The notes below the pieces were generated by a model. The model ran no database searches. It worked only from the letters and a program-made list of their open reading frames with translations, and was not told where the DNA came from. The position numbers and the translations under genes were made by a program. From assembly GCA_018398585.1 (NCBI GenBank), contig JAGTTD010000011.1, positions 4,277,001-4,341,000 of the forward strand: a DNA stretch of 64,000 nt. Direction: 5' to 3'. Positions within the stretch are counted from its first letter, which is position 1. Each line of letters begins with the position of its first letter. Source of the stretch: Simmondsia chinensis. Lineage: Eukaryota; Streptophyta; Magnoliopsida; Caryophyllales; Simmondsiaceae. Of the stretch, positions 1-64,000 are shown one piece after another.

Positions 1-1029
1 TGTCACCTAAACAAAACACATACCCTGAAGTGGACTTCCTCTTATTAAGGTCTCTACCATAGTCAGAATCTACATACCCAACCAAACAGCACTTACTTTT
101 CCCATATTACAAACACAAATTAGAGGTTCCACGAAGATACCTGAGAATCCACTTTACTGCATGCCAATGTTCTCTGCCCGGATTCGCCATGTACCTAATA
201 ACTCTGCTTACAGCAAAAGCAATATCTGGAAACGTACAGACCATCGTATACATAATACTGCCCACTGCACTAGAATAAGGAATCTGAGACATGTACCTGA
301 CGTCCTCCTCTGTCTGAGACGAATCTAACGCTGAGAGTCTGAAATGAGCTGCTAAGGGCGTGCTAACCGAGTTAGCATCCTTCATACGAAACATGTCTAA
401 CACCTTCTCAATATACTTCTCCTGAGACAAGTATAATTTTCCATTTCTCGGTCTCTAGGAATGTTCATGCCTAATATCTTCTTAGCTGCTCCAAGATCCT
501 TCATCTCAAATTCACTCTTCAGCATTGATTTTAAGTCATCGATATCTTTCATATCTCGTGCTGCAATTAACATATCATCAACGTACAAAAGCAAGTAAAC
601 AAAACCTGAATCTGTCTTTCTGAAGTACACACAACTGTCGTACTTACTCCTGATATAATCATGACTTGTTATGAACTGATCAAATCTCCTATTCCACTAT
701 CTAGGAGATTGCTTTAAACCATATAAAGACCTTCTAAGGAAACACACATGATCTTCTTTTCCTTCAACAACAAAACCCTCGTGCTGATGCATAAAGATAC
801 TCTCTTCTAGTTCACCATGCAAGAATGCAGTTTTGACATCAATTTGTTCAAGTTCAAAATCATGCATGACAACCAAAGGCAATAATGCACGAATCGAAGT
901 GTGTCTAACTACAGGTGAGAAAATATCATGAAAATCAACACCTTGTACCTGACTGTAGCCTTTAGCTACCAAACGTGCCTTGTACCTCGCATCTTCCACT
1001 CCAGGAATGCCCTCTTTTCTCTTGAAGAC
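1..1029 (-). pseudogene. copia reverse transcriptase and RNase H start (broken, cut by window)
   Basis: Continues the same frame. Reverse transcriptase motifs are RYKARLVAKGYSQ, DVKTAFLHGEL, RRSLYGLKQSPR and the catalytic LLLYVDDMLIAA. An in-frame TAG sits at about 699-697 directly after QSPR, where the family has glutamine. A frameshift near position 430 moves the reading frame before SQEKYIEKVLDMF. The segment GSIMYTMVCTFPDIAFAV is the connection region, and the RNase H beginning (VDSDYGRDL) lies at roughly 105-60. The product would synthesise and process cDNA; it is not functional here. Confidence 0.9.
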
Positions 1030-3051
1030 TCATTTGCATCCAACCAGTCTTTTCCCTGTAGGAGGCTTTACCAGTTCCCAAGTCTGATTCTTATGAAGAG
1101 ACAGCATCTCTTCATTCATAGCAACGAGCCACTTCTCAGCATCTGATCTCGATACAGCCTCTGTATACGAAGTCGGCTCACTATCATCTAACGTTTCAGC
1201 AGTAGAGAGGGCATAGGCAATCATCTCCTCATACCCATATCTCTCAGGAGGCCTAATCTGTCGCCTCGGTCTACCACCAGCTATAGTAATATTCTCCACC
1301 TGCTGACCTGTTTCTGCATTATTAGTAACAACATCAGAAACCCGTACCTGAGGTGCTGGAATACTCTCTAGCTGAACAATCTGCTGATTTGACTGTATCT
1401 CTGTATCATCAGGTGTCTCAACCTGAACTGTATCTCTGTCAATGGAGGGTGTGTGTGGTGGATTTAGTACAACAGACTCATCGAAAGTAACATCTCTACT
1501 AATCAGAAACTTCTGGACACATGGATCCCACAATCTATATCCCTTCACACCTGACGTATAACCAAGAAAGATGCACTTCTTGGCCCTAGGCTCCAGCTTT
1601 CCATCATTAACATATGCATATGCAAGACAACCAAAAACTTTGATCAGAGAATAATCAGAAGTTGAACCAGACCATACCTCTTCCGGAGTCTTCATCGGTA
1701 ATGAAGAATGCGGTGTCTTGTTCACAAGGTTGCAAGTCATGCTATCTGCTTCTGCCCACCATTCTCTCTTTAAACCTGCATTTGAAAGCATACAACGAGC
1801 CTTCTCAAGTAACATCTTGTTTAACCTTTCAGCCACTCCATTCTGCTGAGGTCGACCTGTACATGTCCTGTGTCTGACTATGCCCTGATCTTCACAAAAT
1901 TTTGTGAAGTCCCCTTCGACAAACTCAAGACCATTATCAGTCCTCAACCTCTTGATCGGCTTTCCTGTCTGTTTTTCAAGTAGAATTTTCCACTTCTTGA
2001 AGATATCATACACTTCATTTTTCTGCTTAAGAAAATAGACCCAAACTTTACATGAGTATTCATCAGTGAACGTTAGAAGATACCTGGAACCACCTTTAGA
2101 AGCCACTCTGGAAGGTCCCCACAGATCAGAATGTATGTAGTCCAACGTTCCCTTGGTCTGCTGCACTGCTGCCTTGAAGCTGACTCTCTTCTGCTTCCCA
2201 TAAATACAGTGCTCACAGAATTCCATCAGTCCTGTTGACTGACCACAAAGAAGTCCCCTTTTACTCAGCTCAGACAATGCTTTGTCACCAATATGATTCA
2301 TTCTCATGTGCCATAGTCTTGTGATCTCTGCATCTGTCATAGCAGATGTGGAAACAGCAACTGCACCTGTCATGGTTGTACCTGCAAGCTCATACAAAGT
2401 ACCAACCATATTTTCTTTCATCACAATTAACGCACCTTTACTGACTCGCATGACCCCACCTTCAGCAGTGTACTTATACCCATTAGACTCAAGGGTACCT
2501 AGAGAAATCAAGCTCTTTTTCAAATCCGGGACGTGACGAACATCACTCAAGGTTCTAAGAGTTCCATCACACATTCTCACACGGACTGTTCCAACACCCA
2601 CTACCTTACAAGCAGCATCATTACCCATCAAGACAACCCCACCTTGTATAGACTTATACGTGGAGAACCAGTCTCTGTTTGGAGTAACATGAAACGAACA
2701 ACCCGAATCCATGACCCACTTATCTATGGACCTGGACTGAGAATCAGCAGCTAATAGAAATTCCCCTTCACTATCCTCCTCTACAACACTAGCCTCAGCG
2801 GACTTGTCTTTACCCTGGTCACCCTTGTTACCCTCTTTTGATTTATTCTTATATCTGTAACAGTCTTTCTTTATGTGCCCCTTTTTGTGACAGTAGTGAC
2901 ACGACAGGTTCTTATGTCTAGATTTGGACCTAGACTTATTCCCACCATTGGAGCCTCTATGTTCTGATCGACCTCTCACATGTAAGCCACTACCCAAGTC
3001 ATTCACCGAGTCAAGTAATTCCCTATCTACCCGTTCTTTACTCACTAGGTT
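1030..3051 (-). pseudogene. copia gag C-terminus, protease, integrase and RT N-terminus
   Basis: A frame of about 670 codons. In order it shows a CCHC zinc knuckle ([14 protein letters not shown]), an aspartic protease site ([10 protein letters not shown]), the integrase HHCC zinc finger (HMRMNHIG ... CEHCIYGK), and integrase core residues in [15 protein letters not shown] and GVAERLNK. After a proline-rich linker comes the reverse-transcriptase entry segment ([21 protein letters not shown]). It stops at 1030 where the family normally has tryptophan in the VGCKW motif, consistent with a G-to-A change making TGA. This is the longest nearly intact copia segment in the window. Confidence 0.93.
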
Positions 3052-3588
3052 TCATTTTACCTCATCAACAGTAATGGTTGGCCTACCCCTGTATATCATG
3101 CTTTCTACGAAGCCCTTATACATATTAGAGAGCGAACACAGTAATATCATAGCTTGATCCTCGTCCTTAGGGACATCATCCAAAGCCTTTAATTCATGAA
3201 TAATTGAGGTAAATTCGCTAAGATGGTTTTCAAGAGATGTACCTTCTGACATACGAAAAGTGTACAACCGCCGTTTCACTGCGAGTTTGTTGGTGACTAA
3301 CTTGTGGCAAAACATGTCTAACAATTTCTCCCATAACTTCCGTGCGGTTTTAATCTCCAATACCTCTGACTAAATATCGTCAGCCAAACACATCTGTATA
3401 GCCGTGAGAGCCTTCTCATCCAACTCTTCCCATTGTGCCTCGATCAACGTTTCTAGTTTCTTCTCTTTCCCCTCAAGTGCTTTCTTCAAGCCGTTCTGAG
3501 TCAGGAGTCCTTTCACACGGACTTGCCATAAGCTAAAGCTTCCCTGACCATTGAATTTCTTAACCTCGGTTTTGATACCTGATGCCAT
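3052..3588 (-). pseudogene. copia gag, N-terminal half (broken)
   Basis: The frame opens with the ATG at 3588 (MASGIKTEVKKFNG), a typical copia gag start where the family has a KFNG-F-LW motif that positions the capsid region. It continues through RKLWEKLLDMFC, the LxxxFxxxxxxL stretch and the ITVDEV segment. In-frame stops interrupt it at 3372-3370 (TAG) and about 3054-3052 (TGA); the frame is otherwise continuous into the zinc-knuckle part. The product would be the nucleocapsid/capsid polyprotein. The start follows the primer binding site by about 20 bases, as usual for the family. Confidence 0.88.
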
Positions 3589-3609
3589 TGTATCAATTCG
3601 AAGAACCAA

Positions 3610-3621
3610 GCTCTGATACCA
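3610..3621 (-). promoter_or_regulatory. Primer binding site of the copia element
   Basis: The minus strand reads TGGTATCAGAGC three bases after the end of the 5' LTR. This is the standard primer binding site of plant copia elements, complementary to the 3' end of initiator methionine tRNA. It fixes both the orientation and the LTR edge. Confidence 0.9.
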
Positions 3622-3624
3622 ATT

Positions 3625-4084
3625 TGTGCAAAAATAAACAATATACTCGGATCTGAATCGAATCAAATACCACGACAATAATGAGAAACAATCGGACTAA
3701 AAGAGAAACGAAACAATAGACACAGCGATTTACGTGGAAACCCCTTTACAATCGAAAGGGGAGAAAACCACGGGCGAAGATTGGAGCTTTTATTATTGAA
3801 CAAAAGAAGAAGACGAATTACAATGATTCTCTCACACGCTCAATATTCTTGGTTGCGGCGCCGCAAAGGGAAAGCCTCTCGTATGACTTGGATTAATTCT
3901 GACGTACCCTACGTCCAAATATATATAGGCGAGGAAACCCTGTTTCCCGATCGATCGGTTCCTCACCGATCGATCGGCCGCCTTTCTGTAAGCGTCCCTG
4001 TTTTATGTCACGTTCCCGATCGATCGAGGTCTTCACGGCCTTTCTTCTTAATGCACCAAGTAATTTTGAGACATATACCTAACA
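3625..4084 (-). repeat. 5' LTR of the Tork-like copia element
   Basis: The 460-bp LTR begins and ends with TG...CA and is closely related to the solo LTR at 13655-14148. On the minus strand a TATA box lies at 3928-3917, with three copies of the palindrome CCGATCGATCGG or a near match upstream at 3947-3958, 3966-3977 and 4016-4027. A 15-bp inverted repeat (GACGTA CCC TACGTC) lies just downstream of the TATA box at 3901-3915. These sit where an LTR promoter is expected. Confidence 0.88.
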
Positions 4085-4089
4085 ATAGG

Positions 4090-5549
4090 CACAAGAGTCC
4101 CCAATGATCTTTTGGTTATTAACTATTAATTTATAGTACTTTAACCCAAGGTTTAACATGGAAAAGCTCCGCCCCCTATGATAAGAAGACTCTTCCCTAT
4201 ACTATTGCCTAATGGTGCCTTTATCTCCCTCTCGCTCTTTCCTTCTGCTGCCTAATCCATTCCATTTTTTGTCCGTACATGATACCTCAACATTTTTTTC
4301 CCTTTACATTTCTTTTGGTTTTACGTAACATAGACAAAATAAAATAACTAAAAAATGCACATATATTAACAATTTAGTAACTTTGTTATATGCAGATTAT
4401 AAATAAGTATCTATTGTGCCCAAAAACTATTTATTATAAAAACAATTATTTGATAATTCCTTATTTATTTTAAGTTTTCTTACGAAATTATACGACTTTC
4501 TACCTTAGAAGATCTTGGAAAAATGCTTTTTATATAAAATTTGATAATTGAATGCATACAGTAGAAAATCAAATAATAAAAAATAATTATATTTTACAGT
4601 CTAAGAAATCTATATTCTATACTTACATATATTTATGGGTACATGTAAATTTTAAAGATATTATTGTAAATATTATTAAACAACAATTAGCCATAAATAA
4701 GCCATAAATGTTCCTTTTAATAAGCCATAAATGCCTTGGTAAATGAATCAATTTTCGCTAAAAAGTGAATATATGTCTTCAGCAAATCTTGTAATATGGA
4801 CAAAGTAACATCCTTAAAAATTATACCTTCTTAGTTTTGACCTCCTCTAATGTTTGAAATATACTTGATGTAACATAATTTGGCATGTTAATGTAAACTT
4901 TTATATAATAGTAAGTTTATTATCGGTCATCTATTCTTCTCAATGCCTCCAACAAATAATATTTTTGGATCCACAGTGACACCACTTTGGAAATTTGCAT
5001 TATTTTTTTAAAATTTTTTTGCACGTTTTTGAGAACCAACCCAAAACTAAGTAGTCATTACTTCAATTAGGATAAGGTGATTTTGTATTAAATAATTATC
5101 TTTCACAAGTATTCTTCATCATATATATATATATATATAAACAAATATAAATAAATAAACTTGTCATGGGCGAACACAACTCTTAGAATAAATCATCTCT
5201 TGTGTAGTTAATATTATTGGTCAATGCCACGTCATATGTCCAAGAATCTCACCAAATATGAGTGAAGAGATAGGGATTGACACTAGAGCTCAATACTCAA
5301 GCTATGTGCTCTGTATGCCAAAGAGAGGAAACACTTAGTCAATAGCACAGCTAGCTGAAAGAAGAGCGTACAATCTTAGCCTACTTAACAAAACTTTTAC
5401 TCTAAGTTAACCATCCTATGACAAGGCCTGACTAAATAAGGAAACAAGAATCATTCTCCCCAGTCCTTCATTCTAGCATGTTTGGTCCCCTGTAGTAAGG
5501 CCCAACAAGTATCAACCTCGTTCCTCCCTCAAACTGAGAAATTCTTGAT
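4090..5549. other. AT-rich DNA without a recognisable gene
   Basis: No coding frame, RNA gene or clear repeat boundary was seen. A short (AT)n run lies at 5121-5139. The stretch is broken by stops in all frames. Confidence 0.6.
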
Positions 5550-5554
5550 ACAGT

Positions 5555-5854
5555 TGATGCAGAATAGAAACGTAAAATTCAAATCAAGCTATCAATTTGA
5601 AGAATAAACTCAAAATCCACCGAAAGAGAGAAAATTGATAGGATTTTGTATTCTAAAATTGATGAACGAGCCATACAATGAACTATAGCGAGTATTTATA
5701 AGCAAATAAGAAATCCGAAAATGCAAAATTATAAAAATACCCTAAAATATGAAATTACAAAAATGCCCCTAAAATCCGAAACTAGAAAAATACTCGTTTG
5801 GGTTTCTGACGGTCCAATTGCTCCGTGAATTCTTCAGCTACTCATCCTACATCA
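5555..5854 (-). repeat. 3' LTR of the deleted gypsy element
   Basis: A 300-bp LTR, TG...CA, aligned end to end with 8772-9073; the shared blocks include AATAAACTCAAAATCCACC and CAATTGCTCCGT/ATAAATTC. On the minus strand it is preceded by a purine-rich tract (CAACTGGAGGGAC at about 5867-5855), the expected polypurine tract. Confidence 0.85.
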
Positions 5855-5869
5855 GTCCCTCCAGTTGAA

Positions 5870-6382
5870 AAGAACTCGACCCTGAGTTAATTTCAAGGTA
5901 AAGTGGTGCCTCAGAAGGGCGACTGTCCTATAGGTCTGCCAAATCGAAAGTTTTGGATATTCACATGCTCTCTGGTAGTTCCACCATGTAGGCACTTTCA
6001 CTTATCCTCTTTAGAATCTCGTATAGACTATACTTCTTCGGTTTGAGCTTGTTGTACATCCCCACAGGAAATATCTCCTTGCGTGGAAAAACCATGACTT
6101 TATAACCTTAACGAAAGACCTTTTCCCACTGATGCTTGCCAGCGGTGGCCTTGTATTTAACATTCTTCTCTTCTAGTTTATGTCAAACCTCAGCCCATAC
6201 AACTTGGACTTCTTGTTAGACCTTAAAGTCCTTCTCAAACTCATACTCAAAATTATGATGTACAAAAGTGAACGCCCCTCCACTTTTGACATGCCTAACT
6301 CATTCACTCTAGACACCATGGCAATCTTATGAGCTTCTCGACTAAATACATACAAATTATCCTGCCCCCCTATGAATGACAT
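5870..6382 (-). pseudogene. gypsy integrase C-terminal remnant
   Basis: From about 6340 the minus strand carries REAHKIAM and EEKNVKYKA, then [31 protein letters not shown] and ISKTF. These are the C-terminal 'GPF/GPY'-type segment and the end of the pol polyprotein of plant gypsy elements. Several stops interrupt it. Because it follows protease directly, the intervening enzymatic domains have been deleted. Confidence 0.78.
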
Positions 6383-6395
6383 CTATATTAAACTG

Positions 6396-6632
6396 CTATC
6401 GTCTTCCTAATAACACATAACGAACTTCAGTATCCACAACATCACAGTCTACTACATCATGATAATGATTGCCAATAGAAATAGGAACGCTACAAAGTTC
6501 AGTTACCTTAATCTGTGAACCTTTCTTGATCCACTCGAATGAATAAGGGGCCCAATGTTTCACAGGTATCTTCAAGTGATCCATCGGGTGCTTCGGCATG
6601 AAGTTTTCACAACTATCACTATCTAAAATCAA
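6396..6632 (-). pseudogene. gypsy retropepsin remnant
   Basis: The frame contains LDSDSCENF, a decayed form of the aspartic-protease site (D-S/T-G-A/S), then VTELCSVPISIG and CDVVDTEVRYVLLGR. The last matches the family's conserved 'CDVV-M-A-HILLGR' end of the protease domain. The catalytic glycine is replaced by aspartate, so it would be inactive. Confidence 0.78.
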
Positions 6633-7003
6633 ATCACATGCCTTCCTATTTACAAAACAACGGGACTAATGTTGTTCCACTGTGCAGGAGGCTCTTATTT
6701 AGCATTGTGCAGAATCCTTAGCTCAACACAACTAACCCTTTCTCCTTCCTCTTCCACAAATTCAGCCCCCTTCGAGGAAATCAAACTCATCTTAGTCCTC
6801 ATCTATTTCTCTTTCATCTTCCTCATGCTCTGCTAATTTCACAGTCCGTCAACTTGGGCAAATATTATAATTATGCTTGATTTGTCCACATTGGTAATAC
6901 TTCAAGGGCCCTGGCTTGGCATACAAATTTTGAGTTCTAGGTCAGTCCCTATTAGTAGCACGTCTCCCAGAACCTCCTGTAGCACCGAGGCCGGTGCAAT
7001 GTT

Positions 7004-7609
7004 CTAGGCCGATGCGGGTGATTTACCCGTAGCTAGTGGCTGATTGGACGATTCTACAATATTCCACCTCTGAAATTCGACTCTTCTGTTACTTTCTTTC
7101 AATTCAGCCTTTAATGTCATATTGTAAGCCTCATCCACAACCTCGAGTACTAGTAATCTGATTTTGCTTTGGATAGATGATTTCAACCCATTAATGTATC
7201 GAGAGATGCGTTGGACCTCAATTTCATATAGGTTTTTTCCTTTTGTAAGTCTAAAAAATTCAGCAGTACAGTTGGGTATGGACCGGTTACCTTGCACGCA
7301 ATTATGATACATCTGAAATAGATATTGCTCTTAATCTATTGGGAGAAATCTTCCCCTCAAACGCTTACTCATTTTCCTCCAACTCCTAACTTTATATTTA
7401 CCTTTCCTTTCATGATTTTGTTGCACTTGGTCCCACCAAACTGAAGCACCGCCCTTCAGTTTTTAAGTCACCTGTTTAACTCTCTAGTGTTCAAGAACAT
7501 CCATCATAACGAAGAAACGTTCCATTTTTGAAAGCCAGTCAAGGAAATCTTTAATGTTTAAGTTACCATTGAAAGTAGGCAAATTAGCTTTTATATGATA
7601 ACCACTGTG
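7004..7609 (-). pseudogene. gypsy gag, core part
   Basis: After the LINE the gag resumes with [14 protein letters not shown] and [15 protein letters not shown] (7609-7484), the opening of the retrotransposon gag domain. After several stops it continues at 7312-7004 (TAEFFRLTKGKNL, ISRYINGLKSSIQSKI). A degenerate zinc-knuckle region follows toward 6840. Stops and frameshifts make it a pseudogene. Confidence 0.82.
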
Positions 7610-8387
7610 ATAGGAAATTCCCCTTAAAGCTAAAGGGAAGATACTATAAGACCGTGGTGCGGCCAGCCATGGCGTATGGGGCGGAGTGCAGGGCGATGAA
7701 ACAATAGCACACACAGAAGATGAAGGTGGCGGAAATGCAAATGCTGAGGTGGATGTGCGGACACACAAGGATAGGATCAAAAACAACGTCATAAGAGCCA
7801 AATTGGGCGTAGCTCCCATTGAAGATAAATTAAGTGAGCAACGTCTGAGGTGGTTCGGACATAGCAGAAGGAGATCGGACGACGCTCCAGTCAGAAGATG
7901 CGAAGAGCCTCTTACTACATTAGGCAGAAGAGGCAAAGGCAGACCAAAGAAGAGATGACTTGAGACGATCCGACAAGACCTCACTCACCTAAACCTTCGG
8001 AAGGAGATGGCCTTAGATAGGGCCCAATAGAGGGCTAGCAAAGAGGTTTTAGATGATAGGATTAGAGTAGGGTAGTCTTTTTCGCTTCTTTTGTATCCCT
8101 ATCTCATTCTCATTCTCATTCTCGTTCTCTTTCTTTATCTCTTCTACCGGTTTTTTTTTTTTTTTTTTTTTTTTTTTTGTTGCCATACTTATGCATTTTT
8201 TATGTTTCTCGAGTGCCAGGTCTTTGGCTGAGGGATGCAGACCATCTTTTTAGGCTGGGAGTCCTCGGAAACAGCCTCCCTTCTGGGTAGCCCCTTGAAG
8301 GGAGAAGGCTGCGTACACCTACCCTCCCCAGACCCTGCTTTTGGCGGGAGCCCTTGGAGGCATTGGGTTTGTTGAGTTGAGTTGAGT
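7610..8387 (+). mobile_element. RTE-type LINE, 5'-truncated, inserted in gypsy gag
   Basis: A 778-bp insertion flanked by a perfect 16-bp duplication (TATGATAACCACTGTG at 7594-7609 and 8388-8403). It encodes the C-terminal end of an RTE-clade reverse-transcriptase protein ([20 protein letters not shown], then [11 protein letters not shown]) with a stop before it. A 3' untranslated part follows, with CATTCT repeats, a T-run (about 8152-8178) and a conserved tail from about 8240 (TCGGAAACAGCCTCCC ... GCTGCGTACA ... CCCTCCCCAGACCCTGCT). It ends in a short TTGAG repeat. The same tail recurs in the SINEs and the LINE at 60729-62708. Confidence 0.92.
7686..7958 (+). pseudogene. RTE LINE ORF, C-terminal fragment
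   Basis: The frame covers the last roughly 75 residues of the LINE protein, downstream of the reverse-transcriptase domain. It has the recurring RNNVIR-KLGVA-I-DKL-E-RLRWFGH block and the basic GRRG-GRPKKR block. The related block in the LINE at 61392-61099 confirms the family. Too short to have enzymatic function. Confidence 0.8.
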
Positions 8388-8403
8388 TATGATAACCACT
8401 GTG

Positions 8404-8739
8404 GTCCTGAATGTAACGAGGGGGTGGGCTTCCCCTTGCATGCCCAACACCTTCGAAAGCTTAATTTGAATGGGAGGAGTCACTATCATTGAGGTTTCAT
8501 CGATTAGGAGCACGACGGGCATTAGGGTTTGGATTTGGACGACCTTGGGCAACTCCCTCAGCCCGATCATCACCTGCAAGCTGGATAGGGTTAGGGTTGT
8601 TGTTAACGCCAAAAGCCCAACACAACAACTCTCGAAACTCAGCCATCTCACGCCTCTGTTCTTCAATGGTCACCCATACAGCAGCCTCCCAACAACTAGC
8701 GTCAATAGGGTTTGCTTTGTTACCAAATTGATTGGCCAT
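8404..8739 (-). pseudogene. gypsy gag, N-terminal part
   Basis: The frame starts at 8739 (MANQFGNKANPIDASCW), close behind the primer binding site, and runs through TIEEQRREMAEFRELL into an asparagine/proline-rich stretch. This is the usual start of a plant gypsy gag of the type with a short N-terminal leader. The frame is lost after 8497, and the gene is then interrupted by the LINE at 7610-8387. Confidence 0.7.
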
Positions 8740-8771
8740 TACACTAGGCCAATTCCTATTCTGATATCAAT

Positions 8772-9073
8772 TGATATGGAACGGAAACATAAAATTCGAA
8801 TAGAACACGACAAATTCGAAGAATAAACTCAAAATCCACCAAAAGAGAGAAAATAAATAGGTTTTGTATTCTAAAATTTATAGTGAGCCATACATTCAAT
8901 TATAATAAATATTTAAAGGAAAATAAGAAATTGTAAAACGTAAAATTATGGAAAAAAATCCTAAAACATGAAATTACGAAAATGTCCCTAAAATGCGAAA
9001 TTACAAAAATAGTTGTTTGGATTTTTAACGGCTCAATTGCTCCATAAATTCTTTTGTTACTCATCCTACATCA
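8772..9073 (-). repeat. 5' LTR of the deleted gypsy element
   Basis: A 302-bp partner of the LTR at 5555-5854. Two bases inside it the minus strand reads TGATATCAGAAT (8769-8758), a degenerate form of the initiator-methionine primer binding site TGGTATCAGAGC. Many substitutions and small indels separate the two LTRs, so the insertion is old. Confidence 0.85.
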
Positions 9074-9078
9074 ACACT

Positions 9079-9375
9079 ATATATCGTTTTCACTATTATT
9101 CCTTTGAACCCATCAATTCTTTTACTAACATAAGTATTAAATATTTTTTCCATAAGAAACATTTTCGACACCCAAACCTTTTGTTTGCAAGTCAGATTCT
9201 ACTTATCCCACCATCTCAACTCGTAATATAGAATCTCCATATCAGTTCGAAGATCTAGACATTGTAATACTTATAACATCACTTAAATTTGACCAACTTC
9301 CCTATGAGAACATGGAAGGACGCTAGCTAGATGAGAAGAGATGAAAGTAGGGAAGAATATGCTAGGAATATACCA
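9079..9375. other. Unassigned sequence between the gypsy LTR and a tandem duplication
   Basis: No gene or repeat family recognised. Confidence 0.5.
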
Positions 9376-9605
9376 TTTGTGTCAAGTGTTTGAGAGTGCA
9401 CTTTTAAATGATATATTGTCCCCCATTTTTCATCATTGTTTTGCTTTAAAAACATTTGCTTCTTTTCATTTATTTATAATAAGGTAAGGGTTTGTGTCAA
9501 GTGTTTGAGAGTGCACTTTTAAATGATATATTGTCCCCCATTTTTCATCATTGTTTTGCTTTAAAAACATTTGCTTCTTTTCATTTATTTATAATAAGGT
9601 AAGGG
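9376..9605. repeat. 115-bp perfect tandem duplication
   Basis: The block starting TTTGTGTCAAGTG at 9376-9490 is repeated without any difference I can see at 9491-9605, ending ATAAGGTAAGGG in both. Identity of the copies points to a recent duplication, or an assembly artefact. Confidence 0.93.
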
Positions 9606-10520
9606 AAAAGCATTAGGTGTTTTTTTCTCTAAAATAGTAGCTACTCGATACATTATGAAAAAGTTTGCAGGAAGATCAACAACAGAACGCTGATACAAAT
9701 GAACATGACCTAAGATTTTTGTCTTTCAATCTTAAAGTACAATATACGTCTTTTCTGCTAATTAAAAGATGGCGAGTCAAGTATGCTTCACTAAGGTAGT
9801 ACATAGCGTAACTAATAAAGAGAAAATACATGAGAAGGTGAGAACCAAAGAAGTGATGCATCATATTCAAAGCCAAACAATGAGAGAATTGAATCTCGAA
9901 ACACTTTGCTTTGCAAAATGGTGAACTATGAAACTGGTTTCTCTCGGTAAATGAAGAAAAACTAAACATTACTAACACAACTAACCAAAAGTTCAGCTTG
10001 GCTTTAACGTCTATTATATTATTGTCTACGAGTTAGTATTACGATACATCAACATTTCCTGAAAAATATGCATAACTTTCTGTTAAGTTTCACTTGGTCT
10101 TTTGGGCCTGACCCACAGAATTGGAACATTATGATTCCCATTCAAAAACCAATTGGCAGTATGTAAAATAACCTGCTAGACTTGTATGTTAGTCTCTTCT
10201 TTCTTACAACTCCTATATAAAATTTACATTTGACTCACATATACAGTTCTTTAACACTTATCCAAACATCTCTTCCAATGCCACACAGAATACTTCTTTT
10301 ATGGAGTCAACTCCTAGAGCTCCATATGCAAATGCTATGGACGGTTGTGCATATTGAGGGCCATTGTAATCATTGTTATGATAACTCTTTTAAGTGCTAC
10401 CTAGATTCATCTGGATTCGACTTTGATAAATATTTCCCCATTTGTGTTTTTATTTTTTACCTATTATATAACAAAAAATTATTACATTATATAAAAAGTA
10501 ATATGAAATTTATTAGTTTT
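9606..10520. other. Unassigned sequence
   Basis: AT-rich, stops in all frames, no RNA gene or element ends recognised. Confidence 0.5.
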
Positions 10521-11200
10521 GGGGTTTTTTAATAACAACAATGGACCCAGTGTCTCAAGTGCTCCGGCCTAAGCGGGATCTGTGGGGGTGGATGTACGTG
10601 ATCTTACCTCTTTTAGGGTCAAACCCTATGGAGAGGTTGTTTCCGAGGACCCCCAACCTCATAGGTTTGGCAACACGAGGACTTCCCTAGAGGTCACTCA
10701 TCCTAGTACTACTTTGCCCAAGCAAGCTTAGCTTTGGAGTTCTAATGAAATCCGGTACATTAGTGCCTGGTAAATGAACCCTGAATTTTTTAATAAAAAC
10801 TAACTAAATTTTAGGTGCGGTTTCAAATATTCACCTAAATTTTCTAATTTTTCAATATCACACCTAAATGTAACACTATTAACATCCATTAGTTTTTTAT
10901 GACATGGCATTCTAAAAAAAAAAAAAAGAAAATAATTAAAAATTTTGGAAATGTACATTTAAATATTAAAAAATATTTTAAAGATCTAAAAATTTTATAT
11001 ATGTTTAAAAAATAGTTATTATTTCTAAAATATTTTGTTTAGATGTCAAGTCAAAAAAAAAACTAACAGATATTAACAGCATTACTTTACGGTGTGATAT
11101 TGAAAAATTTTGGAGAGTTTAGGTATGGAATTGAAAAATTAAAAAATTTGGATAATTTTTTTTAAATTACACCTAAAATTTAAGTGATTTTAGTAAGAAA
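10521..11200. mobile_element. Long-TIR foldback MITE, copy 1 (split by SINE A)
   Basis: The left arm (GGTTTTTTAATA, then from 10791 AAAACTAACTAAATTTTAGG ... CATTAGTTTTTTATGACATGGCATTC) is the approximate reverse complement of the right arm ending near 11200 (AATTTAAGTGATTTTAGTAAG). The arms are about 130-150 bp around an AT-rich centre. The same element recurs at 29262-29682. There is no coding capacity; the long inverted arms suggest a Mutator-like or other foldback MITE. Confidence 0.72.
10535..10785 (-). mobile_element. 5S-rRNA-derived SINE, copy A
   Basis: Read on the minus strand, the first ~120 bases follow plant 5S rRNA (GCACTAATG, GGATTTCATTAGAACTCC, AAGCTTGCTTGGGC, AGTAGTACTAGGATG-GTGACC, GAAGTCCTCGTGTTG), including the internal promoter. 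Then comes a tail like the RTE LINE 3' end (GGGTCCTCGGAAAC ... CACTGGGT) and a TTGTTGTT end. It is flanked by TTTTTTAATA (10525-10534 and 10786-10795), which I take as the target duplication. It lies inside the left arm of a MITE. It is not a 5S gene: the sequence is diverged and fused to a LINE tail. Confidence 0.85.
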
Positions 11201-11605
11201 ACGCTTATTTGTTTTTATAGATTAGTACTTTTTCATCACATAAAATTGGAGATTAAAATGAATAATATATTTTAGGTATATGTCAAATGGCCATTGCGGA
11301 TATGCCTCAAGCCAAAGTTGGTGTCTCTTCAAGTTTTTCTAATCAAAAGTCACATTTTTGTTTGGTCGGGCCTAACAAGAAACTGTTTACGTATAAGTCT
11401 AAATGAGCTCGATTTTGTACAAAAATTAATCAACTTTAAAATAGTCGTTCATTGGACATAAACACAAATTCATTTTTTCTTATAGCAATTTTGCCACGCG
11501 ACTTTTTAACTAAATTCTCATTTCAAATTCTCAACACAAAAAAGATGATAATTAGCTTTGAGATTGTAAACTTAATAGAGTATCCAATGTTTAGTTTTAT
11601 ATAGA
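11201..11605. other. Unassigned AT-rich sequence
   Basis: No gene or element recognised. Confidence 0.5.
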
Positions 11606-12182
11606 AACACTACAAGAGTTCCTTAAAGATATGTCTCCTGAAAGTAGTAGAAAAATGATGTCTCAGAAATTGACCAAGGCCAAAGGGAAGAAGAAGGCAC
11701 AAAACAAAAACAAGAAGTGTATTACGGCTGAGAAACTACTCAAGGGGAAACGCACTTCGGAAACTGGGAAGTTGCCCGGGTTGGGATTTCATGGCGATGA
11801 ATCTATTATAATTGAGCATTTTGCAATGATGGACTAAGGGTTGGCACGCAATGGCTACCTCCCTCAAATCTTTGTTGTTCTGCCCTTTTCTTCCTTCATA
11901 TTCCATTCCAGCCCTCTATTAGTTCAGTTGTGTCTTTTATTCATGTTGTTCTTGCAGCTTTCTGTCTAGTAATCATCGGTTGGGGCTCTCTTTTTCCTGT
12001 TGTTAGGTTGCAGGTTTTTGTCCAGTCCTGTTTTTGTTTTCCTAATCTTGTTGTCCCTCCCCTATTGTTTTTTTTCTCTGTTTTGATTTCCTGTTCTGCC
12101 CCCCGTTTGCGGAGTGTTAGGGCTCGCTCTGTTGAGGTCCCTGGTCTGTACTACGGCTATGTCGACAATTATCGAAAAAAAA
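11606..12182 (+). mobile_element. L1-like LINE fragment with a short conserved frame
   Basis: A 5'-truncated element. It starts within a coding segment (11631-11837), continues into a pyrimidine-rich 3' untranslated region typical of plant L1s, and ends ATTATCGAAAAAAAAT at about 12166-12182. A related copy lies at about 20600-21156; both share coding tail and 3' end. No target duplication was found, so the left border is approximate. Confidence 0.65.
11631..11837 (+). pseudogene. Conserved C-terminal peptide of an L1-like element
   Basis: A 68-codon frame: MSPESSRKMMSQKL, a lysine-rich stretch, then TAEKLLKGKRTSETGK, GLGFHGDESIIIEHFAMM and stop. The copy at 20.6-20.9 kb encodes the same end pattern (TAKKFLAGKRTW-IGK, GLSFDADDSIMIEQIALM, stop). 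Conservation between two separate insertions suggests a real protein end, perhaps ORF1. I do not recognise a domain. Confidence 0.5.
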
Positions 12183-12252
12183 TATTGGTTAGATTATTCG
12201 TTATGCTGATTCGAAGCTTAATAAGGGAGCAAACGAATCTAAATATCACTAC

Positions 12253-12963
12253 TAGGGATGGCAGTGGTTAGGTTTGGGTCGGGTTTGCTTTTATCCAAAT
12301 CTAACCCAGAAAAAATCAAACCCAACCCAAATCCAGAAAAGACCCATTTATTCCATAAAATTTCAACCCATATCCAAATTTATTGGGTGGAACAGATATT
12401 TGACCCAACTTCATAACCAATTTAAATCCTAGAAAGATAATAATATTACATTACAATATTAATGTGTATAATAACAATAATAATAATAATAATACAATAA
12501 AAATACAACAACAGTCAATGTTTGGAGAAATTGTTACACATTTTTCTTTTTTTTTATTTATAGTAATATTAGTAGTAATAATAATGATGTAATATTAGAC
12601 AATCATTCAAAAACTTTTAATAAATAATCTTTATATAAGAATTTATCACACCATGAATTTTATAAAGAATATTATAGTATTAAAACAAGCTTCAAATGTT
12701 GGCACACTAAAAATAACTATTGGAATCTAGTTTCACATGTTAAGTACTCAGAATTTAGTAACTTTAAGATTTTATACTACACTAAATATAATTTCAGGTT
12801 GGATTTGGGTTAGATTTGGATTGGATTTGTCATCATCCAAATCCGTCCCGACCCGAAATCTATTTATCAACATTCAAATCCAAATCCATTTAAAACCAAG
12901 TCCATCATAAATGGATCGGGTTAGATGGATATCCAGCCGGTTCGAGTCCAATTGTCATTCCTA
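12253..12963. mobile_element. Non-autonomous hAT-type element
   Basis: The ends are inverted: TAGGGATGGCAGTGG on the left, and TAGGAATGACAATTGG read from the right. Both ends are rich in GGGTTTGGGTCGGG-like motifs and their complements, with an AT-rich centre. Imperfect 8-bp flanks (ATCACTAC and AATACTAC, 6 of 8) fit an old hAT insertion. No transposase frame. Confidence 0.7.
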
Positions 12964-12971
12964 AATACTAC

Positions 12972-13649
12972 CATCAGAGTATACTTCATACTGATTTTGC
13001 TACGGTTTTGAATGTAAGACTTCTACTAAGGGCTTAGTAGGTATCATTTTCAGTGTATAATTTTTGAATTTTTAAAGAAATTAAAAAATTATATTTTGTA
13101 AATAATTTTTCTTATTTTTAGTTATTTTATTTTTATTTTGTTCCTAATTTCAGTGAAAACTAAAAATAGGGAACAAAAAGAAAGAAATCAATTTCAAGAT
13201 CCAGTATATAATTTTAAAAAATCAAAGAATGTTAATAAAAAAAACAGTAATCAAATAAGGCCTATATTTGCATTTGGAATCTTCAACAAAGAAAACGAAA
13301 ACAATTAAATTTGAGATCAAACCAGTATTCTCAATAAACAGAGCTAAATATGAATTGGAACATTTTATTTTTGACTAACATAAAAGTGTTACTATATGTG
13401 CATAGAATAAGTTTATAGTAACTTTATAGTAAAACAACTTTTACAATTAAACCAAACTTTCCCTCTATCAATAATCTAAATAAAATATGATAATTAAATA
13501 TTACAATTGGAGTGTTCTTTTGCCTTTTAGACCCAACATATAGGGAAATCGAAATAAAAAAATTATATTTGAGGTAGTACATAAATAGGAAAGTAATCTT
13601 AGAGATAAAAAAGTGAGATTTGTTTTCCCAAATTCTTTGCATCTGTTTA
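12972..13649. other. Unassigned AT-rich sequence
   Basis: No gene or element recognised before the solo LTR. Confidence 0.5.
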
Positions 13650-13654
13650 TTGTC

Positions 13655-14148
13655 TGTGCGGAAATAAACAATTTACTCGGATCTCAATCGAATCAAATAC
13701 CACTACAATAACGAGAAACAATCGGACTAAAACAGAAACGAAAGAATAGACACAATGATTTACGTGGAAACCCCTTTACAATCGAAAGGGAAGAAAACCA
13801 CAGGCGAAGATCGGAGCTTTTATCATTGAAACGAAAGAAGAAGACGAATTACAATATTCTCTCACTCTCTCAATTTGATTGGTGCGGCGCCGCAATAGGG
13901 AAAACCTCTGTTTTACTTTGGATACATTATGACGTACCCTACGTCCGTATTTATAGATGCGCGGAAACCCTGTTTCCCGATCGATCGGGGAGTCCCGATC
14001 GATTGGGGCACCGATCGATCGGCCCACTCTCTGGATGCGTCCCTCTTTTACGTAACATTCCCGATCGATCGAGCTCCACCCGATCGATCGGGCTCTCCAC
14101 GGCCCTTCTCTTTAATGCGCCAAGTAATTTTGAGATATTCACCTAACA
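13655..14148 (-). repeat. Solo LTR of the Tork-like copia family
   Basis: A 494-bp sequence matching the LTR at 3625-4084, starting TG and ending CA. It is flanked directly by a perfect 5-bp target duplication (TTGTC at 13650-13654 and 14149-14153), with no internal sequence on either side. This is the product expected from recombination between two LTRs. It keeps the TATA box (minus strand, 13958-13947) and carries five copies of the CCGATCGATCGG-type motif (13977, 13994, 14011, 14061, 14080) against three in the other LTR. Confidence 0.95.
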
Positions 14149-14316
14149 TTGTCAAGTTATGAATTGTCTTTGTCCTTAGACCATGAAAGGTTTTGTTTTA
14201 GAATTACTGAGTGAATCAGAAATTGGAATAAACTAACGTTGACAAGATAAAAAATGGTTTTTTAGGGTGTTTTTTTTTTTTTTTTTTTTTAGTTTTCGAT
14301 GGAGGAGCATTTTTTT

Positions 14317-14579
14317 CTACCTATTATTTGCCTAACTTGCCTGCATGCATTGAGTTTTCTTGTAATGTTTGCCTTTTGCTTTGCCCAACTCATATGATTA
14401 TCGCTCTCTTGCTGCCAGGCTGCCATACTTCGATGCTGCAAACTAGCATATCAAGTTAGGGTTCCTCTAAAACAGCCTCCCTTTAGGGTCGCTCCCAGAA
14501 GGGGGAAGGCTACGTACATCAACCCCCTGACCCTGCTTATGCGGAAGCCGTTTATGGCACTGGGTTTGTTGTTGTTGTT
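14317..14579 (+). mobile_element. RTE LINE 3'-end fragment
   Basis: About 260 bp ending in the RTE/SINE tail (AACAGCCTCCCTTTAGGG ... GGCTACGTACATC ... GACCCTGCTTATGCGG) and TTGTTGTTGTTG. It is flanked by a ~19-bp duplication: GATGGAGGAGCATTTTTTT at 14298 and GATGGAAGAGCATTTTTTC at 14580, one substitution and one T length difference. The left part (TTGCCATACTTC-like) resembles the LINE 3' untranslated region rather than the 5S head, so I call it a truncated LINE. Confidence 0.8.
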
Positions 14580-14607
14580 GATGGAAGAGCATTTTTTCCT
14601 TGTACAG

Positions 14608-14775
14608 TATGAATGTAAACCAACTTTATATTGAATACATAAAAGTGAAGCACAAAGGACCTTTATATAGGCACACATCAAGCAAACTAATGACAATAAT
14701 ACCCTTGACCTTTACATGAGTCAAAGGGTAGAAGAGGAAAAGAAGTAAACCCTAGTCTAAGAGTTTACTCTAATA
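14608..14775 (-). repeat. 3' LTR of the Ale-like copia element
   Basis: 168 bp, begins TATGAATGTAAACC and ends ACTCTAATA on the plus strand. On the minus strand it is preceded by the polypurine tract GATTGAGGGGGCG (14788-14776). Confidence 0.9.
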
Positions 14776-14899
14776 CGCCCCCTCAATCTGAACAGGGTGG
14801 CAGCACATGAAGATTGGACTTGTGTTGAAAGAACTGATCAGCAGGCAGGCCTTTGGTAAGAATGTCATCGATTTGTTTTGTTGTTGGAGTGCAGCGAAC

Positions 14900-15268
14900 C
14901 TAGAGGTCACCGTTGAGGACCTTTTCTCGAACGTAGTGGAAATCAACATCAACATGTCTACTAGGATCATTAGAGATGAGGTTGGCTGCAAGATAGGAGG
15001 CAAATACATTCTCACAGTAGACTGTTATTAATCCTAAGTGGCGTAGTCCAAGATCTCTCATCAAATATAGGATCCAATCACTTTCGGTTATAGCTTGAGC
15101 AACGGCCCCGTATTCAAACTTTGTAGTAGATTTGGAGACAGTAGCCTGCTTCTTAGCTGTCCATGAGATGAGATTGGGACCCAAGTAAACAGCATAATCT
15201 GTGGTGGAACGGTGTGAGTCAGGGTAGCCACCCCAATCGGCATTAGCAAAGGCAGTGACAGAGATCAT
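14900..15268 (-). pseudogene. copia RNase H (Ale-like)
   Basis: AFANADWGGYPDSHRSTTDY is the standard copia RNase H start, with the first catalytic aspartate in DADW/NADW context. SWTAKKQATVSKSTTKFEY, ESDWILYLMRDLG and HVDVDFHYVREKV follow. The family has SSTEAEY where KSTTKFEY stands here, so the second acidic residue neighbourhood has changed. Confidence 0.87.
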
Positions 15269-15280
15269 GTGAGCAGGTGA

Positions 15281-16393
15281 GATAAGAAGACCATGATCGG
15301 GGGTGGACTTGAGGTATCAGAGAATGTGTTTAATGGCTTGCCAGTGAGGGATGCGGGTGGCATGCATGAACTGATAAACAAGGTTCACAACATAGCAAAT
15401 ATCAGGTCAGGTCATGGTGAGGTATTGTAGGGCACCTACAGCACTCCTATACTTAGTGGGATCCTCAAGAGGGTCTCCATCACTCAAGGAGAGGTGTGCT
15501 CAAGCCGGGAGGGGGTTTTGATAGGTGTGCCCTCACAAAGATCATGTTTGGTGAGAAGGTCGACGGTGTGCTTATGTTGGCTAAGGAATAGGCCAGTTTT
15601 GTCACGGTGAGCTTGAATCCCAAGGAAGAAATGTAAGGGCCCAAGGTCTTTCATCGCAAACTGGGTCGAAAGGGAGTGTATGAGATTGGTGACATGGGAA
15701 GGGTCATAGCCTGTCAGGATTATGTCATCAACATACAATAGGAGGCATGTAAGGTGGGAGTTGGTTTTATGAATGAACAAGGATGGGTCAGCATGACAGC
15801 AAACAAAATCAAGACTAAGTAGGAATGCACTAAATCGCTGGAATCATGCTCGGGGTGCCTGTTTAAGACCATATAACACCTTTCGTAGAAGGCATACGTG
15901 ATCAGGGTATTTAGGGTGTATGAATCCCTTAGGTTGTTTCATGTAAACTTCTTCCTTAAAAAAACCATGTAGGAACGCGTTTTTGACATCCAATTGTTGG
16001 ATAGGCTAGTCATATGTAATAGCAAGGGTAAGTATAAAACATATGGTGGAAGGTTTAACAACAGGGCTAAAGGTCTCCTTGTAGTCAAGGCCCTCACGTT
16101 GGTGAAACCCTTGAGCCACAAGGCCCACCTTGAACCTTTCAACATGAACCATCTTCTTTGTAGTTAACTTTGTATTTCCACGTACTACCTACGAGGTTTT
16201 TCAAAGGGTCATACGGAACTGAGTCCCAGGTCTTGTTGAGAATGAGAGCACTAAATTCATCTGCCATGGCTTCTTGCCATTGCGGATTTTTCACAGCCTG
16301 TGAGTAGTAAGTAGGTTCCTGAATAATAGTGATGGATGAGAGTGAGAGTGGGTACTTTGTTTTACGTATACCATCCTTAAACCTAGTTCGCAT
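15281..16393 (-). pseudogene. copia reverse transcriptase (Ale-like), broken
   Basis: Begins with QEAMADEFSALILNKTWD and VGSTWKYKVNY at 16393-16139. It continues through the [15 protein letters not shown] region (about 16000-15950) and [15 protein letters not shown] remnant (about 15860) to FIHKTNSHLTCLLLYVDD (15780), whose YVDD is the catalytic motif. AMKDLGPLHFFLG and LSQHKHTVDLL follow. At least three frame changes are needed to read it through. Confidence 0.85.
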
Positions 16394-16824
16394 TGGGTGA
16401 GTGATTAAACTAGGTTGTGGGTCACACGGAGGTTCCAGAGGACAATGCTTAGAGTCGTTAGCATGCGCCGCACCTGACCCGAGGGGGGCGACAGGGTGGC
16501 GCTGGGTTTAAGCAGTGAGGGACGGCCAAAGATAGAGCCTGTCATGGTGGTGTCCGGCCAGCAGTCCATCCCGGCAGGGGAAGGTCTGTCGGTTATTGGG
16601 GGGAGCCTGTGTGAGGTTCGGGACCGGGGGCAGCAGCCGATCTTCAGCGGCGGTGACCGGGCGATGCGATTGTTGAGTGTAAACAAAAAGGGGTTGGGGA
16701 ACTACGACATTAAAGCTAGGCACTGTAGTACGAGTTAAGTTGTTATAGGGAAAAGGGATTCATCAAAGACAACATGACTATAATGTACATTCCTTTGTTT
16801 TTGGGATCAAAACACCTGTATCCT

Positions 16825-17778
16825 TCATACCTCGCGGCACAGCCTAAGAAGATGCATGTTATAGATCGAGGGGCAAGTTAATGATTGGCATGGAATGTGA
16901 TGTGTGGGTAACAAGCACACCCAAAAAACATGAAAACAATTATAATCTGGGGATGTTTGAAAAAGCTTTTGAAAAGGAGAGTCATTGGACAGGGTGGGGG
17001 TAGGAAGATGATTTATAGTAAAACAAGCAGTACAAAAGGCATCATCCCAAAATTCATAAGGGAGTTTTGAGTGAATTAAGAGTTCATGCCATTTTAGATA
17101 AATGTCGATGCTTGTGCTCCACCACCACATTATGTTCTGGGGTATAAGGACAAGACAAACAAAAATGAATTCCAACATCACGATAGAGAGCATTCATTCG
17201 CTGATGATCAAATTCACCTCCACCATCACTTTAAAAAAATTTAATTTCTAAATCAAATTGGTTTTCAACAAGAGATTTGAAATTGGTGAAAATATCGTAA
17301 ACTTCATATTTGCGTTGTATCGGATAGAGCCATGTGAATCGCAAAACGTCATCAATAAATAAAACATCGTATTTATATGCCAAATTAGAGGATACAGGTG
17401 ATTGCCAATCATCAAAATGTATTAATTGAAGGGGCATGGTAGTGTTATGTAATACAAGATCAAAAAAGAACTTTTTAGATTTTCCCAAATAACAGGAAGT
17501 ACATTTATTGAGAAATTTGACAGCAGGAAAAAAAACATTTCTTACATAACATGTCAAGAGCAGTGCTACCTAAATGACCTAGTCTTTGATGGCACAATTC
17601 ATCCTTTTTGACGCTTGCTATGAGTCCCATATCATGTAGAGAGAAACCATAGAGAGGTCTGTTACTGGGCACTTGTAGAAGCAGCGTCCCGGTAACCTTT
17701 TCCTTAATAGAAAAAAAGCGTGAGTTAAATTATACTTTACAATTATTATCCTGACACAATTGTTTAATGGATAAAAGT
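16825..17778 (-). pseudogene. copia integrase (Ale-like), broken
   Basis: The zinc-binding end (CTSCYLGKSKK) and core stretch (PLQLIHFDDWQSPVSS, YDVLFIDDVLRFTWLYP, FKSLVENQFDLEIKFF) are at 17557-17231. The later core with LPYEFWDDAF-TA-F-INHLP is at 17193-16825. The first catalytic region reads HFDDW where the family has HSDLW. It would insert cDNA into the genome; stops and frameshifts inactivate it. Confidence 0.82.
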
Positions 17779-18015
17779 TTATTGTGTGAGTTGGGGAACA
17801 AGCATGACATTATGTAAATTTAAGGGAGAGTGGCGCGTGGGTAAGGTAGTAGAACTAACATGCGTGACAGGTAATGATGCTCCATTTCCAATAAGAACAC
17901 TGTGATGACCCGAATAAGGAAAAAGTTTAGTGAGAATACTAAGGTTTGGCGTCATGTGGTTAGAAGCACCTGAGTCAGGGTACCAGTTGAAGTCATGCGG
18001 CTGTCCAATAGTCAT
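17779..18015 (-). pseudogene. copia protease (Ale-like)
   Basis: The frame shows WYPDSGASNHMTPN, with the catalytic aspartate in DSGA, then VLIGNGASLPV and LHNVMLVPQLT, the normal end of the protease domain. The active site is intact, but the surrounding polyprotein is broken. Confidence 0.85.
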
Positions 18016-19481
18016 GGTGGCAAACGAGTGAGAGGGATCAGGAAAGGATGAGTTGTCGAACTAGTATGGCCAGTTTGCGAGCATATCTGATAGAATTGAG
18101 GACTAGGACTGAGCACATATGCACTAGAATTAGGGGAAGAGCCAATTAGGGTTCGAACCAAGGGAGGAGTGCCATTGTAGAGAACCCCAAATTGGGTTTG
18201 AGGGTTGTGGATGTTAAGTTGGCCCAAAGGACCACTGCAACAACTGCGGTTCCTGCACCAATTCCGGCCATGGCCAGGCATTAGGGCCACCTTGGTTCGA
18301 TTGTCTAGTGGCGATCATGGCATGGGTAGGCTCAATCATAGTTTGGCCAGAGTATCGATTTAAAGCATCCTCTTTGTTAAGTAAAGCAATTTTTAACTCT
18401 TCATACGAATAGTATTTGGAAAATTGAGGAGTAAAAGTTGTGAAAGCGGCATACTCAGGGGGTAAGACGTAAAGGGAAAAGTGTTGAAATTCCCTATTTG
18501 ATACAGGGGAGTCAATGGCAGCTAAGTCGTCCGTAATTGATTTTAATTGAGAGAGGTATAGATCCATCGTTTTTCCATCTTTTAGGTGATTCATGAGTTG
18601 GTTTCGAAGGTCAAACTCCTTGGCCATGGAGTGACCCCAAAAATGCTCAGTGAGGGGCATCTTACATGGCTCTTGAGGTAGAATGGGGTACAGTGTCATT
18701 TATTAGAGAACGAGATAGGGTGGTAGTGATACAGGATTTAAGACTTTGATCCGCATGCAACCAATTTGTATAATTAGGATTAGGATAGAGCGATCCGTTT
18801 AGAAGTGTTATTTAAGCAGGGGGATAGGGATATGAACCACTAATAAACCCTAGTAATTGATTTGCTATTAGCAGCATTTGAAATTGTTCACATCAGGGGG
18901 TAATCTGAAGTTGTTTCAAGTTTGATTGTGACAATGCTCGTTATATTAGAGAATGGAATAACAATTGGTGATGAGGGGTGATTATAATTGTTAGGGTTTA
19001 TGTAATTAGGGTTCATGTAAGTAGAGTTAGGGAGGTCAAGGGCAGGGGCAGACGCCAGCACTCGTGCGCCGACGCTATGGAGCTCAAATGGTGGTGATGG
19101 CAAGACGCTACCGTCAGCGGTCGTATGGGCCCCGGGCAAGGGGAAGATGGCGATGCCAGGGGTCAACGATGGGAGAGAGAAAAGAGAAGGGAGGGGGATG
19201 CCCAAATTAAGTGTTGGGTTCATTGTAGACCTCCCAATTGGTGGTGGAGTACCAGAGATGGCAGCACCGTTATTGACCAACCGTGGGAGAGGGGCACTGA
19301 AGGTGATTATCCTGACATTGTGGCTGTCGGTCACCGCTTTCGGTGGTGCACCACCATACGTAGTCGGTGGGGTATCAACATGAGAGGAGCCGATCTCCAC
19401 CGCTGGTAGGGCGGCACCAGTAGTAAGGTGAGGGGAGGGAGAGAGTGCACCTGCGTAGGATCAATTAAAATTAGGCGCCAT
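18016..19481 (-). pseudogene. copia gag (Ale-like), broken
   Basis: Translation would start at 19481 (MAPNF), with a stop soon after. A long proline/alanine-rich leader follows (19400-18888), then the gag core: LRNQLMNHLKDGKTMDLYL, SQLKSITDDLAAI and PPEYAAFTTF at 18699-18214. The pattern of a short retroviral-like gag core followed by a glycine/asparagine-rich tail is usual for Ale elements. Several frameshifts separate the pieces. GC content is locally higher in the leader, which also creates long antisense frames with no meaning. Confidence 0.75.
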
Positions 19482-19616
19482 TACTCAATTAAAGAAAAGA
19501 AGAACGAAAATTAAAGTAACGAATAAAGAATTCAACACAATGACAGCGAAAAGAGAAAAGAAAAGAACAGAAAAGAAGAACTATAAATTAAATCAGAGCG
19601 AATTTCTCTAATATCA

Positions 19617-19794
19617 TATGAATGTAAACCAACTTTATATTGAATATGTAAAAGTGAAGCACAAGGGGCCTTCATATAGTCATACATCAAGCGAAGTAAC
19701 GACAATAATATCCTTGACCTTTACATGAGTCAAAGGGTAGAAGAAGAAAAGAAGTAAACCCTAGTCGAGGAAGGTTCTAGAGTTTACTATAATA
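19617..19794 (-). repeat. 5' LTR of the Ale-like copia element
   Basis: 178 bp, begins TATGAATGTAAACC and ends ACTATAATA, with a short insertion (GAGGAAGGTTC-like) relative to the other LTR. The minus strand continues directly with TGATATTAGAGA (19616-19605), a degenerate initiator-methionine primer binding site. Confidence 0.9.
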
Positions 19795-19799
19795 TACAG

Positions 19800-20529
19800 G
19801 TCCCTGTACTTATTATGCTTCTTTTTAGCCTCATTTTTGTGAGAGCATATGCTCTGTTTTTGTATTATAAGTTTCCTCGTTGATTATGAAAAAATGTCAC
19901 TCGAAATCAAATCCCATCAATAGAAACCACCCCTTCATTACCGACATAAGGAAAAAAAAAATATATATATATATAGAGAAAAGGGAAAATAATGACCTAA
20001 ATATTTGAACATTTATCACACATTTAACGTTTCAATATATTTAATGGTTATTCTAAGATTTGGAAATTTCTTTACTTCAGTACTTTATTCCAAAATCCAG
20101 TGAAATTTGGTTTTTACCAAAAAGGTTTTGTTGGAACATGATGACATAATATATGATTATGACAATATTTATGTACAATATTAGTATTTTTTGCAAAAAT
20201 TGGATAAATTTTGACAAAAAATTATGTTATCCTGAAGGAAGGTACATCAATAATACAAATTCATGTATCACATCAACATTTTGAGGAAAAAATACACAAA
20301 TTGTTGCAAGGTAAAATACATATTCTAAGAAGCATGTCCTCCATTTATATTTTTCAACAAAAATTCATCGGATTCCAACTAAGAGTAGTTAAGTTGTGAA
20401 TTTTTTTAAATTTTATGGTATCTTATTGTATATGCTAAAATGTCAAAGTATTTATGTAATAAAAGATCAAATCTTAAAATACATGAGTGAGAAATTCCAA
20501 AAAATGTAAATAATTTATGTAACTTAAAT
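19800..20529. other. Unassigned AT-rich sequence
   Basis: Contains a short (TA)n run at about 19959-19972; no gene or element recognised. Confidence 0.5.
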
Positions 20530-20599
20530 ATAGAGAAGAAAGAAAGTGGGTTCGGGCCAACAAGATCTCAATACTAGCCTATCTAAAGGGAACGCAGAG

Positions 20600-21156
20600 C
20601 TCTAAAGAGCAAAAAAAAAAAGGAGCAAGTTAAGAGAGACCTACGTGAATTTCTTAAACACATGTCACCTAGAAGCAGTGTAAAGAGAATCCCTGTGCCT
20701 CTGAGTAATGAAAGAAGAAAGAGGGAGACTGGAAAAAGGGTCAAAAGGGGGTTTAACGGCTAAGAAATTTCTTGCGGGGAAGCGTACATGGAAGATTGGG
20801 AAGAAGCTCGGGTTGAGCTTTGATGCTGACGATTCAATTATGATCGAGCAAATTGCATTGATGAGTTAGATATTTTTGCTCCGAGTATTTTCTGTCCTTC
20901 CTGGTTTTGATGCTGTACTCTCATTTTCCAACTTGGTCTAGTCACGCCCTATTTTTCTCCAGTTCTAGAGTCTTTTAGCATGTGCTTTCCTTGTTTGTAT
21001 TCCTTTTTTTTTTTTTTGCTTTCCTGTCTTCTTGTTTTGATCTGCTAATTTTGGTTGTCCTTTTTGGTTCCTGTTTCCTTACGGGTGTCCTAGGCCTTAC
21101 TTTGATCGAATGGCCTGATTTGTATCGACACCTTGTCGCTATTTATCGGAAAAAAA
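20600..21156 (+). mobile_element. L1-like LINE fragment, second copy
   Basis: Related to 11606-12182. A coding tail (about 20640-20868, frame-shifted) with EFLKHMSPRSS and TAKKFLAGKRTW-IGK ends in a stop at about 20868. A pyrimidine-rich 3' untranslated region follows and ends CTATTTATCGGAAAAAAA at 21139-21156. No clear target duplication; left border uncertain. Confidence 0.6.
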
Positions 21157-21159
21157 TTG

Positions 21160-22130
21160 GAGAATACATGAAGTGTTATATGTCACATGCTAAATACATA
21201 AAATCATATCGTTTGTATCATGACTGCGTTACTCTCTTACGATGCTTCATCATATCAACCATGCTTTTCTTCTTTGTTCATGAAAAGATAATAATAATTT
21301 CTCTATTTAGACACTACCACCTCAATTATAAATTTTTTCGGATAAGTAAGAAAGATAAGGAATTCTCTAAGTAATACATAACGTTTTTCTGATGGAAGTA
21401 AGTCACAAATCACAACCAAAACACAATGTAGAATCTATAGCCTAATTGCACACCATGATCAAAGTTGTATATAAATTTCCAGATGGAAGGAATGTCCTTG
21501 TCATGTAAAATTGATGTGTTTCAGTATATTCATATATTATAGGATACATTACATACTCTCGCACAAGCTTACATTATTGGCAGGGACCAGGAACATTTTT
21601 GTAGCATGCATATATTATATAAAATAAAATCTAAGCGTGTGTGACCAGATTATCAAGAGAGCCATGCTCAATACTTTGATCAAAGGTTTACAACTTTCCC
21701 GTTCAAAAACTATATGTGGGAAGATTTATAGCTTTATTCGTGCAAATGTTACATTTAATTTCAGGTTCATGTATAAGTGAGGTTTTACATTATGATTAGA
21801 TATCATAATTCAAAACTGCATAATGGATGAGGCACTCATTTAAGTCCCATGATTCTCCTCCATTTACAAAAGGGCTTTCACGTAAAAATTAGTAACTTTT
21901 TGTCATTATTTTCACTTGCATTATGTGTATATATGACTTCCCCAACATCAATAAACTTTGAAAAAACTTTGTTAGTTTAGGTCACTAAATATTATAACGG
22001 CCAATTTCAAGTTTGAATTAAATGAAACATCATGTCACATTCATACTTTCTCTCAGTAATTCTTTTACATGTTGGGTCATTCTTAACGAGTCACATCCCA
22101 CTCATAATTTAACCATGTGAAATTAATGTT
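21160..22130. other. Unassigned AT-rich sequence
   Basis: Stops in all frames; no element ends recognised. Confidence 0.5.
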
Positions 22131-22148
22131 ATTTTACGATGTTACAAA

Positions 22149-22384
22149 TGAGGGTACCAACAAGCAAGCATTAGATCGTATTATAACTCAGAAGTTAAGC
22201 GTGCTTGGATGTGAGTAGTACCAAAATAGATGACCTCCTGGGAAGTCCTCGTATAGCATCTCTCAAGTTGGGGTTCTCGAAAATAGCCTCCCTTTAGGGC
22301 ACCCTAAAGGAGGAAGGCTGCATACATCCATCCTCCCACCAGACCCTACTTAGGCGGAAGCCCTTGGGGCACTGGGAATGCTGC
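22149..22384 (+). mobile_element. 5S-rRNA-derived SINE, copy C
   Basis: Bounded by a 16-bp duplication with one mismatch (TTTACGATGTTACAAA at 22133-22148, TTTACGATGTGACAAA at 22385-22400). Bases 22150-22265 follow plant 5S rRNA: AGAAGTTAAGCGTGCTTGG, GAGTAGTACC, then GATGACCTCCTGGGAAGTCC and TCGTATAGC. From 22266 the RTE-like tail begins (TTGGGGTTCTCGAAAATAG ... GAAGGCTGCATACATCC ... CAGACCCTACTTAGGCGG). This is the best-delimited copy of the family and shows the head-plus-tail structure as one insertion unit. Confidence 0.9.
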
Positions 22385-22432
22385 TTTACGATGTGACAAA
22401 CATAACAAACATATTGACTAGCTCATGATGCT

Positions 22433-22704
22433 TTTGTTTTTTGGATAATTGAGGATTTATTAATAAAATAAGAATACGTACATGTCATCCATGTATTCAG
22501 GAACAACTACGCAAGACACACCATCCCACATAAACACCTGAAAGCACCTAAAAACCCCCAAAAGACAAAAGGACTCCAAGAGCACCAACAGTAAAACCCC
22601 GGATTGAGGGAACACACAAATGCCAGCCCACTAAAAACTTCAAACTTCCACTAACCCAGCCCAACATCGAAACGCCAGATTTCACAAAGGACCGAACAGC
22701 AGCA
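22433..22704 (-). mobile_element. L1 LINE 3' fragment
   Basis: A 272-bp insertion flanked by a perfect 16-bp duplication (ACTAGCTCATGATGCT at 22417-22432 and 22705-22720). On the minus strand it ends CAATTATCCAAAAAACAAA, the typical L1 3' end with a short A-rich tail. Only 3' untranslated sequence is present. Confidence 0.87.
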
Positions 22705-22867
22705 ACTAGCTCATGATGCTCGAAATACGATTTTTTGTTTTCGATAAATCATATTGAACTAGAGTCAAATAAAATCATGTTATGCCATACTTGCATTTCT
22801 CTCGATAACTTCACATCCTTTTATCATATTCAATCAAATTATAATGGCTCTAATTATAAGATTAGCT

Positions 22868-23039
22868 ATTAGGGTTTGCCTTTTTTTTTATTTTTCGTTT
22901 TTTGTTGTTTTCAATGTGGCCTCCTTTGGATTTTTGGATCTATTGGGCCTTGTTTCGACGGGTGCGTCATCTTTTATAGTTGCGCGCTTCACTTGTTAAT
23001 TATTGTAAAAAAATAATAATAATAATAATAATAATAATA
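22868..23039 (+). mobile_element. L1 LINE 3' fragment with AAT tail
   Basis: A pyrimidine-rich 3' untranslated segment ending CACTTGTTAATTATTGTAAAAAAA and an (AAT)n run at about 23012-23039. It has the character of plant L1 3' ends. No clear target duplication. Confidence 0.55.
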
Positions 23040-23127
23040 CTGGCTCTGACTCATTTTGTTAGGGTATAAAATCATTCATCGATTTTGACTTATCAACTTA
23101 AACTTTTGAAAAGTTGGTTTCTTGACA

Positions 23128-23320
23128 TGGTATCAGAATCTTGTGACCTAGAGGTCGTGAGTTGAAATCCCAATAGCCCCACTTTGAATTAATATAATTT
23201 AAGCACAAGGTATGAGGTGAATTTATGCAACATCCACACTTCAAACCTAACGGACATTCGCGTAATGGAGCAAGTTAGAATATAAGGCCATTCATGGGTC
23301 TTCACCATTCATGGTTACTT
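23128..23320 (+). repeat. Possible tRNA-related dispersed repeat
   Basis: TGGTATCAGAATCTTGTGACC is followed about 20 bases later by GAGTTGAAATCCC, which recalls a tRNA B box. The segment runs into TGTAACA-poor sequence ending around the two 'CATTCATGG' blocks. This resembles common plant dispersed repeats with a tRNA-like head or a primer-binding-site remnant. Boundaries and family are uncertain. Confidence 0.3.
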
Positions 23321-24372
23321 GACATTTTAGTAATGTACTTGGAAGGAACTAGAAAAAAATAAAGGAAAAGAAAAGAAAGAAAGTGATGCAACGCGTAGAT
23401 GAAAATTAACGGAAAACAAGAAGGTTCAACAACCTTCCCTTAATTCTTATTACGAAAATAATAAAAACAAAGGGGAGAATAGTTTAACCTAATTCTCACA
23501 CTCCGAGAATAAAGGGAAAACATATAAAAGGGATAAATTCTTTAAACCAATTGTATGCCTAAGACCCTAACTAGTCCTCTCTTTAAATAGAGGAGTTTTT
23601 CTAACTAGACTCAAATTAATATGAATTTTAAATTAAATCCCTAATTGAGATCAATAGTGGAGATTGCAATTCGTGTACTTCATCTAGCTATCCGTGTGAT
23701 CTTTCTAAAAATAAAGACTAAACATAAAAATAGCTATTTGATCTAAAATCTAAGCTTTCCTAATTATCATAAAAATTAACTAAATTAAATTAAACTAAAC
23801 TTCCTCATTCAAGTCGCATTACCTCTTCAAGACGTGCCCCGCCAAGACAATCCCAAGGCTCATTTGTCAAGCTATCCCATCTTCGCTAATCTAGAGCATT
23901 CCGTCAAGATTCTCCTGCTAAGATATCCGTCTAATATGAAGGCGGGACTACATTAGAAAGTAGTTGGAAGGATAATTTGGAAACTATTATGTGCCCCTCA
24001 AAATGTGATGTCATAATAAACTGCTAACTTGGCACATTAAGAGGATAATAACAAGCGTTCAAAAAAAACAAGAGCATAATAACAAAACCCTCTTGATAGC
24101 TTTTGTTTGTCATGTCAACACACACTTTGTATGCCTTTGTATTAAGCATAATTTGATGTAGAGACTATTGGAAAAACGGTTATTTACGCTAAAAATTTCT
24201 GTACCTTTTTATTGTGTTAACTTAATTTTTGTACTTTTAATTATGTTAATTTAGTCCTTATATGATTTAGGTATTGACACAAAATTGAATTATGTTAATT
24301 TAGTCCCTAAATTCCTATCAAAAAGTTGTATTTTTTAAGAATTTAATTTATGTGTCAACTTCGCATGAAGTA
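23321..24372. other. Unassigned sequence, possibly an old LTR
   Basis: Includes CATATAAAAGGG and CTCTTTAAATAGAGG promoter-like motifs around 23520-23600 but no coding frame or paired repeat in the window. It could be a degraded LTR; not provable here. Confidence 0.35.
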
Positions 24373-24380
24373 GGTACAAA

Positions 24381-27235
24381 TAAAGGTGGCCAGTGGGCCG
24401 GATCGGCCCCGAACCCGACACTGCTCACCTTGTTTGGACGGGGCCCAACCCGGCCTGCTACAGTACCGGGCCAGGCTTAGCCACGGGGGTTCTGCCCCCC
24501 ATCGGATATATGATGCCCCAACGGCTCATTTTGAGCCATTGGGGCTCAATAAAAAAATTTAATTTTTTTCTGTAAATACTAACATAATTTTATCATTTCA
24601 CTATACAACAATCTCTCTAATTCTATCTTCTCTACTTACTTACTTACAATTATTTGCTTTAAATCTCTCAAGTTCAAAGTTTCAACTGTGTTCTGCTCAT
24701 AAAATTTCATATTTTAATTTTCGCTTTGGTAAATTACAATCAAAATTTTATTTACTTGTCATTTTTATTTACCTAAATTGCATTCTTACTTACATTTTAT
24801 AATTATAATTTAACAATATCATGACTCATAATTCATCTTCATTTGGAGCTGGTTGATCTATTACTAGCTCTTCTCAACCGCCTAAAATCCCTAAAGTAGC
24901 TCAGCTCAATGCCTAGGAACAAGAATTTTTAGAACCCGATCCATCATCTCCCTACACAGACACCTTAAATTGGGAAAAAGAGCAGCACTACGAGCAGGAT
25001 TATCCTAAATTGGGTGGTGCAGGATGTTCTGAAAGCGAACCCACACCCACCACTGATGAAACTGAAACCCGAACCAGTAGTAGACGTAATACTGGCGATG
25101 TATAGTACCACTTCACACTAAATCGTGAACATAATAAAGCATATTGTACATTATGTGATCCCCCAAAAGTTTTCAGTCATCCACGTGGTAGTGGAACTGG
25201 CACTCTAAAATGACACCTATTAAAAAGCCACCCCGAATTAACTGCAGATAAAACCCAACAACATCTTGTACATCAAGTGACTGGTGCGCTAGCTAACTTT
25301 AGGTTTACATAACAAACTAATAGACGTAAATTAATGAGATAGGTCATTGGGGCTGAAAGGTCGTTTACCTCCGGCGAAAACCCTAGATTTGTCCGGTACT
25401 GTCAAAACGCATTAAACCCCGCCACTCTAAGGATTCTTCGAAACACTTTGAATCGGGACGCTTTTAAAGAATTCATAAATATGAAAAATGAGCTTTAAGA
25501 TATTTTTAAGGCGAACACGAGCATGTTCTCATTGATGTCGGATATGTGGAAGTCGAAACCCGATGTGTCTTTCTTGTGCATAACGACACATGGGATTTGA
25601 TTCTTCCTATATCATGCAAAAAATGAATAATTTATTTTTGCCTTCTTGAATATCTCCACACTGCTCAGGCAATCACGGGTGCCATTATGGAGGCATGTCG
25701 TGAGTGGGAGATCGACCACAAAATTTTCAGCATTACTTTTGATAATGCTACTAACAACGATGCATCTGCAAAATAATTAATTAGGCATATGAGGCCCATG
25801 TTAGATGGGAAATATTTTCATTTATGTTGCATCTGTAATACACTGCATTTAATAGCAGTGGAAGGTTTGCAACTTGTAGATGTTTCTGTTGCGTGTTTAA
25901 GAGAATTAGCTATGGAAATTAAGACATCTAGAACTAGGCAAAGAAATTTAAACATCTTTGTGACACACATGGCATTCCTTTTAAAAAATTTAAAATAGAA
26001 ACACAAACTAGGTGGTCATCCGTGATTGAGATATTAGAAAGAATAATATCATACAAAGATGTCTTAATTGAATAGGAAAATCTTTCAGAACTAAGAAATT
26101 TTAATTTCCAATGTGTAGTATGGAATGCAATCAATAAAGTCTGTAGATTTTTTTGTTTTTTTAAAGATGCTACGACATTTTTTTGGATGTTATTATCCAA
26201 CAATTATATAAGCAATATCTAGACCGATAGATATTGTTGCTTGGATGGGTGAGAACATCCCCAACTCCGTGTTGGAGGCCTCTATTTCCGCCATGAGGAT
26301 GAAATTTTTAAAATATTATTTTGAATTACCACTGGCATATTATATTGCCACCATTTTCTTATCCACGTTGTGAACTTATGGGATTGCAATTATTTGCACG
26401 ATATTTTTACGAAAAAATAAACCCAACTTATGTTGTAGCATCTTTTATTGCAGAAGTTGATAAAAATTTATGAAATTTATTTTCCGTATATGCTCGAAGA
26501 TATCATCTTTTTCGTCTCAAAGAAAATCATATGCATGGGATATGTTAAACCGATTAAAGCCCGAACAAAATCTCACGTCATATGATAAGCTAGGTTTTTA
26601 CTTGCATTCGCCTAAGCTCGACTTTGACCCAACACAGGAGAATCCAAATTTTGATATTTTGCAATGGTGGTGTTCTAATAAAACCTAATATCCAGTGCTT
26701 TCCACCATGACACGTGATATACTAACGTGTCCGGTGTCTTTAGTAGCATCGGAATGTGCTTTTAGTACAGATAGTAGATTGCTTTGAGCAAAAAGAGCGA
26801 AGCTAGCACCGGCCACCTTAGAAATGTTGGTGCGCTTGAAGGACTGGATGGCTGCAGCCGATAGAGACCAAGACCGACTCAACTTGAGTTCATCGAGTGA
26901 TGAAGAAGACGACCGTAGCACTAATACAGCAAGTCCCGCACCAACTGCAACAAGTTTAGACTAAGTTATTTATATTATTATAATTCTATTTTTTTATAAC
27001 ATATTTTCTATTATAAGCTATATTTGTAATTTTAAATAGTAGTATTATATTGTTGTAGTTGTATTTTTTAACAATTTATGTTACATTTTATTCTATTAAA
27101 TATATTTATAATTATGATTGTGTCGTATTGTATTTGTATGTTATATTATTCATCAATAAATTATAATTATTTTTTGGTCAAAATGATTATATATTTTCAT
27201 AATTTTATAAGGCACTATTATGATTATATCGCATG

Positions 27236-27273
<38 letters not shown>

Positions 27274-27355
27274 TGTATATAGTATATATTAAAAAAAGAG
27301 GGGGGAGGCCGGGCCTGGGCCGGGTTCACTCGGACTCGGCCCATGGCCACCTCCA
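24381..27355 (+). mobile_element. hAT DNA transposon with decayed transposase
   Basis: A 2975-bp element with short terminal inverted repeats (left TAAAGGTGGCC, right end read inward TGGAGGTGGCC) and flanking 8-bp duplications (GGTACAAA at 24373-24380, AGTACAAA at 27356-27363, one mismatch). Both subterminal regions are rich in GGGCCGGGCC-type motifs, as in many hATs. The inside encodes a hAT transposase with BED finger and C-terminal dimerisation region but many stops. A long (TA)n run lies at 27238-27270. Confidence 0.9.
24821..26964 (+). pseudogene. hAT transposase pseudogene
   Basis: The frame starts at ATG 24821. A serine/proline/acidic leader is followed by a BED zinc finger (about 25100-25230: YHFTLNREHNKAYCTLC, GSGTGTLK, HLLKSHPE) that would bind the element ends. 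Then come transposase core remnants (AERSFTSGENPRF, SLMSDMWKSKPDVSFLCIT) and the C-terminal hAT dimerisation segment near 26585-26850 (YDKLGFYLHSP, FDILQWWCSN, YPVLSTMTRDIL, SECAFS). More than a dozen stops and some frameshifts interrupt it. The order and motifs match plant hAT transposases of the RICESLEEPER type. Confidence 0.88.
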
Positions 27356-27463
27356 AGTACAAAGTGTTTGGTTGCCAAAATTGAAAATAAAACTTCATTA
27401 AGAGGATTAGTTAAAAACAAAGGAATTAAAACTTGCCTGAGGGGATTAGGTAAATTATTTCCC

Positions 27464-27765
27464 TTTTTTTTGTAATTAGCGACATAGTTGTGATATAATA
27501 TAGCTGACTCGAGCAATCGAGGCCGCAGAGAACTTGAATAAATCGGGAAGTAGGAGCACAAAAACAGGAAACCAAGGCAAAATCAACAAAACAAACACAA
27601 AAGAACAAAAATAGGCACCATATGGCTAAAATAGGCCTGAGAACGATGGGCTTGGAGCAAGGGAGATGATAAACCGATAAAGCATGAGAGAAATGACAAC
27701 CAAACAAGAAGCCAAATCCTTACTTCCCCTGAATTTGTACTTCTTGTGTCTACTTCTTGCCAACC
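27464..27765 (-). mobile_element. L1-like LINE 3' fragment
   Basis: Minus-strand sequence ends CTAATTACAAAAAAAAGGG at about 27480-27461. It is preceded by a pyrimidine-rich 3' untranslated region with the TTCTCTGCGGCCTCGATTG block, like the other L1 tails here. Left border is clear from the A-run; right border is approximate. Confidence 0.6.
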
Positions 27766-27769
27766 AAAC

Positions 27770-28250
27770 AAGGCATTAGATTATATCAATTTGGTCTTGG
27801 AGAAAAATTGAAGTTAAATTAGCAATGGAATTCTCAATGGTTTTGTTAGGTGGGATTAAATTTGAACGAGAGGGTTGGTTTGGATGACTTGCATCTAAAT
27901 ATGATTGTGATATTAAAAAAATACGTCATTCCGTCTTCCAATTGAAGAATTTATGTACTCCTTGAAGATTTCTTCCTATTTTTACCTATCAAAAGTTACT
28001 TCATTAACTTTACTTCAGTTTGACAATGGGACTAAATGAAATATTATGAATTATACAGTGACCAAAGTGATATGATTGTGCTCAAAAAAAAAAGTGATAT
28101 GATTGAAATAAATTGACACAATATACAAAGAACAAAAACATTTGCCATAAATAACCATAAAATTTTTTTGCAATGGTTAGATGTTTTAGAATCGATTATG
28201 AATCTAGACAATCAAGATAATAACCAAAAGCCCTCACTTCACCAAGAACC
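27770..28250. other. Unassigned AT-rich sequence
   Basis: No gene or element recognised. Confidence 0.5.
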
Positions 28251-28600
28251 TTTTTTTCGATAATTAGTGAGGATAAACTCAAGATACAAAAGCCGAGGCC
28301 TCAAACAAGAGACCCGAAGAGTACACACAAAATGTGGAGAAGGGAAAATAACAAGCAAACCTCTATAAATAAGAGAGACAAGCCCCCCCCCCCCCCCCCC
28401 AAAAAAAGCCAAAAGGTAACACAAACAGAGCAAAAGAAAAACACACCACAAGAAAAACAACCTCCTACCTGCAGCACCGGACGCCAAAGAAAAAGACAAC
28501 ACATAAGCAGCACCGACACACCAAGAAATCCCCACCATTGAAGACACTAAACATAAATGCTCCAAAGCAGCACAACAACCAAACTCCAAAATAAGCATAA
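28251..28600 (-). mobile_element. L1 LINE 3' fragment
   Basis: The minus strand ends ACTAATTATCGAAAAAAA at 28251-28270, with GAGGCCTCGGCTTTTGTATC upstream. This closely matches the tail at 50067-50110. It contains a run of 18 C at 28383-28400. The hydrophobic frames here are read from the untranslated region and are not genes. Confidence 0.75.
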
Positions 28601-29261
28601 GTTTGTATGAATTGGTTAAACTCTTAATTTTGTGACTTTTAATTGTATTGGTTATATATTAACTTTCGGGATCTAGACTTGACCCGTGAGTTTGTATATA
28701 ATATAAGCACAAGTTTAGTGTTAACCTTAAATCAATTTGACAATATATCAAGTCATCCACTAGATTGTGTTGGTTATCTTTTTTGTCGTAACTATTAACA
28801 CAAATTCTACAAGGGTAGTGTTTTCAGAATGGGCAATCAGAATATCAAAGTTATCGGCCTGTAATATGTGCAGAGAACAAAGGTATAAGATGATAAATAG
28901 AATTCTTCAGAAAATAGAACTACCCTATCACAGTCGTAAGGAAAATAAAGCTACCCTATTGGAGTTCGTATCTGAATAGTGACCTTAATGCAAAACCATG
29001 TCTTACTTACTTATGAAATTCTCAACACACTGGTGTCATATTAATCTTTGTGAATTTCTTGTTAGCAGAGCACAAGACCCATTCCAATTGCTTCCCTAGT
29101 GTGCATTAAGTTTGACATTTAAATCTTATGATTGGGCGCAAATAATTTTTTGGGGTCACCCACTATGGTTATGGACACAACTTACCCTATTGCATATAAG
29201 AAAACTTTTGACGAAGTGCCGGCTACAATTCAAATATTACTCTACGTGCAAAATAAATAGG
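28601..29261. other. Unassigned sequence
   Basis: No gene or element recognised. Confidence 0.5.
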
Positions 29262-29682
29262 GTTTTTTTTATTAAAAACTACCTAAATTTTAAGTACGGT
29301 TTGAAAAATACCTAGATTTTCTAATTTTTTAATGTCATATCTAAAATTTTTCAAAATTTTTTAATGTCACACCTTAATGTAACGCCATTAACATCCGTTA
29401 GTTTTTGCTGACGTGGCATTCTGAAATAAAAAGAAAATGATTAAAATAATTTGATTTTGCATTCAAATTTCTAAATATTCTTAAAAAATATTTTAAATAT
29501 CTAAAAAATTTGTAAATTTAGAAAAACAATTACATATTTAAATTTTTTTTAAAATGCTGCATCAGTAAAAACTAACGGATGTTAACGGTGTCATATTAAG
29601 AAGTGACATTAAAAAATCAGACTCTAGTGACTTTTGAAACTACACTTAAAATTTAGGTGATTTTTAGTAAAAAAAAAAATTA
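29262..29682. mobile_element. Long-TIR foldback MITE, copy 2
   Basis: The left arm (AGGGTTTTTTTTATTAAAAA, ACCTAAATTTTAAG, AACATCCGTTAGTTTTTGC) is mirrored by the right arm ending TTTAGGTGATTTTTAGTAAAA. The arms contain AACATCCGTTAGTTTTT and its reverse complement about 170 bases apart. It is the same family as copy 1 at 10521-11200. No coding capacity; target duplication not resolved. Confidence 0.72.
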
Positions 29683-29698
29683 TTATGAACCTCCCGAC

Positions 29699-30328
29699 TA
29701 GGGGTGTTCACAAAAATACAAAACCAAAAAAACGGAACCAAAACGGAGAAAGCCGAACCGAAAATCTCGATTATTGAGTTGAAAGAAGCGGTTCGGTTAC
29801 CAAACCGATAAAAAATCCGGTTAATTTGGGTGGTTACAGTTCATGGTTTCTAACAAAATGATTAACCGAATAAACCGATTAGTATATTTGTGAGAGCATT
29901 ATAGTTGTGCATTATAAGTTATCATTTAGTGGGTAAATATTTATGCTTAGTTTTGTATAATTATGAGTTCAATTTAATTTAGTTTCAACATTTTATATTT
30001 CTAACCTAAACCAATATAAATCAATATAATAATTGTGTGGCCTTAGAAATACAATTGACAACCTAAACCTAAGTAGTTACTTGGTTTACCTGCTTTTTAG
30101 AGCATGTGGCAATAACAAAATTTTAGGATTTAAATGGGTAAGAAAAATACTTGAATTTCTCTTTCAATAAGTGGTGAACCAATTAACCAAACCAAATCAA
30201 CTGATACCGAAATTCCAGCTAACCGATTTTAAATGGGTGGTAACAGTTATTAAATTTTTACAAATTTCTTAAACGGTTACCGAACCGATAAGTTAAACGG
30301 TATGGTTAACCGGTAACGAATACTCCTA
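29699..30328. mobile_element. Non-autonomous hAT-type element
   Basis: Ends are inverted: TAGGGGTGTTCAC on the left and TAGGAGTATTCG read from the right. Subterminal regions repeat AACCGATT/GGTTAACCGG-type motifs. The flanks (CTCCCGAC and CCGACCGG) do not give a clean 8-bp duplication, so the right edge may be a few bases off. Confidence 0.6.
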
Positions 30329-30553
30329 CCGACCGGGCACATACTCCAATTACGAAAAAACAAATTATTAATGACAAAACAAGCGGGTAACCCTGATTAG
30401 TACGTGAAACCTAAAAGAAGAGTTTTTCGTTAGGCCCTGTTAAAAACTTAGGCCCAAATTTCTGGCCCAAAAATACTCAAGTTGACGCACAGACAACTCC
30501 AGCCTAGGCCGTAACGAAATTGAGTTATTTATATATTAATTCCAATTGGTTTC

Positions 30554-30916
30554 TGTTTCGGGATTTTTTGGTTGGGTTCTTGAGGGTAGAACTAGGCTCA
30601 AGTTCTTTGGCTTTCTCCTGAGGTCTCTTCCCCTATTTATAGGGGGATTAAGTGCGTGGGTAGCAAGTAACGGGGGTAGGGTACCGCCTGGTTCCCTCAG
30701 CCAATAGGGGTATCGGTGATTTCTAGAGGTGAGGTCACTTAGGTGGGGGTGTCCAAGGAGGCGGTGGTGTCCCCTGGGCCGTATACCACCTGGTGGCGGT
30801 TATGCAGGGGGGGCGGCAATGGCTCCTGGGCCCTGTACCGCCTGGTGGTGATTATGCAAGGGGTGGCAATAGCTCCTGAGCCCTGTACCGCCTGGGTGTA
30901 ACTTTTGTACTCATCA
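30554..30916 (-). repeat. 3' LTR of the Tat element
   Basis: A 363-bp LTR, TGTTTCGGG ... TACTCATCA on the plus strand (TG...CA). It holds two copies of a ~52-bp unit (GCCTGGTGGCGGTTATGCAG ... CTCCTGGGCCCTGTACC), whereas the 5' LTR has one. The adjoining internal sequence on the minus strand is a purine tract, AAAGTGGGGGGCTAAT (30932-30917). Confidence 0.93.
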
Positions 30917-30926
30917 ATTAGCCCCC

Positions 30927-31041
30927 CACTTTGAGGTCAAAGTTTCTTTGGCCTCAAAGTGTATAAATACCCCTTCATACCCTCACCATTTGGGCACTCT
31001 TTGTTTCTCCCATTCTCTAACTGGTATCTTGGGAGCTAATT
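30927..31041 (+). promoter_or_regulatory. Promoter region of the F-box-like gene with inverted repeat
   Basis: A 16-bp inverted repeat with one mismatch and a 3-base loop occupies 30927-30961 (CACTTTGAGGTCAAAG, TTT, CTTTGGCCTCAAAGTG). It is directly followed by a textbook TATA box, TATAAATA at 30962-30969, and a pyrimidine-rich start-like region around 30990-31015. The F-box-like ATG is at 31042. The element's own polypurine tract overlaps the left edge of this region. A comparable inverted repeat lies at the same place in the second Tat element (56070-56101). Confidence 0.7.
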
Positions 31042-32193
31042 ATGGAGGATGTCACTCATGAGATGTTATCTTGATTTCCTGCCAAATCTCTTTTAAGATT
31101 TTGTTGTGCCTCTTCTGGGTTTTATGGTTTACTTATCGATAATGATTTTGATAAGAAACAGTCTTTCCGTGCGCTTGAGCGTGACGCTGATGGGGTCTTG
31201 TTGCAACCAAAAAGTAAGTTTTCCCGTGACAATCTGGGGGCATTTTCATCTGCCGGGGACTTTTCCCCAGTTATGCCGCCGGAGGTAATGGAGGTGTTGA
31301 CGGATAATATTAGAGTTCTCGGTGTTCAGGGTAGTCTAGTATTGTAACGAGATTACAATCTCTCCAAATTGTTTGTGTGTAACCCTGCCCTGGGCGTACG
31401 TCAGTTGATGCCGTTGCCTGAAGGCATTTTAACGAACTGTTTGGATACACCTTTAAACTTAGTGTTTGGATGTTTTGACTCTACTCCTCAGTTCGGTTTC
31501 TACCTTTTCCTTATGGCAATGGACTTGTCCTACCCTTGCCACGGCTTTTGGCCTACCGCGTATCAGGTGTATGTTTGGCATGGCGATTGGAATTTTTGGG
31601 GAAGCCTGAACGTGGGTCCCCGAAACGTTTTTCTCATGGATCATGTCTGTTTGCATGGGGAGCTTTTCTTTCTGTCTGACTGGGGCCACTATATCGACGG
31701 TAGTAATAACCGCCCATACATAGTTCGCTGGAATACCGAGACAGGGGTAGTTTATAATATGACTCTTCCGGGCATGGTTTGGGATAATCTGTCATCGAGC
31801 CGAGAGGCAAAGATTTCAAGGTGGTGGGATGTGACCACAGGACCCCCTTCCCTATGCCTGATAACGCTCCGAAGTCCAGTGTTTACTATCTGGACGTTGA
31901 ATAACATGGAGGATCCCTCCTCTTGGGTAAGGCGGGATTGGTTACTCGTTCGGCTGCCTTGGTCTGGAGGTAGATGGGATCCAGCCATCACAAGCTTTTC
32001 CGTGTCTAAAGAACACCTAACATTTACTGCACGCAATCAGGTGTTCCAGTGTGCACTTCGGGGAGATCTTAGTGGCCGTCCAATTTTCTTAGTTTACTAT
32101 CAGGGGGAATTTCATACCCACTTGTTTCCATATTCGAGCTCTTTGTTTCGTTGTGGGAATGATCCCATGATTCTCCATCCCCCGCTCGAGTAG
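31042..32193 (+). pseudogene. F-box / F-box-associated-like gene carried antisense in the Tat element
   Basis: A 383-codon frame from ATG 31042, open except for two in-frame stops (TGA 31072-31074, TAA 31345-31347). The N-terminus (MEDVTHEMLS, stop, FPAKSLLRFCCASSGF) fits the plant F-box (LP..ILSRLP-KSLLRF-CVSK). The middle, KLFVCNPALGVRQLMPLP, fits the F-box-associated domain (GLL-L...-NP-T---LP), and HGELFFLSDWG and PYIVRWNTETG recall its later strands. F-box proteins recruit substrates to SCF ubiquitin ligases. The first stop stands where arginine (CGA) is typical, so one CpG transition explains it. The strand is opposite to gag-pol. A diverged relative sits in the second Tat element. Family call by motif recall only. 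Confidence 0.72.
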
Positions 32194-32436
32194 GTCGTGG
32201 TAATCGTAGGAGGGTGTTTTGGAATCTCTTTGTACGTTACTTTTGGCATTGTAGTTGTATTATCAGAAGCTTGATGTAATGAAATCTTGTTGTAATATAT
32301 GCGAACATCCTGGCTATGAAGATTTTATATTTTAACCTTTTACCTTCGTCATGTGCGTGCATTTGTTGGTGAGTGCTCATGGGATATTTCTCTCTCCTTG
32401 GTATGAATTCTCGTGTTTGTGTGAGTTTAATGATCG

Positions 32437-34416
32437 TCCCAAAGTTAGAGGGGGCCAAAAACCACGGGCTCTCAAGCTGGTGAGAGTTTACCGCCCGTCC
32501 CTAATGTTAGGTGGGTTACACAACCTCCCCTGTGTTAGAGGAAGCCAAAAACCGCGGGCTCTCAAGCTGGTGAGATTTTACCGCCCGTCCCTGACGTTAG
32601 GCGGGACACACAACCGCCCCTGTGTTAGATGGGGCCAAATACTGCAGGCTCTTAAGCTGGTGAGAGTTTACCGCCCGTCCCTGACTTTAGGCAGGACGCA
32701 CAACCGCCCCTGTGTTAGATGGGGCCAAAAACAGCGGGCTCTCAAGCTGGTGAGAGTTTACTACCCGTCCCTGACGTTAGGCGGGACGCACAACCGCCCC
32801 TGTGTTAGATGGGGCCAAAAACCGCGAGCTCTCAAGCTAGTGAGAGTTTACCGCCCGTCCCTGACGTTAGGCGGGACGCACAACCGCCCCTGTGTTAGAT
32901 GGGGCCAAAAACCGTGGGATCTCAAGCTGGTGAGAGTTTACTGCCCGTCCCTGATGTTAGGCGGGACACACAACCGCCCCTGTGTTAGATGGGGCCAAAA
33001 ACCGCGGGCTCTCAAGATGGTGAGAGTTTACCGCCCGTCCCTGACGTTAGGCAAGACACACAACCGCACCTGTGTTAGATGGGGCCAAAACCCACGGGCT
33101 CTCAAGCTGGTGAGAGTTTTACCGCCCGTCCCTGATGTTAGGGGGGACGCACAACCTTCGCTGTGTTAGATAGGGCCAAAAACCGCGGGGTCTCAAGCTG
33201 GTGAGAGTTTACCGCCCGTCCCTGACGTTAGGCGGGACACACAACCGCCCCTGTGTTAGATGGGGCCAAAAACCGCGAGCTCTCAAGCTGGTGAGAGTTT
33301 ACCGCCCGTCCCTGACGTTAGGCGGGACGCACAACCGCCCCTGTGTTAGATGGGGCCAAAAACTGCAGGCTCTCAAGCTGGTGAGAGTTTACCGCCCGTC
33401 CCTGATGTTAGGCGGGACGCACAACCGCCCCTGTGTTAGGTGGGGCCAAAAACCGTGGGCTCTCAAGCTGGTGAAGGTTTACCGCCCGTCCCTAATGTTA
33501 GGTGGGATACACAACCGCCCCTGTGTTAGATGGGGCCAAAAACCGCGGGCTCTCAAGCTGGTGAGAGTTTTACCGCCCGTCCCTGATGTTAGGGGGGACA
33601 CACAACCGCCCCTGTGTTAGATGGGGCCAAAAACCGCGGGCTCTCAAGCTGGTAAGAGTTTTCAGCCCGTCCCTGACGTTAGGTGGGACGCACAACCGCC
33701 CCTGTGTTAGATGGGGCCAAAAACCGCGGGCTCTCAAGCTGGTGAGAGTTTACCGCCCATCCCTGACGTTAGGCGGGACACACAACCCCCCCTGTGTTAG
33801 ATGGGGCCAAAAACCCCGGGCTCTCAAGCTGGTGAGAGTTTACCGCCCGTCCCTGATGTTAGGTGGGATGCACAACCGCCCCTGTGTTAGATGGGGCCAA
33901 AAACCGCGGGCTCTCAAGCTGGTGAGAGTTTACTGCCCGTCCCTGATGTTAGGTGGGATGCACAACCGCCCCTGTGTTAGATAAGGCCAAAAATCGTGGG
34001 CTTTCAAGTCGGTGAGAGTTTACCACCCGTCCCTTATGTTAGGTGGGATGCACGACTGCCCCTGTGTTAGTTGGGGCCAAAAACCGCGGGCTCTCAAGCT
34101 AGTGAGAGTTTTACCGCCTGTCCCTGATGTAAGGGGGGGACGCACAACCACCCCTGTGTTAGGTGGGGCCAAAAATCGCGGGCTCTCCAGCTGGTGAGAG
34201 TTTACCGCCCGTCCCAGATGTTAGGTGGGACGCACAACCGCCCCTATGTTAGATGGGGCCAAAAACCGCGGGCTCTCAAGCTAGTGAGAGTTTACCGCCC
34301 GTCTCTGATGTTAGGTGGGACGCACAATCGCCCCTGTGTTAGATTGGGCCAAAAATCGCGGGCTCTCAAGACGGTGAGAGTTTACCGCTCGTCCTTGACG
34401 TTAGGTGGGACACACG
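32437..34416 (+). repeat. Tandem array of ~22 units of 90 bp
   Basis: The unit (e.g. GGGGCCAAAAACCGCGGGCT, CTCTCAAGCTGGTGAGAG, TTTACCGCCCGTCCCTGACG, TTAGGCGGGACGCACAACCG, CCCCTGTGTTAGAT) repeats every 90 bp, with a few 91-bp units. Each unit can fold two hairpins: CTCTCA-TGAGAG around AGCTGG, and CGTCCC-GGGACG around a TTAG-containing loop. Because 90 is 30 codons, long reading frames arise, but the 91-bp units shift them and no start is conserved. I treat it as a non-coding array inside the retrotransposon. Confidence 0.95.
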
Positions 34417-34462
34417 GTTGCCAGACCATTTTTTGCTTTCTTTTTACAAGAGACACCGAGGC

Positions 34463-35641
34463 CCCATAGTTTAAAGGTCTTGGAGCACCGAGGCCTTCAC
34501 ATTAGGTGGAAGTCAAGCGGCTCCTTCACATTAGGTGAAGGGTGACAGCCCAGCTTTTCCTTGCTCTTACTCCTCAACCTGAGCAATAAGACCAAGCCCC
34601 CATTGTTCAAGGAACTTAGAATACCGAGGCTTTCACATTCGGTGAAAGCCAGGCGGTTCCTTCACTCTAGGTGAAGGGTGACCGCCCAATTTCTTCTTGC
34701 TCTTTCACTTCAACTTGAGTAAGAAGACCGAGCCCCAATTGTCCAAGGGACTAAAAATACCGAGACTTTCACATTAGGTGAAAGCCAGGCAGTTCCCTCA
34801 CTTTATGTGAAGGATGACCGCCCAACTTCTTCTTGCTCTTTCACATCAACTTGAGCAAGAAGACCAAGCCCCCATTGTTCAAGGGACTTAGAATACCGAG
34901 GCTTTCACATTAGGTGAAAGCCAGGCGGTTCCTTCACTTTAGGTGAAGGGTGACCGCCCAACTTCTTCTTGCTCTTTCACTTCAACTTGAGCGAGAAGAC
35001 CAAGCCCCCATTGTTCAAGAGACTTAGAATACCGAGGCTTTCACATTAGGTGAAAGCCAGGTGGTTCCTTCACTTTAGGTGTAGAGTGACCGCCCAACTT
35101 CTTCTTGCTCTTTCACTTGAACTTGAGCAAGAAGGCCAAGCCCCCATTGTTCAAGGGACTTAGAATACCGAGGCTTTCACATTAGGTGAAAGCCAGGCGG
35201 TTCCCTCACTTTAGGTGAAGGGTGACCGCCCAACTTATTCTTGCTCTTTCACTTCAACTTGAGCGAGAAGACCAAGCCCCCATTGTTCAAGGGACTTAGA
35301 ATACCGAGGCTTTCACATTAGGTGAAAGCTAGGCGGTTCCCTCACTCTAGGTGAAGGGTGACCGCCCAACTTCTTTTTGCTCTTTCACTTCAACTTGAGC
35401 AAGAAGACCAAGCCCCCATTATTCAAGGGACTTAGAATACCGAGGCTTTCACATTAGGTGAAAGCCTGGCGGTTCCTTCACTTTAGGTGAAGGGTGACCG
35501 CCCAACTTCTTCTTGCTCTTTCACTTCAACTTGAGCAAGAAAACCAAGCCCCCAATGTTCAAGGGACTTAGAGTACCGAGGCTTTCACATTAGGTAAAAG
35601 CTAGGCGGTTCCTTCACTTTAGGTGAAGGGTGACCGCCCAA
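34463..35641 (+). repeat. Tandem array of ~9 units of 136 bp
   Basis: Landmark ATACCGAGGC recurs at 34621, 34757, 34893, 35029, 35165, 35301 and 35437, exactly 136 bp apart, with a variant at 35573 and an earlier one at 34485. Each unit holds three hairpins: CTTTCAC-ATTAG-GTGAAAG, TTCAC-TTTAG-GTGAA nested in GGCGGT...ACCGCC, and CTTGCTC...GAGCAAG. The TTAGG-type loops resemble those of the 90-bp array next to it. Confidence 0.95.
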
Positions 35642-35649
35642 CTTGTACC

Positions 35650-36291
35650 TGTGGAACCTAAAGGGGTCGTACCACGTGGCGCCTTCTCTCTCCTCACGCC
35701 CCTTTCGTTCCCTTTCCTCATAAAAACCCCACAAAAAACCCTAACTCCTCACTTCTCCATTTTCTCTGCACACCTGACTCTGCCTTGGCATCTCTCCCCC
35801 CGATTCCCTTTCGTCCGTCACCCTTACTCATTTTCGTGACGATTAAAAGGTATTTGCTTGTGCTCTTACTAATTTTGAAGCATTTTCAGGGTTTTTCCCC
35901 CCTTTCGTTTTTCGCCCTCTCTTTTTTTCCTTTTTTTTTTTTTTTTAAACAGGGAAGCTTTCTCGTTGGGGCTCCCATGGCAGGACCTGAGGCTCCCATG
36001 GTGGAACTTGAGGTTTCCATGGAAGAGCTCGATGAAAGCTTCTAGCTGGACCCCAGTTTATAAACGATCTTACCGCGATTTTCGCCGGCTGTCCTGCCGT
36101 TTGCCCAGGTGAGGTGGGGGTGTTTTATGATCAGGGATTCTCCCACTCCGTGTGTTGGCCTGATCCTCAGGCGGTACCTCCCCCACCTGACACCAGTGCC
36201 CCCGCTCTACCCACGGGAAGCTATGGTGGGGCTTCTACTATTTTTCAGGGTAAGATCCCTTTCTAACTTCTCCTTATATTTTGTGAATTAG
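35650..36291 (+). promoter_or_regulatory. Promoter and leader exons of the antisense Transposase_28-like gene
   Basis: A TATA-like CATAAAAACCCC lies at 35719-35730, followed by a C/T-rich start region. A leader intron is likely from 35850 (AAAAG|GTATTTGC) to 35952 (a long T-tract then AAACAG). The next exon contains ATG 35977 (MAGPEAPMVELEV) but meets stops, and a second intron can be drawn from 36250 (GTAAGATCC) to 36291 (GTGAATTAG). These exon edges are tentative; splice signals are good but the reading frame across them is not clean. Confidence 0.5.
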
Positions 36292-36295
36292 TTAA

Positions 36296-38751
36296 ATGGC
36301 TCCAAAACGTGCGCAGAAGGGAATTGGACGTTCAGACCGTGCTGGAGGAGCGTCTTCAGATGAGGGAATGATGGTGGATCCATTATCTCAACTGGCTCCC
36401 TCATCACCAACATCACCTGAGGAAATGGCCGTGCGTGCCCAATATCCTGATACGGCCGCGGCTCTTCCCCTAGGAAACCTTGTATCCTTACTAGCCACGG
36501 TAGAGGGAATGAGGAAATTTCGCGAAAAATAATTTTTCCCAAACGATTACGAAGTTATCGGCCCCCGGGAGAGTGACAACATTTTATACCCTCGCTCCCT
36601 CGAATTGTTTGCTGTTAGCGTGGATGCTTTGGAGGCTGGCTTACGCTTTCCCTTGCCGCCCCTCTTGGAGTGGGTTTTCAGGCAATATTCCGTGTGGCCC
36701 AGTCAAGTTACCCCCAACGGTTTTCGTAACATTTTACGGCTACCTCTTGACTTGTTACGTGGCTGGCCTGACCCCCTCCACTCGTAGCTTTGATTATTTA
36801 TTTAGGGCCAAACAAGTTAAGGGTGTTGTTAGTTTCGAGGGGAAGAGCGGGATTAAGCTTGTGGCGCTTAATCCCTCGAAGGTAAAATTTTGGCAGAATA
36901 GGTTTGTTTGGGTCAGACCTCCTAGTCCTCTAGGCGTCCCTCATTATTGGACCTCGTTGAATAAGTGCAGCGTCCCCTCCGAGCATGAGCTATCTGCCTT
37001 AGACAGGGAGGTAGTTCAGTACTTTGAAAGGGATTTAGGATCACGATACCTGGCTACCAAGGAGGTATTGTGCCAGGAGAAAGTGCTGATCCGGGCAGGC
37101 TTGTGTGCCCGACCACTTAGTGGTGAGTAACTCTTTGGGACGGCTAAGTTTTTCTTTTTTTCTTTTTTTTTTTTTTTTTTTATTATTGACCACCACTTGA
37201 TGACTTTACCTTGGCTGCTTCATTATCTCTTTTCAAGATCAGAGGCCGACATAGACATTGTAGCCCTCACAGAATCCTACCGCGAGGGGCAAAGGAAGAA
37301 GAGAGAAAAGGATGAGGGTAAGGGTGAGAGAGCCACTTGGAGGGGCAAGAGGGCGGTCACCGAAGAAGAAGGAGGGCCTCCCAAGAAGGTCACTCGATCA
37401 AAGAAGTCTCAAGCTGAGGCTCCTGCCTCAGGCGGTAGTTCGGAGGTGCCCCCTCCACCCAAGGTCGTTCCTGAGACGCCCATAGTTCAGGCGTCTCCTG
37501 CTGCTGGGAGATCCTCTTCAGTCCCTAGCGGTCAGGGAGTACATACCTCTCTGCCTCAGCAAGGCGACGGTGGGGTGTCAGCCGTACCCTGTCCCAAAGT
37601 TGTCCCAATAACGGAGCTCGTTGTGGAAGAGAGGTCCAGCATTACGCCGGCCGTTACCGTTGCTTCATCTGGGGTTACGGTGGCTGAGCCTCCTCCAACC
37701 GTGGCTATATCGACTGGGAACCTCCCTGAAGGGATAGAGGTAGGCTCATTGTCAGAAGGAGCGGAGGAGGGGAGGAGGCCCTTAGAGGTGCCAGTTGAGG
37801 TGTCAGAGCCACCATTGGTGGAGACGGTAAGGCCAGTACCCATGCCTCAGAGAGGAGGACCTCCTGTCAGGACCTCGTCCCTGCCGCCCGAATCATTCCA
37901 GGAGGCAGTGGCGGATGTACGTCCTGACATAAAGGTAGAAGTCAGCCTTCTTCCCTCCTTTCATATTGATTTGTCCGCCCCCGGGGACCTTGCTGACGTC
38001 CCTCCTGAGCCTCAAGGAGAGGCTCCTAGGGAAGAGAGAACTCCCACCGATGAAGGTGCACCGCCCGAGGGTTCTACTCGCCCCTCTCCTTGCCAAATCG
38101 TTAATGACATCCAACGTGCTGTTTTGACGGTTCTTCCATCCGAAGGCCCTCAAGTTGTGATTCGAGACACTGTAGCCACTTGTGTCGCTAAGGTAAAGAC
38201 TACATGCTATACCTTTGAGTTATTATCATGTTAACTACATGCTTTGGTATTTTATCTTTCAGGTCAGTTCTCATTCTGGCGCTATGGCCTTAGGGTGGTT
38301 CCGTGAACAAGAAGCTGCTACGCAGGAGTTGTCTCTGTCACGAGAGGAAAAGAGAAAACCAGTAGAGGCGGCAGAGAGAGCTGAAAAAGAAAAAGAGGAA
38401 CAGACCGGGGTCATGCTAAGGGTGGAAAGGGAGAAGGAAATGTTAGCGGCTGAGTCCCAGAGCTTGAGAGATGATATGGGAAAGCTGAGAGAGGAGAAGG
38501 AGGCATTAGCTGCTGAGGCTCAAGTACTGAGGGAGGAGTTATCTTCCCAGCAGGCACGGTCAGAGGAACTCCTTACCGAAGCGCAGCATGCTCGGATCGA
38601 GGCTACAGAGGTGGTTTCCCGCTTCAAAGAGAGCCTTGAGTTTCATTCCTCGACGAGCACCTATTACTGGGAGGGCTTTGCCTCAGGTCTGTCCACCTTC
38701 GCACGACGCTTAGATAGCAGTCATCCTCAGCTTAGCCGGGAATTTCTTTAA
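36296..38751 (+). pseudogene. Transposase_28-like ('putative gypsy-type transposon') spliced gene, antisense to pol
   Basis: Exon A (36296-37122) encodes the family core: SVDALEAGLRFPLPPLLEW, QVTPNGFRNIL, then FDYLFRAKQVKGVVSFEGK, NRFVWVRPPSPLG and RYLATKEVL. It has one stop (36530-36532) and a one-base shift near 36735. A GT-AG intron (37123-37242) joins in phase to exon B (37243-38192), which is proline/glutamate-rich with a basic start (REGQRKKREKDEGKG). A second GT-AG intron (38193-38262, phase 0) leads to exon C (38263-38751), a long coiled coil (LSLSREEKRKPVEAAERAEK onward). The family is known from plant Tat-type elements; its role is unknown. The second Tat element carries a diverged copy with the first intron at the same place. 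Confidence 0.82.
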
Positions 38752-39050
38752 CAAGTGGCGGACCAGCTTCGCCAGGATATCATTCGCTCTCAAGGAAGTC
38801 CGGGCAGCAGCTAGGCCCATTCTTTAACTGACTTTGCTCCTTCTTTATCCTTTTCCCTTTTTGCGCATGTAAAGAGAAAGTTTGGGGGGGGGGGGGGGTG
38901 GGAATGCCACTTTTTGCTGTGACCCCCTATTTTTTGGCTAATGTATGTACTTGTACATGGTAATATCTAGAGGCAGAAGTTCCTCTGTTACCGTATCGGA
39001 TGTATACTCTAATGAAACGAATGATATTTTGTTGTACACTCCCTTTCATT

Positions 39051-39108
<58 letters not shown>

Positions 39109-39255
39109 TTGGCCTTATATCAACGATGTTGACGCAATCTTTAGGAAAGTACCATTTATTTATGTACATGGGGTACCGCCCCATGTTCCCTAAGATATAA
39201 CTTAAACAGTACCGGTATAAGTTCAATATTTTACGCAATTCTTACAAGACTTACC
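38752..39255. other. Convergent 3' ends of the antisense gene and pol, with G and T tracts
   Basis: A G-rich run lies at about 38884-38900 and a T-run of roughly 50 bases at about 39052-39105. The antisense gene ends at 38751 and pol ends at about 39259, so transcripts would converge here. Phenylalanine-rich frames across the T-run are not genes. Confidence 0.7.
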
Positions 39256-39258
39256 TAG

Positions 39259-40043
39259 CTATGCGTAGTACTTTTTGAGATTCTTGATGCTCCATACTCG
39301 GGGTACCCGAGGACCGTCTAGGCGCTCCAGCTTGTAACTTCCTTCCCCTAGCTTCTGGGCCACACTGTAGGGTCCTTCCCAATTCACGGCTACCTTGCCG
39401 GCTCCGATCCCCTGGGCCACAGTATTTGCTCGTCGCAGGGCTAAGTCCCCCACCTCTAAACTTCTCATCCTTAGGCGCTTATTCGTTGCTTTTGGGTCAC
39501 AATTTGAAGAAGGGCATCCTCCCTAACTTCGTCTACTAAATCCAGAGCGCACCTTCACTGATCTTCATTGCGCAGATAATTATAATGTTGTATGCTGTAA
39601 CTGTGTTCTCCCACCTTCACTAGGATTACGGCTTCAGCCCCATAGGTTAGCATGAATGGGGTTTCTCCTGTAGCCACACGGTAGATTGTTCGGTGTGCCC
39701 ACAGTACACTAGGCAACTCTTCCACATATCTTCCCTTAGCTTCATCCAACCTTCTCCGAAGCCCGTTGAGTATTTGCTTGTTTTTTGATTCAGCTTGTCC
39801 GTTGCTCTGAGGATAAGCGACGGCGGTAAAATGGAGAGCAATATTCATGTGTTGACAGTATGTTCGGAATCGTGGCGACGCGAACTGTGTCCCTTTGTCC
39901 GTGATAATGGCTCTAGGGATTCCAAAAAGTGTAATGATGTTTTTCCATAAAAACTGCCGCGTTGCGCTGTCTGTAATCCGAGCCACCGCCTTGGCCTCCA
40001 CCCACTTACTGAAATAGTCTATGGCTACTATCAAGAATTTTCT
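39259..40043 (-). pseudogene. Tat integrase, core and C-terminal part
   Basis: The catalytic core shows the three acidic positions: AIDYFSKWVEA, ITDKGTQFAS and NGQAESKNKQ. ELPSVLWAHRT and TPFMLTYGAEAV follow, the standard gypsy integrase signature. The C-terminal GPY-type segment lies at 39468-39259 (NWEGPYSVAQKLGEG, YKLERLDG, WSIKNLKKYY). In-frame stops occur at about 40044 and 39555. No chromodomain is visible, as expected for Tat elements. Confidence 0.92.
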
Positions 40044-40955
40044 CTACCCGCTGGCTAAGGGGAAAGGTCCTAAGATGTCCATTCCCCATTGGTCGAAAGG
40101 TATGGGGTCAACGATGGGTTGCAGTGGCGCGGCGGGAGCACGGATGAGCAATGCGAATCTCTGGCACTTATCACATTTTCGCACAAGGGTGCCAGCATCC
40201 TTCCTCAGGGTGGGCCAAAAATACCCGGCCCTTAGCGCCATCCCGGCTAAGGCTCGTTTTCCAATGTGAATCCCACATATTCCCTCGTGGATTTTCCTTA
40301 GAACGTACTCCCCTTCCTCTGGCGCTAAACATTTTAATAAGGGATGTGTGAACGACCTTTTGTATAGCTGCTGATCAATGATTGTGAAATGTACCGCGCG
40401 CCTTTTCAGCCTTCGTGCTTCTGCCTGATTCGAGGGTTTTACATCGCGAAGGATGAAGTCTAAAAGTGGACGCATCCAGTTATCCTCATGTTGTACTTGC
40501 ATTACATCTAGGGGTGCTGACTTGTCCACATACTTAACATGGGACTCGTGCGTATGGACGTGCCCGTCGAGGTTCCTTCCTCCAGTACTAGCCAAACGGC
40601 TTAGTTCGTCAGGGCGGTGATTACTTTCTCGGAAAATGCCCCGTATGTTAAAGCCTTGAAATTCGGAGACCTTGGTTCGAACCAGCTCCAAGTACCGGGA
40701 TAGGTGCGGCTCTTTTACTCCATAACTACCCGTGACCTGGTTCACCACCAACTCTGAGTCGCTTTGTGCCTCTAGGTAAGTTGCTTCGGCGGCTTTGGCT
40801 AAGTCCATGCCCAACAGCAGGGCTTCGTATTCGGTTTCGTTGTTAGTTGCGTTGAAGTGTAACCTTATCGCATATTCCGCCTGCTCTCCCTCGGGGTTGA
40901 CCAGTACTACGCTTGCGCCTCGGCCTTCTGACTTTGCAGACCCGTCTACGAACAT
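40044..40955 (-). pseudogene. Tat second (archaeal-type) RNase H and integrase zinc finger
   Basis: The frame begins MFVDGSAKSEGRGASVVLVN, an archaeal-like RNase H start with its first aspartate. NNETEYEALLLGMDLA and SDSELVVNQVTGSYGVK, with the next acidic residues, follow, then FRESNHRPDELSRLAS. This extra RNase H after the normal one is diagnostic for the Tat lineage. The integrase HHCC finger comes next (KIHEGICGIHIGKRALA, CDKCQRFA) and FDQWGMDILGPFPLASG. The frame ends at a TAG where glutamine is usual. Confidence 0.93.
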
Positions 40956-41305
40956 TTTCCGACGGACACCTCCCCAAGGGCGTCTGCTGATCCAGGTGTC
41001 TCACCCCCAAAGTCGCATTCTACCAGGAAATCGGCCAAAGCCTGGGCCTTAATGGCTTTGCGAGGCTGATAGTGTGTGTCGTACTCAGAGAGTTCAACCG
41101 CCCACTTGAGCAGGTGTCCTGAGCAATCTAACTTGGAGAGCAGCTTCTTGAGTGGCAAGTTAGAGAGTACCGTGACATTGTGAGACTGAAAGTAAGGTCT
41201 TAGCTTACGCGCCGCGGTGATCAGGGCCAAGGCGGTCTTTTCAATGGCAGGGTACCTCTTTTCTGGGTCTTTGAGAGTCTAACTTACAAAGTATACCGGG
41301 AGCTG
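40946..41305 (-). pseudogene. Tat first RNase H (C-terminal part)
   Basis: Includes TLKDPEKRYPAIEKTALAL, AARKLRPYFQSHNVTVLSN, LKWAVELSEYDTHYQPRKA and QALADFLVEC, the connection/RNase H segment after gypsy reverse transcriptase. Two stops lie near its start (about 41306-41280). The last ten bases overlap the start region of the second RNase H frame. Confidence 0.88.
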
Positions 41306-42925
41306 TCATCCCTGCCGGTCGGCTATTAACACTGCGCTCGTGGCGTTTTCTGAGATGGCCAGGTCGAGCCCTAGCTTCTCATCTGGTTCAAGGGAGGTGA
41401 TCACCGGGAGGTGCGCCAAATGTTGCTTCAGTTGATCAAAGGCTCGTGCGCATTCCTCATCCCAGAGGAAAGGTTGTTTCCCTCGAAGTACCTTAAAGAA
41501 CGGCAGAGCCTTTTCTGCTGCTCGGCTAATGAATCGATTGAGTGAGGCCATGCAGCTGGCCAGTCTTTGTACATCTTTGGGGCAGCGAGGAGGCCTTAGG
41601 TCGAGTATGGCCTGCACCTTTTTGGGGTTTGCCTCGATTCCTCGGGAATTTACAATGAAGCCCAAGAATTTTCCGTCTGGTACGGCGAACGAACACTTTT
41701 CCGGGTTCAACTTCATGTTGTACTTCCGAAGGGCCTCCAAACCCTCTCTTAGGTCGAAAATGTGGTCCAACTTACGCTTTGACTTAACTATCATGTCGTC
41801 CACGTAGACCTCCATATTGCGCCCTACCTGGGGTGCAAAAACTTTGTTGACCAGTCGTTGGTAGGTGGCTCCTACATTTTTAAGCCCAAATGGCATCACT
41901 TTGTAGCAATACGTACCCTCAGCCTTGATGAAAGCCGTTTTCTCTTCGTCAGTAGGATGCAGTTGAATCTGATGGTATCCGGAGAAGGCATCCATGAAGC
42001 TGAATAACTCGCAGCTTGCCGTGGAATCCACCAGCCTATTTATTTTAGGCAGGGGGTAAGAGTCCTTTGGGCAGGCTTCGTTGAGATCTGTGAAATCTAC
42101 GCACATCCTCCAGCTTCTGTTAGATTTCTTCATTAATACCACGTTGGCCAACCACTCAAGGTACAGTACTTCCCGTATAAACCCAGCCTGAGATAGCTTT
42201 TTAACCTCAGCTTTGATGATCTCATTGCATTCGGTGCAAAAGCTGCGCCTCCGCTGTTTAACAGGTGTCTTATCATCTCGGACGTTGAGTTGATGAGTGA
42301 TCACTTCGGGCGGTATTCCTAGCATCTCACTGGCGGCAAAGGCAAAGACGTCCTGGTATTGCCTCAAGAGCTCGCCGATCTCTTCACGCGGATGTCTGGG
42401 GAGTGAAGTGCCCAGATAGGCGTAACATCCAGGCCCCAGCTCATACTTTTCCAAAGGCGGAGGGGGAGGATGTACTTCAGGAGGGGAGCCCAGCTCGAGT
42501 GGTTCGGCTGTCATGACCGCCAAATTGGAGAAGGTATGGTAATACTCTGAGAGCGCGCCGTGCCTCCCTCGTATTGTCATGATGCTCCCAGTGTCTGCTT
42601 CAAACTTCATTGCCAGGTGGTAGGTAGATACCACTGCCTTCAAACGATTCAGGGAGGGCCTCCACAAGATCACGTTGTAGGAAGAGGGAGCGCAAATAAC
42701 AAGGAACTCTATCTTGACCGTCCGTTGTTCATCTTTGTTTCTAAAGGTGGTGGGCAGCGTTATCCTGCCCTGCGGCAGGACGAGTGCTCCGGTAAATCCC
42801 ACGACGGGATACGGTGCGGGTGATAGCGCGCTAAGCGGCATTCCTATTTTGTTATGGCATTCCAAGAACAAGATGTCTGCGGAACTACCCTGGTCGATCA
42901 GAATTCTAAGATGTCTGCGGAACAA
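41306..42925 (-). pseudogene. Tat protease (C-terminal part), reverse transcriptase and RNase H start
   Basis: A continuous frame of about 540 codons. It opens in the protease with LRILIDQGSSADILF (catalytic D in DQGSS), then VILWRPSLNRLKAV. The reverse transcriptase runs from RRSFCTECNEIIKAEVKKL through WRMCVDFTDLNEACPKDSYP, FMDAFSGYHQI, MPFGLKNVGATYQ and the catalytic EVYVDDMIVKS to FLGFIVNSRGIEANP. RNase H begins near ACARAFDQLKQHLA. The reverse-transcriptase frame itself is intact; the upstream frame change at 42870-42945 separates it from gag. Confidence 0.95.
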
Positions 42926-42945
42926 CCTTGGTCGATCAAAATTCT
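42870..42945 (-). repeat. 38-bp tandem duplication across the protease active site
   Basis: The 38 bases starting AAGATGTCTGCGG at 42870 are repeated at 42908 with a few differences (ACTACCCTGG against ACAACCTTGG). On the minus strand this duplicates the ILIDQG-SADIL active-site motif. Since 38 is not a multiple of three, the upstream protease start and the downstream protease are in different frames. Confidence 0.92.
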
Positions 42946-43425
42946 ACGTACCATGTGTTTGCTGATGTCGGCCGTAACCACGAGAGGCTCCTCTTGCCGA
43001 GCGTCCACACCTTGGGCGTCTTCTCTAGTGAAGCTAATACACCGGGGTGCATCCCGGGCTACCTCCGTTCCCCCGTTCGAGATTTCTGTCCCCTCCTTTG
43101 GCGTGGGGGGAGCAACCTTTGGGGCGATGGTGGCAATGACTTTGGGCACCCTGCTCTTGGGACCTTTTTCTTCATCGCTAGTGGTTCGAGCTTTCCCAGT
43201 CTTCATCTTTTTTAATGTAGCATATTCTTCCCACTGGCCGGTACGTTTGGCTTCCTTGAGGCCAAAGTTCAAGCCCCGACAGTCTGCCGTGTCATGGGTA
43301 GAGACCTGATGATACGAACACCAGACTGGCCTGCTGCCGTCAGATGGAGTAGGGTCCTGGTTTTTGGATGGTCCCTTCGTTTTTACCTCTAAGAGTTGGC
43401 GAGGCACAGGCTGCTGGTTCTGCAT
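42898..43425 (-). pseudogene. Tat gag C-terminus and protease start
   Basis: The frame includes VWCSYHQVSTHDTADCRGL, the CxxH...HxxxxC motif that replaces a normal zinc knuckle in many Tat gags. A charged linker and DISKHMVRRILIDQG, the protease beginning, follow. It ends in the 38-bp duplication. Confidence 0.88.
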
Positions 43426-43455
43426 TCGGAAAGTGGGTGCGTTCGGCTTCCTGGC

Positions 43456-44362
43456 CTATCGGGCACTACCCTGGGGTGGCCTAGGGCGGTCTCTTGGCCC
43501 TAGAGATGCCTGAGCCACTTCGGTCCTGGGTGTTATCTGCATGACATCCTCCGCCAGGATATACTTGTTGACCTTCCGCCATAATTCGTCGACGGTGGAA
43601 GGCGGCCCCTTTGCCAATGCGAATTTAAAGTTGTAATTCTGCAACCCATTAATAAAGGCGGTGATGGCCGTTTCATCAGACAAGGTAGCGACATCGATCA
43701 TGGCTCGCGTAAACCGCTTCACATAACTCCTCAAGGGCTCAGTTTCATACTGTTGCAACTTGAGAACATGCGCCGCCGTCCTCCTTCTTCTTTTATTATT
43801 AATGAAGTGCCGAACGAACCTTTCGGAGAGGTCCCTGAAGCTATCCACAGAAGAATTTGGAAGGGAGGAGAACCAATTTTATGTGACCCCCTTTAAGGTA
43901 GCAGGAAAACATTTACACCAAATGTCCTCCCCCACATCTTGTAGATACATCCGGGCCATAAAAGCTGGCCAAATGATCTTCAGGGTCTTGAGTTCCATCA
44001 AATAGATCGATGTTCGAGACTTTTACCTTCCCTGCCGAAGCTGACAGAATCCAGGATGAGAATGGTGAGTAAGTCCCTGGCACGACGTAGGATGTGGCCG
44101 GTCTAGGGGCACTCCAGGAGTTCCTCCTGGCATGATTAAGATAAGCGCTTGACGTAGAAGCAGTAGCCCCGCTTAGGTTTTGAGCTTGGGTATGGGGGGA
44201 TGCCGTGGTGGAATGATCAGGTTCTGGGACATATTCTGTATTGGCGGGTGTATGTGAAAAGAACTGGCGTATTTGCTATTGGAGCTGCTCAAACTGGCCC
44301 TGGGTTACGTAATCGGTGTTGTAGGGCCCCCCGTGAGCGGTAGATCGACTGGTGTTTGACAT
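43456..44362 (-). pseudogene. Tat gag
   Basis: Starts at ATG 44362 (MSNTSRSTAHGGPY), 40 bases inside the 5' LTR. A TAG interrupts the N-terminus after QFEQLQ. The gag core is present: LFDGTQDPEDHLASF, ARMYLQDVGEDIWCKCF, NWFSSLPNSSVDSF (after a stop), ERFVRHFINNKRRRRTAAH, LRSYVKRFTRAMIDVA and FINGLQNYNFKFAL. The DP-DHL and W-LP blocks are the usual gypsy gag landmarks. It would form the virus-like particle core. Confidence 0.92.
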
Positions 44363-44379
44363 GGGAAGGTTAGTAATGC

Positions 44380-44397
44380 CCTTCCCACAGACGGCGC
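44380..44397 (-). promoter_or_regulatory. Primer binding site of the Tat element
   Basis: The minus strand leaves the LTR with ATAGGCGCCGTCTGTGGGAA. The GGCGCCGTCTGTGGG block is a common primer binding sequence of plant Tat/Athila-type gypsy elements. I do not assign the tRNA. Confidence 0.7.
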
Positions 44398-44401
44398 CTA
44401 T

Positions 44402-44712
44402 TGTTTCGGGATTTTTTGGTTGGGTTCTTGAGGGTAGAACTAGGCTCAAGTTCCTTGGCTTTCTCCTGGGGTCTCTTCCCCTATTTATAGGGGATTAAGT
44501 GCGTGGGTAGCAAGTAACGGGGGTAGGGTACCGCCTGGTTCCCTCAGCCAATAGGGGTATTGGTGATTTCTAGAGGTGAGATCACTTAGGTGGGGGTGTC
44601 CAAGGAGGCGGTGGTGTCCCCTGGGCCGTATACCGCCTGGTGGCGGTTACGCAGGGGGGCGGCAATGGCTCCTGGGCCCTGTACCGCCTGGGTGTAACTT
44701 TTGTATTCATAA
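44402..44712 (-). repeat. 5' LTR of the Tat element
   Basis: A 311-bp partner of 30554-30916, lacking one copy of the internal ~52-bp unit. Its outer end reads TTCATAA where the other LTR has CTCATCA, so the terminal CA has become AA. TSD GTTTC follows at 44713-44717. Confidence 0.92.
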
Positions 44713-44855
44713 GTTTCTTATTTATTTATTTTTCAAAATGATCCTTAATATTTTATTTATGACAAAATTAGTTCCTTATTTTTAAAATTTTTACTTTATT
44801 CTGGTCACTAGGTGGGGCACTAGCTTTGTCACAAATAAATTATTAGAGAGTATTT

Positions 44856-44990
44856 CAAAGAAAAGTCCTCAGAAACAGCCTCTCGGTAAGGTATCACCCT
44901 GAAGGGGTAAGGCTGCGTACATCCTACCCCTCCCAGACCTTGCTTATGCGGGAGCCCTTGAAGCAGTAGGCCTATTGTTGTTGTTGTTGT
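44856..44990 (+). mobile_element. RTE LINE or SINE 3'-end fragment
   Basis: 135 bp of the RTE-type tail (CCTCAGAAACAGCCTCTCGG ... GGCTGCGTACATCCTACC ... GCTTATGCGGGAGCCCTTG) with a TTGTTGTTGTTG end. It is flanked by AGAGTATTT (44847-44855 and 44991-44999). Confidence 0.75.
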
Positions 44991-45269
44991 AGAGTATTTA
45001 AAAAAAAAAAAAAGATATGGAAGTAATTTAAACAAAGTTACAAATATTATATACCATTTTGACTAAAAAAATATAAGAAACCAATTTAAATAAATTTAAA
45101 ATGTTAAAAATCAAAATGAGTAATTTACTCTAATGAAACATGTATATTTCCATATATCCGACGCGATGTTTGGAAGTTTGAGGTCTTAGTAATTCTTGTT
45201 CATGTAAGGGAAGAGGGGTATATTTCCATATATCTGACGAGGTGTCTGGAAGTTTAAATATTTTATTTG

Positions 45270-45520
45270 TTTGAATTTTCTAAGTTAATTTTTTTAATTT
45301 AAATACAAGTCTAAAAGGAACAAAAGCTGTGGGGCAAAGCCAAAAACAAGCAGCAAACAAACCGAATAAGGAAAACACAACATCTACACTACTCAAAACC
45401 ACCACAAACCAAAAAAAGCTACAAGCCAAACTACAACCAATACCAACAAAAACGAAAGTGCTACCTCCACGCCAAAACAGCACACCAATAAAATAAAATA
45501 AAAAGACGCATATAAAATTG
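45270..45520 (-). mobile_element. Possible L1 3' fragment
   Basis: Purine/A-rich on the plus strand, with the composition of the other minus-strand L1 tails (no coding, C-A rich, T-run at the left end TTAATTTTTTTAATT). Neither border is sharp. Confidence 0.4.
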
Positions 45521-45729
45521 AATCAAAATAACACAGAAAAAGTTACTTACAACCCCAAAAAACACCTACAGACAACCCCTAAAAGAGGAATGCACCTGAT
45601 GAAGGGATAAAATGTGCTACAGCCTCGGACTTGTGTTGGCTTACTCCCCTAGATTTGCCAAACTTCCTACCCTCGGTACTATGTCTTAAAGGGTGCTAAT
45701 GACGATTTCATTGACATCGGTCAAATTGA

Positions 45730-46960
45730 AGACCAAGCTCACAACTTAACTTTTTCAAGTTTGCTTAGAGAATCGTTAGTGTAACTATATTACATGGTCT
45801 ATTACATGCTACAACCCAAATTTGTAGTACTAAACCAATAGAATATCATGGATACTCCCCGTTACAACTTGTTATTGGACAAAGGGCAGATATACCACAT
45901 CTACTAACTTTTGGTTGCTTTGTGTTTTGTAGCAATTACTCCATCTTAGCGCACAAATATTGGTCCACAAAAGAGAGATTTTTACTGCACAGTTTGTTGA
46001 TTTTTAAATTTGATGAAACAATGTTTCAAAACTGCAGGGAAAACAAGAGTTGGGAAAGGAAGAACTTGATGTGAATAGAATCATTCACTTATAAAAGGTT
46101 GCGAATCAATTATCAGATGCATCCACTAATACAGGGATAGCATTGAAATCACATGCCTCTGCTATAAATGCTTCTGCTTGAATTGATATACTAAACAAAC
46201 AATCTTTCAAGATATTGGCAAATTCTTCTATTATGCATAAGAAGCATGGTGGACCTATTAGTTCCAACACAAAAATCCCTCTATCATTTGTGAGACTCAT
46301 GAAGAAAACACCCTTGAGGAGGTAATATTACAAAAATAAGGAGAAGGTGTGATAAAACTTTTAAAGAATGTCAAGTACCTGAAACTAGCGAAACCAATGA
46401 AAATATAGAAATTTATGAAGATGAACAGATCTCGATAAATTATGAGATACTATGGAATCAAAATGAGACTATTCCATATCTTCACAAAAATTTATATATC
46501 ATTGAAGTTTTACTTCACACACTAGCTTCAAAAGAAAAGTAAAATAGATATCCAACAAATTCTCTCAAGTGAGAAACCTAGCAAATTTATTATGAAAGCA
46601 TTATTTATAACAATTATCAAGAAACTGGTATATAAGATTGGCATAGCACTTCCTTAGAAATGCCTTTATTGGCATATCCCTTTTTTTGGGGGGAGGGGGG
46701 AGGGATGAGATGGATTAAGAGTATTAACTATGACATTGTACTCTTTTAGGGTTGCTGTCCTGTCGGAACCTTAAGATCAAGATCTAAAAGGGAGATGTTG
46801 TAAATATTAGTTATTCTTTATGTGTAATCTTTATGGATCATACTAGATATTATCAAATGCCCAAAGAGTTGTGATCTTATTTTTATCAAACCTTCTTAGT
46901 ATGTATATGTGTGTGTGTGTGGGTATATATATTCTATAAAGGTAAGAATAGAGCCTCATG
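45730..46960 (+). pseudogene. Relic of a Ty1/copia element with 3' LTR start
   Basis: On the plus strand decayed integrase is visible around 45790-45960: MVYYMLQPKFVV, DTPRYNLLLDKGQ and TPS, stop, RTNIGPQKRDF. Scattered pol remnants follow. At 46779-46796 a purine tract (ATCTAAAAGGGAGATG) precedes TGTTGTAAATATTAG, which looks like the polypurine tract and the beginning of a 3' LTR at about 46794. No intact domain remains. Confidence 0.6.
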
Positions 46961-46989
46961 CTTTATGGACGCCCTCTCAAGAGAGAGAA

Positions 46990-47745
46990 TCCCAAGACCT
47001 CAACTTACGAAATAAAGAGAAGAGCACGGGAGGGAAGATGATCCCGAATAGAACACCGCACTCTCATGACTGGCATTAGCTAACCAAGCAGCTGACCTAT
47101 TTACCTCTCTGAAAACATGATTGAGAGAAATCTGCTTAGTAGAATAACTGATGGTCCAAAAATCTTCCATGATGGTCGAAATATTCACAGGAATGAAGTA
47201 CGACCCCTTGCGTGCCTTAATAACAACCTCATTATCCCCTTCGATAATGATTCTCCGAGCATGTTTCCTAACATGCTTAGAAAAGAGCATCTCTAGTAGC
47301 AACAGTCTTAGCCACAATAATGAACGCATCCCCAAACTTTTCTCGATCCTGTAAAAATGATATCATCATGTTCATCACAATCAATAAAACCAACCGCAGA
47401 CATGTTCCTACTTCTAAACCCATCAAAATTAGCCTTCATCAATCCTTACTCGGATGGAGGACAGGAAACCCATTTTGATGATTTTTGTTAGTTCTATAAT
47501 GAGGGTTGTTTCTCATCATCCCTTTCTCCAGCTTACTAAGGAAGGCCCATTTATAAGCCATATGTTTAGCCAAGATAACCAGCTTGATAGAAGGAGACTT
47601 AACGCTTTTGAATAAGGCATTATTTCCGTCCTTCCAAATTTGCCAACAAAGGACAACAAACTTAGAGAGATTTCTATGCCTTCTGCATATTCTTAACTCC
47701 TTGGCAAAAGAGTGACCATGGGGGATTGATGTTGGAATTGGTGTT
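46990..47745 (-). pseudogene. L1 LINE ORF2 C-terminus: RNase H-like domain
   Basis: From 47740 the minus strand shows GHSFAKELRICRRHRN and VVLCWQIWKDGNNALF, the segment between the zinc finger and RNase H in plant L1 proteins. KANFDGFRSRNMSAVGF follows. RNase H remnants are at 47335-47000: RRIIIEGDNEVVIKA and FREVNRSAAWLAN. Frames are broken. It continues upstream at 49765-50066, beyond two later insertions. Confidence 0.75.
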
Positions 47746-49502
47746 CTAAAAAACTCAATTAGTTAGTTTTAAGTATTAAATAAATAAAATTATTTTATTT
47801 ATTTATTGTCTGATTATATTTTACAAGTCAAATATGTGTTTGATTATTTTTTCTAAAAGGTTCCATGAGATAAACGTAGTCCATGATGATATGTCAAGTT
47901 TGGTTTAAGTGGTCAATGAAATTAATCCACAGATACACTTAAATCAAACTAGTTATATGTTGTCAAAGTATGTTTGTAGTTGATGATAAGTTTGAACAAC
48001 TTGTCTAATAAGATTATAATATAATACTTTTGATGACTTGTCTTAGTCATGTGGATAAGGATCCAAAAGTTTATGTTGGTATTATCTATATGATTGGAAC
48101 ACTGATCAGGATCACTTGAATTAGTTGTTTCTTTACTGCTATAAGAAATAATTAATTACGTAAGGCAATAAATCTAAATCCAGGAAATAGTATAAACTCG
48201 TGCATGGATTGTTTGTTGCTTTAATGCGCTAAAAGGTTAGTCACATCGTGTTGACTTAAATCTTACTGCGTTGGTTAACTGCATAAAGTGTAGAGAAAAC
48301 AGGTACTTTACGTGGAATGTATAGTCTCTTACGAGATAAAGATGTCCCCTTAGTTGATTTGCAAGTATATGAGCAGATTTTAGAATCTTTAGCCAAAGTA
48401 TTTCATATTTTTGACATTTAGAATTAATACATAAATGTTTTTTGTATTATAGAATTGTTTGAGAAGGGCGAGTTGGGAACTATGGCAAAAGATGTGAGAA
48501 AAATAACGATAGTAGTTAAAGTTGCTTTTGTTCATGGATATCTAATACAGGGATTGACCGTCATAGTAAAATTATTTGGGAAATTCTTGAGTGGATATAT
48601 TTAATTCTAGAGTGCAGTAAAATTTATTTAGTGGAATTAAGTTTTACTAAATGGTAATAAATTATTATCATGAGAAAATAACCAGATTTGACATATTTGG
48701 AGCTAGAGTTATATTGTCTCCGAGATCCCTTTGCAAGCTTCAACTTAAGCATCTTTTGAAAAATATTTAAAGATGAATTCATGAGATGAATTATTTATTT
48801 ATGCGAGAAATAAATTTTTATACTAAACAAATATTCATGAGATGAATTAATAGTACGATAAATTACATCGTGTTTTAAACAAAAACAAAAAAAAGGAGGC
48901 AAAATTCTCAACCCTGCAGGATACAATGCATGATGCAAGGGGCGGCCCCTAATTGTATTATGTTTATGCTGCTGATGTCAAGCAACACTAGTTTCACACA
49001 AATACATCTTCTATGCTGATGTCATCACGACGTCACTCGATGCTTTCTTTTTTATTTAAAATGTGCGCTTTTTGTGCAGTTTTCTTTAGTGTTTTTGTTT
49101 TTTTACTTGGTTTTCTCCTACGATGAAAACCCTAAAAATTATGTTTAGGAGTTTTCTAAATTAATTGTTTAGTATAATTTTTCTAAAAAATTATTTTTCG
49201 AAAAGATTAAAGGAAAAATTGTGTTTGAGGTTTTTCCTAAAATAAATATTTTTGGGAGCCCACAATCCCGGTGCTAAAAGAAGTCATTGCAAAGAAGATT
49301 TTAAGGTATCAAGAAATCTTTTTCTATTTTCAGATTTTCAAGTCGAAGTTGGGATTCACACTTTATGTATGTTCAATTAAATATTTGATATTTAATTTAT
49401 TTTTCATTTATTCTACATATCGTGTTTATACTTGTTTTCTTCGATGTTTTTTTTTTGTCATATTATGGACCTATTAGAGTAAGATCTAAATCTAATTAAA
49501 TG
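47730..49502 (+). mobile_element. LTR-like insertion splitting the L1 fragment
   Basis: About 1.8 kb without coding frames, starting TGTTGGAATTGG. It is flanked by ATTGA at 47725-47729 and 49503-49507. The two sides of the LINE reading order join across it. A TG start fits an LTR, but the other end (AATTAAATG) is not CA, so a decayed solo LTR is only the best guess. Confidence 0.4.
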
Positions 49503-49534
49503 ATTGAATTAGATTAGGGCTAAAAAAAGCAAAA

Positions 49535-49764
49535 GCAACATTCTCAGTGCCCCAAGAGCTCCCGCCTAAGCAGGATCCGTGGGGGGGGTGCAGCCTTCCT
49601 CCGTTTAGGGTGCTACCTTGAACGGAGGCTGTTTCTAAGAACCCTCAACCTAAGGGGTGCAACACGAGGACTTCGTAGGAGGTCACCCATCTTGATACTA
49701 TTCTCGCCCAAGCATGCTTAATTTCGAAGTTCTAATGGGATGCGGTGCTTGTGTGTTGGTACCT
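49535..49764 (-). mobile_element. 5S-rRNA-derived SINE, copy D
   Basis: On the minus strand the head from about 49764 follows 5S rRNA closely: GCATCCCATTAGAACTTCG, TTAAGCATGCTTGGGCGAGA, GATGGGTGACCTCC, GAAGTCCTCGTGTTGCACCC. The RTE-type tail follows (GAAACAGCCTCCGTT ... GGAAGGCTGCA ... GATCCTGCTTAGGCGGGAGC, GGGGCACTGAGAATG). The 5S part is the best preserved of the three copies. No clean target duplication was found. Confidence 0.83.
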
Positions 49765-50066
49765 TTTTAGGTATAGATTTGAAATCACCTATCAAGGCTA
49801 TAGATCTAAAATTAAGAATTTTAAATTGCTTTTCCGCTACACCAAACTTAGGAAATATATTTGAAATATGTTCCCAATAATTGAGGCCATCCACCGCAAC
49901 GAGGTAGCCATTTCCCAAATATCCTTGGTTCATTGGCAAGGCAACATGATGTAGGAGATGTCTTCATTCTCTAATCCACACCAATCACAAGAGCGGGAGA
50001 GCCAAGGAATTCGATTAAGGAGCCAGACACTCGTTGCTAAGCCATCATTTAGAGCTTGCCAAAGAA
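49765..50066 (-). pseudogene. L1 LINE ORF2 zinc-binding region
   Basis: The minus strand encodes LNDGLATSVWLLNRIPWLS, RSCDWCGLENEDISYIML and PCQ, stop, TKDIWEMA. This is the zf-RVT (CxxC...HxxxC-like) region that follows reverse transcriptase in plant L1 elements. It is upstream in the same LINE as 46990-47745. Confidence 0.78.
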
Positions 50067-51660
50067 AGATCTTTTTTTCGATAATTAATGAGGATAAACT
50101 CGTGATATAAAAGCCGGTGCCTCAAACAAGAGACCTGAAAAGCATACAGAAAGTGTGGAAAGGGAAAAATAACAAGAAACCTGCAAAACAAGAGAGACAA
50201 GCCCAACCCCCAGAATAACACCAAAACAACAAAAAGAACACAATAGAGCAAAAGAAAAAACCACCTCCATCTCGCAGCACCAGATGCCAAATAAAAGGCA
50301 ACCGACCACAAGCAACTTGAGACAAACCAAGAAAGCCCCACCAAATAAGGCACCGAAGACAAACGCCCAGAAGCAGGAATAACCAACTCCGAAATACTAA
50401 AATGGAACTAGAAATAAACACCCGAGCAAGCCCCAACCAAGCATTAAAAGAACAAACAACAGCATCCAACTTAGACTCGAATTACTCAACTTCCTTATAA
50501 ATCATGTCCCCAAGGAGCTCTGGAGTCAATTGTTTGGCTTTTTTGTCACACTTTTTCCTAGCTCTTAGCTTCTTCATGGAGTTCAATTGCAAGTTAACAA
50601 ATTTAAATTGCCCAAACATCTCACAGTTTGTCTTTTTCTTTCGGGATTTCGAACTCCTACTAACCTTAACTTGCCTGACCATATCATTAACACTAAGTTG
50701 GAAAATGATTCATCGTTGTCATGATCAATAAAAGCTGCATCGGGGCCAAAACCTGGCGGGTAAGGGGGCTCAGAATCCACACTGTCATTAGGATGGCCAC
50801 ACTGGACCAAGTCCAAAGGAGGGGAAGGTTGGTGATGGCACAAAGTCTATCTTTCCATAACCTGATCCATAGGAAGGGAAGGAGCTACCAAACTGTCCCC
50901 CATGATATCAATGTTGTGCTCTACACCCTCGGACTCTAGCCTCGAAGGCATGGTGAAACCCTATTCTACATTATCTAGCAATTGCTCCTCCACAGTTCGG
51001 CCCTCATGTTGAACACCAGCCATCACCTTCTTTATCTTTGCGAGAATGTCGAGGCCCTGTATGCATCTAAAATCTCACGCCTTTCTTTAATTCCAACCAA
51101 GAATATAGTCTAGCCAAGTGGTAGGCTTGACGCTAAATTCTCCTGTGCTTGTGAAGCCCTAACAGAGCTTATCTTCCACTTTCGACTTTGGAACGGGGAC
51201 CCCCAACACATGGTTGAGAATCGACTAGGACATTTATCAACAACCCAATGATCAAGCCAAAAGTTAACCTTCTGGCCATTCCCAATCTTCTATCTTAAAC
51301 CTTTGCTCATGATAGACTTGGCGGCCAAAATTCCCTTCCCAGCAGGGGAATTCGATTTCTTACCTTTGTAGCTCAAAAAGTTCTCCTTATTAGGATATTT
51401 GTCTCGTACTACCTGCATCCAAAGATTGTCCTCCTCCTTAATAACTTTCCACCCCAACTTACAGAGGAAAGCTAAATTAATGCCTTCTAATTTTCGATGC
51501 CCGAGACCCCCAGCCCACTTGGGCCTACAAATTTTATTCCAAGCAATCATGTTCATACCATCTTTATCCCCCGCCTACCAAAAGAATCGTCTACATAAGC
51601 TATCCCCTGTATTGCATACTTTTTTAGGAAGCTTAAAACATTACAGAGGGCATGGATTCA
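50067..51660 (-). mobile_element. L1 LINE fragments, 3' tail and ORF2 piece
   Basis: The 3' tail (50067-50475) ends TTAATTATCGAAAAAAAG on the minus strand and matches the tail at 28251. Upstream, 50482-51110 holds charged and proline-rich frames (VKVSRSSKSRKKKTN, PPYPPGFGPDA) that may be ORF1. At 51600-51290 the end of an L1 reverse transcriptase is clear: MNMIAWNKICRPKWAGGLG, INLAFLCKLGWKVI and LWMQVVRDKYP. INFWLD-type sequence follows near 51270. The last piece may belong to the same LINE as 46990-50066, with the 50067-51110 part nested in it. Confidence 0.65.
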
Positions 51661-51685
51661 AGGAAGGACTGAATTACAGTCACTC

Positions 51686-51727
51686 TCCTAGCCTTTTGTG
51701 TGTGTGTGTGTGTGTGTATATATATCT
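51686..51727. repeat. (TG)n(TA)n microsatellite
   Basis: About eleven TG units followed by four TA units. Confidence 0.9.
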
Positions 51728-52344
51728 GTGTACTTTAAAGAATATAATCAGACTGCATAATCAATGGCAAATGCAGGTCATTTTGGACAAGGTCAAGAAC
51801 GTGTGGAGAATTGTGGCAAAACTTTAAAATGATTGTATATATTGATTTACTAGGACATTTATCACAGGGTAAGACATGGCAAACGCACAAAAAACCTTGA
51901 CAGTTTAATGTAAGGATTTCATCCTCAACTTGGATATGCATGTTTATAAAATGAGTTTAGTATGGTTCTAAGTAAATGGTTTTGGATTTTTTTTTTTTTT
52001 TTTTAAGAAAAAGGTGAATGGTTTATGCCAACATTTCTAAATAAAATATAAGTTATTTCTCTCCAATTATGTAAATGCATACATTTTAATTTTTGTTCCT
52101 TTAGATATCTTATATTCTCATTTTTGAAAACAATAAAATTGAATTTTGGGTCAACTCTTTGATTTAAAAAAAAAAGTTGGATAACTTGAATCGGGTCAAA
52201 AATTAGAAGGTTTCTAGTCGGATCAAAAGTTCAGGTTTGAGTTATTTATACTGTTGGTCCCTTATCTTTTTAAATTTATTTAAATTGGTTCCTAAGCTTT
52301 TCGTTTGTTTAAATTGATTTTTTGTCTTTGTAACTTTGTTCAAA
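51728..52344. other. Unassigned AT-rich sequence
   Basis: Contains a T-run near 51987-52004; no gene recognised. Confidence 0.5.
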
Positions 52345-52347
52345 TTA

Positions 52348-52824
52348 GGCTGCTCCTAACGGGAGGCCAAAATATGAGGCTCCAAAGATTTTGGGGCTCC
52401 TTGGGAGCCCAAGCGCAAACCCCTTTTTTTCTTTTTTCTTTTTTTAATTTAAAATACTTAAAATGTAATGTTTTGACTGTTTTTGAGTTAAAATGTTAAG
52501 TTTTGATCTTAATTTTTTATTTTATTTCAATAATTATATATGAATTTTCAAAAAAATAATTTTGATCCTCAATAAGCTATTTAGTTAGTTATTTTTATTA
52601 ATCATGTATTGTTTTCAATCTATTTTCATCATATATTTTGAAATAATAAAAATAAAATCAACCATTAATATAAATCAACCATTAAAATAACTAAAAAATA
52701 AAAAAAATGGTTAAAAAAGGGACATTATTAGAGTGGTTAAGCCCCATTTTTCAATGAAGCCCCTTTTATTGCTAATGTGGCAAAAAATGAGGCTTGAAAA
52801 AATGGGGCATGGTTGGGATGGGTC
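52348..52824. mobile_element. Possible PIF/Harbinger-type (Tourist-like) MITE
   Basis: A 477-bp element with a TTA flank on both sides (52345-52347, 52825-52827). The ends are imperfect inverted repeats: GGCTGCTCCTAACGG on the left and GACCCATCCCAACCATG read from the right. Both halves carry GAGGCTC/GGGGCTT-type blocks in opposite orientation. TTA duplications and a G-C-rich tip fit Harbinger MITEs. Confidence 0.6.
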
Positions 52825-53071
52825 TTAGTCGTCTTAGTCCCTCAACTTTTTCTTTTGTTTAAATCGTTGTTTAATAGTTTTATTTCATGATAAAACTAAT
52901 CCTTTATCTTCATAATTCTTAACCAATGATAAATTAATTTGAATAAAATTATAAAAAAGGGGAACAAATCTAAATAAAAAAAGGGATGAATCAAATTGAA
53001 TAAATTAAATATATGAGAGATATAAATAACTCGTGCGAGATTTTATAAAATAATTTCTGATGTGTCTAAAT

Positions 53072-53798
53072 TAGGGGTGTAAGCAATCTAAGTTGCTCAT
53101 GAGTGGTTCGATTAAAACTCGATTCGAACTCGAATAAACCGAGTTCGAGTATCAAAACATACTCGATTAATAAACGAGTACGAGTCGAGTAGTGAAATAT
53201 TCGGCTTGATACTTGATTAAATACTCGAGTTGATACTCGATTAAATACTTGAATCGATACTCGATTAAATACTCGACTCGATGCTCGATTAAATACTTAA
53301 CTCGATACTCGAATTGGCACTCGACTCGATACTCGACTCTTATGAAGTAGTTCTTGTGTATTATTTTCTTTTGAAATGGATGACTTATGACATCAATAGT
53401 AGAATAAAATGAGGAAGATTGAATTCCTTATAAAAGGTGACATGTTACATTTGTGGTAAAGTGAAAGAACTTGTATTTGGTTTGCTTGTATTTTTTGAAA
53501 CTTAAGTTTTGATGCATATCTGCTATTAATATGTCAATGATTTATGGTTGTATATGTTAAAATATAGTATGAGCAATAATTGAGTATCCAAATTAAGTAT
53601 ATCTAATATTCAAGTGTATGCAATGATATTATAATAGAGATAATTTGTTAAACGTTTATATGCACAATGAACGTTCATATTATAATCGAGTTCGAGTACC
53701 CGAATAATTAATCAAGTTCGAGTCCAGTACTGAAATACTCTGCTCGACTCGACTCGACTCGACTTGGCTCGATTCGACTCGACTCGACTTCACCCCTA
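53072..53798. mobile_element. Non-autonomous hAT-type element rich in CTCGA
   Basis: A 727-bp element with ends TAGGGGTGTAAGC and, read from the right, TAGGGGTGAAGTCGAG. It is flanked by GTCTAAAT (53064-53071) and GTCGAAAT (53799-53806), 7 of 8 identical. Both arms are filled with ACTCGA/TCGAGT repeats, giving long irregular inverted arms around an AT-rich centre. No coding frame. Confidence 0.85.
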
Positions 53799-53859
53799 GT
53801 CGAAATTAATATATAAGCCCAAAGCACTATGTTAAGGCTAAAAAGAAGTAGAACGTTGG

Positions 53860-54360
53860 GCACGTATCAATTTTAAATCCTTCCAGGCAGTTCTTCTTAC
53901 CGCTGATGAACTCCAAATCTCCGATCGAATAAACCCTAATTGTAAGTTAAACTGGCGTTCTTCTCCTCTTTTTCACTCAAATTTAATCTTCTTTTCTTTT
54001 TGTTTTTCCTTCTCTGATTTTGAATTTGCAATGTTGAATTTGCTGTTCTAGGTCAGCTTTGATTGTCCAATTTTTTATTTTTGTTCATTTCTCAATTTAA
54101 TCTTGGCTGGTTTTGATCTTCAAGATCTTAATCTATAGGTACTCTTTCGCCTCGCCTGGTTGGTTTTTTGGTATAGAAATTTTTGTTAAGAACTCTACGT
54201 GTGAGTCAAATGTGAGTCCTATGTTGGAGTTGTATCCACCTAATGCTAATTGGTTTTAGGATAAAACCCTACTCGGGCTTATAGGCGGATCTCGTATGTG
54301 CCAACTCTGTGGTCGGTTGTGTATAATATGTAATTTGTCTGTTGATTAAGCGCCCTAGCA
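53860..54360 (+). other. Leader-like sequence resembling a gene 5' end
   Basis: CTTACCGCTGATGAACTCC ... AATAAACCCTAATT is followed by GTAAGTTAA (53941), a good 5' splice site. T-rich sequence with CTGTTCTAG (about 54045-54053) could be the acceptor. This looks like a plant 5' untranslated exon and first intron, but I found no downstream coding exon. It may be a gene fragment or chance. Confidence 0.25.
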
Positions 54361-54698
54361 TTTGAAATTTGCTAGTGCATGTGGCATCACACACCACTTT
54401 TTTAACCGGATGTTTGCGTCAACTTGTGTGCACCTTGACTAATTCTCAGGTCTATAACCCCATGGTTGCTCCCAGGGAATAGTTTGCAGTCAATTACAAG
54501 CAAGGACAAAAACAATGAGTTCAACAGGAATAACCACATTACATAAATTTTTTTTCTTGACATATCTCAAATTTGCACTTAGTATGATTCACATAAATTC
54601 ATAGCTGTTCATTCAATTCGAAAAATTCAGCTAATTTAAAGCAAATCTTGCTAAAAAGACAAAACAAAAATATAACATAAAATCAAACTACTCTGTGG

Positions 54699-54850
54699 TG
54701 CATTTGTTGAAAGTAAATGCACCATGCATTTTGACATATTAAGTAATTTTTGAACCATTTATGTATAAATACACTTCTAACCATGCATTTGTATGTATAA
54801 TGTTACTTAATATGATAAAGTGTATGGTGCATTTGTTTTTAACAAATGCA
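54699..54850. mobile_element. Small foldback MITE
   Basis: 152 bp whose two ~52-bp arms are inverted copies (TGCATTTGTTGAAAGTAAAT ... CATATTAAGTAA; from the right TGCATTTGTTAAAAACAAAT ... CATATTAAGTAA) around a ~48-bp loop. No clear target duplication. Confidence 0.7.
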
Positions 54851-54860
54851 TTTGATCCTT

Positions 54861-55080
54861 GCCCGTCATTGACTGGAGTTGAACCCAAACTTGACGATTT
54901 CTAAGACTCAAGTCCAAGTGTCATGCCACTTGAACTGACCTCCTAGGGTTATAACTTGACCGTTGTATGCTACTTTTTGGTAGATTAGTAGGGTTTTGAG
55001 AGAAGGGATTTGAACTTACGATTTTAAAGCCTAAAGCCTCAATTTTGGCAGCGGTTTTAGCACTAAGGTCATTGCTACAC
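54861..55080 (-). repeat. Two tRNA-like segments, possibly tRNA-derived SINE heads
   Basis: On the minus strand 54945-54868 reads GGTCAGTTCAAGTGGCATG, then a CTTGAGTC arm, and GGGTTCAACTCCAG. This has the spacing of tRNA A and B boxes with a long variable arm. A weaker one lies at about 55075-54998 (TAGTGCTAAAACC ... AAGTTCAAATCCC). Neither folds into a convincing full tRNA by eye, so I treat them as tRNA-derived repeats. Confidence 0.4.
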
Positions 55081-55556
55081 ACCACGGACTCTCTTCATCC
55101 CCAAATTGTTGTCCTCATTTTTTCAAAATGAAAATTTTCCCCATTTACCAGTGGGCGATATCAATTTATAGGCTGGCTTGGATTGACTAGAATGAAAAAA
55201 TGACTACATTTTGTCCCTATATTAATGGGAATTATTTCCATATTAATGTGTTTTTGTCTTAAAGATTATATTTGCATTCATTGTTAGGGATGAGCAGGGA
55301 CGTGGGACACTAGCAGCCTGCTAATCTCAGTGATCATTTGAACCATAACCATTCAGATTATCTCTTACTGCTTGGGATGGACCCTAAGAGCTACATAATG
55401 GGAATTATTCATCATCAAATTTCTTCTACACAACAACAGACCTAGTGCCTCACGAAGTAAATATATAACACTAGGGTGGACCCTAAGGGCTTCGTAATGG
55501 ATATTATCTATCCTCAAATTTCTTCTATTTTTCTTGAATTGACTTCATGGTTGTCA
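55081..55556. other. Unassigned sequence with a small local duplication
   Basis: GGACCCTAAGAGCTACATAA ... CAAATTTCTTCTAC (about 55379-55430) recurs in diverged form at about 55482-55530. Between them is a scrap of the RTE tail (ACAACAACAGACCTAGTGCC). No gene seen. Confidence 0.5.
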
Positions 55557-56057
55557 TGTTTGGTGAGCATATATTATTGTTTTCAATGAATTTGTTTGGG
55601 TAGGATAAGCCAAACCCAAACTCTATTATGACAGGGCTATCGCTCCCTTGTCTCTCTTTTGGAGGCCTCTTGGTGTGTTTTCATCTTCCCTCCCTTGTGA
55701 GGGGAAGTCGCGTCTTCTTATAGTTCTCCCCTCTCCTTTGGGCGAGTATGTAAGAATTGGGGAAACTTCACTTTTGCCTTTCTTTCTTTTCACTTGCTTC
55801 CCCTCCTTTCTTCGTTGACTGCTTTAGGTTAGGAAAGATATTTGTCTTCCCTCCGTAACTTGTATTCACCCTATCGCATATATACCTTTGATCAGTTCAT
55901 CATGCTCGCCCATGACTCTGATTTATCGATCTTCTACAAACACATCTTCATTTTGACTAACTTATTCGCTACTGATATGGGCCTATAGATCCTCTTCATA
56001 CACGCCTTCTCCTCATCCTCTTCTGGGTACTCGTAAGGCTAGATTTATTTATAACCA
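55557..56057 (-). repeat. Probable 3' LTR of the second Tat element
   Basis: The inner edge ACCA (56057) is followed by ATTAGCCCCTCACTC, which parallels CATCA|ATTAGCCCCCCACTT at the inner edge of the first element's LTR. No second LTR is available, so the outer edge near 55557 (TGTTTGG) is uncertain. Confidence 0.4.
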
Positions 56058-56069
56058 TATTAGCCCCTC

Positions 56070-56101
56070 ACTCCCTGAGCGACCTTGTTCTGTCAGGGAG
56101 T
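56070..56101 (+). promoter_or_regulatory. Inverted repeat next to the polypurine tract, second Tat element
   Basis: A perfect 9-bp inverted repeat, ACTCCCTGA ... TCAGGGAGT, about 11 bp inside the LTR. Its place matches the 16-bp inverted repeat of the first element (30927-30961), although the sequence differs. Confidence 0.6.
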
Positions 56102-56400
56102 CTAACTACAAATGTATATGTTATATAGTATAATTTTGTATGACCTACAAAAACTTTTCTCCTTTGGTAGATATAGAAACAGGGGGTAAAGAGATTAATC
56201 AAGAAAATATTGTAAAATAATTAAGGACATTTTAACTTTTTACACAAATAAATAGACTATATATAATAACCAACACATATTTTTCCAAAATCCATTACGG
56301 GATAAGATATATTTTTTTATATTCCCCACATGGCTTTAGTTTCCCCTCTCGAAGTTTACAATTTCGTCCGACATAAGAGAATAACCTTTTCCTTTCAGGA

Positions 56401-58350
56401 ATGGAGTTTTTCCCTAACAATGTCATATTTCAAAATATTTTCTTGGCCTCCTGCCAAGTCTATAGTGAAGTTTCACACCCTCTCTAAGCCCCTCGTGAAA
56501 GAACAAGCTCCAAACTCTTTCTTTAGCCTATAGATGGCATTTTCATTCAACCCATATTATGACCCCCTTTTGGCGAACCTATCAAGTTACAATTCTTTTA
56601 TGATGACAATTTTCTCCTTGTGTACCTCCTGGGTCACTGGAGTCTCTGATAGATGGTAGAAAAATTGTGGGTACTAGTAGTGGATTAGTCTTATGTTATG
56701 ACAATAGTCTATTGTTCCACAAGGTTGTTGATTTATAATTCAGCTATCCAAGTCTACCTTCCTGTTGATCTTCTTGCAGAGCTGCATTTAGGGGTATAAA
56801 TGAACCGAACGTTCAATGAACTGCTCGTGTTCGAAATCGATTATGGCTCGTTCGTGTTCATAATTAGGGCTCGATAACTTATCGAACCGAGTTCGAGCAG
56901 GCTCGATAAGCTTAACGAGCCGAGTTCGAACAAGGGGGTGCTCGACTTGTTAATGTTCGTGAACAGTTTGATAAGAGCTCAATAAGGGCTCGTTAAGAAC
57001 TCATTAAAAGCTTGTTAAAAAACTCGTTAAGAGCTCGTTAAAGGCTCGTTAGCAGTTAATATTAACTCCAAAATAGTTCGATAATGGCTCAATAATAACT
57101 TGAATAACTCGATTTGATAGGGAGCTCGACTCGATAATAAGCTCGTGTTTGTTATGAGCTCAATTTCATTCGATAACGAACTCGGCTCAGCTTGATAAAG
57201 AGCTCGAATTGGTTCGATTAGCTTAACGAGCCGAGCCGAGCCGAGCCGAGCCGAGCCTCGAGCACAACAAAATCTTAACGAACCGAGCTTGAACAAGTGG
57301 TTGGAAAGCTCGATCAGAGCTCGGCTGGAGCTCGAGCTTGATAAATCTTAACAAACCTAGTTTGAACAAGGGGATGCTCGATTCGGCTCGGCTCATTTAC
57401 TCCCCTAGCTGCATTATGCTGGGAGTGCTTTGAATATTATATTCGGCTGTGTAGACAACTACATCACTTTCCCTTTTAATTATTCCATCTTTTTGTTTGT
57501 TTTAACATCAACCTAAGCCTTGGTGAAAGCTTTTGGTAGGGTGTTAACTGGTACTCTACCTATTCTTTAGAAGATGGGGTATGTTCATATAAGGGAGATA
57601 TTAATATGGGAGGAAGGACCATAAACTTTGACAAGCCAGTATATTGTGATGGTAGCATGTACTTTTTGTCTTAGCGTAGTCATTATTTTATAGATGCTTT
57701 TTATTTAAATCCCTTTGTGGTGTGTTGGTACTTGTCTCGTGGAATTGTTGAAATGATGTTTTTACCATAAGAATCTATGATGAGCTCGACAATTGTCGGT
57801 CATTAGCTATTTTCTATTTTGCTATTAGTCTATGTTTGGTAGTTCTTCAGGGTTCTTCTGTCTTTTCGATCTGGATCCTTAAATAAGCAAGATGTTGGTT
57901 CTCAGTCATTATCGAAGAATATGTTCTTCCAAATGTGACAATTTTGCGGAGGGATCGTGTTGGGCAACGGGATACTTGGTGGCAGGAGAGCACGTGATCT
58001 TTTCCACTAACTTAAAAGTTTAGAGCTATTGTCTTATTGGAAAGAATCAAGGGAAGCTTTAAATCATATGTCAGCACGGATATGGTAATGGGGCATGCTG
58101 GATGCTAGTGGAGCTCCCTACACCCATGCGATGGCTAAACATCAGCTTTTGTGTTAGTACCATAGGCCTTTACGTGCTTTAAGTGTCTTCAAAAGTTGTA
58201 GTTCTCTACTTATCTTGTGTTTCCTTAGCATAGGAGTTTGTCATTGTTTGATCTCTTAAGTTTATGCTTGTTCATAAAGTTCTAGGTGTATGTTGTATTT
58301 GCCTCTTTTATGTTGTGGCGACTTCTACTTGTGAATGTTAAATAATGTTA
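56401..58350 (+). pseudogene. F-box / F-box-associated-like gene of the second Tat element, decayed
   Basis: Begins at ATG 56401 (MEFFPNNVIFQNIF). After a frameshift it gives SWPPAKSIVKFHTLSKPL, a clear F-box pattern (P-KSI-KF---SK). Near 56640-56750 comes IVGTSSGLVLCYDNSLLF, matching the VLGVQGSLVL segment and the usual GS--GL start of the associated domain. The hAT MITE at 56789-57407 interrupts it. At 57606-57790 it resumes with FDKPVYCDGSMYFLS, stop, RSHYF and NPFVVCWYLSRGIVEMMFLP. This aligns with FLMDHVCLHGELFFLS and RPYIVRWNTETGVV of the first element. Later sequence is too decayed to end precisely. Same strand and relative position as the first copy. Confidence 0.62.
56789..57407. mobile_element. 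Non-autonomous hAT-type element inside the F-box-like gene
   Basis: A 619-bp element with ends TAGGGGTATAAATGAACCG and, read from the right, TAGGGGAGTAAATGAGCCG. It is flanked by a perfect 8-bp duplication GCTGCATT (56781-56788, 57408-57415). Its body is rich in GCTCGTTAA/AGCTCGA repeats and GAGCCGAGCC runs. The minus-strand frame inside it is a product of these repeats. Confidence 0.93.
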
Positions 58351-58544
58351 GAATGAAGTGAGTTGATGTGCGCTATTCACGTATTAAAGTTAGCTATTAT
58401 GTGGAACTATGGGATTTGAATATCTTCATGCTATAACTTATTTTCATATTTGAGTTTTTGATTAAATAAGTTTAACTACTCCATGTTATAATTTCACATC
58501 AGTTTCACACCTTTCATTAAGTAATGATTAACTAGTTAATCAAA

Positions 58545-60010
58545 TGCTCGTGGATGAACAAGCTCAGTCCTTTAACTTCTATTTTCATTATAATTACCAA
58601 AGTTAGCTGGTGGGCAAGCATGTTCATTCCCTAACTTGTATTCACCTTATAACTCTCAATGCTAGCTGGTGGGGGACAATGTCCAGCCGCCAGCTTGTAT
58701 TCGCCTTACAACTCTTGAAGTTAGTTGGTGGGCAAGCATGTTCATCCCCCAGCTTATAATCATCTTATAACTCTCAATGTTAGCTAATGGGTGAGTATGT
58801 TCAAACCCTAGCTTATATTCACCTTATAACTCTCAATGTCAGCTGGTGGCGAGCATCTCCAGCCCCCAAGTTATATTCACCCTATAACTCTCAATGTTAG
58901 CTGCTGGGTGAGCATGTTTAGCCCCTTATAACTCCCAATTTTAGTCAGTAGGCAAGCATGTTCAGCCCCCAGCTTGTATTCATCTTATAATTGCCAATTT
59001 TAGCCAGTGGGCGAGCATGTTCAGCCCCTAGCACATATTCATCCTCATATTCATCTTATAACTCTCAATGTTGGCTGGTGGCGAGCATTTTTAGTCCCCA
59101 TCTTATAACTCCCAATGTTAGCTAGTGTGTGAGCATATTTAGGCCTCAGCTTGTATTCACCTTAGCTTATATTCATGTCATAACTTGCAAAGTTAGCCAG
59201 TGGGTGAACATGTTTAGCCCGCAGCTTATATTCATTTTATGACTCCAAACATTGGCTAGTGGGTGAGCACGTTTAGCCCCCAACCATGATTCATCTTATC
59301 ACTCCTAACATTGGCTTGTGGGCAAGCATGTTTAGCCCGTAGCCCTTATTTATCTTATCACTCTAAACACTTGGTGTTGGGCAAGCTTGTTTAGCGCCGA
59401 ACCCTTATTCATCTTATCACTCCAAAAGTTGGCTAGTGGGCGAGCATATTTAGCCCCCATCCTTTATTCATCTTATCGGTCCAAACGCGGGCTAGTGGGC
59501 TAGCATGTTTAGCCCCCAGCCTTTATTTATCTTATAACTCCAAACATCAGCTGCCGAGTGAGCATGTTTGGCCCCCATCCCTTATTCATTTTATCACTCC
59601 AAACATTGGACGGTGAACAAGAACGTTTATACCCCAGCCTTTATTCATCGTCACTCTAATTATTGGTCGGTGGGTGAGCATGTTTAATCCCCCGCCTTTA
59701 TTCTTCTTACCACTCCATACATTGGCGGTTGGGTGAGCATGTTTAGCCCCTAGCCTTTATTCATCTTATCACTCCAAACCTTGGCTTGTGGGCGAGCATG
59801 TTGAGCCCCCAACCCCTATTCATCTTATCAGTCAAAACATTTGCTGGTGGGCGAGCATGTTTAGCCTTTAGCTCTTATTCATCTTATCACTCCACACAAT
59901 TGCTATTGGCAAGCATGTTTTGCCTCTAGCCGAGTTTTTTGGTGACACTTTTATATGCCTTAAGGTTGTTGTTGGGAGTGCACGTTTAGCCTCCAGCCAA
60001 GGCATTTGAT
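58545..60010 (+). repeat. Tandem array of ~23 diverged units of 59-60 bp
   Basis: Units read like GGCTAGTGGGCGAGCATGTT, TAGCCCCCAGCC, TTTATTCATCTTATCACTCC, AAACATT, with many substitutions. The core can fold as GGCT..GGGC ... GCCC..AGCC. It occupies the place of the 90- and 136-bp arrays in the first element, between the F-box-like and Transposase_28-like genes. Confidence 0.88.
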
Positions 60011-60711
60011 GACGCTTCATATGCCTTAAGGTTTATCTAATTTTATATAATAATGGCACCTTGCAATCATGATTTCACTTGAAACTCATCATGACACCTC
60101 ACAGCCTCTGTAAACCTTTACTTAACACGTGCCCCTACTGGTCGTTTAATTGGGACATATCCTAGCCACCAAATTCAAATCTTGAATGGATCTTGACCGT
60201 TGAGGTTCCTTTTTAAATCTTAAGTCTCCCCCTTCTTTATTCTTTGCACCATTTTAGTTCTCCTCATCATCCCTTCTCTTTTTAAATCTAGCCAGAGCTG
60301 TTTTGACCAAAAAATCTGCTAAAATAGTGTCTTGTGCTTCGAAACTTGTCTTGATCTTCAACGTTAGTCCGAAAGATAGTCTTACTCGGTTAGGTTTTCA
60401 CATATATCATTCTATTTTGACTTTAAACGTTCCCTTACTCCTCTTTCTTTTCTTTTTTTTTTTCCTTAAACAAAATTTCTTTTTATTCACTTTCAAGCTA
60501 GGTTTGTGCAAAAATTTCGAAGGACAGATGCGTTTCACTTCCTGCTCATGTTTCCTTTGATCTCTTCTTTTGTTTAGGTTTCCCTTCCCTTTACGATAGT
60601 TTTTTTAGTTCTCCTTTTACCTGAGCTTGTGTTTTGCCTTGCTTGGGAACTTAACCCATTGGCTCATTTTCTTTTTCTCATTGAATTTCACTTTGCCGTT
60701 TTGGGCTCCTT
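60011..60711 (+). other. Leader region of the second Transposase_28-like gene
   Basis: Pyrimidine-rich sequence comparable to 35650-35952 of the first element, with TTTTTAAATC motifs near 60210-60290 as possible promoter elements. It ends TCCTTTCTTCTAG, a good splice acceptor that is now part of the LINE target duplication. No independent coding frame is supported. Confidence 0.45.
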
Positions 60712-60728
60712 TCTTCTAGGGCTCATGT

Positions 60729-62708
60729 ACAACAAAACAACAGCAACCGACCTAGTGCCTCAAGGGCTCCCCCATACACAGGGTCTGGGGGGAAGGGATG
60801 TATGCAGCCTTACCTCTTCAAGGTGTTACCCTAAAGGGAGGCTGTGTCAGAGGACCCTCAACCTGAGAAGCATAACATCAAAAAAGCATTCTAACATAAA
60901 AGCATAAAAGTATAGGAGTAAAAACAACGGCACAGAGCAAGCATAAAGAAAGCATGAGTCAGCAATAGGCGATATAACAACTCTCAGACATATCAAGTAA
61001 GCCAAGCAGGAAGACAAATAAGCCTAGGGGCACTAGTTCTAGCCGGAATATGCTCCTCTATTCTACACCGCTAAATCGGCTACCCGTATGCTAGTCCTCT
61101 ATTGAGCTTTGTCTAAGGCCATCTCCTCCTGTAGGTTTAGGTGGATGAGGTTGTGCCAGATCATCTCCATCCATCTTTTCTTTGGCCTACCTCTCCCTCT
61201 CCTCCCTAGTATAGCATGGATTTGTTCGCATCTCCTGATAGGGGCAGTGGTGGGTCTCCTCTTAACATGCCCAAACCACCGCGAATGCTGCTCCATCAAT
61301 TTATCTTTGATCAGGGCCACGCCCAATTTGCCTCTTATGACATAATTCCTCATCCTATCCTTCCTTGTGTGTCCACACATCCACCGCAACATCCTTCATC
61401 TCCGCCACCTTTAGCTTCTGTGTATGAAAGCGTTTCATTGGTCAACACTTCGCACCATATGTTATAGCTGGTTTCACTACCGTCTTATAGTATTTTCCCT
61501 TTAACTTTAACGGGAACTTTCTATTGCAAAGTACCATAAAGGCCAACCTCCATTTATACCAGCCTACTTTAATACGGTTGTTGACATCCTCGTTAATTTC
61601 GTCGTCTTATTGTACCATGGCACCCAAATATCTGAAACACTCCTTTTTTCGGTATGGACTCTGATCCAATCTTAACGTCTTCTATGGTAGTCCTGGTGGA
61701 GGTGCCGAACTTAAGTTCCATATACTCGGTCTTGGATCTACTGAGTTGTGAGCCTTTTGATTCCAATGCCCTTCTCCAAAGTTCCAGCTTCTCGTTTACC
61801 TCTTCTCGAGACTCCCCCACCAGAAATATGTCATCTGCGTAAAGCATACACCAAGGCACATCTAATGAGCCCATCCATAACTAGAATGAACAGAAAGAGA
61901 CTCAAGGCCGATCCTTGGTGTACCCCAGCTGTAACAGGGAAAGCGTCTGTCTCCCCTTCTGCTGTATGCACAATTGTTCGTGCATCCTCATACATGTCTG
62001 TAATTGCTCGGATATAGGGCGCATGGGTGCCTTTCCTCTCTAGAACCTTCCATAGGTCCTCTCTTGGCACCTTATCATATGCCTTCTCTAAATCAAGGAA
62101 AACCATGTGGAGATCCTTTTTGTCTATTCCTGTAGTGCTCTATCATCTGCCCTAAGAGATGGATGGCTTCTATTGTCGATCTACCTGGCATAAATCCGAA
62201 TTGGTTCTCGGACTCCTCTGTTTGTTGCTGTAGCCCCCTCTTTATGACCCGCTCCCACAGCTTCAAAGTGTGGCTTATCAGTTTGATACCCCGATAGTTG
62301 GCGCAGCTCTGGATGTCGCCTTTGTTCTTATAGATCGGGATTAATATGCTCTTCCTCCATTCGTCAGGCATCTGCTTCCCTAGAAGAATTTGGGTAAATA
62401 GTTTAGTCAACTAACTGATGCCCTTCTCTCCAAAGCATTTATATGCCTCTATGGATATTCCATCTGGGCCAACTGCTTTACCCCTACCTATATGTTTCAA
62501 GGCTTTCTTGACTTCGTCAGGTCTAATTCGCCTACAATAACAATAGTTGTGGTGCTCCTCAGTTGTTTGAAGATCACCTAGGGATATATCTGTATCCCCT
62601 TGTTCGTTGAACAGACTGTGGTAATAGGCTTTCCACCTAGCTTTAATTTTTTGCTTGTCCACAAGCACTTGTCCATCCTCCCCTTTTATGCACTTTACTT
62701 GATCTAAG
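60729..62708 (-). mobile_element. RTE-type LINE, 5'-truncated
   Basis: A 1980-bp insertion flanked by a 17-bp duplication with one mismatch (TCTTCTAGGGCTCATGT at 60712-60728, TCTTCTAGAGCTCATGT at 62709-62725). On the minus strand it encodes most of an RTE reverse transcriptase, the C-terminal block, a short 3' untranslated region and the conserved tail (GAGGGTCCTCTGACACAGCC ... CTGCATACATCC), ending in TTG/TTTTG repeats. It shares family with 7610-8387. Confidence 0.95.
61099..62668 (-). pseudogene. RTE LINE reverse transcriptase, broken
   Basis: Pieces in order on the minus strand: KIKARWKAYYHSLFNEQGD and GKAVGPDGISIEAYK (62668-62411); WRKSILIPIYKNKGDIQ, NYRGIKLISHTLKLWERVI and NQFGFMPGRSTIEAIHLL (62410-62093); [20 protein letters not shown] and [18 protein letters not shown] (62106-61831); and the catalytic [19 protein letters not shown] (61874-61593). 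The C-terminal RLGVA-type end with GRRGRGRPKKRW is at 61392-61099. The YADD motif and block order fit RTE elements. At least four frame breaks inactivate it; the endonuclease is missing through 5' truncation. Confidence 0.93.
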
Positions 62709-62737
62709 TCTTCTAGAGCTCATGTCCAATATATAAA

Positions 62738-63947
62738 ATGAATCTTGAAGAGGAAACTTCAAGTGCAGGTTCAAACTTTAACCATATATTAGAAGACCCA
62801 AGGATAGCCAATTGGATTTATGATATATCTCTTCCCGCTGAAGAAAATCAAGGTCCGGGAGAGGTGTTACTCACACCTTTAGTCGAAAATTTGCCTCCCT
62901 TCAATCAAAATGGACTCCATTAAAAAGTTTGTTAGTTTGATTTCTATCATTTTCATGTACACTATTTTATTTGATTACGTGAAGGAGGGTTCGAGCTGGG
63001 AGTTTGAGGCATGATGCTCGCTTGGAAGGAGAGTTACCTTTAGAAGAGGGCATTGTCGTTGAGCCTCGTAGTCAGCTTCCTATCGTCATGAATAAGACAC
63101 CTAGGGAAGTAGTGATTGGGCCAAAGTTTTCGGAGGCAGGTATTGCTCGCCCTCTTGCAACTTTTGTATCACAAGTTCGAGGGAAACAGAGATTGCCACA
63201 CTTCGTGCCAAATACTATTTTCCTAGTGATTATGAAATTTGGGGTCCTAACAAGGACGATAGTCCTCTATATCCACCCAGGCCTGGCTGTTTCCCCGTTA
63301 CTATAAATACTTTAGACGTTGGACTTAGATTTCCCCTTCCTCATTTCGTTTCTGATCTTTTGAGGTGGTATGCATTGTGTCCTTGTCAAGTAACTCCAAA
63401 CAGTTTCCGTAATATATTCGGATTCCTAATTGCATGTTTTGTAAATGGTTTTAAGCCTTCAGAAAAAGTTTTTGATTATCTATTTAAGGTTGAGCAATGT
63501 GGGAGTGTTGTTGCATTTAAGAGTAGGGGAGGGTCAGTTTTCGTCAAAACAGCCCTTCGCATGTAAAACATTGGTTGAACAAATTTATTTGGGTCAAGCC
63601 ACCCTCGTTACCGAGATACCCAATTACTTGGCATACGGTTACTAAGCAACACCAACCTGGCAAAGGCCAATTTCATGAATCTGATTTGAATATTATACTT
63701 TATTTTGATAAGGATTTCGAAGGGGATCATTTTTTAGCCACTAAGGAGTTACTCGAACAGGAAATTGTGCTTGCTAAAGCGGGGCTTAGCAAAAACCATT
63801 TCCCTGTATGTGGTCTACTTTGTCTCCTTTCTTCTTCCTTTATTTCAGGCTTACACCTTACTTACAGCTGACTTTTGTTTGTCCTTACAGTTGAGGAATT
63901 CGACGATATTGACATTGTGAGCTTTCCTGTTCGTGAATTGGGTAAGA
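62738..63947 (+). pseudogene. Transposase_28-like spliced gene of the second Tat element
   Basis: An upstream exon (62738-62920, MNLEEETSSAGSNF) is followed by a possible intron. From 63004 come LEEGIVVEPRSQLP and, after a shift near 63190, FPSDYEIWGPNKDD, DVGLRFPLPHFVSD, CQVTPNSFRNIFGFL and FDYLFKVEQCGSVVAFKS. After another shift at about 63560 come KFIWVKPPSLPRYP and HFLATKELLEQEIVLAKAGL. An intron then runs from about 63806-63810 (GTATGTGG) to about 63890 (CTTACAG), into EEFDDIDIVSF. This intron is at the same place as in the first element (ADIDIVALTES). The gene is cut by a LINE at about 63953. Confidence 0.78.
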
Positions 63948-63952
63948 GAGGG

Positions 63953-64000
63953 TCTCGACGAGACCTAACCCACCTAAACCTAAGAGAGGAGATGGCCTCA
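63953..64000 (+). mobile_element. Start of another RTE LINE fragment
   Basis: The last bases (GAGACCTAACCCACCTAAAC, CTAAGAGAGGAGATGGCCT) match the C-terminal coding part of the RTE LINE seen at 7974-8014. It is therefore a 5'-truncated LINE on the plus strand that continues past the window. Confidence 0.7.

What the first reader, a model, noticed from the sequence alone, without database searches (positions are those of the whole stretch)
55557..64000. Second diverged Tat element repeats the same cargo order
From left to right it has an LTR edge with ATTAGCCCC, an inverted repeat, an F-box-like frame, a hairpin tandem array and a Transposase_28-like spliced gene. The order and strand equal the first element, yet sequence has diverged strongly. 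Shared architecture in two separate families argues that the F-box-like gene is an ancestral, retained component, not a recent capture. Described Retand elements have antisense frames here, but I do not recall an F-box assignment.
Basis: partly seen in the sequence, partly recalled or inferred. Interest (0 to 1): 0.92.

Follow-up and report, generated by a model that had tools for sequence, protein, structure and literature searches.

The report
Jumping gene's permanent F-box-like passenger
In one plant genome, a family of virus-like jumping genes carries on its opposite strand a gene that resembles the plant's own protein-disposal (F-box) genes and is kept intact by natural selection, and an older, broken element nearby still shows remains of the same gene in the same place.

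Summary
Element 2 (window 55.6 kb to 64 kb, ending about 4.5 kb outside) has an LTR edge with ATTAGCCCC, a 9-bp inverted repeat, an F-box-like gene in pieces, a 59-bp tandem array and a Transposase_28 (TRP28) gene, in the order and strand of element 1. The two F-box-like frames align far above chance (172 against a shuffle maximum of 48); first and second codon positions are conserved, third positions near random.

Corrections: the element 2 gene is a wreck, cut by a 619-bp foldback insertion, and a LINE lies on the TRP28 side. A matching LTR lies beyond the window at about 68.06-68.49 kb, but I found no gag-pol between the LTRs.

The own-genome search makes the case: 138 scored copies of the element-1 frame. 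Seventeen copies, chosen for being open, give median dN/dS 0.087; out-of-frame controls give 1.31 and 1.61. In four elements compared, F-box-like gene and integrase diverged in step. Pfam's F-box model matches 11 of those 17, all weakly.

Verdict: a Retand-type lineage with an old, selected antisense F-box-like gene; I found none in print. SCF function is inferred, not shown.

The parts
55557..56058 (-). left (3') LTR of element 2; homology to the right LTR covers 55612-56058, the first 55 bp unconfirmed
   Evidence: matches L031 4060-4492 (window about 68060-68492), K2P 0.146 over 405 aligned bases
56059..56067 (-). ATTAGCCCC, polypurine-tract edge on the gag-pol sense strand
   Evidence: only two occurrences in the window, both at LTR edges
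56070..56101 (.). inverted repeat, 9-bp arms, 14-bp spacer
56432..56473 (+). possible F-box motif (contains PAKS) of element 2
   Evidence: score 39, equal to noise (shuffled windows reach 44); listed for its position only
56610..56711 (+). F-box-like gene, residues 74-107
   Evidence: score 67, 14 of 34 identical, maximum of 40 shuffles 58
56788..57406 (.). foldback, hAT-like insertion inside the F-box-like gene; AGCTGCAT duplicated at 56780-56787 and 57407-57414
   Evidence: read from the sequence; hAT label from the 8-bp duplication, recalled
57430..58056 (+). F-box-like gene, residues 138-346, with frameshifts and stops
   Evidence: score 172, 63 of 200 identical, maximum of 40 shuffles 48
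58598..59931 (+). tandem array, 59-bp unit with a short palindrome
60729..62709 (-). broken LINE; 16-bp flanking duplication with one mismatch (60713-60728, 62710-62725)
   Evidence: RVT_1 in 3 of 3 pieces sent; flanks read
63105..63566 (+). TRP28 exon of element 2
   Evidence: PF04195 E 5.2e-10; score 189 with element 1, maximum of 500 shuffles 46
30554..30916 (-). element 1, left (3') LTR
30927..30961 (.). element 1 hairpin beside the polypurine tract, followed by TATAAAT at 30962
31042..32193 (+). element 1 F-box-like gene, 383 codons with two in-frame stops (31072, 31345)
32444..35644 (+). element 1 tandem arrays (90-bp unit to 34415, 136-bp unit from 34447)
36513..38751 (+). element 1 TRP28 gene region, several frames
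   Evidence: PF04195 E 0.00068 in an X-marked reading, below Pfam's cut-off
39555..43878 (-). element 1 integrase, RNase H domains, RT and gag
44402..44712 (-). element 1, right (5') LTR

Best explanation
Element 2 is an old, broken Retand-type (Tat clade, Ty3/gypsy) LTR element without gag-pol, apparently through a deletion that also took the primer-binding site and the inner end of the 5' LTR. What is left is the antisense module beside the 3' LTR: an F-box-like gene, a tandem array and the TRP28 gene. The same module sits in element 1 and in a large family in this genome, where the F-box-like gene of about 383 codons has been kept by purifying selection along with the integrase. It is an old accessory gene of this lineage, not a recent capture. 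Most likely mechanism (inferred): in the element-1 family a promoter with a TATA box 70-83 bp before the start codon, beside the hairpin and polypurine tract, makes an antisense mRNA; the protein's N-terminal F-box docks on host SKP1 and the rest of the protein brings a target to the SCF ubiquitin ligase. The target is perhaps a host silencing or defence factor, as proposed for polerovirus P0, or a protein of the element. Shown: homology, order, strand, selection, motif. Inferred: deletion, promoter use, SKP1 binding, target.
For: Homology of the two frames. Codon positions 109/137/71 of 234 identical. Scored family copies: 138. dN/dS median 0.087 over 132 of 136 pairs of 17 open copies; out-of-frame 1.31 and 1.61. 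Similar dS for F-box-like gene and integrase in four elements. Same full order in element 1, L012, L024, L042. F-box motif: score 82 at 31042, next best 41 in 4260 segments; PF00646 matches 11 of 17, best E 0.0013. TATA box in 16 of 17. Missing gag-pol and primer site in element 2.
Against: All Pfam F-box hits are under the curated cut-off where bits were shown, and the window's own frames have no F-box hit. No known substrate-binding domain, no PDB match, structure model useless. One of three antisense readings of the same DNA also gives a low ratio, 0.196. Element 2 shows no TATAAAT beside its hairpin. L012 lacks the edge and TATA block; L043 is rearranged. No host F-box genes were compared, and only one genome was studied.
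Confidence: 0.6

Rival explanations
1. Two independent captures: each family picked up a member of the large plant F-box gene family, so the shared order is coincidence.
For: F-box genes are numerous in plants (recalled), 63 of 200 identical residues would also fit two distant members of one family, and host genes could not be compared.
Against: Same strand, same place between LTR edge with hairpin and tandem array, same TRP28 neighbour. Neither gene matches Pfam's F-box-associated domain models, which ordinary captured plant F-box genes of that kind should.
Confidence: 0.12
2. The gene is a conserved antisense accessory gene, but not a working F-box protein: the N-terminal resemblance is decayed or incidental and it does something else.
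For: Pfam scores under the cut-off; no structural match.
Against: The N-terminal motif scores twice as high as the next of 4260 six-frame segments, and PF00646 is the commonest family among 17 copies.
Confidence: 0.25
3. Element 2 is not a deletion relic but a non-autonomous, gag-pol-less element that moved with only the antisense module.
For: Both LTRs are present with the module between them and no gag-pol; gag-less Retand clusters are described (PMC11963269).
Against: No primer-binding site and no inner 55 bp of the right LTR, which movement would need; its F-box DNA has one other match in the genome, at 65%.
Confidence: 0.12

Closest known systems
Retand lineage of Tat (Ty3/gypsy) retrotransposons with antisense TRP28 ORFs (Vicient 2025, PMC11963269)
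   Same: TRP28 gene antisense to gag-pol between pol and 3' LTR; tandem arrays there; long pol-3'LTR region
   Different: that paper names Smc, Mis12, mitotic checkpoint, polIII and topo2 domains besides TRP28, and its main text never says F-box; element 2 lacks gag-pol
Silene Retand, maize Grande, rice RIRE2 antisense aORFs (Vicient and Casacuberta 2020, PMC7264820, parts 1-2 of 3 read)
   Same: antisense ORFs between pol and 3' LTR; own upstream promoter reported for Grande
   Different: no similarity of these proteins to other proteins is described there apart from SMC and transposase 28 domains
Plant F-box proteins of SCF ubiquitin ligases
   Same: N-terminal F-box motif in the element-1 family
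   Different: antisense inside a retrotransposon; weak Pfam score; no recognised substrate domain
Polerovirus P0 silencing suppressor (PMC6593998, start of abstract in listing)
   Same: parasite-coded protein with an F-box-like motif; proposed working analogue only
   Different: RNA virus protein; no sequence relation tested; target here unknown

Membership tests
Retand / Tat clade (element 1) | second (archaeal-type) RNase H after RT | tested here: met
   RVT_3 E 4.6e-13 in the frame between RT and integrase; aRH as a Tat feature from a passage of PMC6317226
Retand / Tat clade (element 1) | TRP28 antisense to gag-pol between pol and 3' LTR | tested here: met
   PF04195 E 0.00068, below Pfam's cut-off in this copy, and score 189 with element 2's PF04195 exon
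Retand / Tat clade (element 1) | RT groups with Retand in a tree | not tested
   no reference RTs of plants were at hand
Retand / Tat clade (element 2) | TRP28 antisense gene and tandem array beside the 3' LTR | tested here: met
Retand / Tat clade (element 2) | own Tat gag-pol | tested here: not met
   no match of five element-1 gag-pol pieces to the 10 kb window part or L031 at E 0.01; so element 2 is called Retand-type, not a proven member
F-box protein | F-box domain by Pfam at the curated cut-off | tested here: inconclusive
   11 of 17 open copies match PF00646 at E <= 1, best 0.0013; the three shown with bits are under the cut-off (12.9, 14.3, 15.9 against 20.5); window frames no hit
F-box protein | F-box consensus motif at the N-terminus | tested here: met
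   element 1: 82 against 41 for the next place in the window and 44 in shuffles; element 2: 39, noise level
F-box protein | binds SKP1 in an SCF complex | not testable with these tools
   needs a binding assay
F-box protein with FBA or kelch domain | recognised substrate-binding domain | tested here: not met
   no such Pfam match in 17 copies at E <= 1; AlphaFold2 single-sequence model pLDDT 36

The most novel reading that the evidence does not exclude
A Retand-type lineage took in a plant F-box gene long ago and kept it as a permanent antisense accessory gene, driven by a built-in promoter beside the polypurine-tract hairpin, to turn the host's SCF ubiquitin ligase against a silencing or defence factor: a retrotransposon counterpart of viral silencing suppressors.
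Probability: 0.3. Interest if true: 0.9.

Novelty: new variant of a known kind. Interest (0 to 1): 0.68.

Why it matters
What the antisense genes of Retand elements do is an open question; the described one (TRP28) has no known function. A second antisense gene with a recognisable host-like motif, held by selection much as integrase is, gives a concrete and testable idea: SKP1 binding and degradation of a target. It also warns that some annotated plant F-box genes may be retrotransposon genes, and that the module outlives gag-pol in old copies.

Tried and rejected
Recent capture of a host gene: rejected by dN/dS, by similar dS with integrase, and by the second family. Similarity of the LTRs of elements 1 and 2: none (local score 17, shuffle maximum 26). 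F-box motif in element 2: not above noise; the two motif regions aligned to each other score 31, reached by 28 of 2000 shuffles. Relatives outside this genome: none in three protein searches nor in viral contigs with RT or F-box queries; these collections seem to hold few or no plants, so this says little. Structure: single-sequence model at pLDDT 36, not used for a fold search. The relic on contig 7 (L033/L034) as a gag-pol-bearing sister of element 2: integrase and integrase-zinc pieces at 31-33% identity lie about 5 kb away on the opposite strand, too weak to call. A WRKY W-box reading of the hairpin (TTGACC in several family copies; motif recalled) was set aside because element 2's hairpin keeps its pairing without it. 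An argument on the acting strand from wobble pairs (50 G-T against 8 A-C among 592 cells, 33 other) was not used: few independent events, and three rows are shifted by indels. Papers: six library searches paired F-box with retrotransposon terms. Four of them gave no paper on the point; one search found 57 papers, of which I saw 15, none with the words F-box domain; one search found three papers holding both F-box and Retand, whose passages use them in unrelated places. PMC11963269 was read in parts 1-3 of 5, PMC7264820 in parts 1-2 of 3, PMC6317226 and PMC11728184 as passages. The Steinbauerova 2011 survey is not held and supplements could not be read.
Full report
What was checked. The finding concerns the right end, from 55.6 kb on, compared with a complete element at 30.55-44.71 kb.

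Element 1 as yardstick. Its LTRs are at 30554-30916 and 44402-44712 (284 of 292 identical in the main block), between copies of GTTTC. On the minus strand lie gag, RT, an RNase H, a second RNase H (RVT_3), the integrase zinc domain and the integrase core. On the plus strand, starting beside the 3' LTR, lie the F-box-like frame (31042-32193, two in-frame stops), two tandem arrays (32444-34415 and 34447-35644) and the TRP28 gene.

Element 2, left to right. ATTAGCCCC at 56059 is one of two occurrences in the window, both at LTR edges. A perfect 9-bp inverted repeat follows, 11 bases on; in element 1 it is 10 bases on. The F-box-like gene is recovered in colinear pieces: residues 74-107 at 56610-56711 and residues 138-346 at 57430-58056. 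Between them sits a 619-bp foldback element with an 8-bp duplication, AGCTGCAT, so an insertion into the gene (read). The 59-bp array runs from 58598 to 59931. A broken LINE occupies 60729-62709. The TRP28 exon lies at 63105-63566 (PF04195, E 5.2e-10).

Beyond the window. The next 9,990 bases (L031) hold a weak match to the coiled-coil tail of the TRP28 gene (E 0.007; a reading frame there runs on from 3104) and a matching LTR at 4060-4492. None of five element-1 gag-pol pieces matches L031 or the window part at E 0.01. No primer-binding site like element 1's and no counterpart of the first 55 bp of the left LTR were found before the right LTR. The simplest account is a deletion running from the far side of TRP28 through pol, gag and primer site into the LTR. 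LTR divergence is 0.146 for element 2 and 0.034 for element 1 (K2P): element 2 is about four times older, if rates are equal.

Is the shared frame more than chance? Frameshift-aware alignment gives 172 for the right-hand part against a maximum of 48 in 40 shuffles, and 67 for the left-hand part against 58. With tblastn the region gives E 7e-9 and the best of 300 shuffles 0.011. Scanning the window in 212 segments, the element 2 gene scores 152, 127, 67 and 67; the best elsewhere outside element 1's own gene is 53. A profile of 17 open copies, run over 3,658 stop-to-stop segments of the window, L031 and L034, puts five element-2 pieces and three pieces of a relic on contig 7 next below element 1 itself, each set in order along the profile; singly they are weak (E 0.0016 to 0.68; other segments start at 2.6), and it is the order that carries the weight. 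Over 234 aligned codons 109, 137 and 71 bases agree at positions 1, 2 and 3; the third-position rate of about 30% is near the 27% expected from composition. dS is saturated, so no dN/dS can be given between elements 1 and 2, but the pattern is that of constraint on the protein. TRP28 shows the same (46, 52 and 25 of 71).

Is it part of a lineage that kept it? The element-1 frame found 1,453 candidate places, of which 138 were scored, at 70% identity or more; 31 of the 138 have no stop in the matched part, by my count of the table, the window's own copy included. Twenty open copies were studied, chosen because they were open; 17 aligned full length without gaps, and 16 of these keep the start codon (L003 does not). 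Among the 17 the median dN/dS is 0.087 over 132 computable of 136 pairs. Reading the same DNA one or two bases out of frame gives 1.31 and 1.61; the three antisense readings give 1.17, 0.196 and 1.79. The 19 pairs with dS up to 0.2 have a median of 0.40, as expected if copies decay after insertion. Choosing open frames does not by itself make this ratio low, and 14 of the first 30 loci, taken by match length regardless of stops, give 0.184. In element 1, L012, L024 and L042 the F-box-like gene and the integrase have nearly equal dS in the four pairs with dS below 1.5, and low ratios in all six (0.07-0.24 and 0.03-0.23), so they seem to have travelled together. Of five copies whose surroundings were read, element 1, L012, L024 and L042 show F-box-like gene, arrays, TRP28 and opposite-strand pol in the same order (in L024 pol was followed only to a fragment of RT); L043 is cut or rearranged.

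Is it an F-box protein? An F-box consensus, recalled but recognised by Pfam as F-box at 8.9e-17, scores 82 at the start of element 1's frame; the next best other place scores 41 and shuffled windows reach 44. Pfam gives no F-box hit for the window's own frames. In the open relatives PF00646 matches 11 of 17 and PF12937 3 of 17, best E 0.0013; the three whose bits were shown are under the curated cut-off. No substrate-binding domain is recognised. I therefore call it F-box-like.

Promoter and hairpin. In 16 of the 17 open copies a TATA box lies 70-83 bp before the start; L012 lacks the block. In 37 copies chosen for having TATAAAT the bases before it form a hairpin with 16-bp arms: 501 of 592 cells are Watson-Crick, 50 G-T, 41 neither. 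Element 2 keeps a hairpin of different letters at nearly the same distance from the edge, but no TATAAAT beside it. Conserved pairing with changed letters points to structure rather than a fixed protein site; the role may be in plus-strand priming, in transcription, or both. This is inference.

Mechanism and limits. The best-supported reading is an accessory gene made from an antisense transcript. That it joins SKP1 and sends a target for degradation follows from the motif and established knowledge of SCF ligases; that the target is a silencing or defence factor is by analogy with polerovirus P0 (abstract start in the listing). None of this was tested, and host F-box genes could not be compared.

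Known or new. Antisense TRP28 and tandem arrays are described Retand features (PMC11963269, parts 1-3 of 5 read). The word F-box is absent from its main text and from those of PMC6317226 and PMC11728184. Six library searches found no paper that links F-box genes and Retand antisense ORFs (in one search I saw 15 of 57). Most subscription papers, the Steinbauerova 2011 survey and supplements could not be read, so an earlier mention is possible.

Noticed in passing
L031 about 920-2990 (window about 64920-66990): A stretch with repeated GGAATTGGAATT-like ends and internal repeats lies within the TRP28 gene part of element 2 beyond the window, perhaps one or two further insertions.
   Followed up: no
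window 56788-57406: Foldback element rich in CTCGA/GAGCT repeats with an 8-bp duplication; similar CTCGA-rich repeats lie at 53195-53790.
   Followed up: partly
L034 11653020-11653821 on C7 (minus strand): A second old relic of the F-box-like gene, 54% identical to an element-2 piece of 50 residues, the only other DNA match to element 2's gene reported in the genome.
   Followed up: partly
window 1030-3051: Long open frame on the minus strand that reads like Ty1/copia gag-protease-integrase (by eye).
   Followed up: no
window 34447-35644: The 136-bp array of element 1 has strong hairpin potential on both strands (mean z -3.7 and -4.6); similar arrays of 127-136 bp recur in L012, L024 and L042.
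   Followed up: partly
L043/L054 (C29:31038000-31049500): An open F-box-like frame followed by TRP28 pieces on the opposite strand, so a nested or rearranged pair of elements.
   Followed up: no
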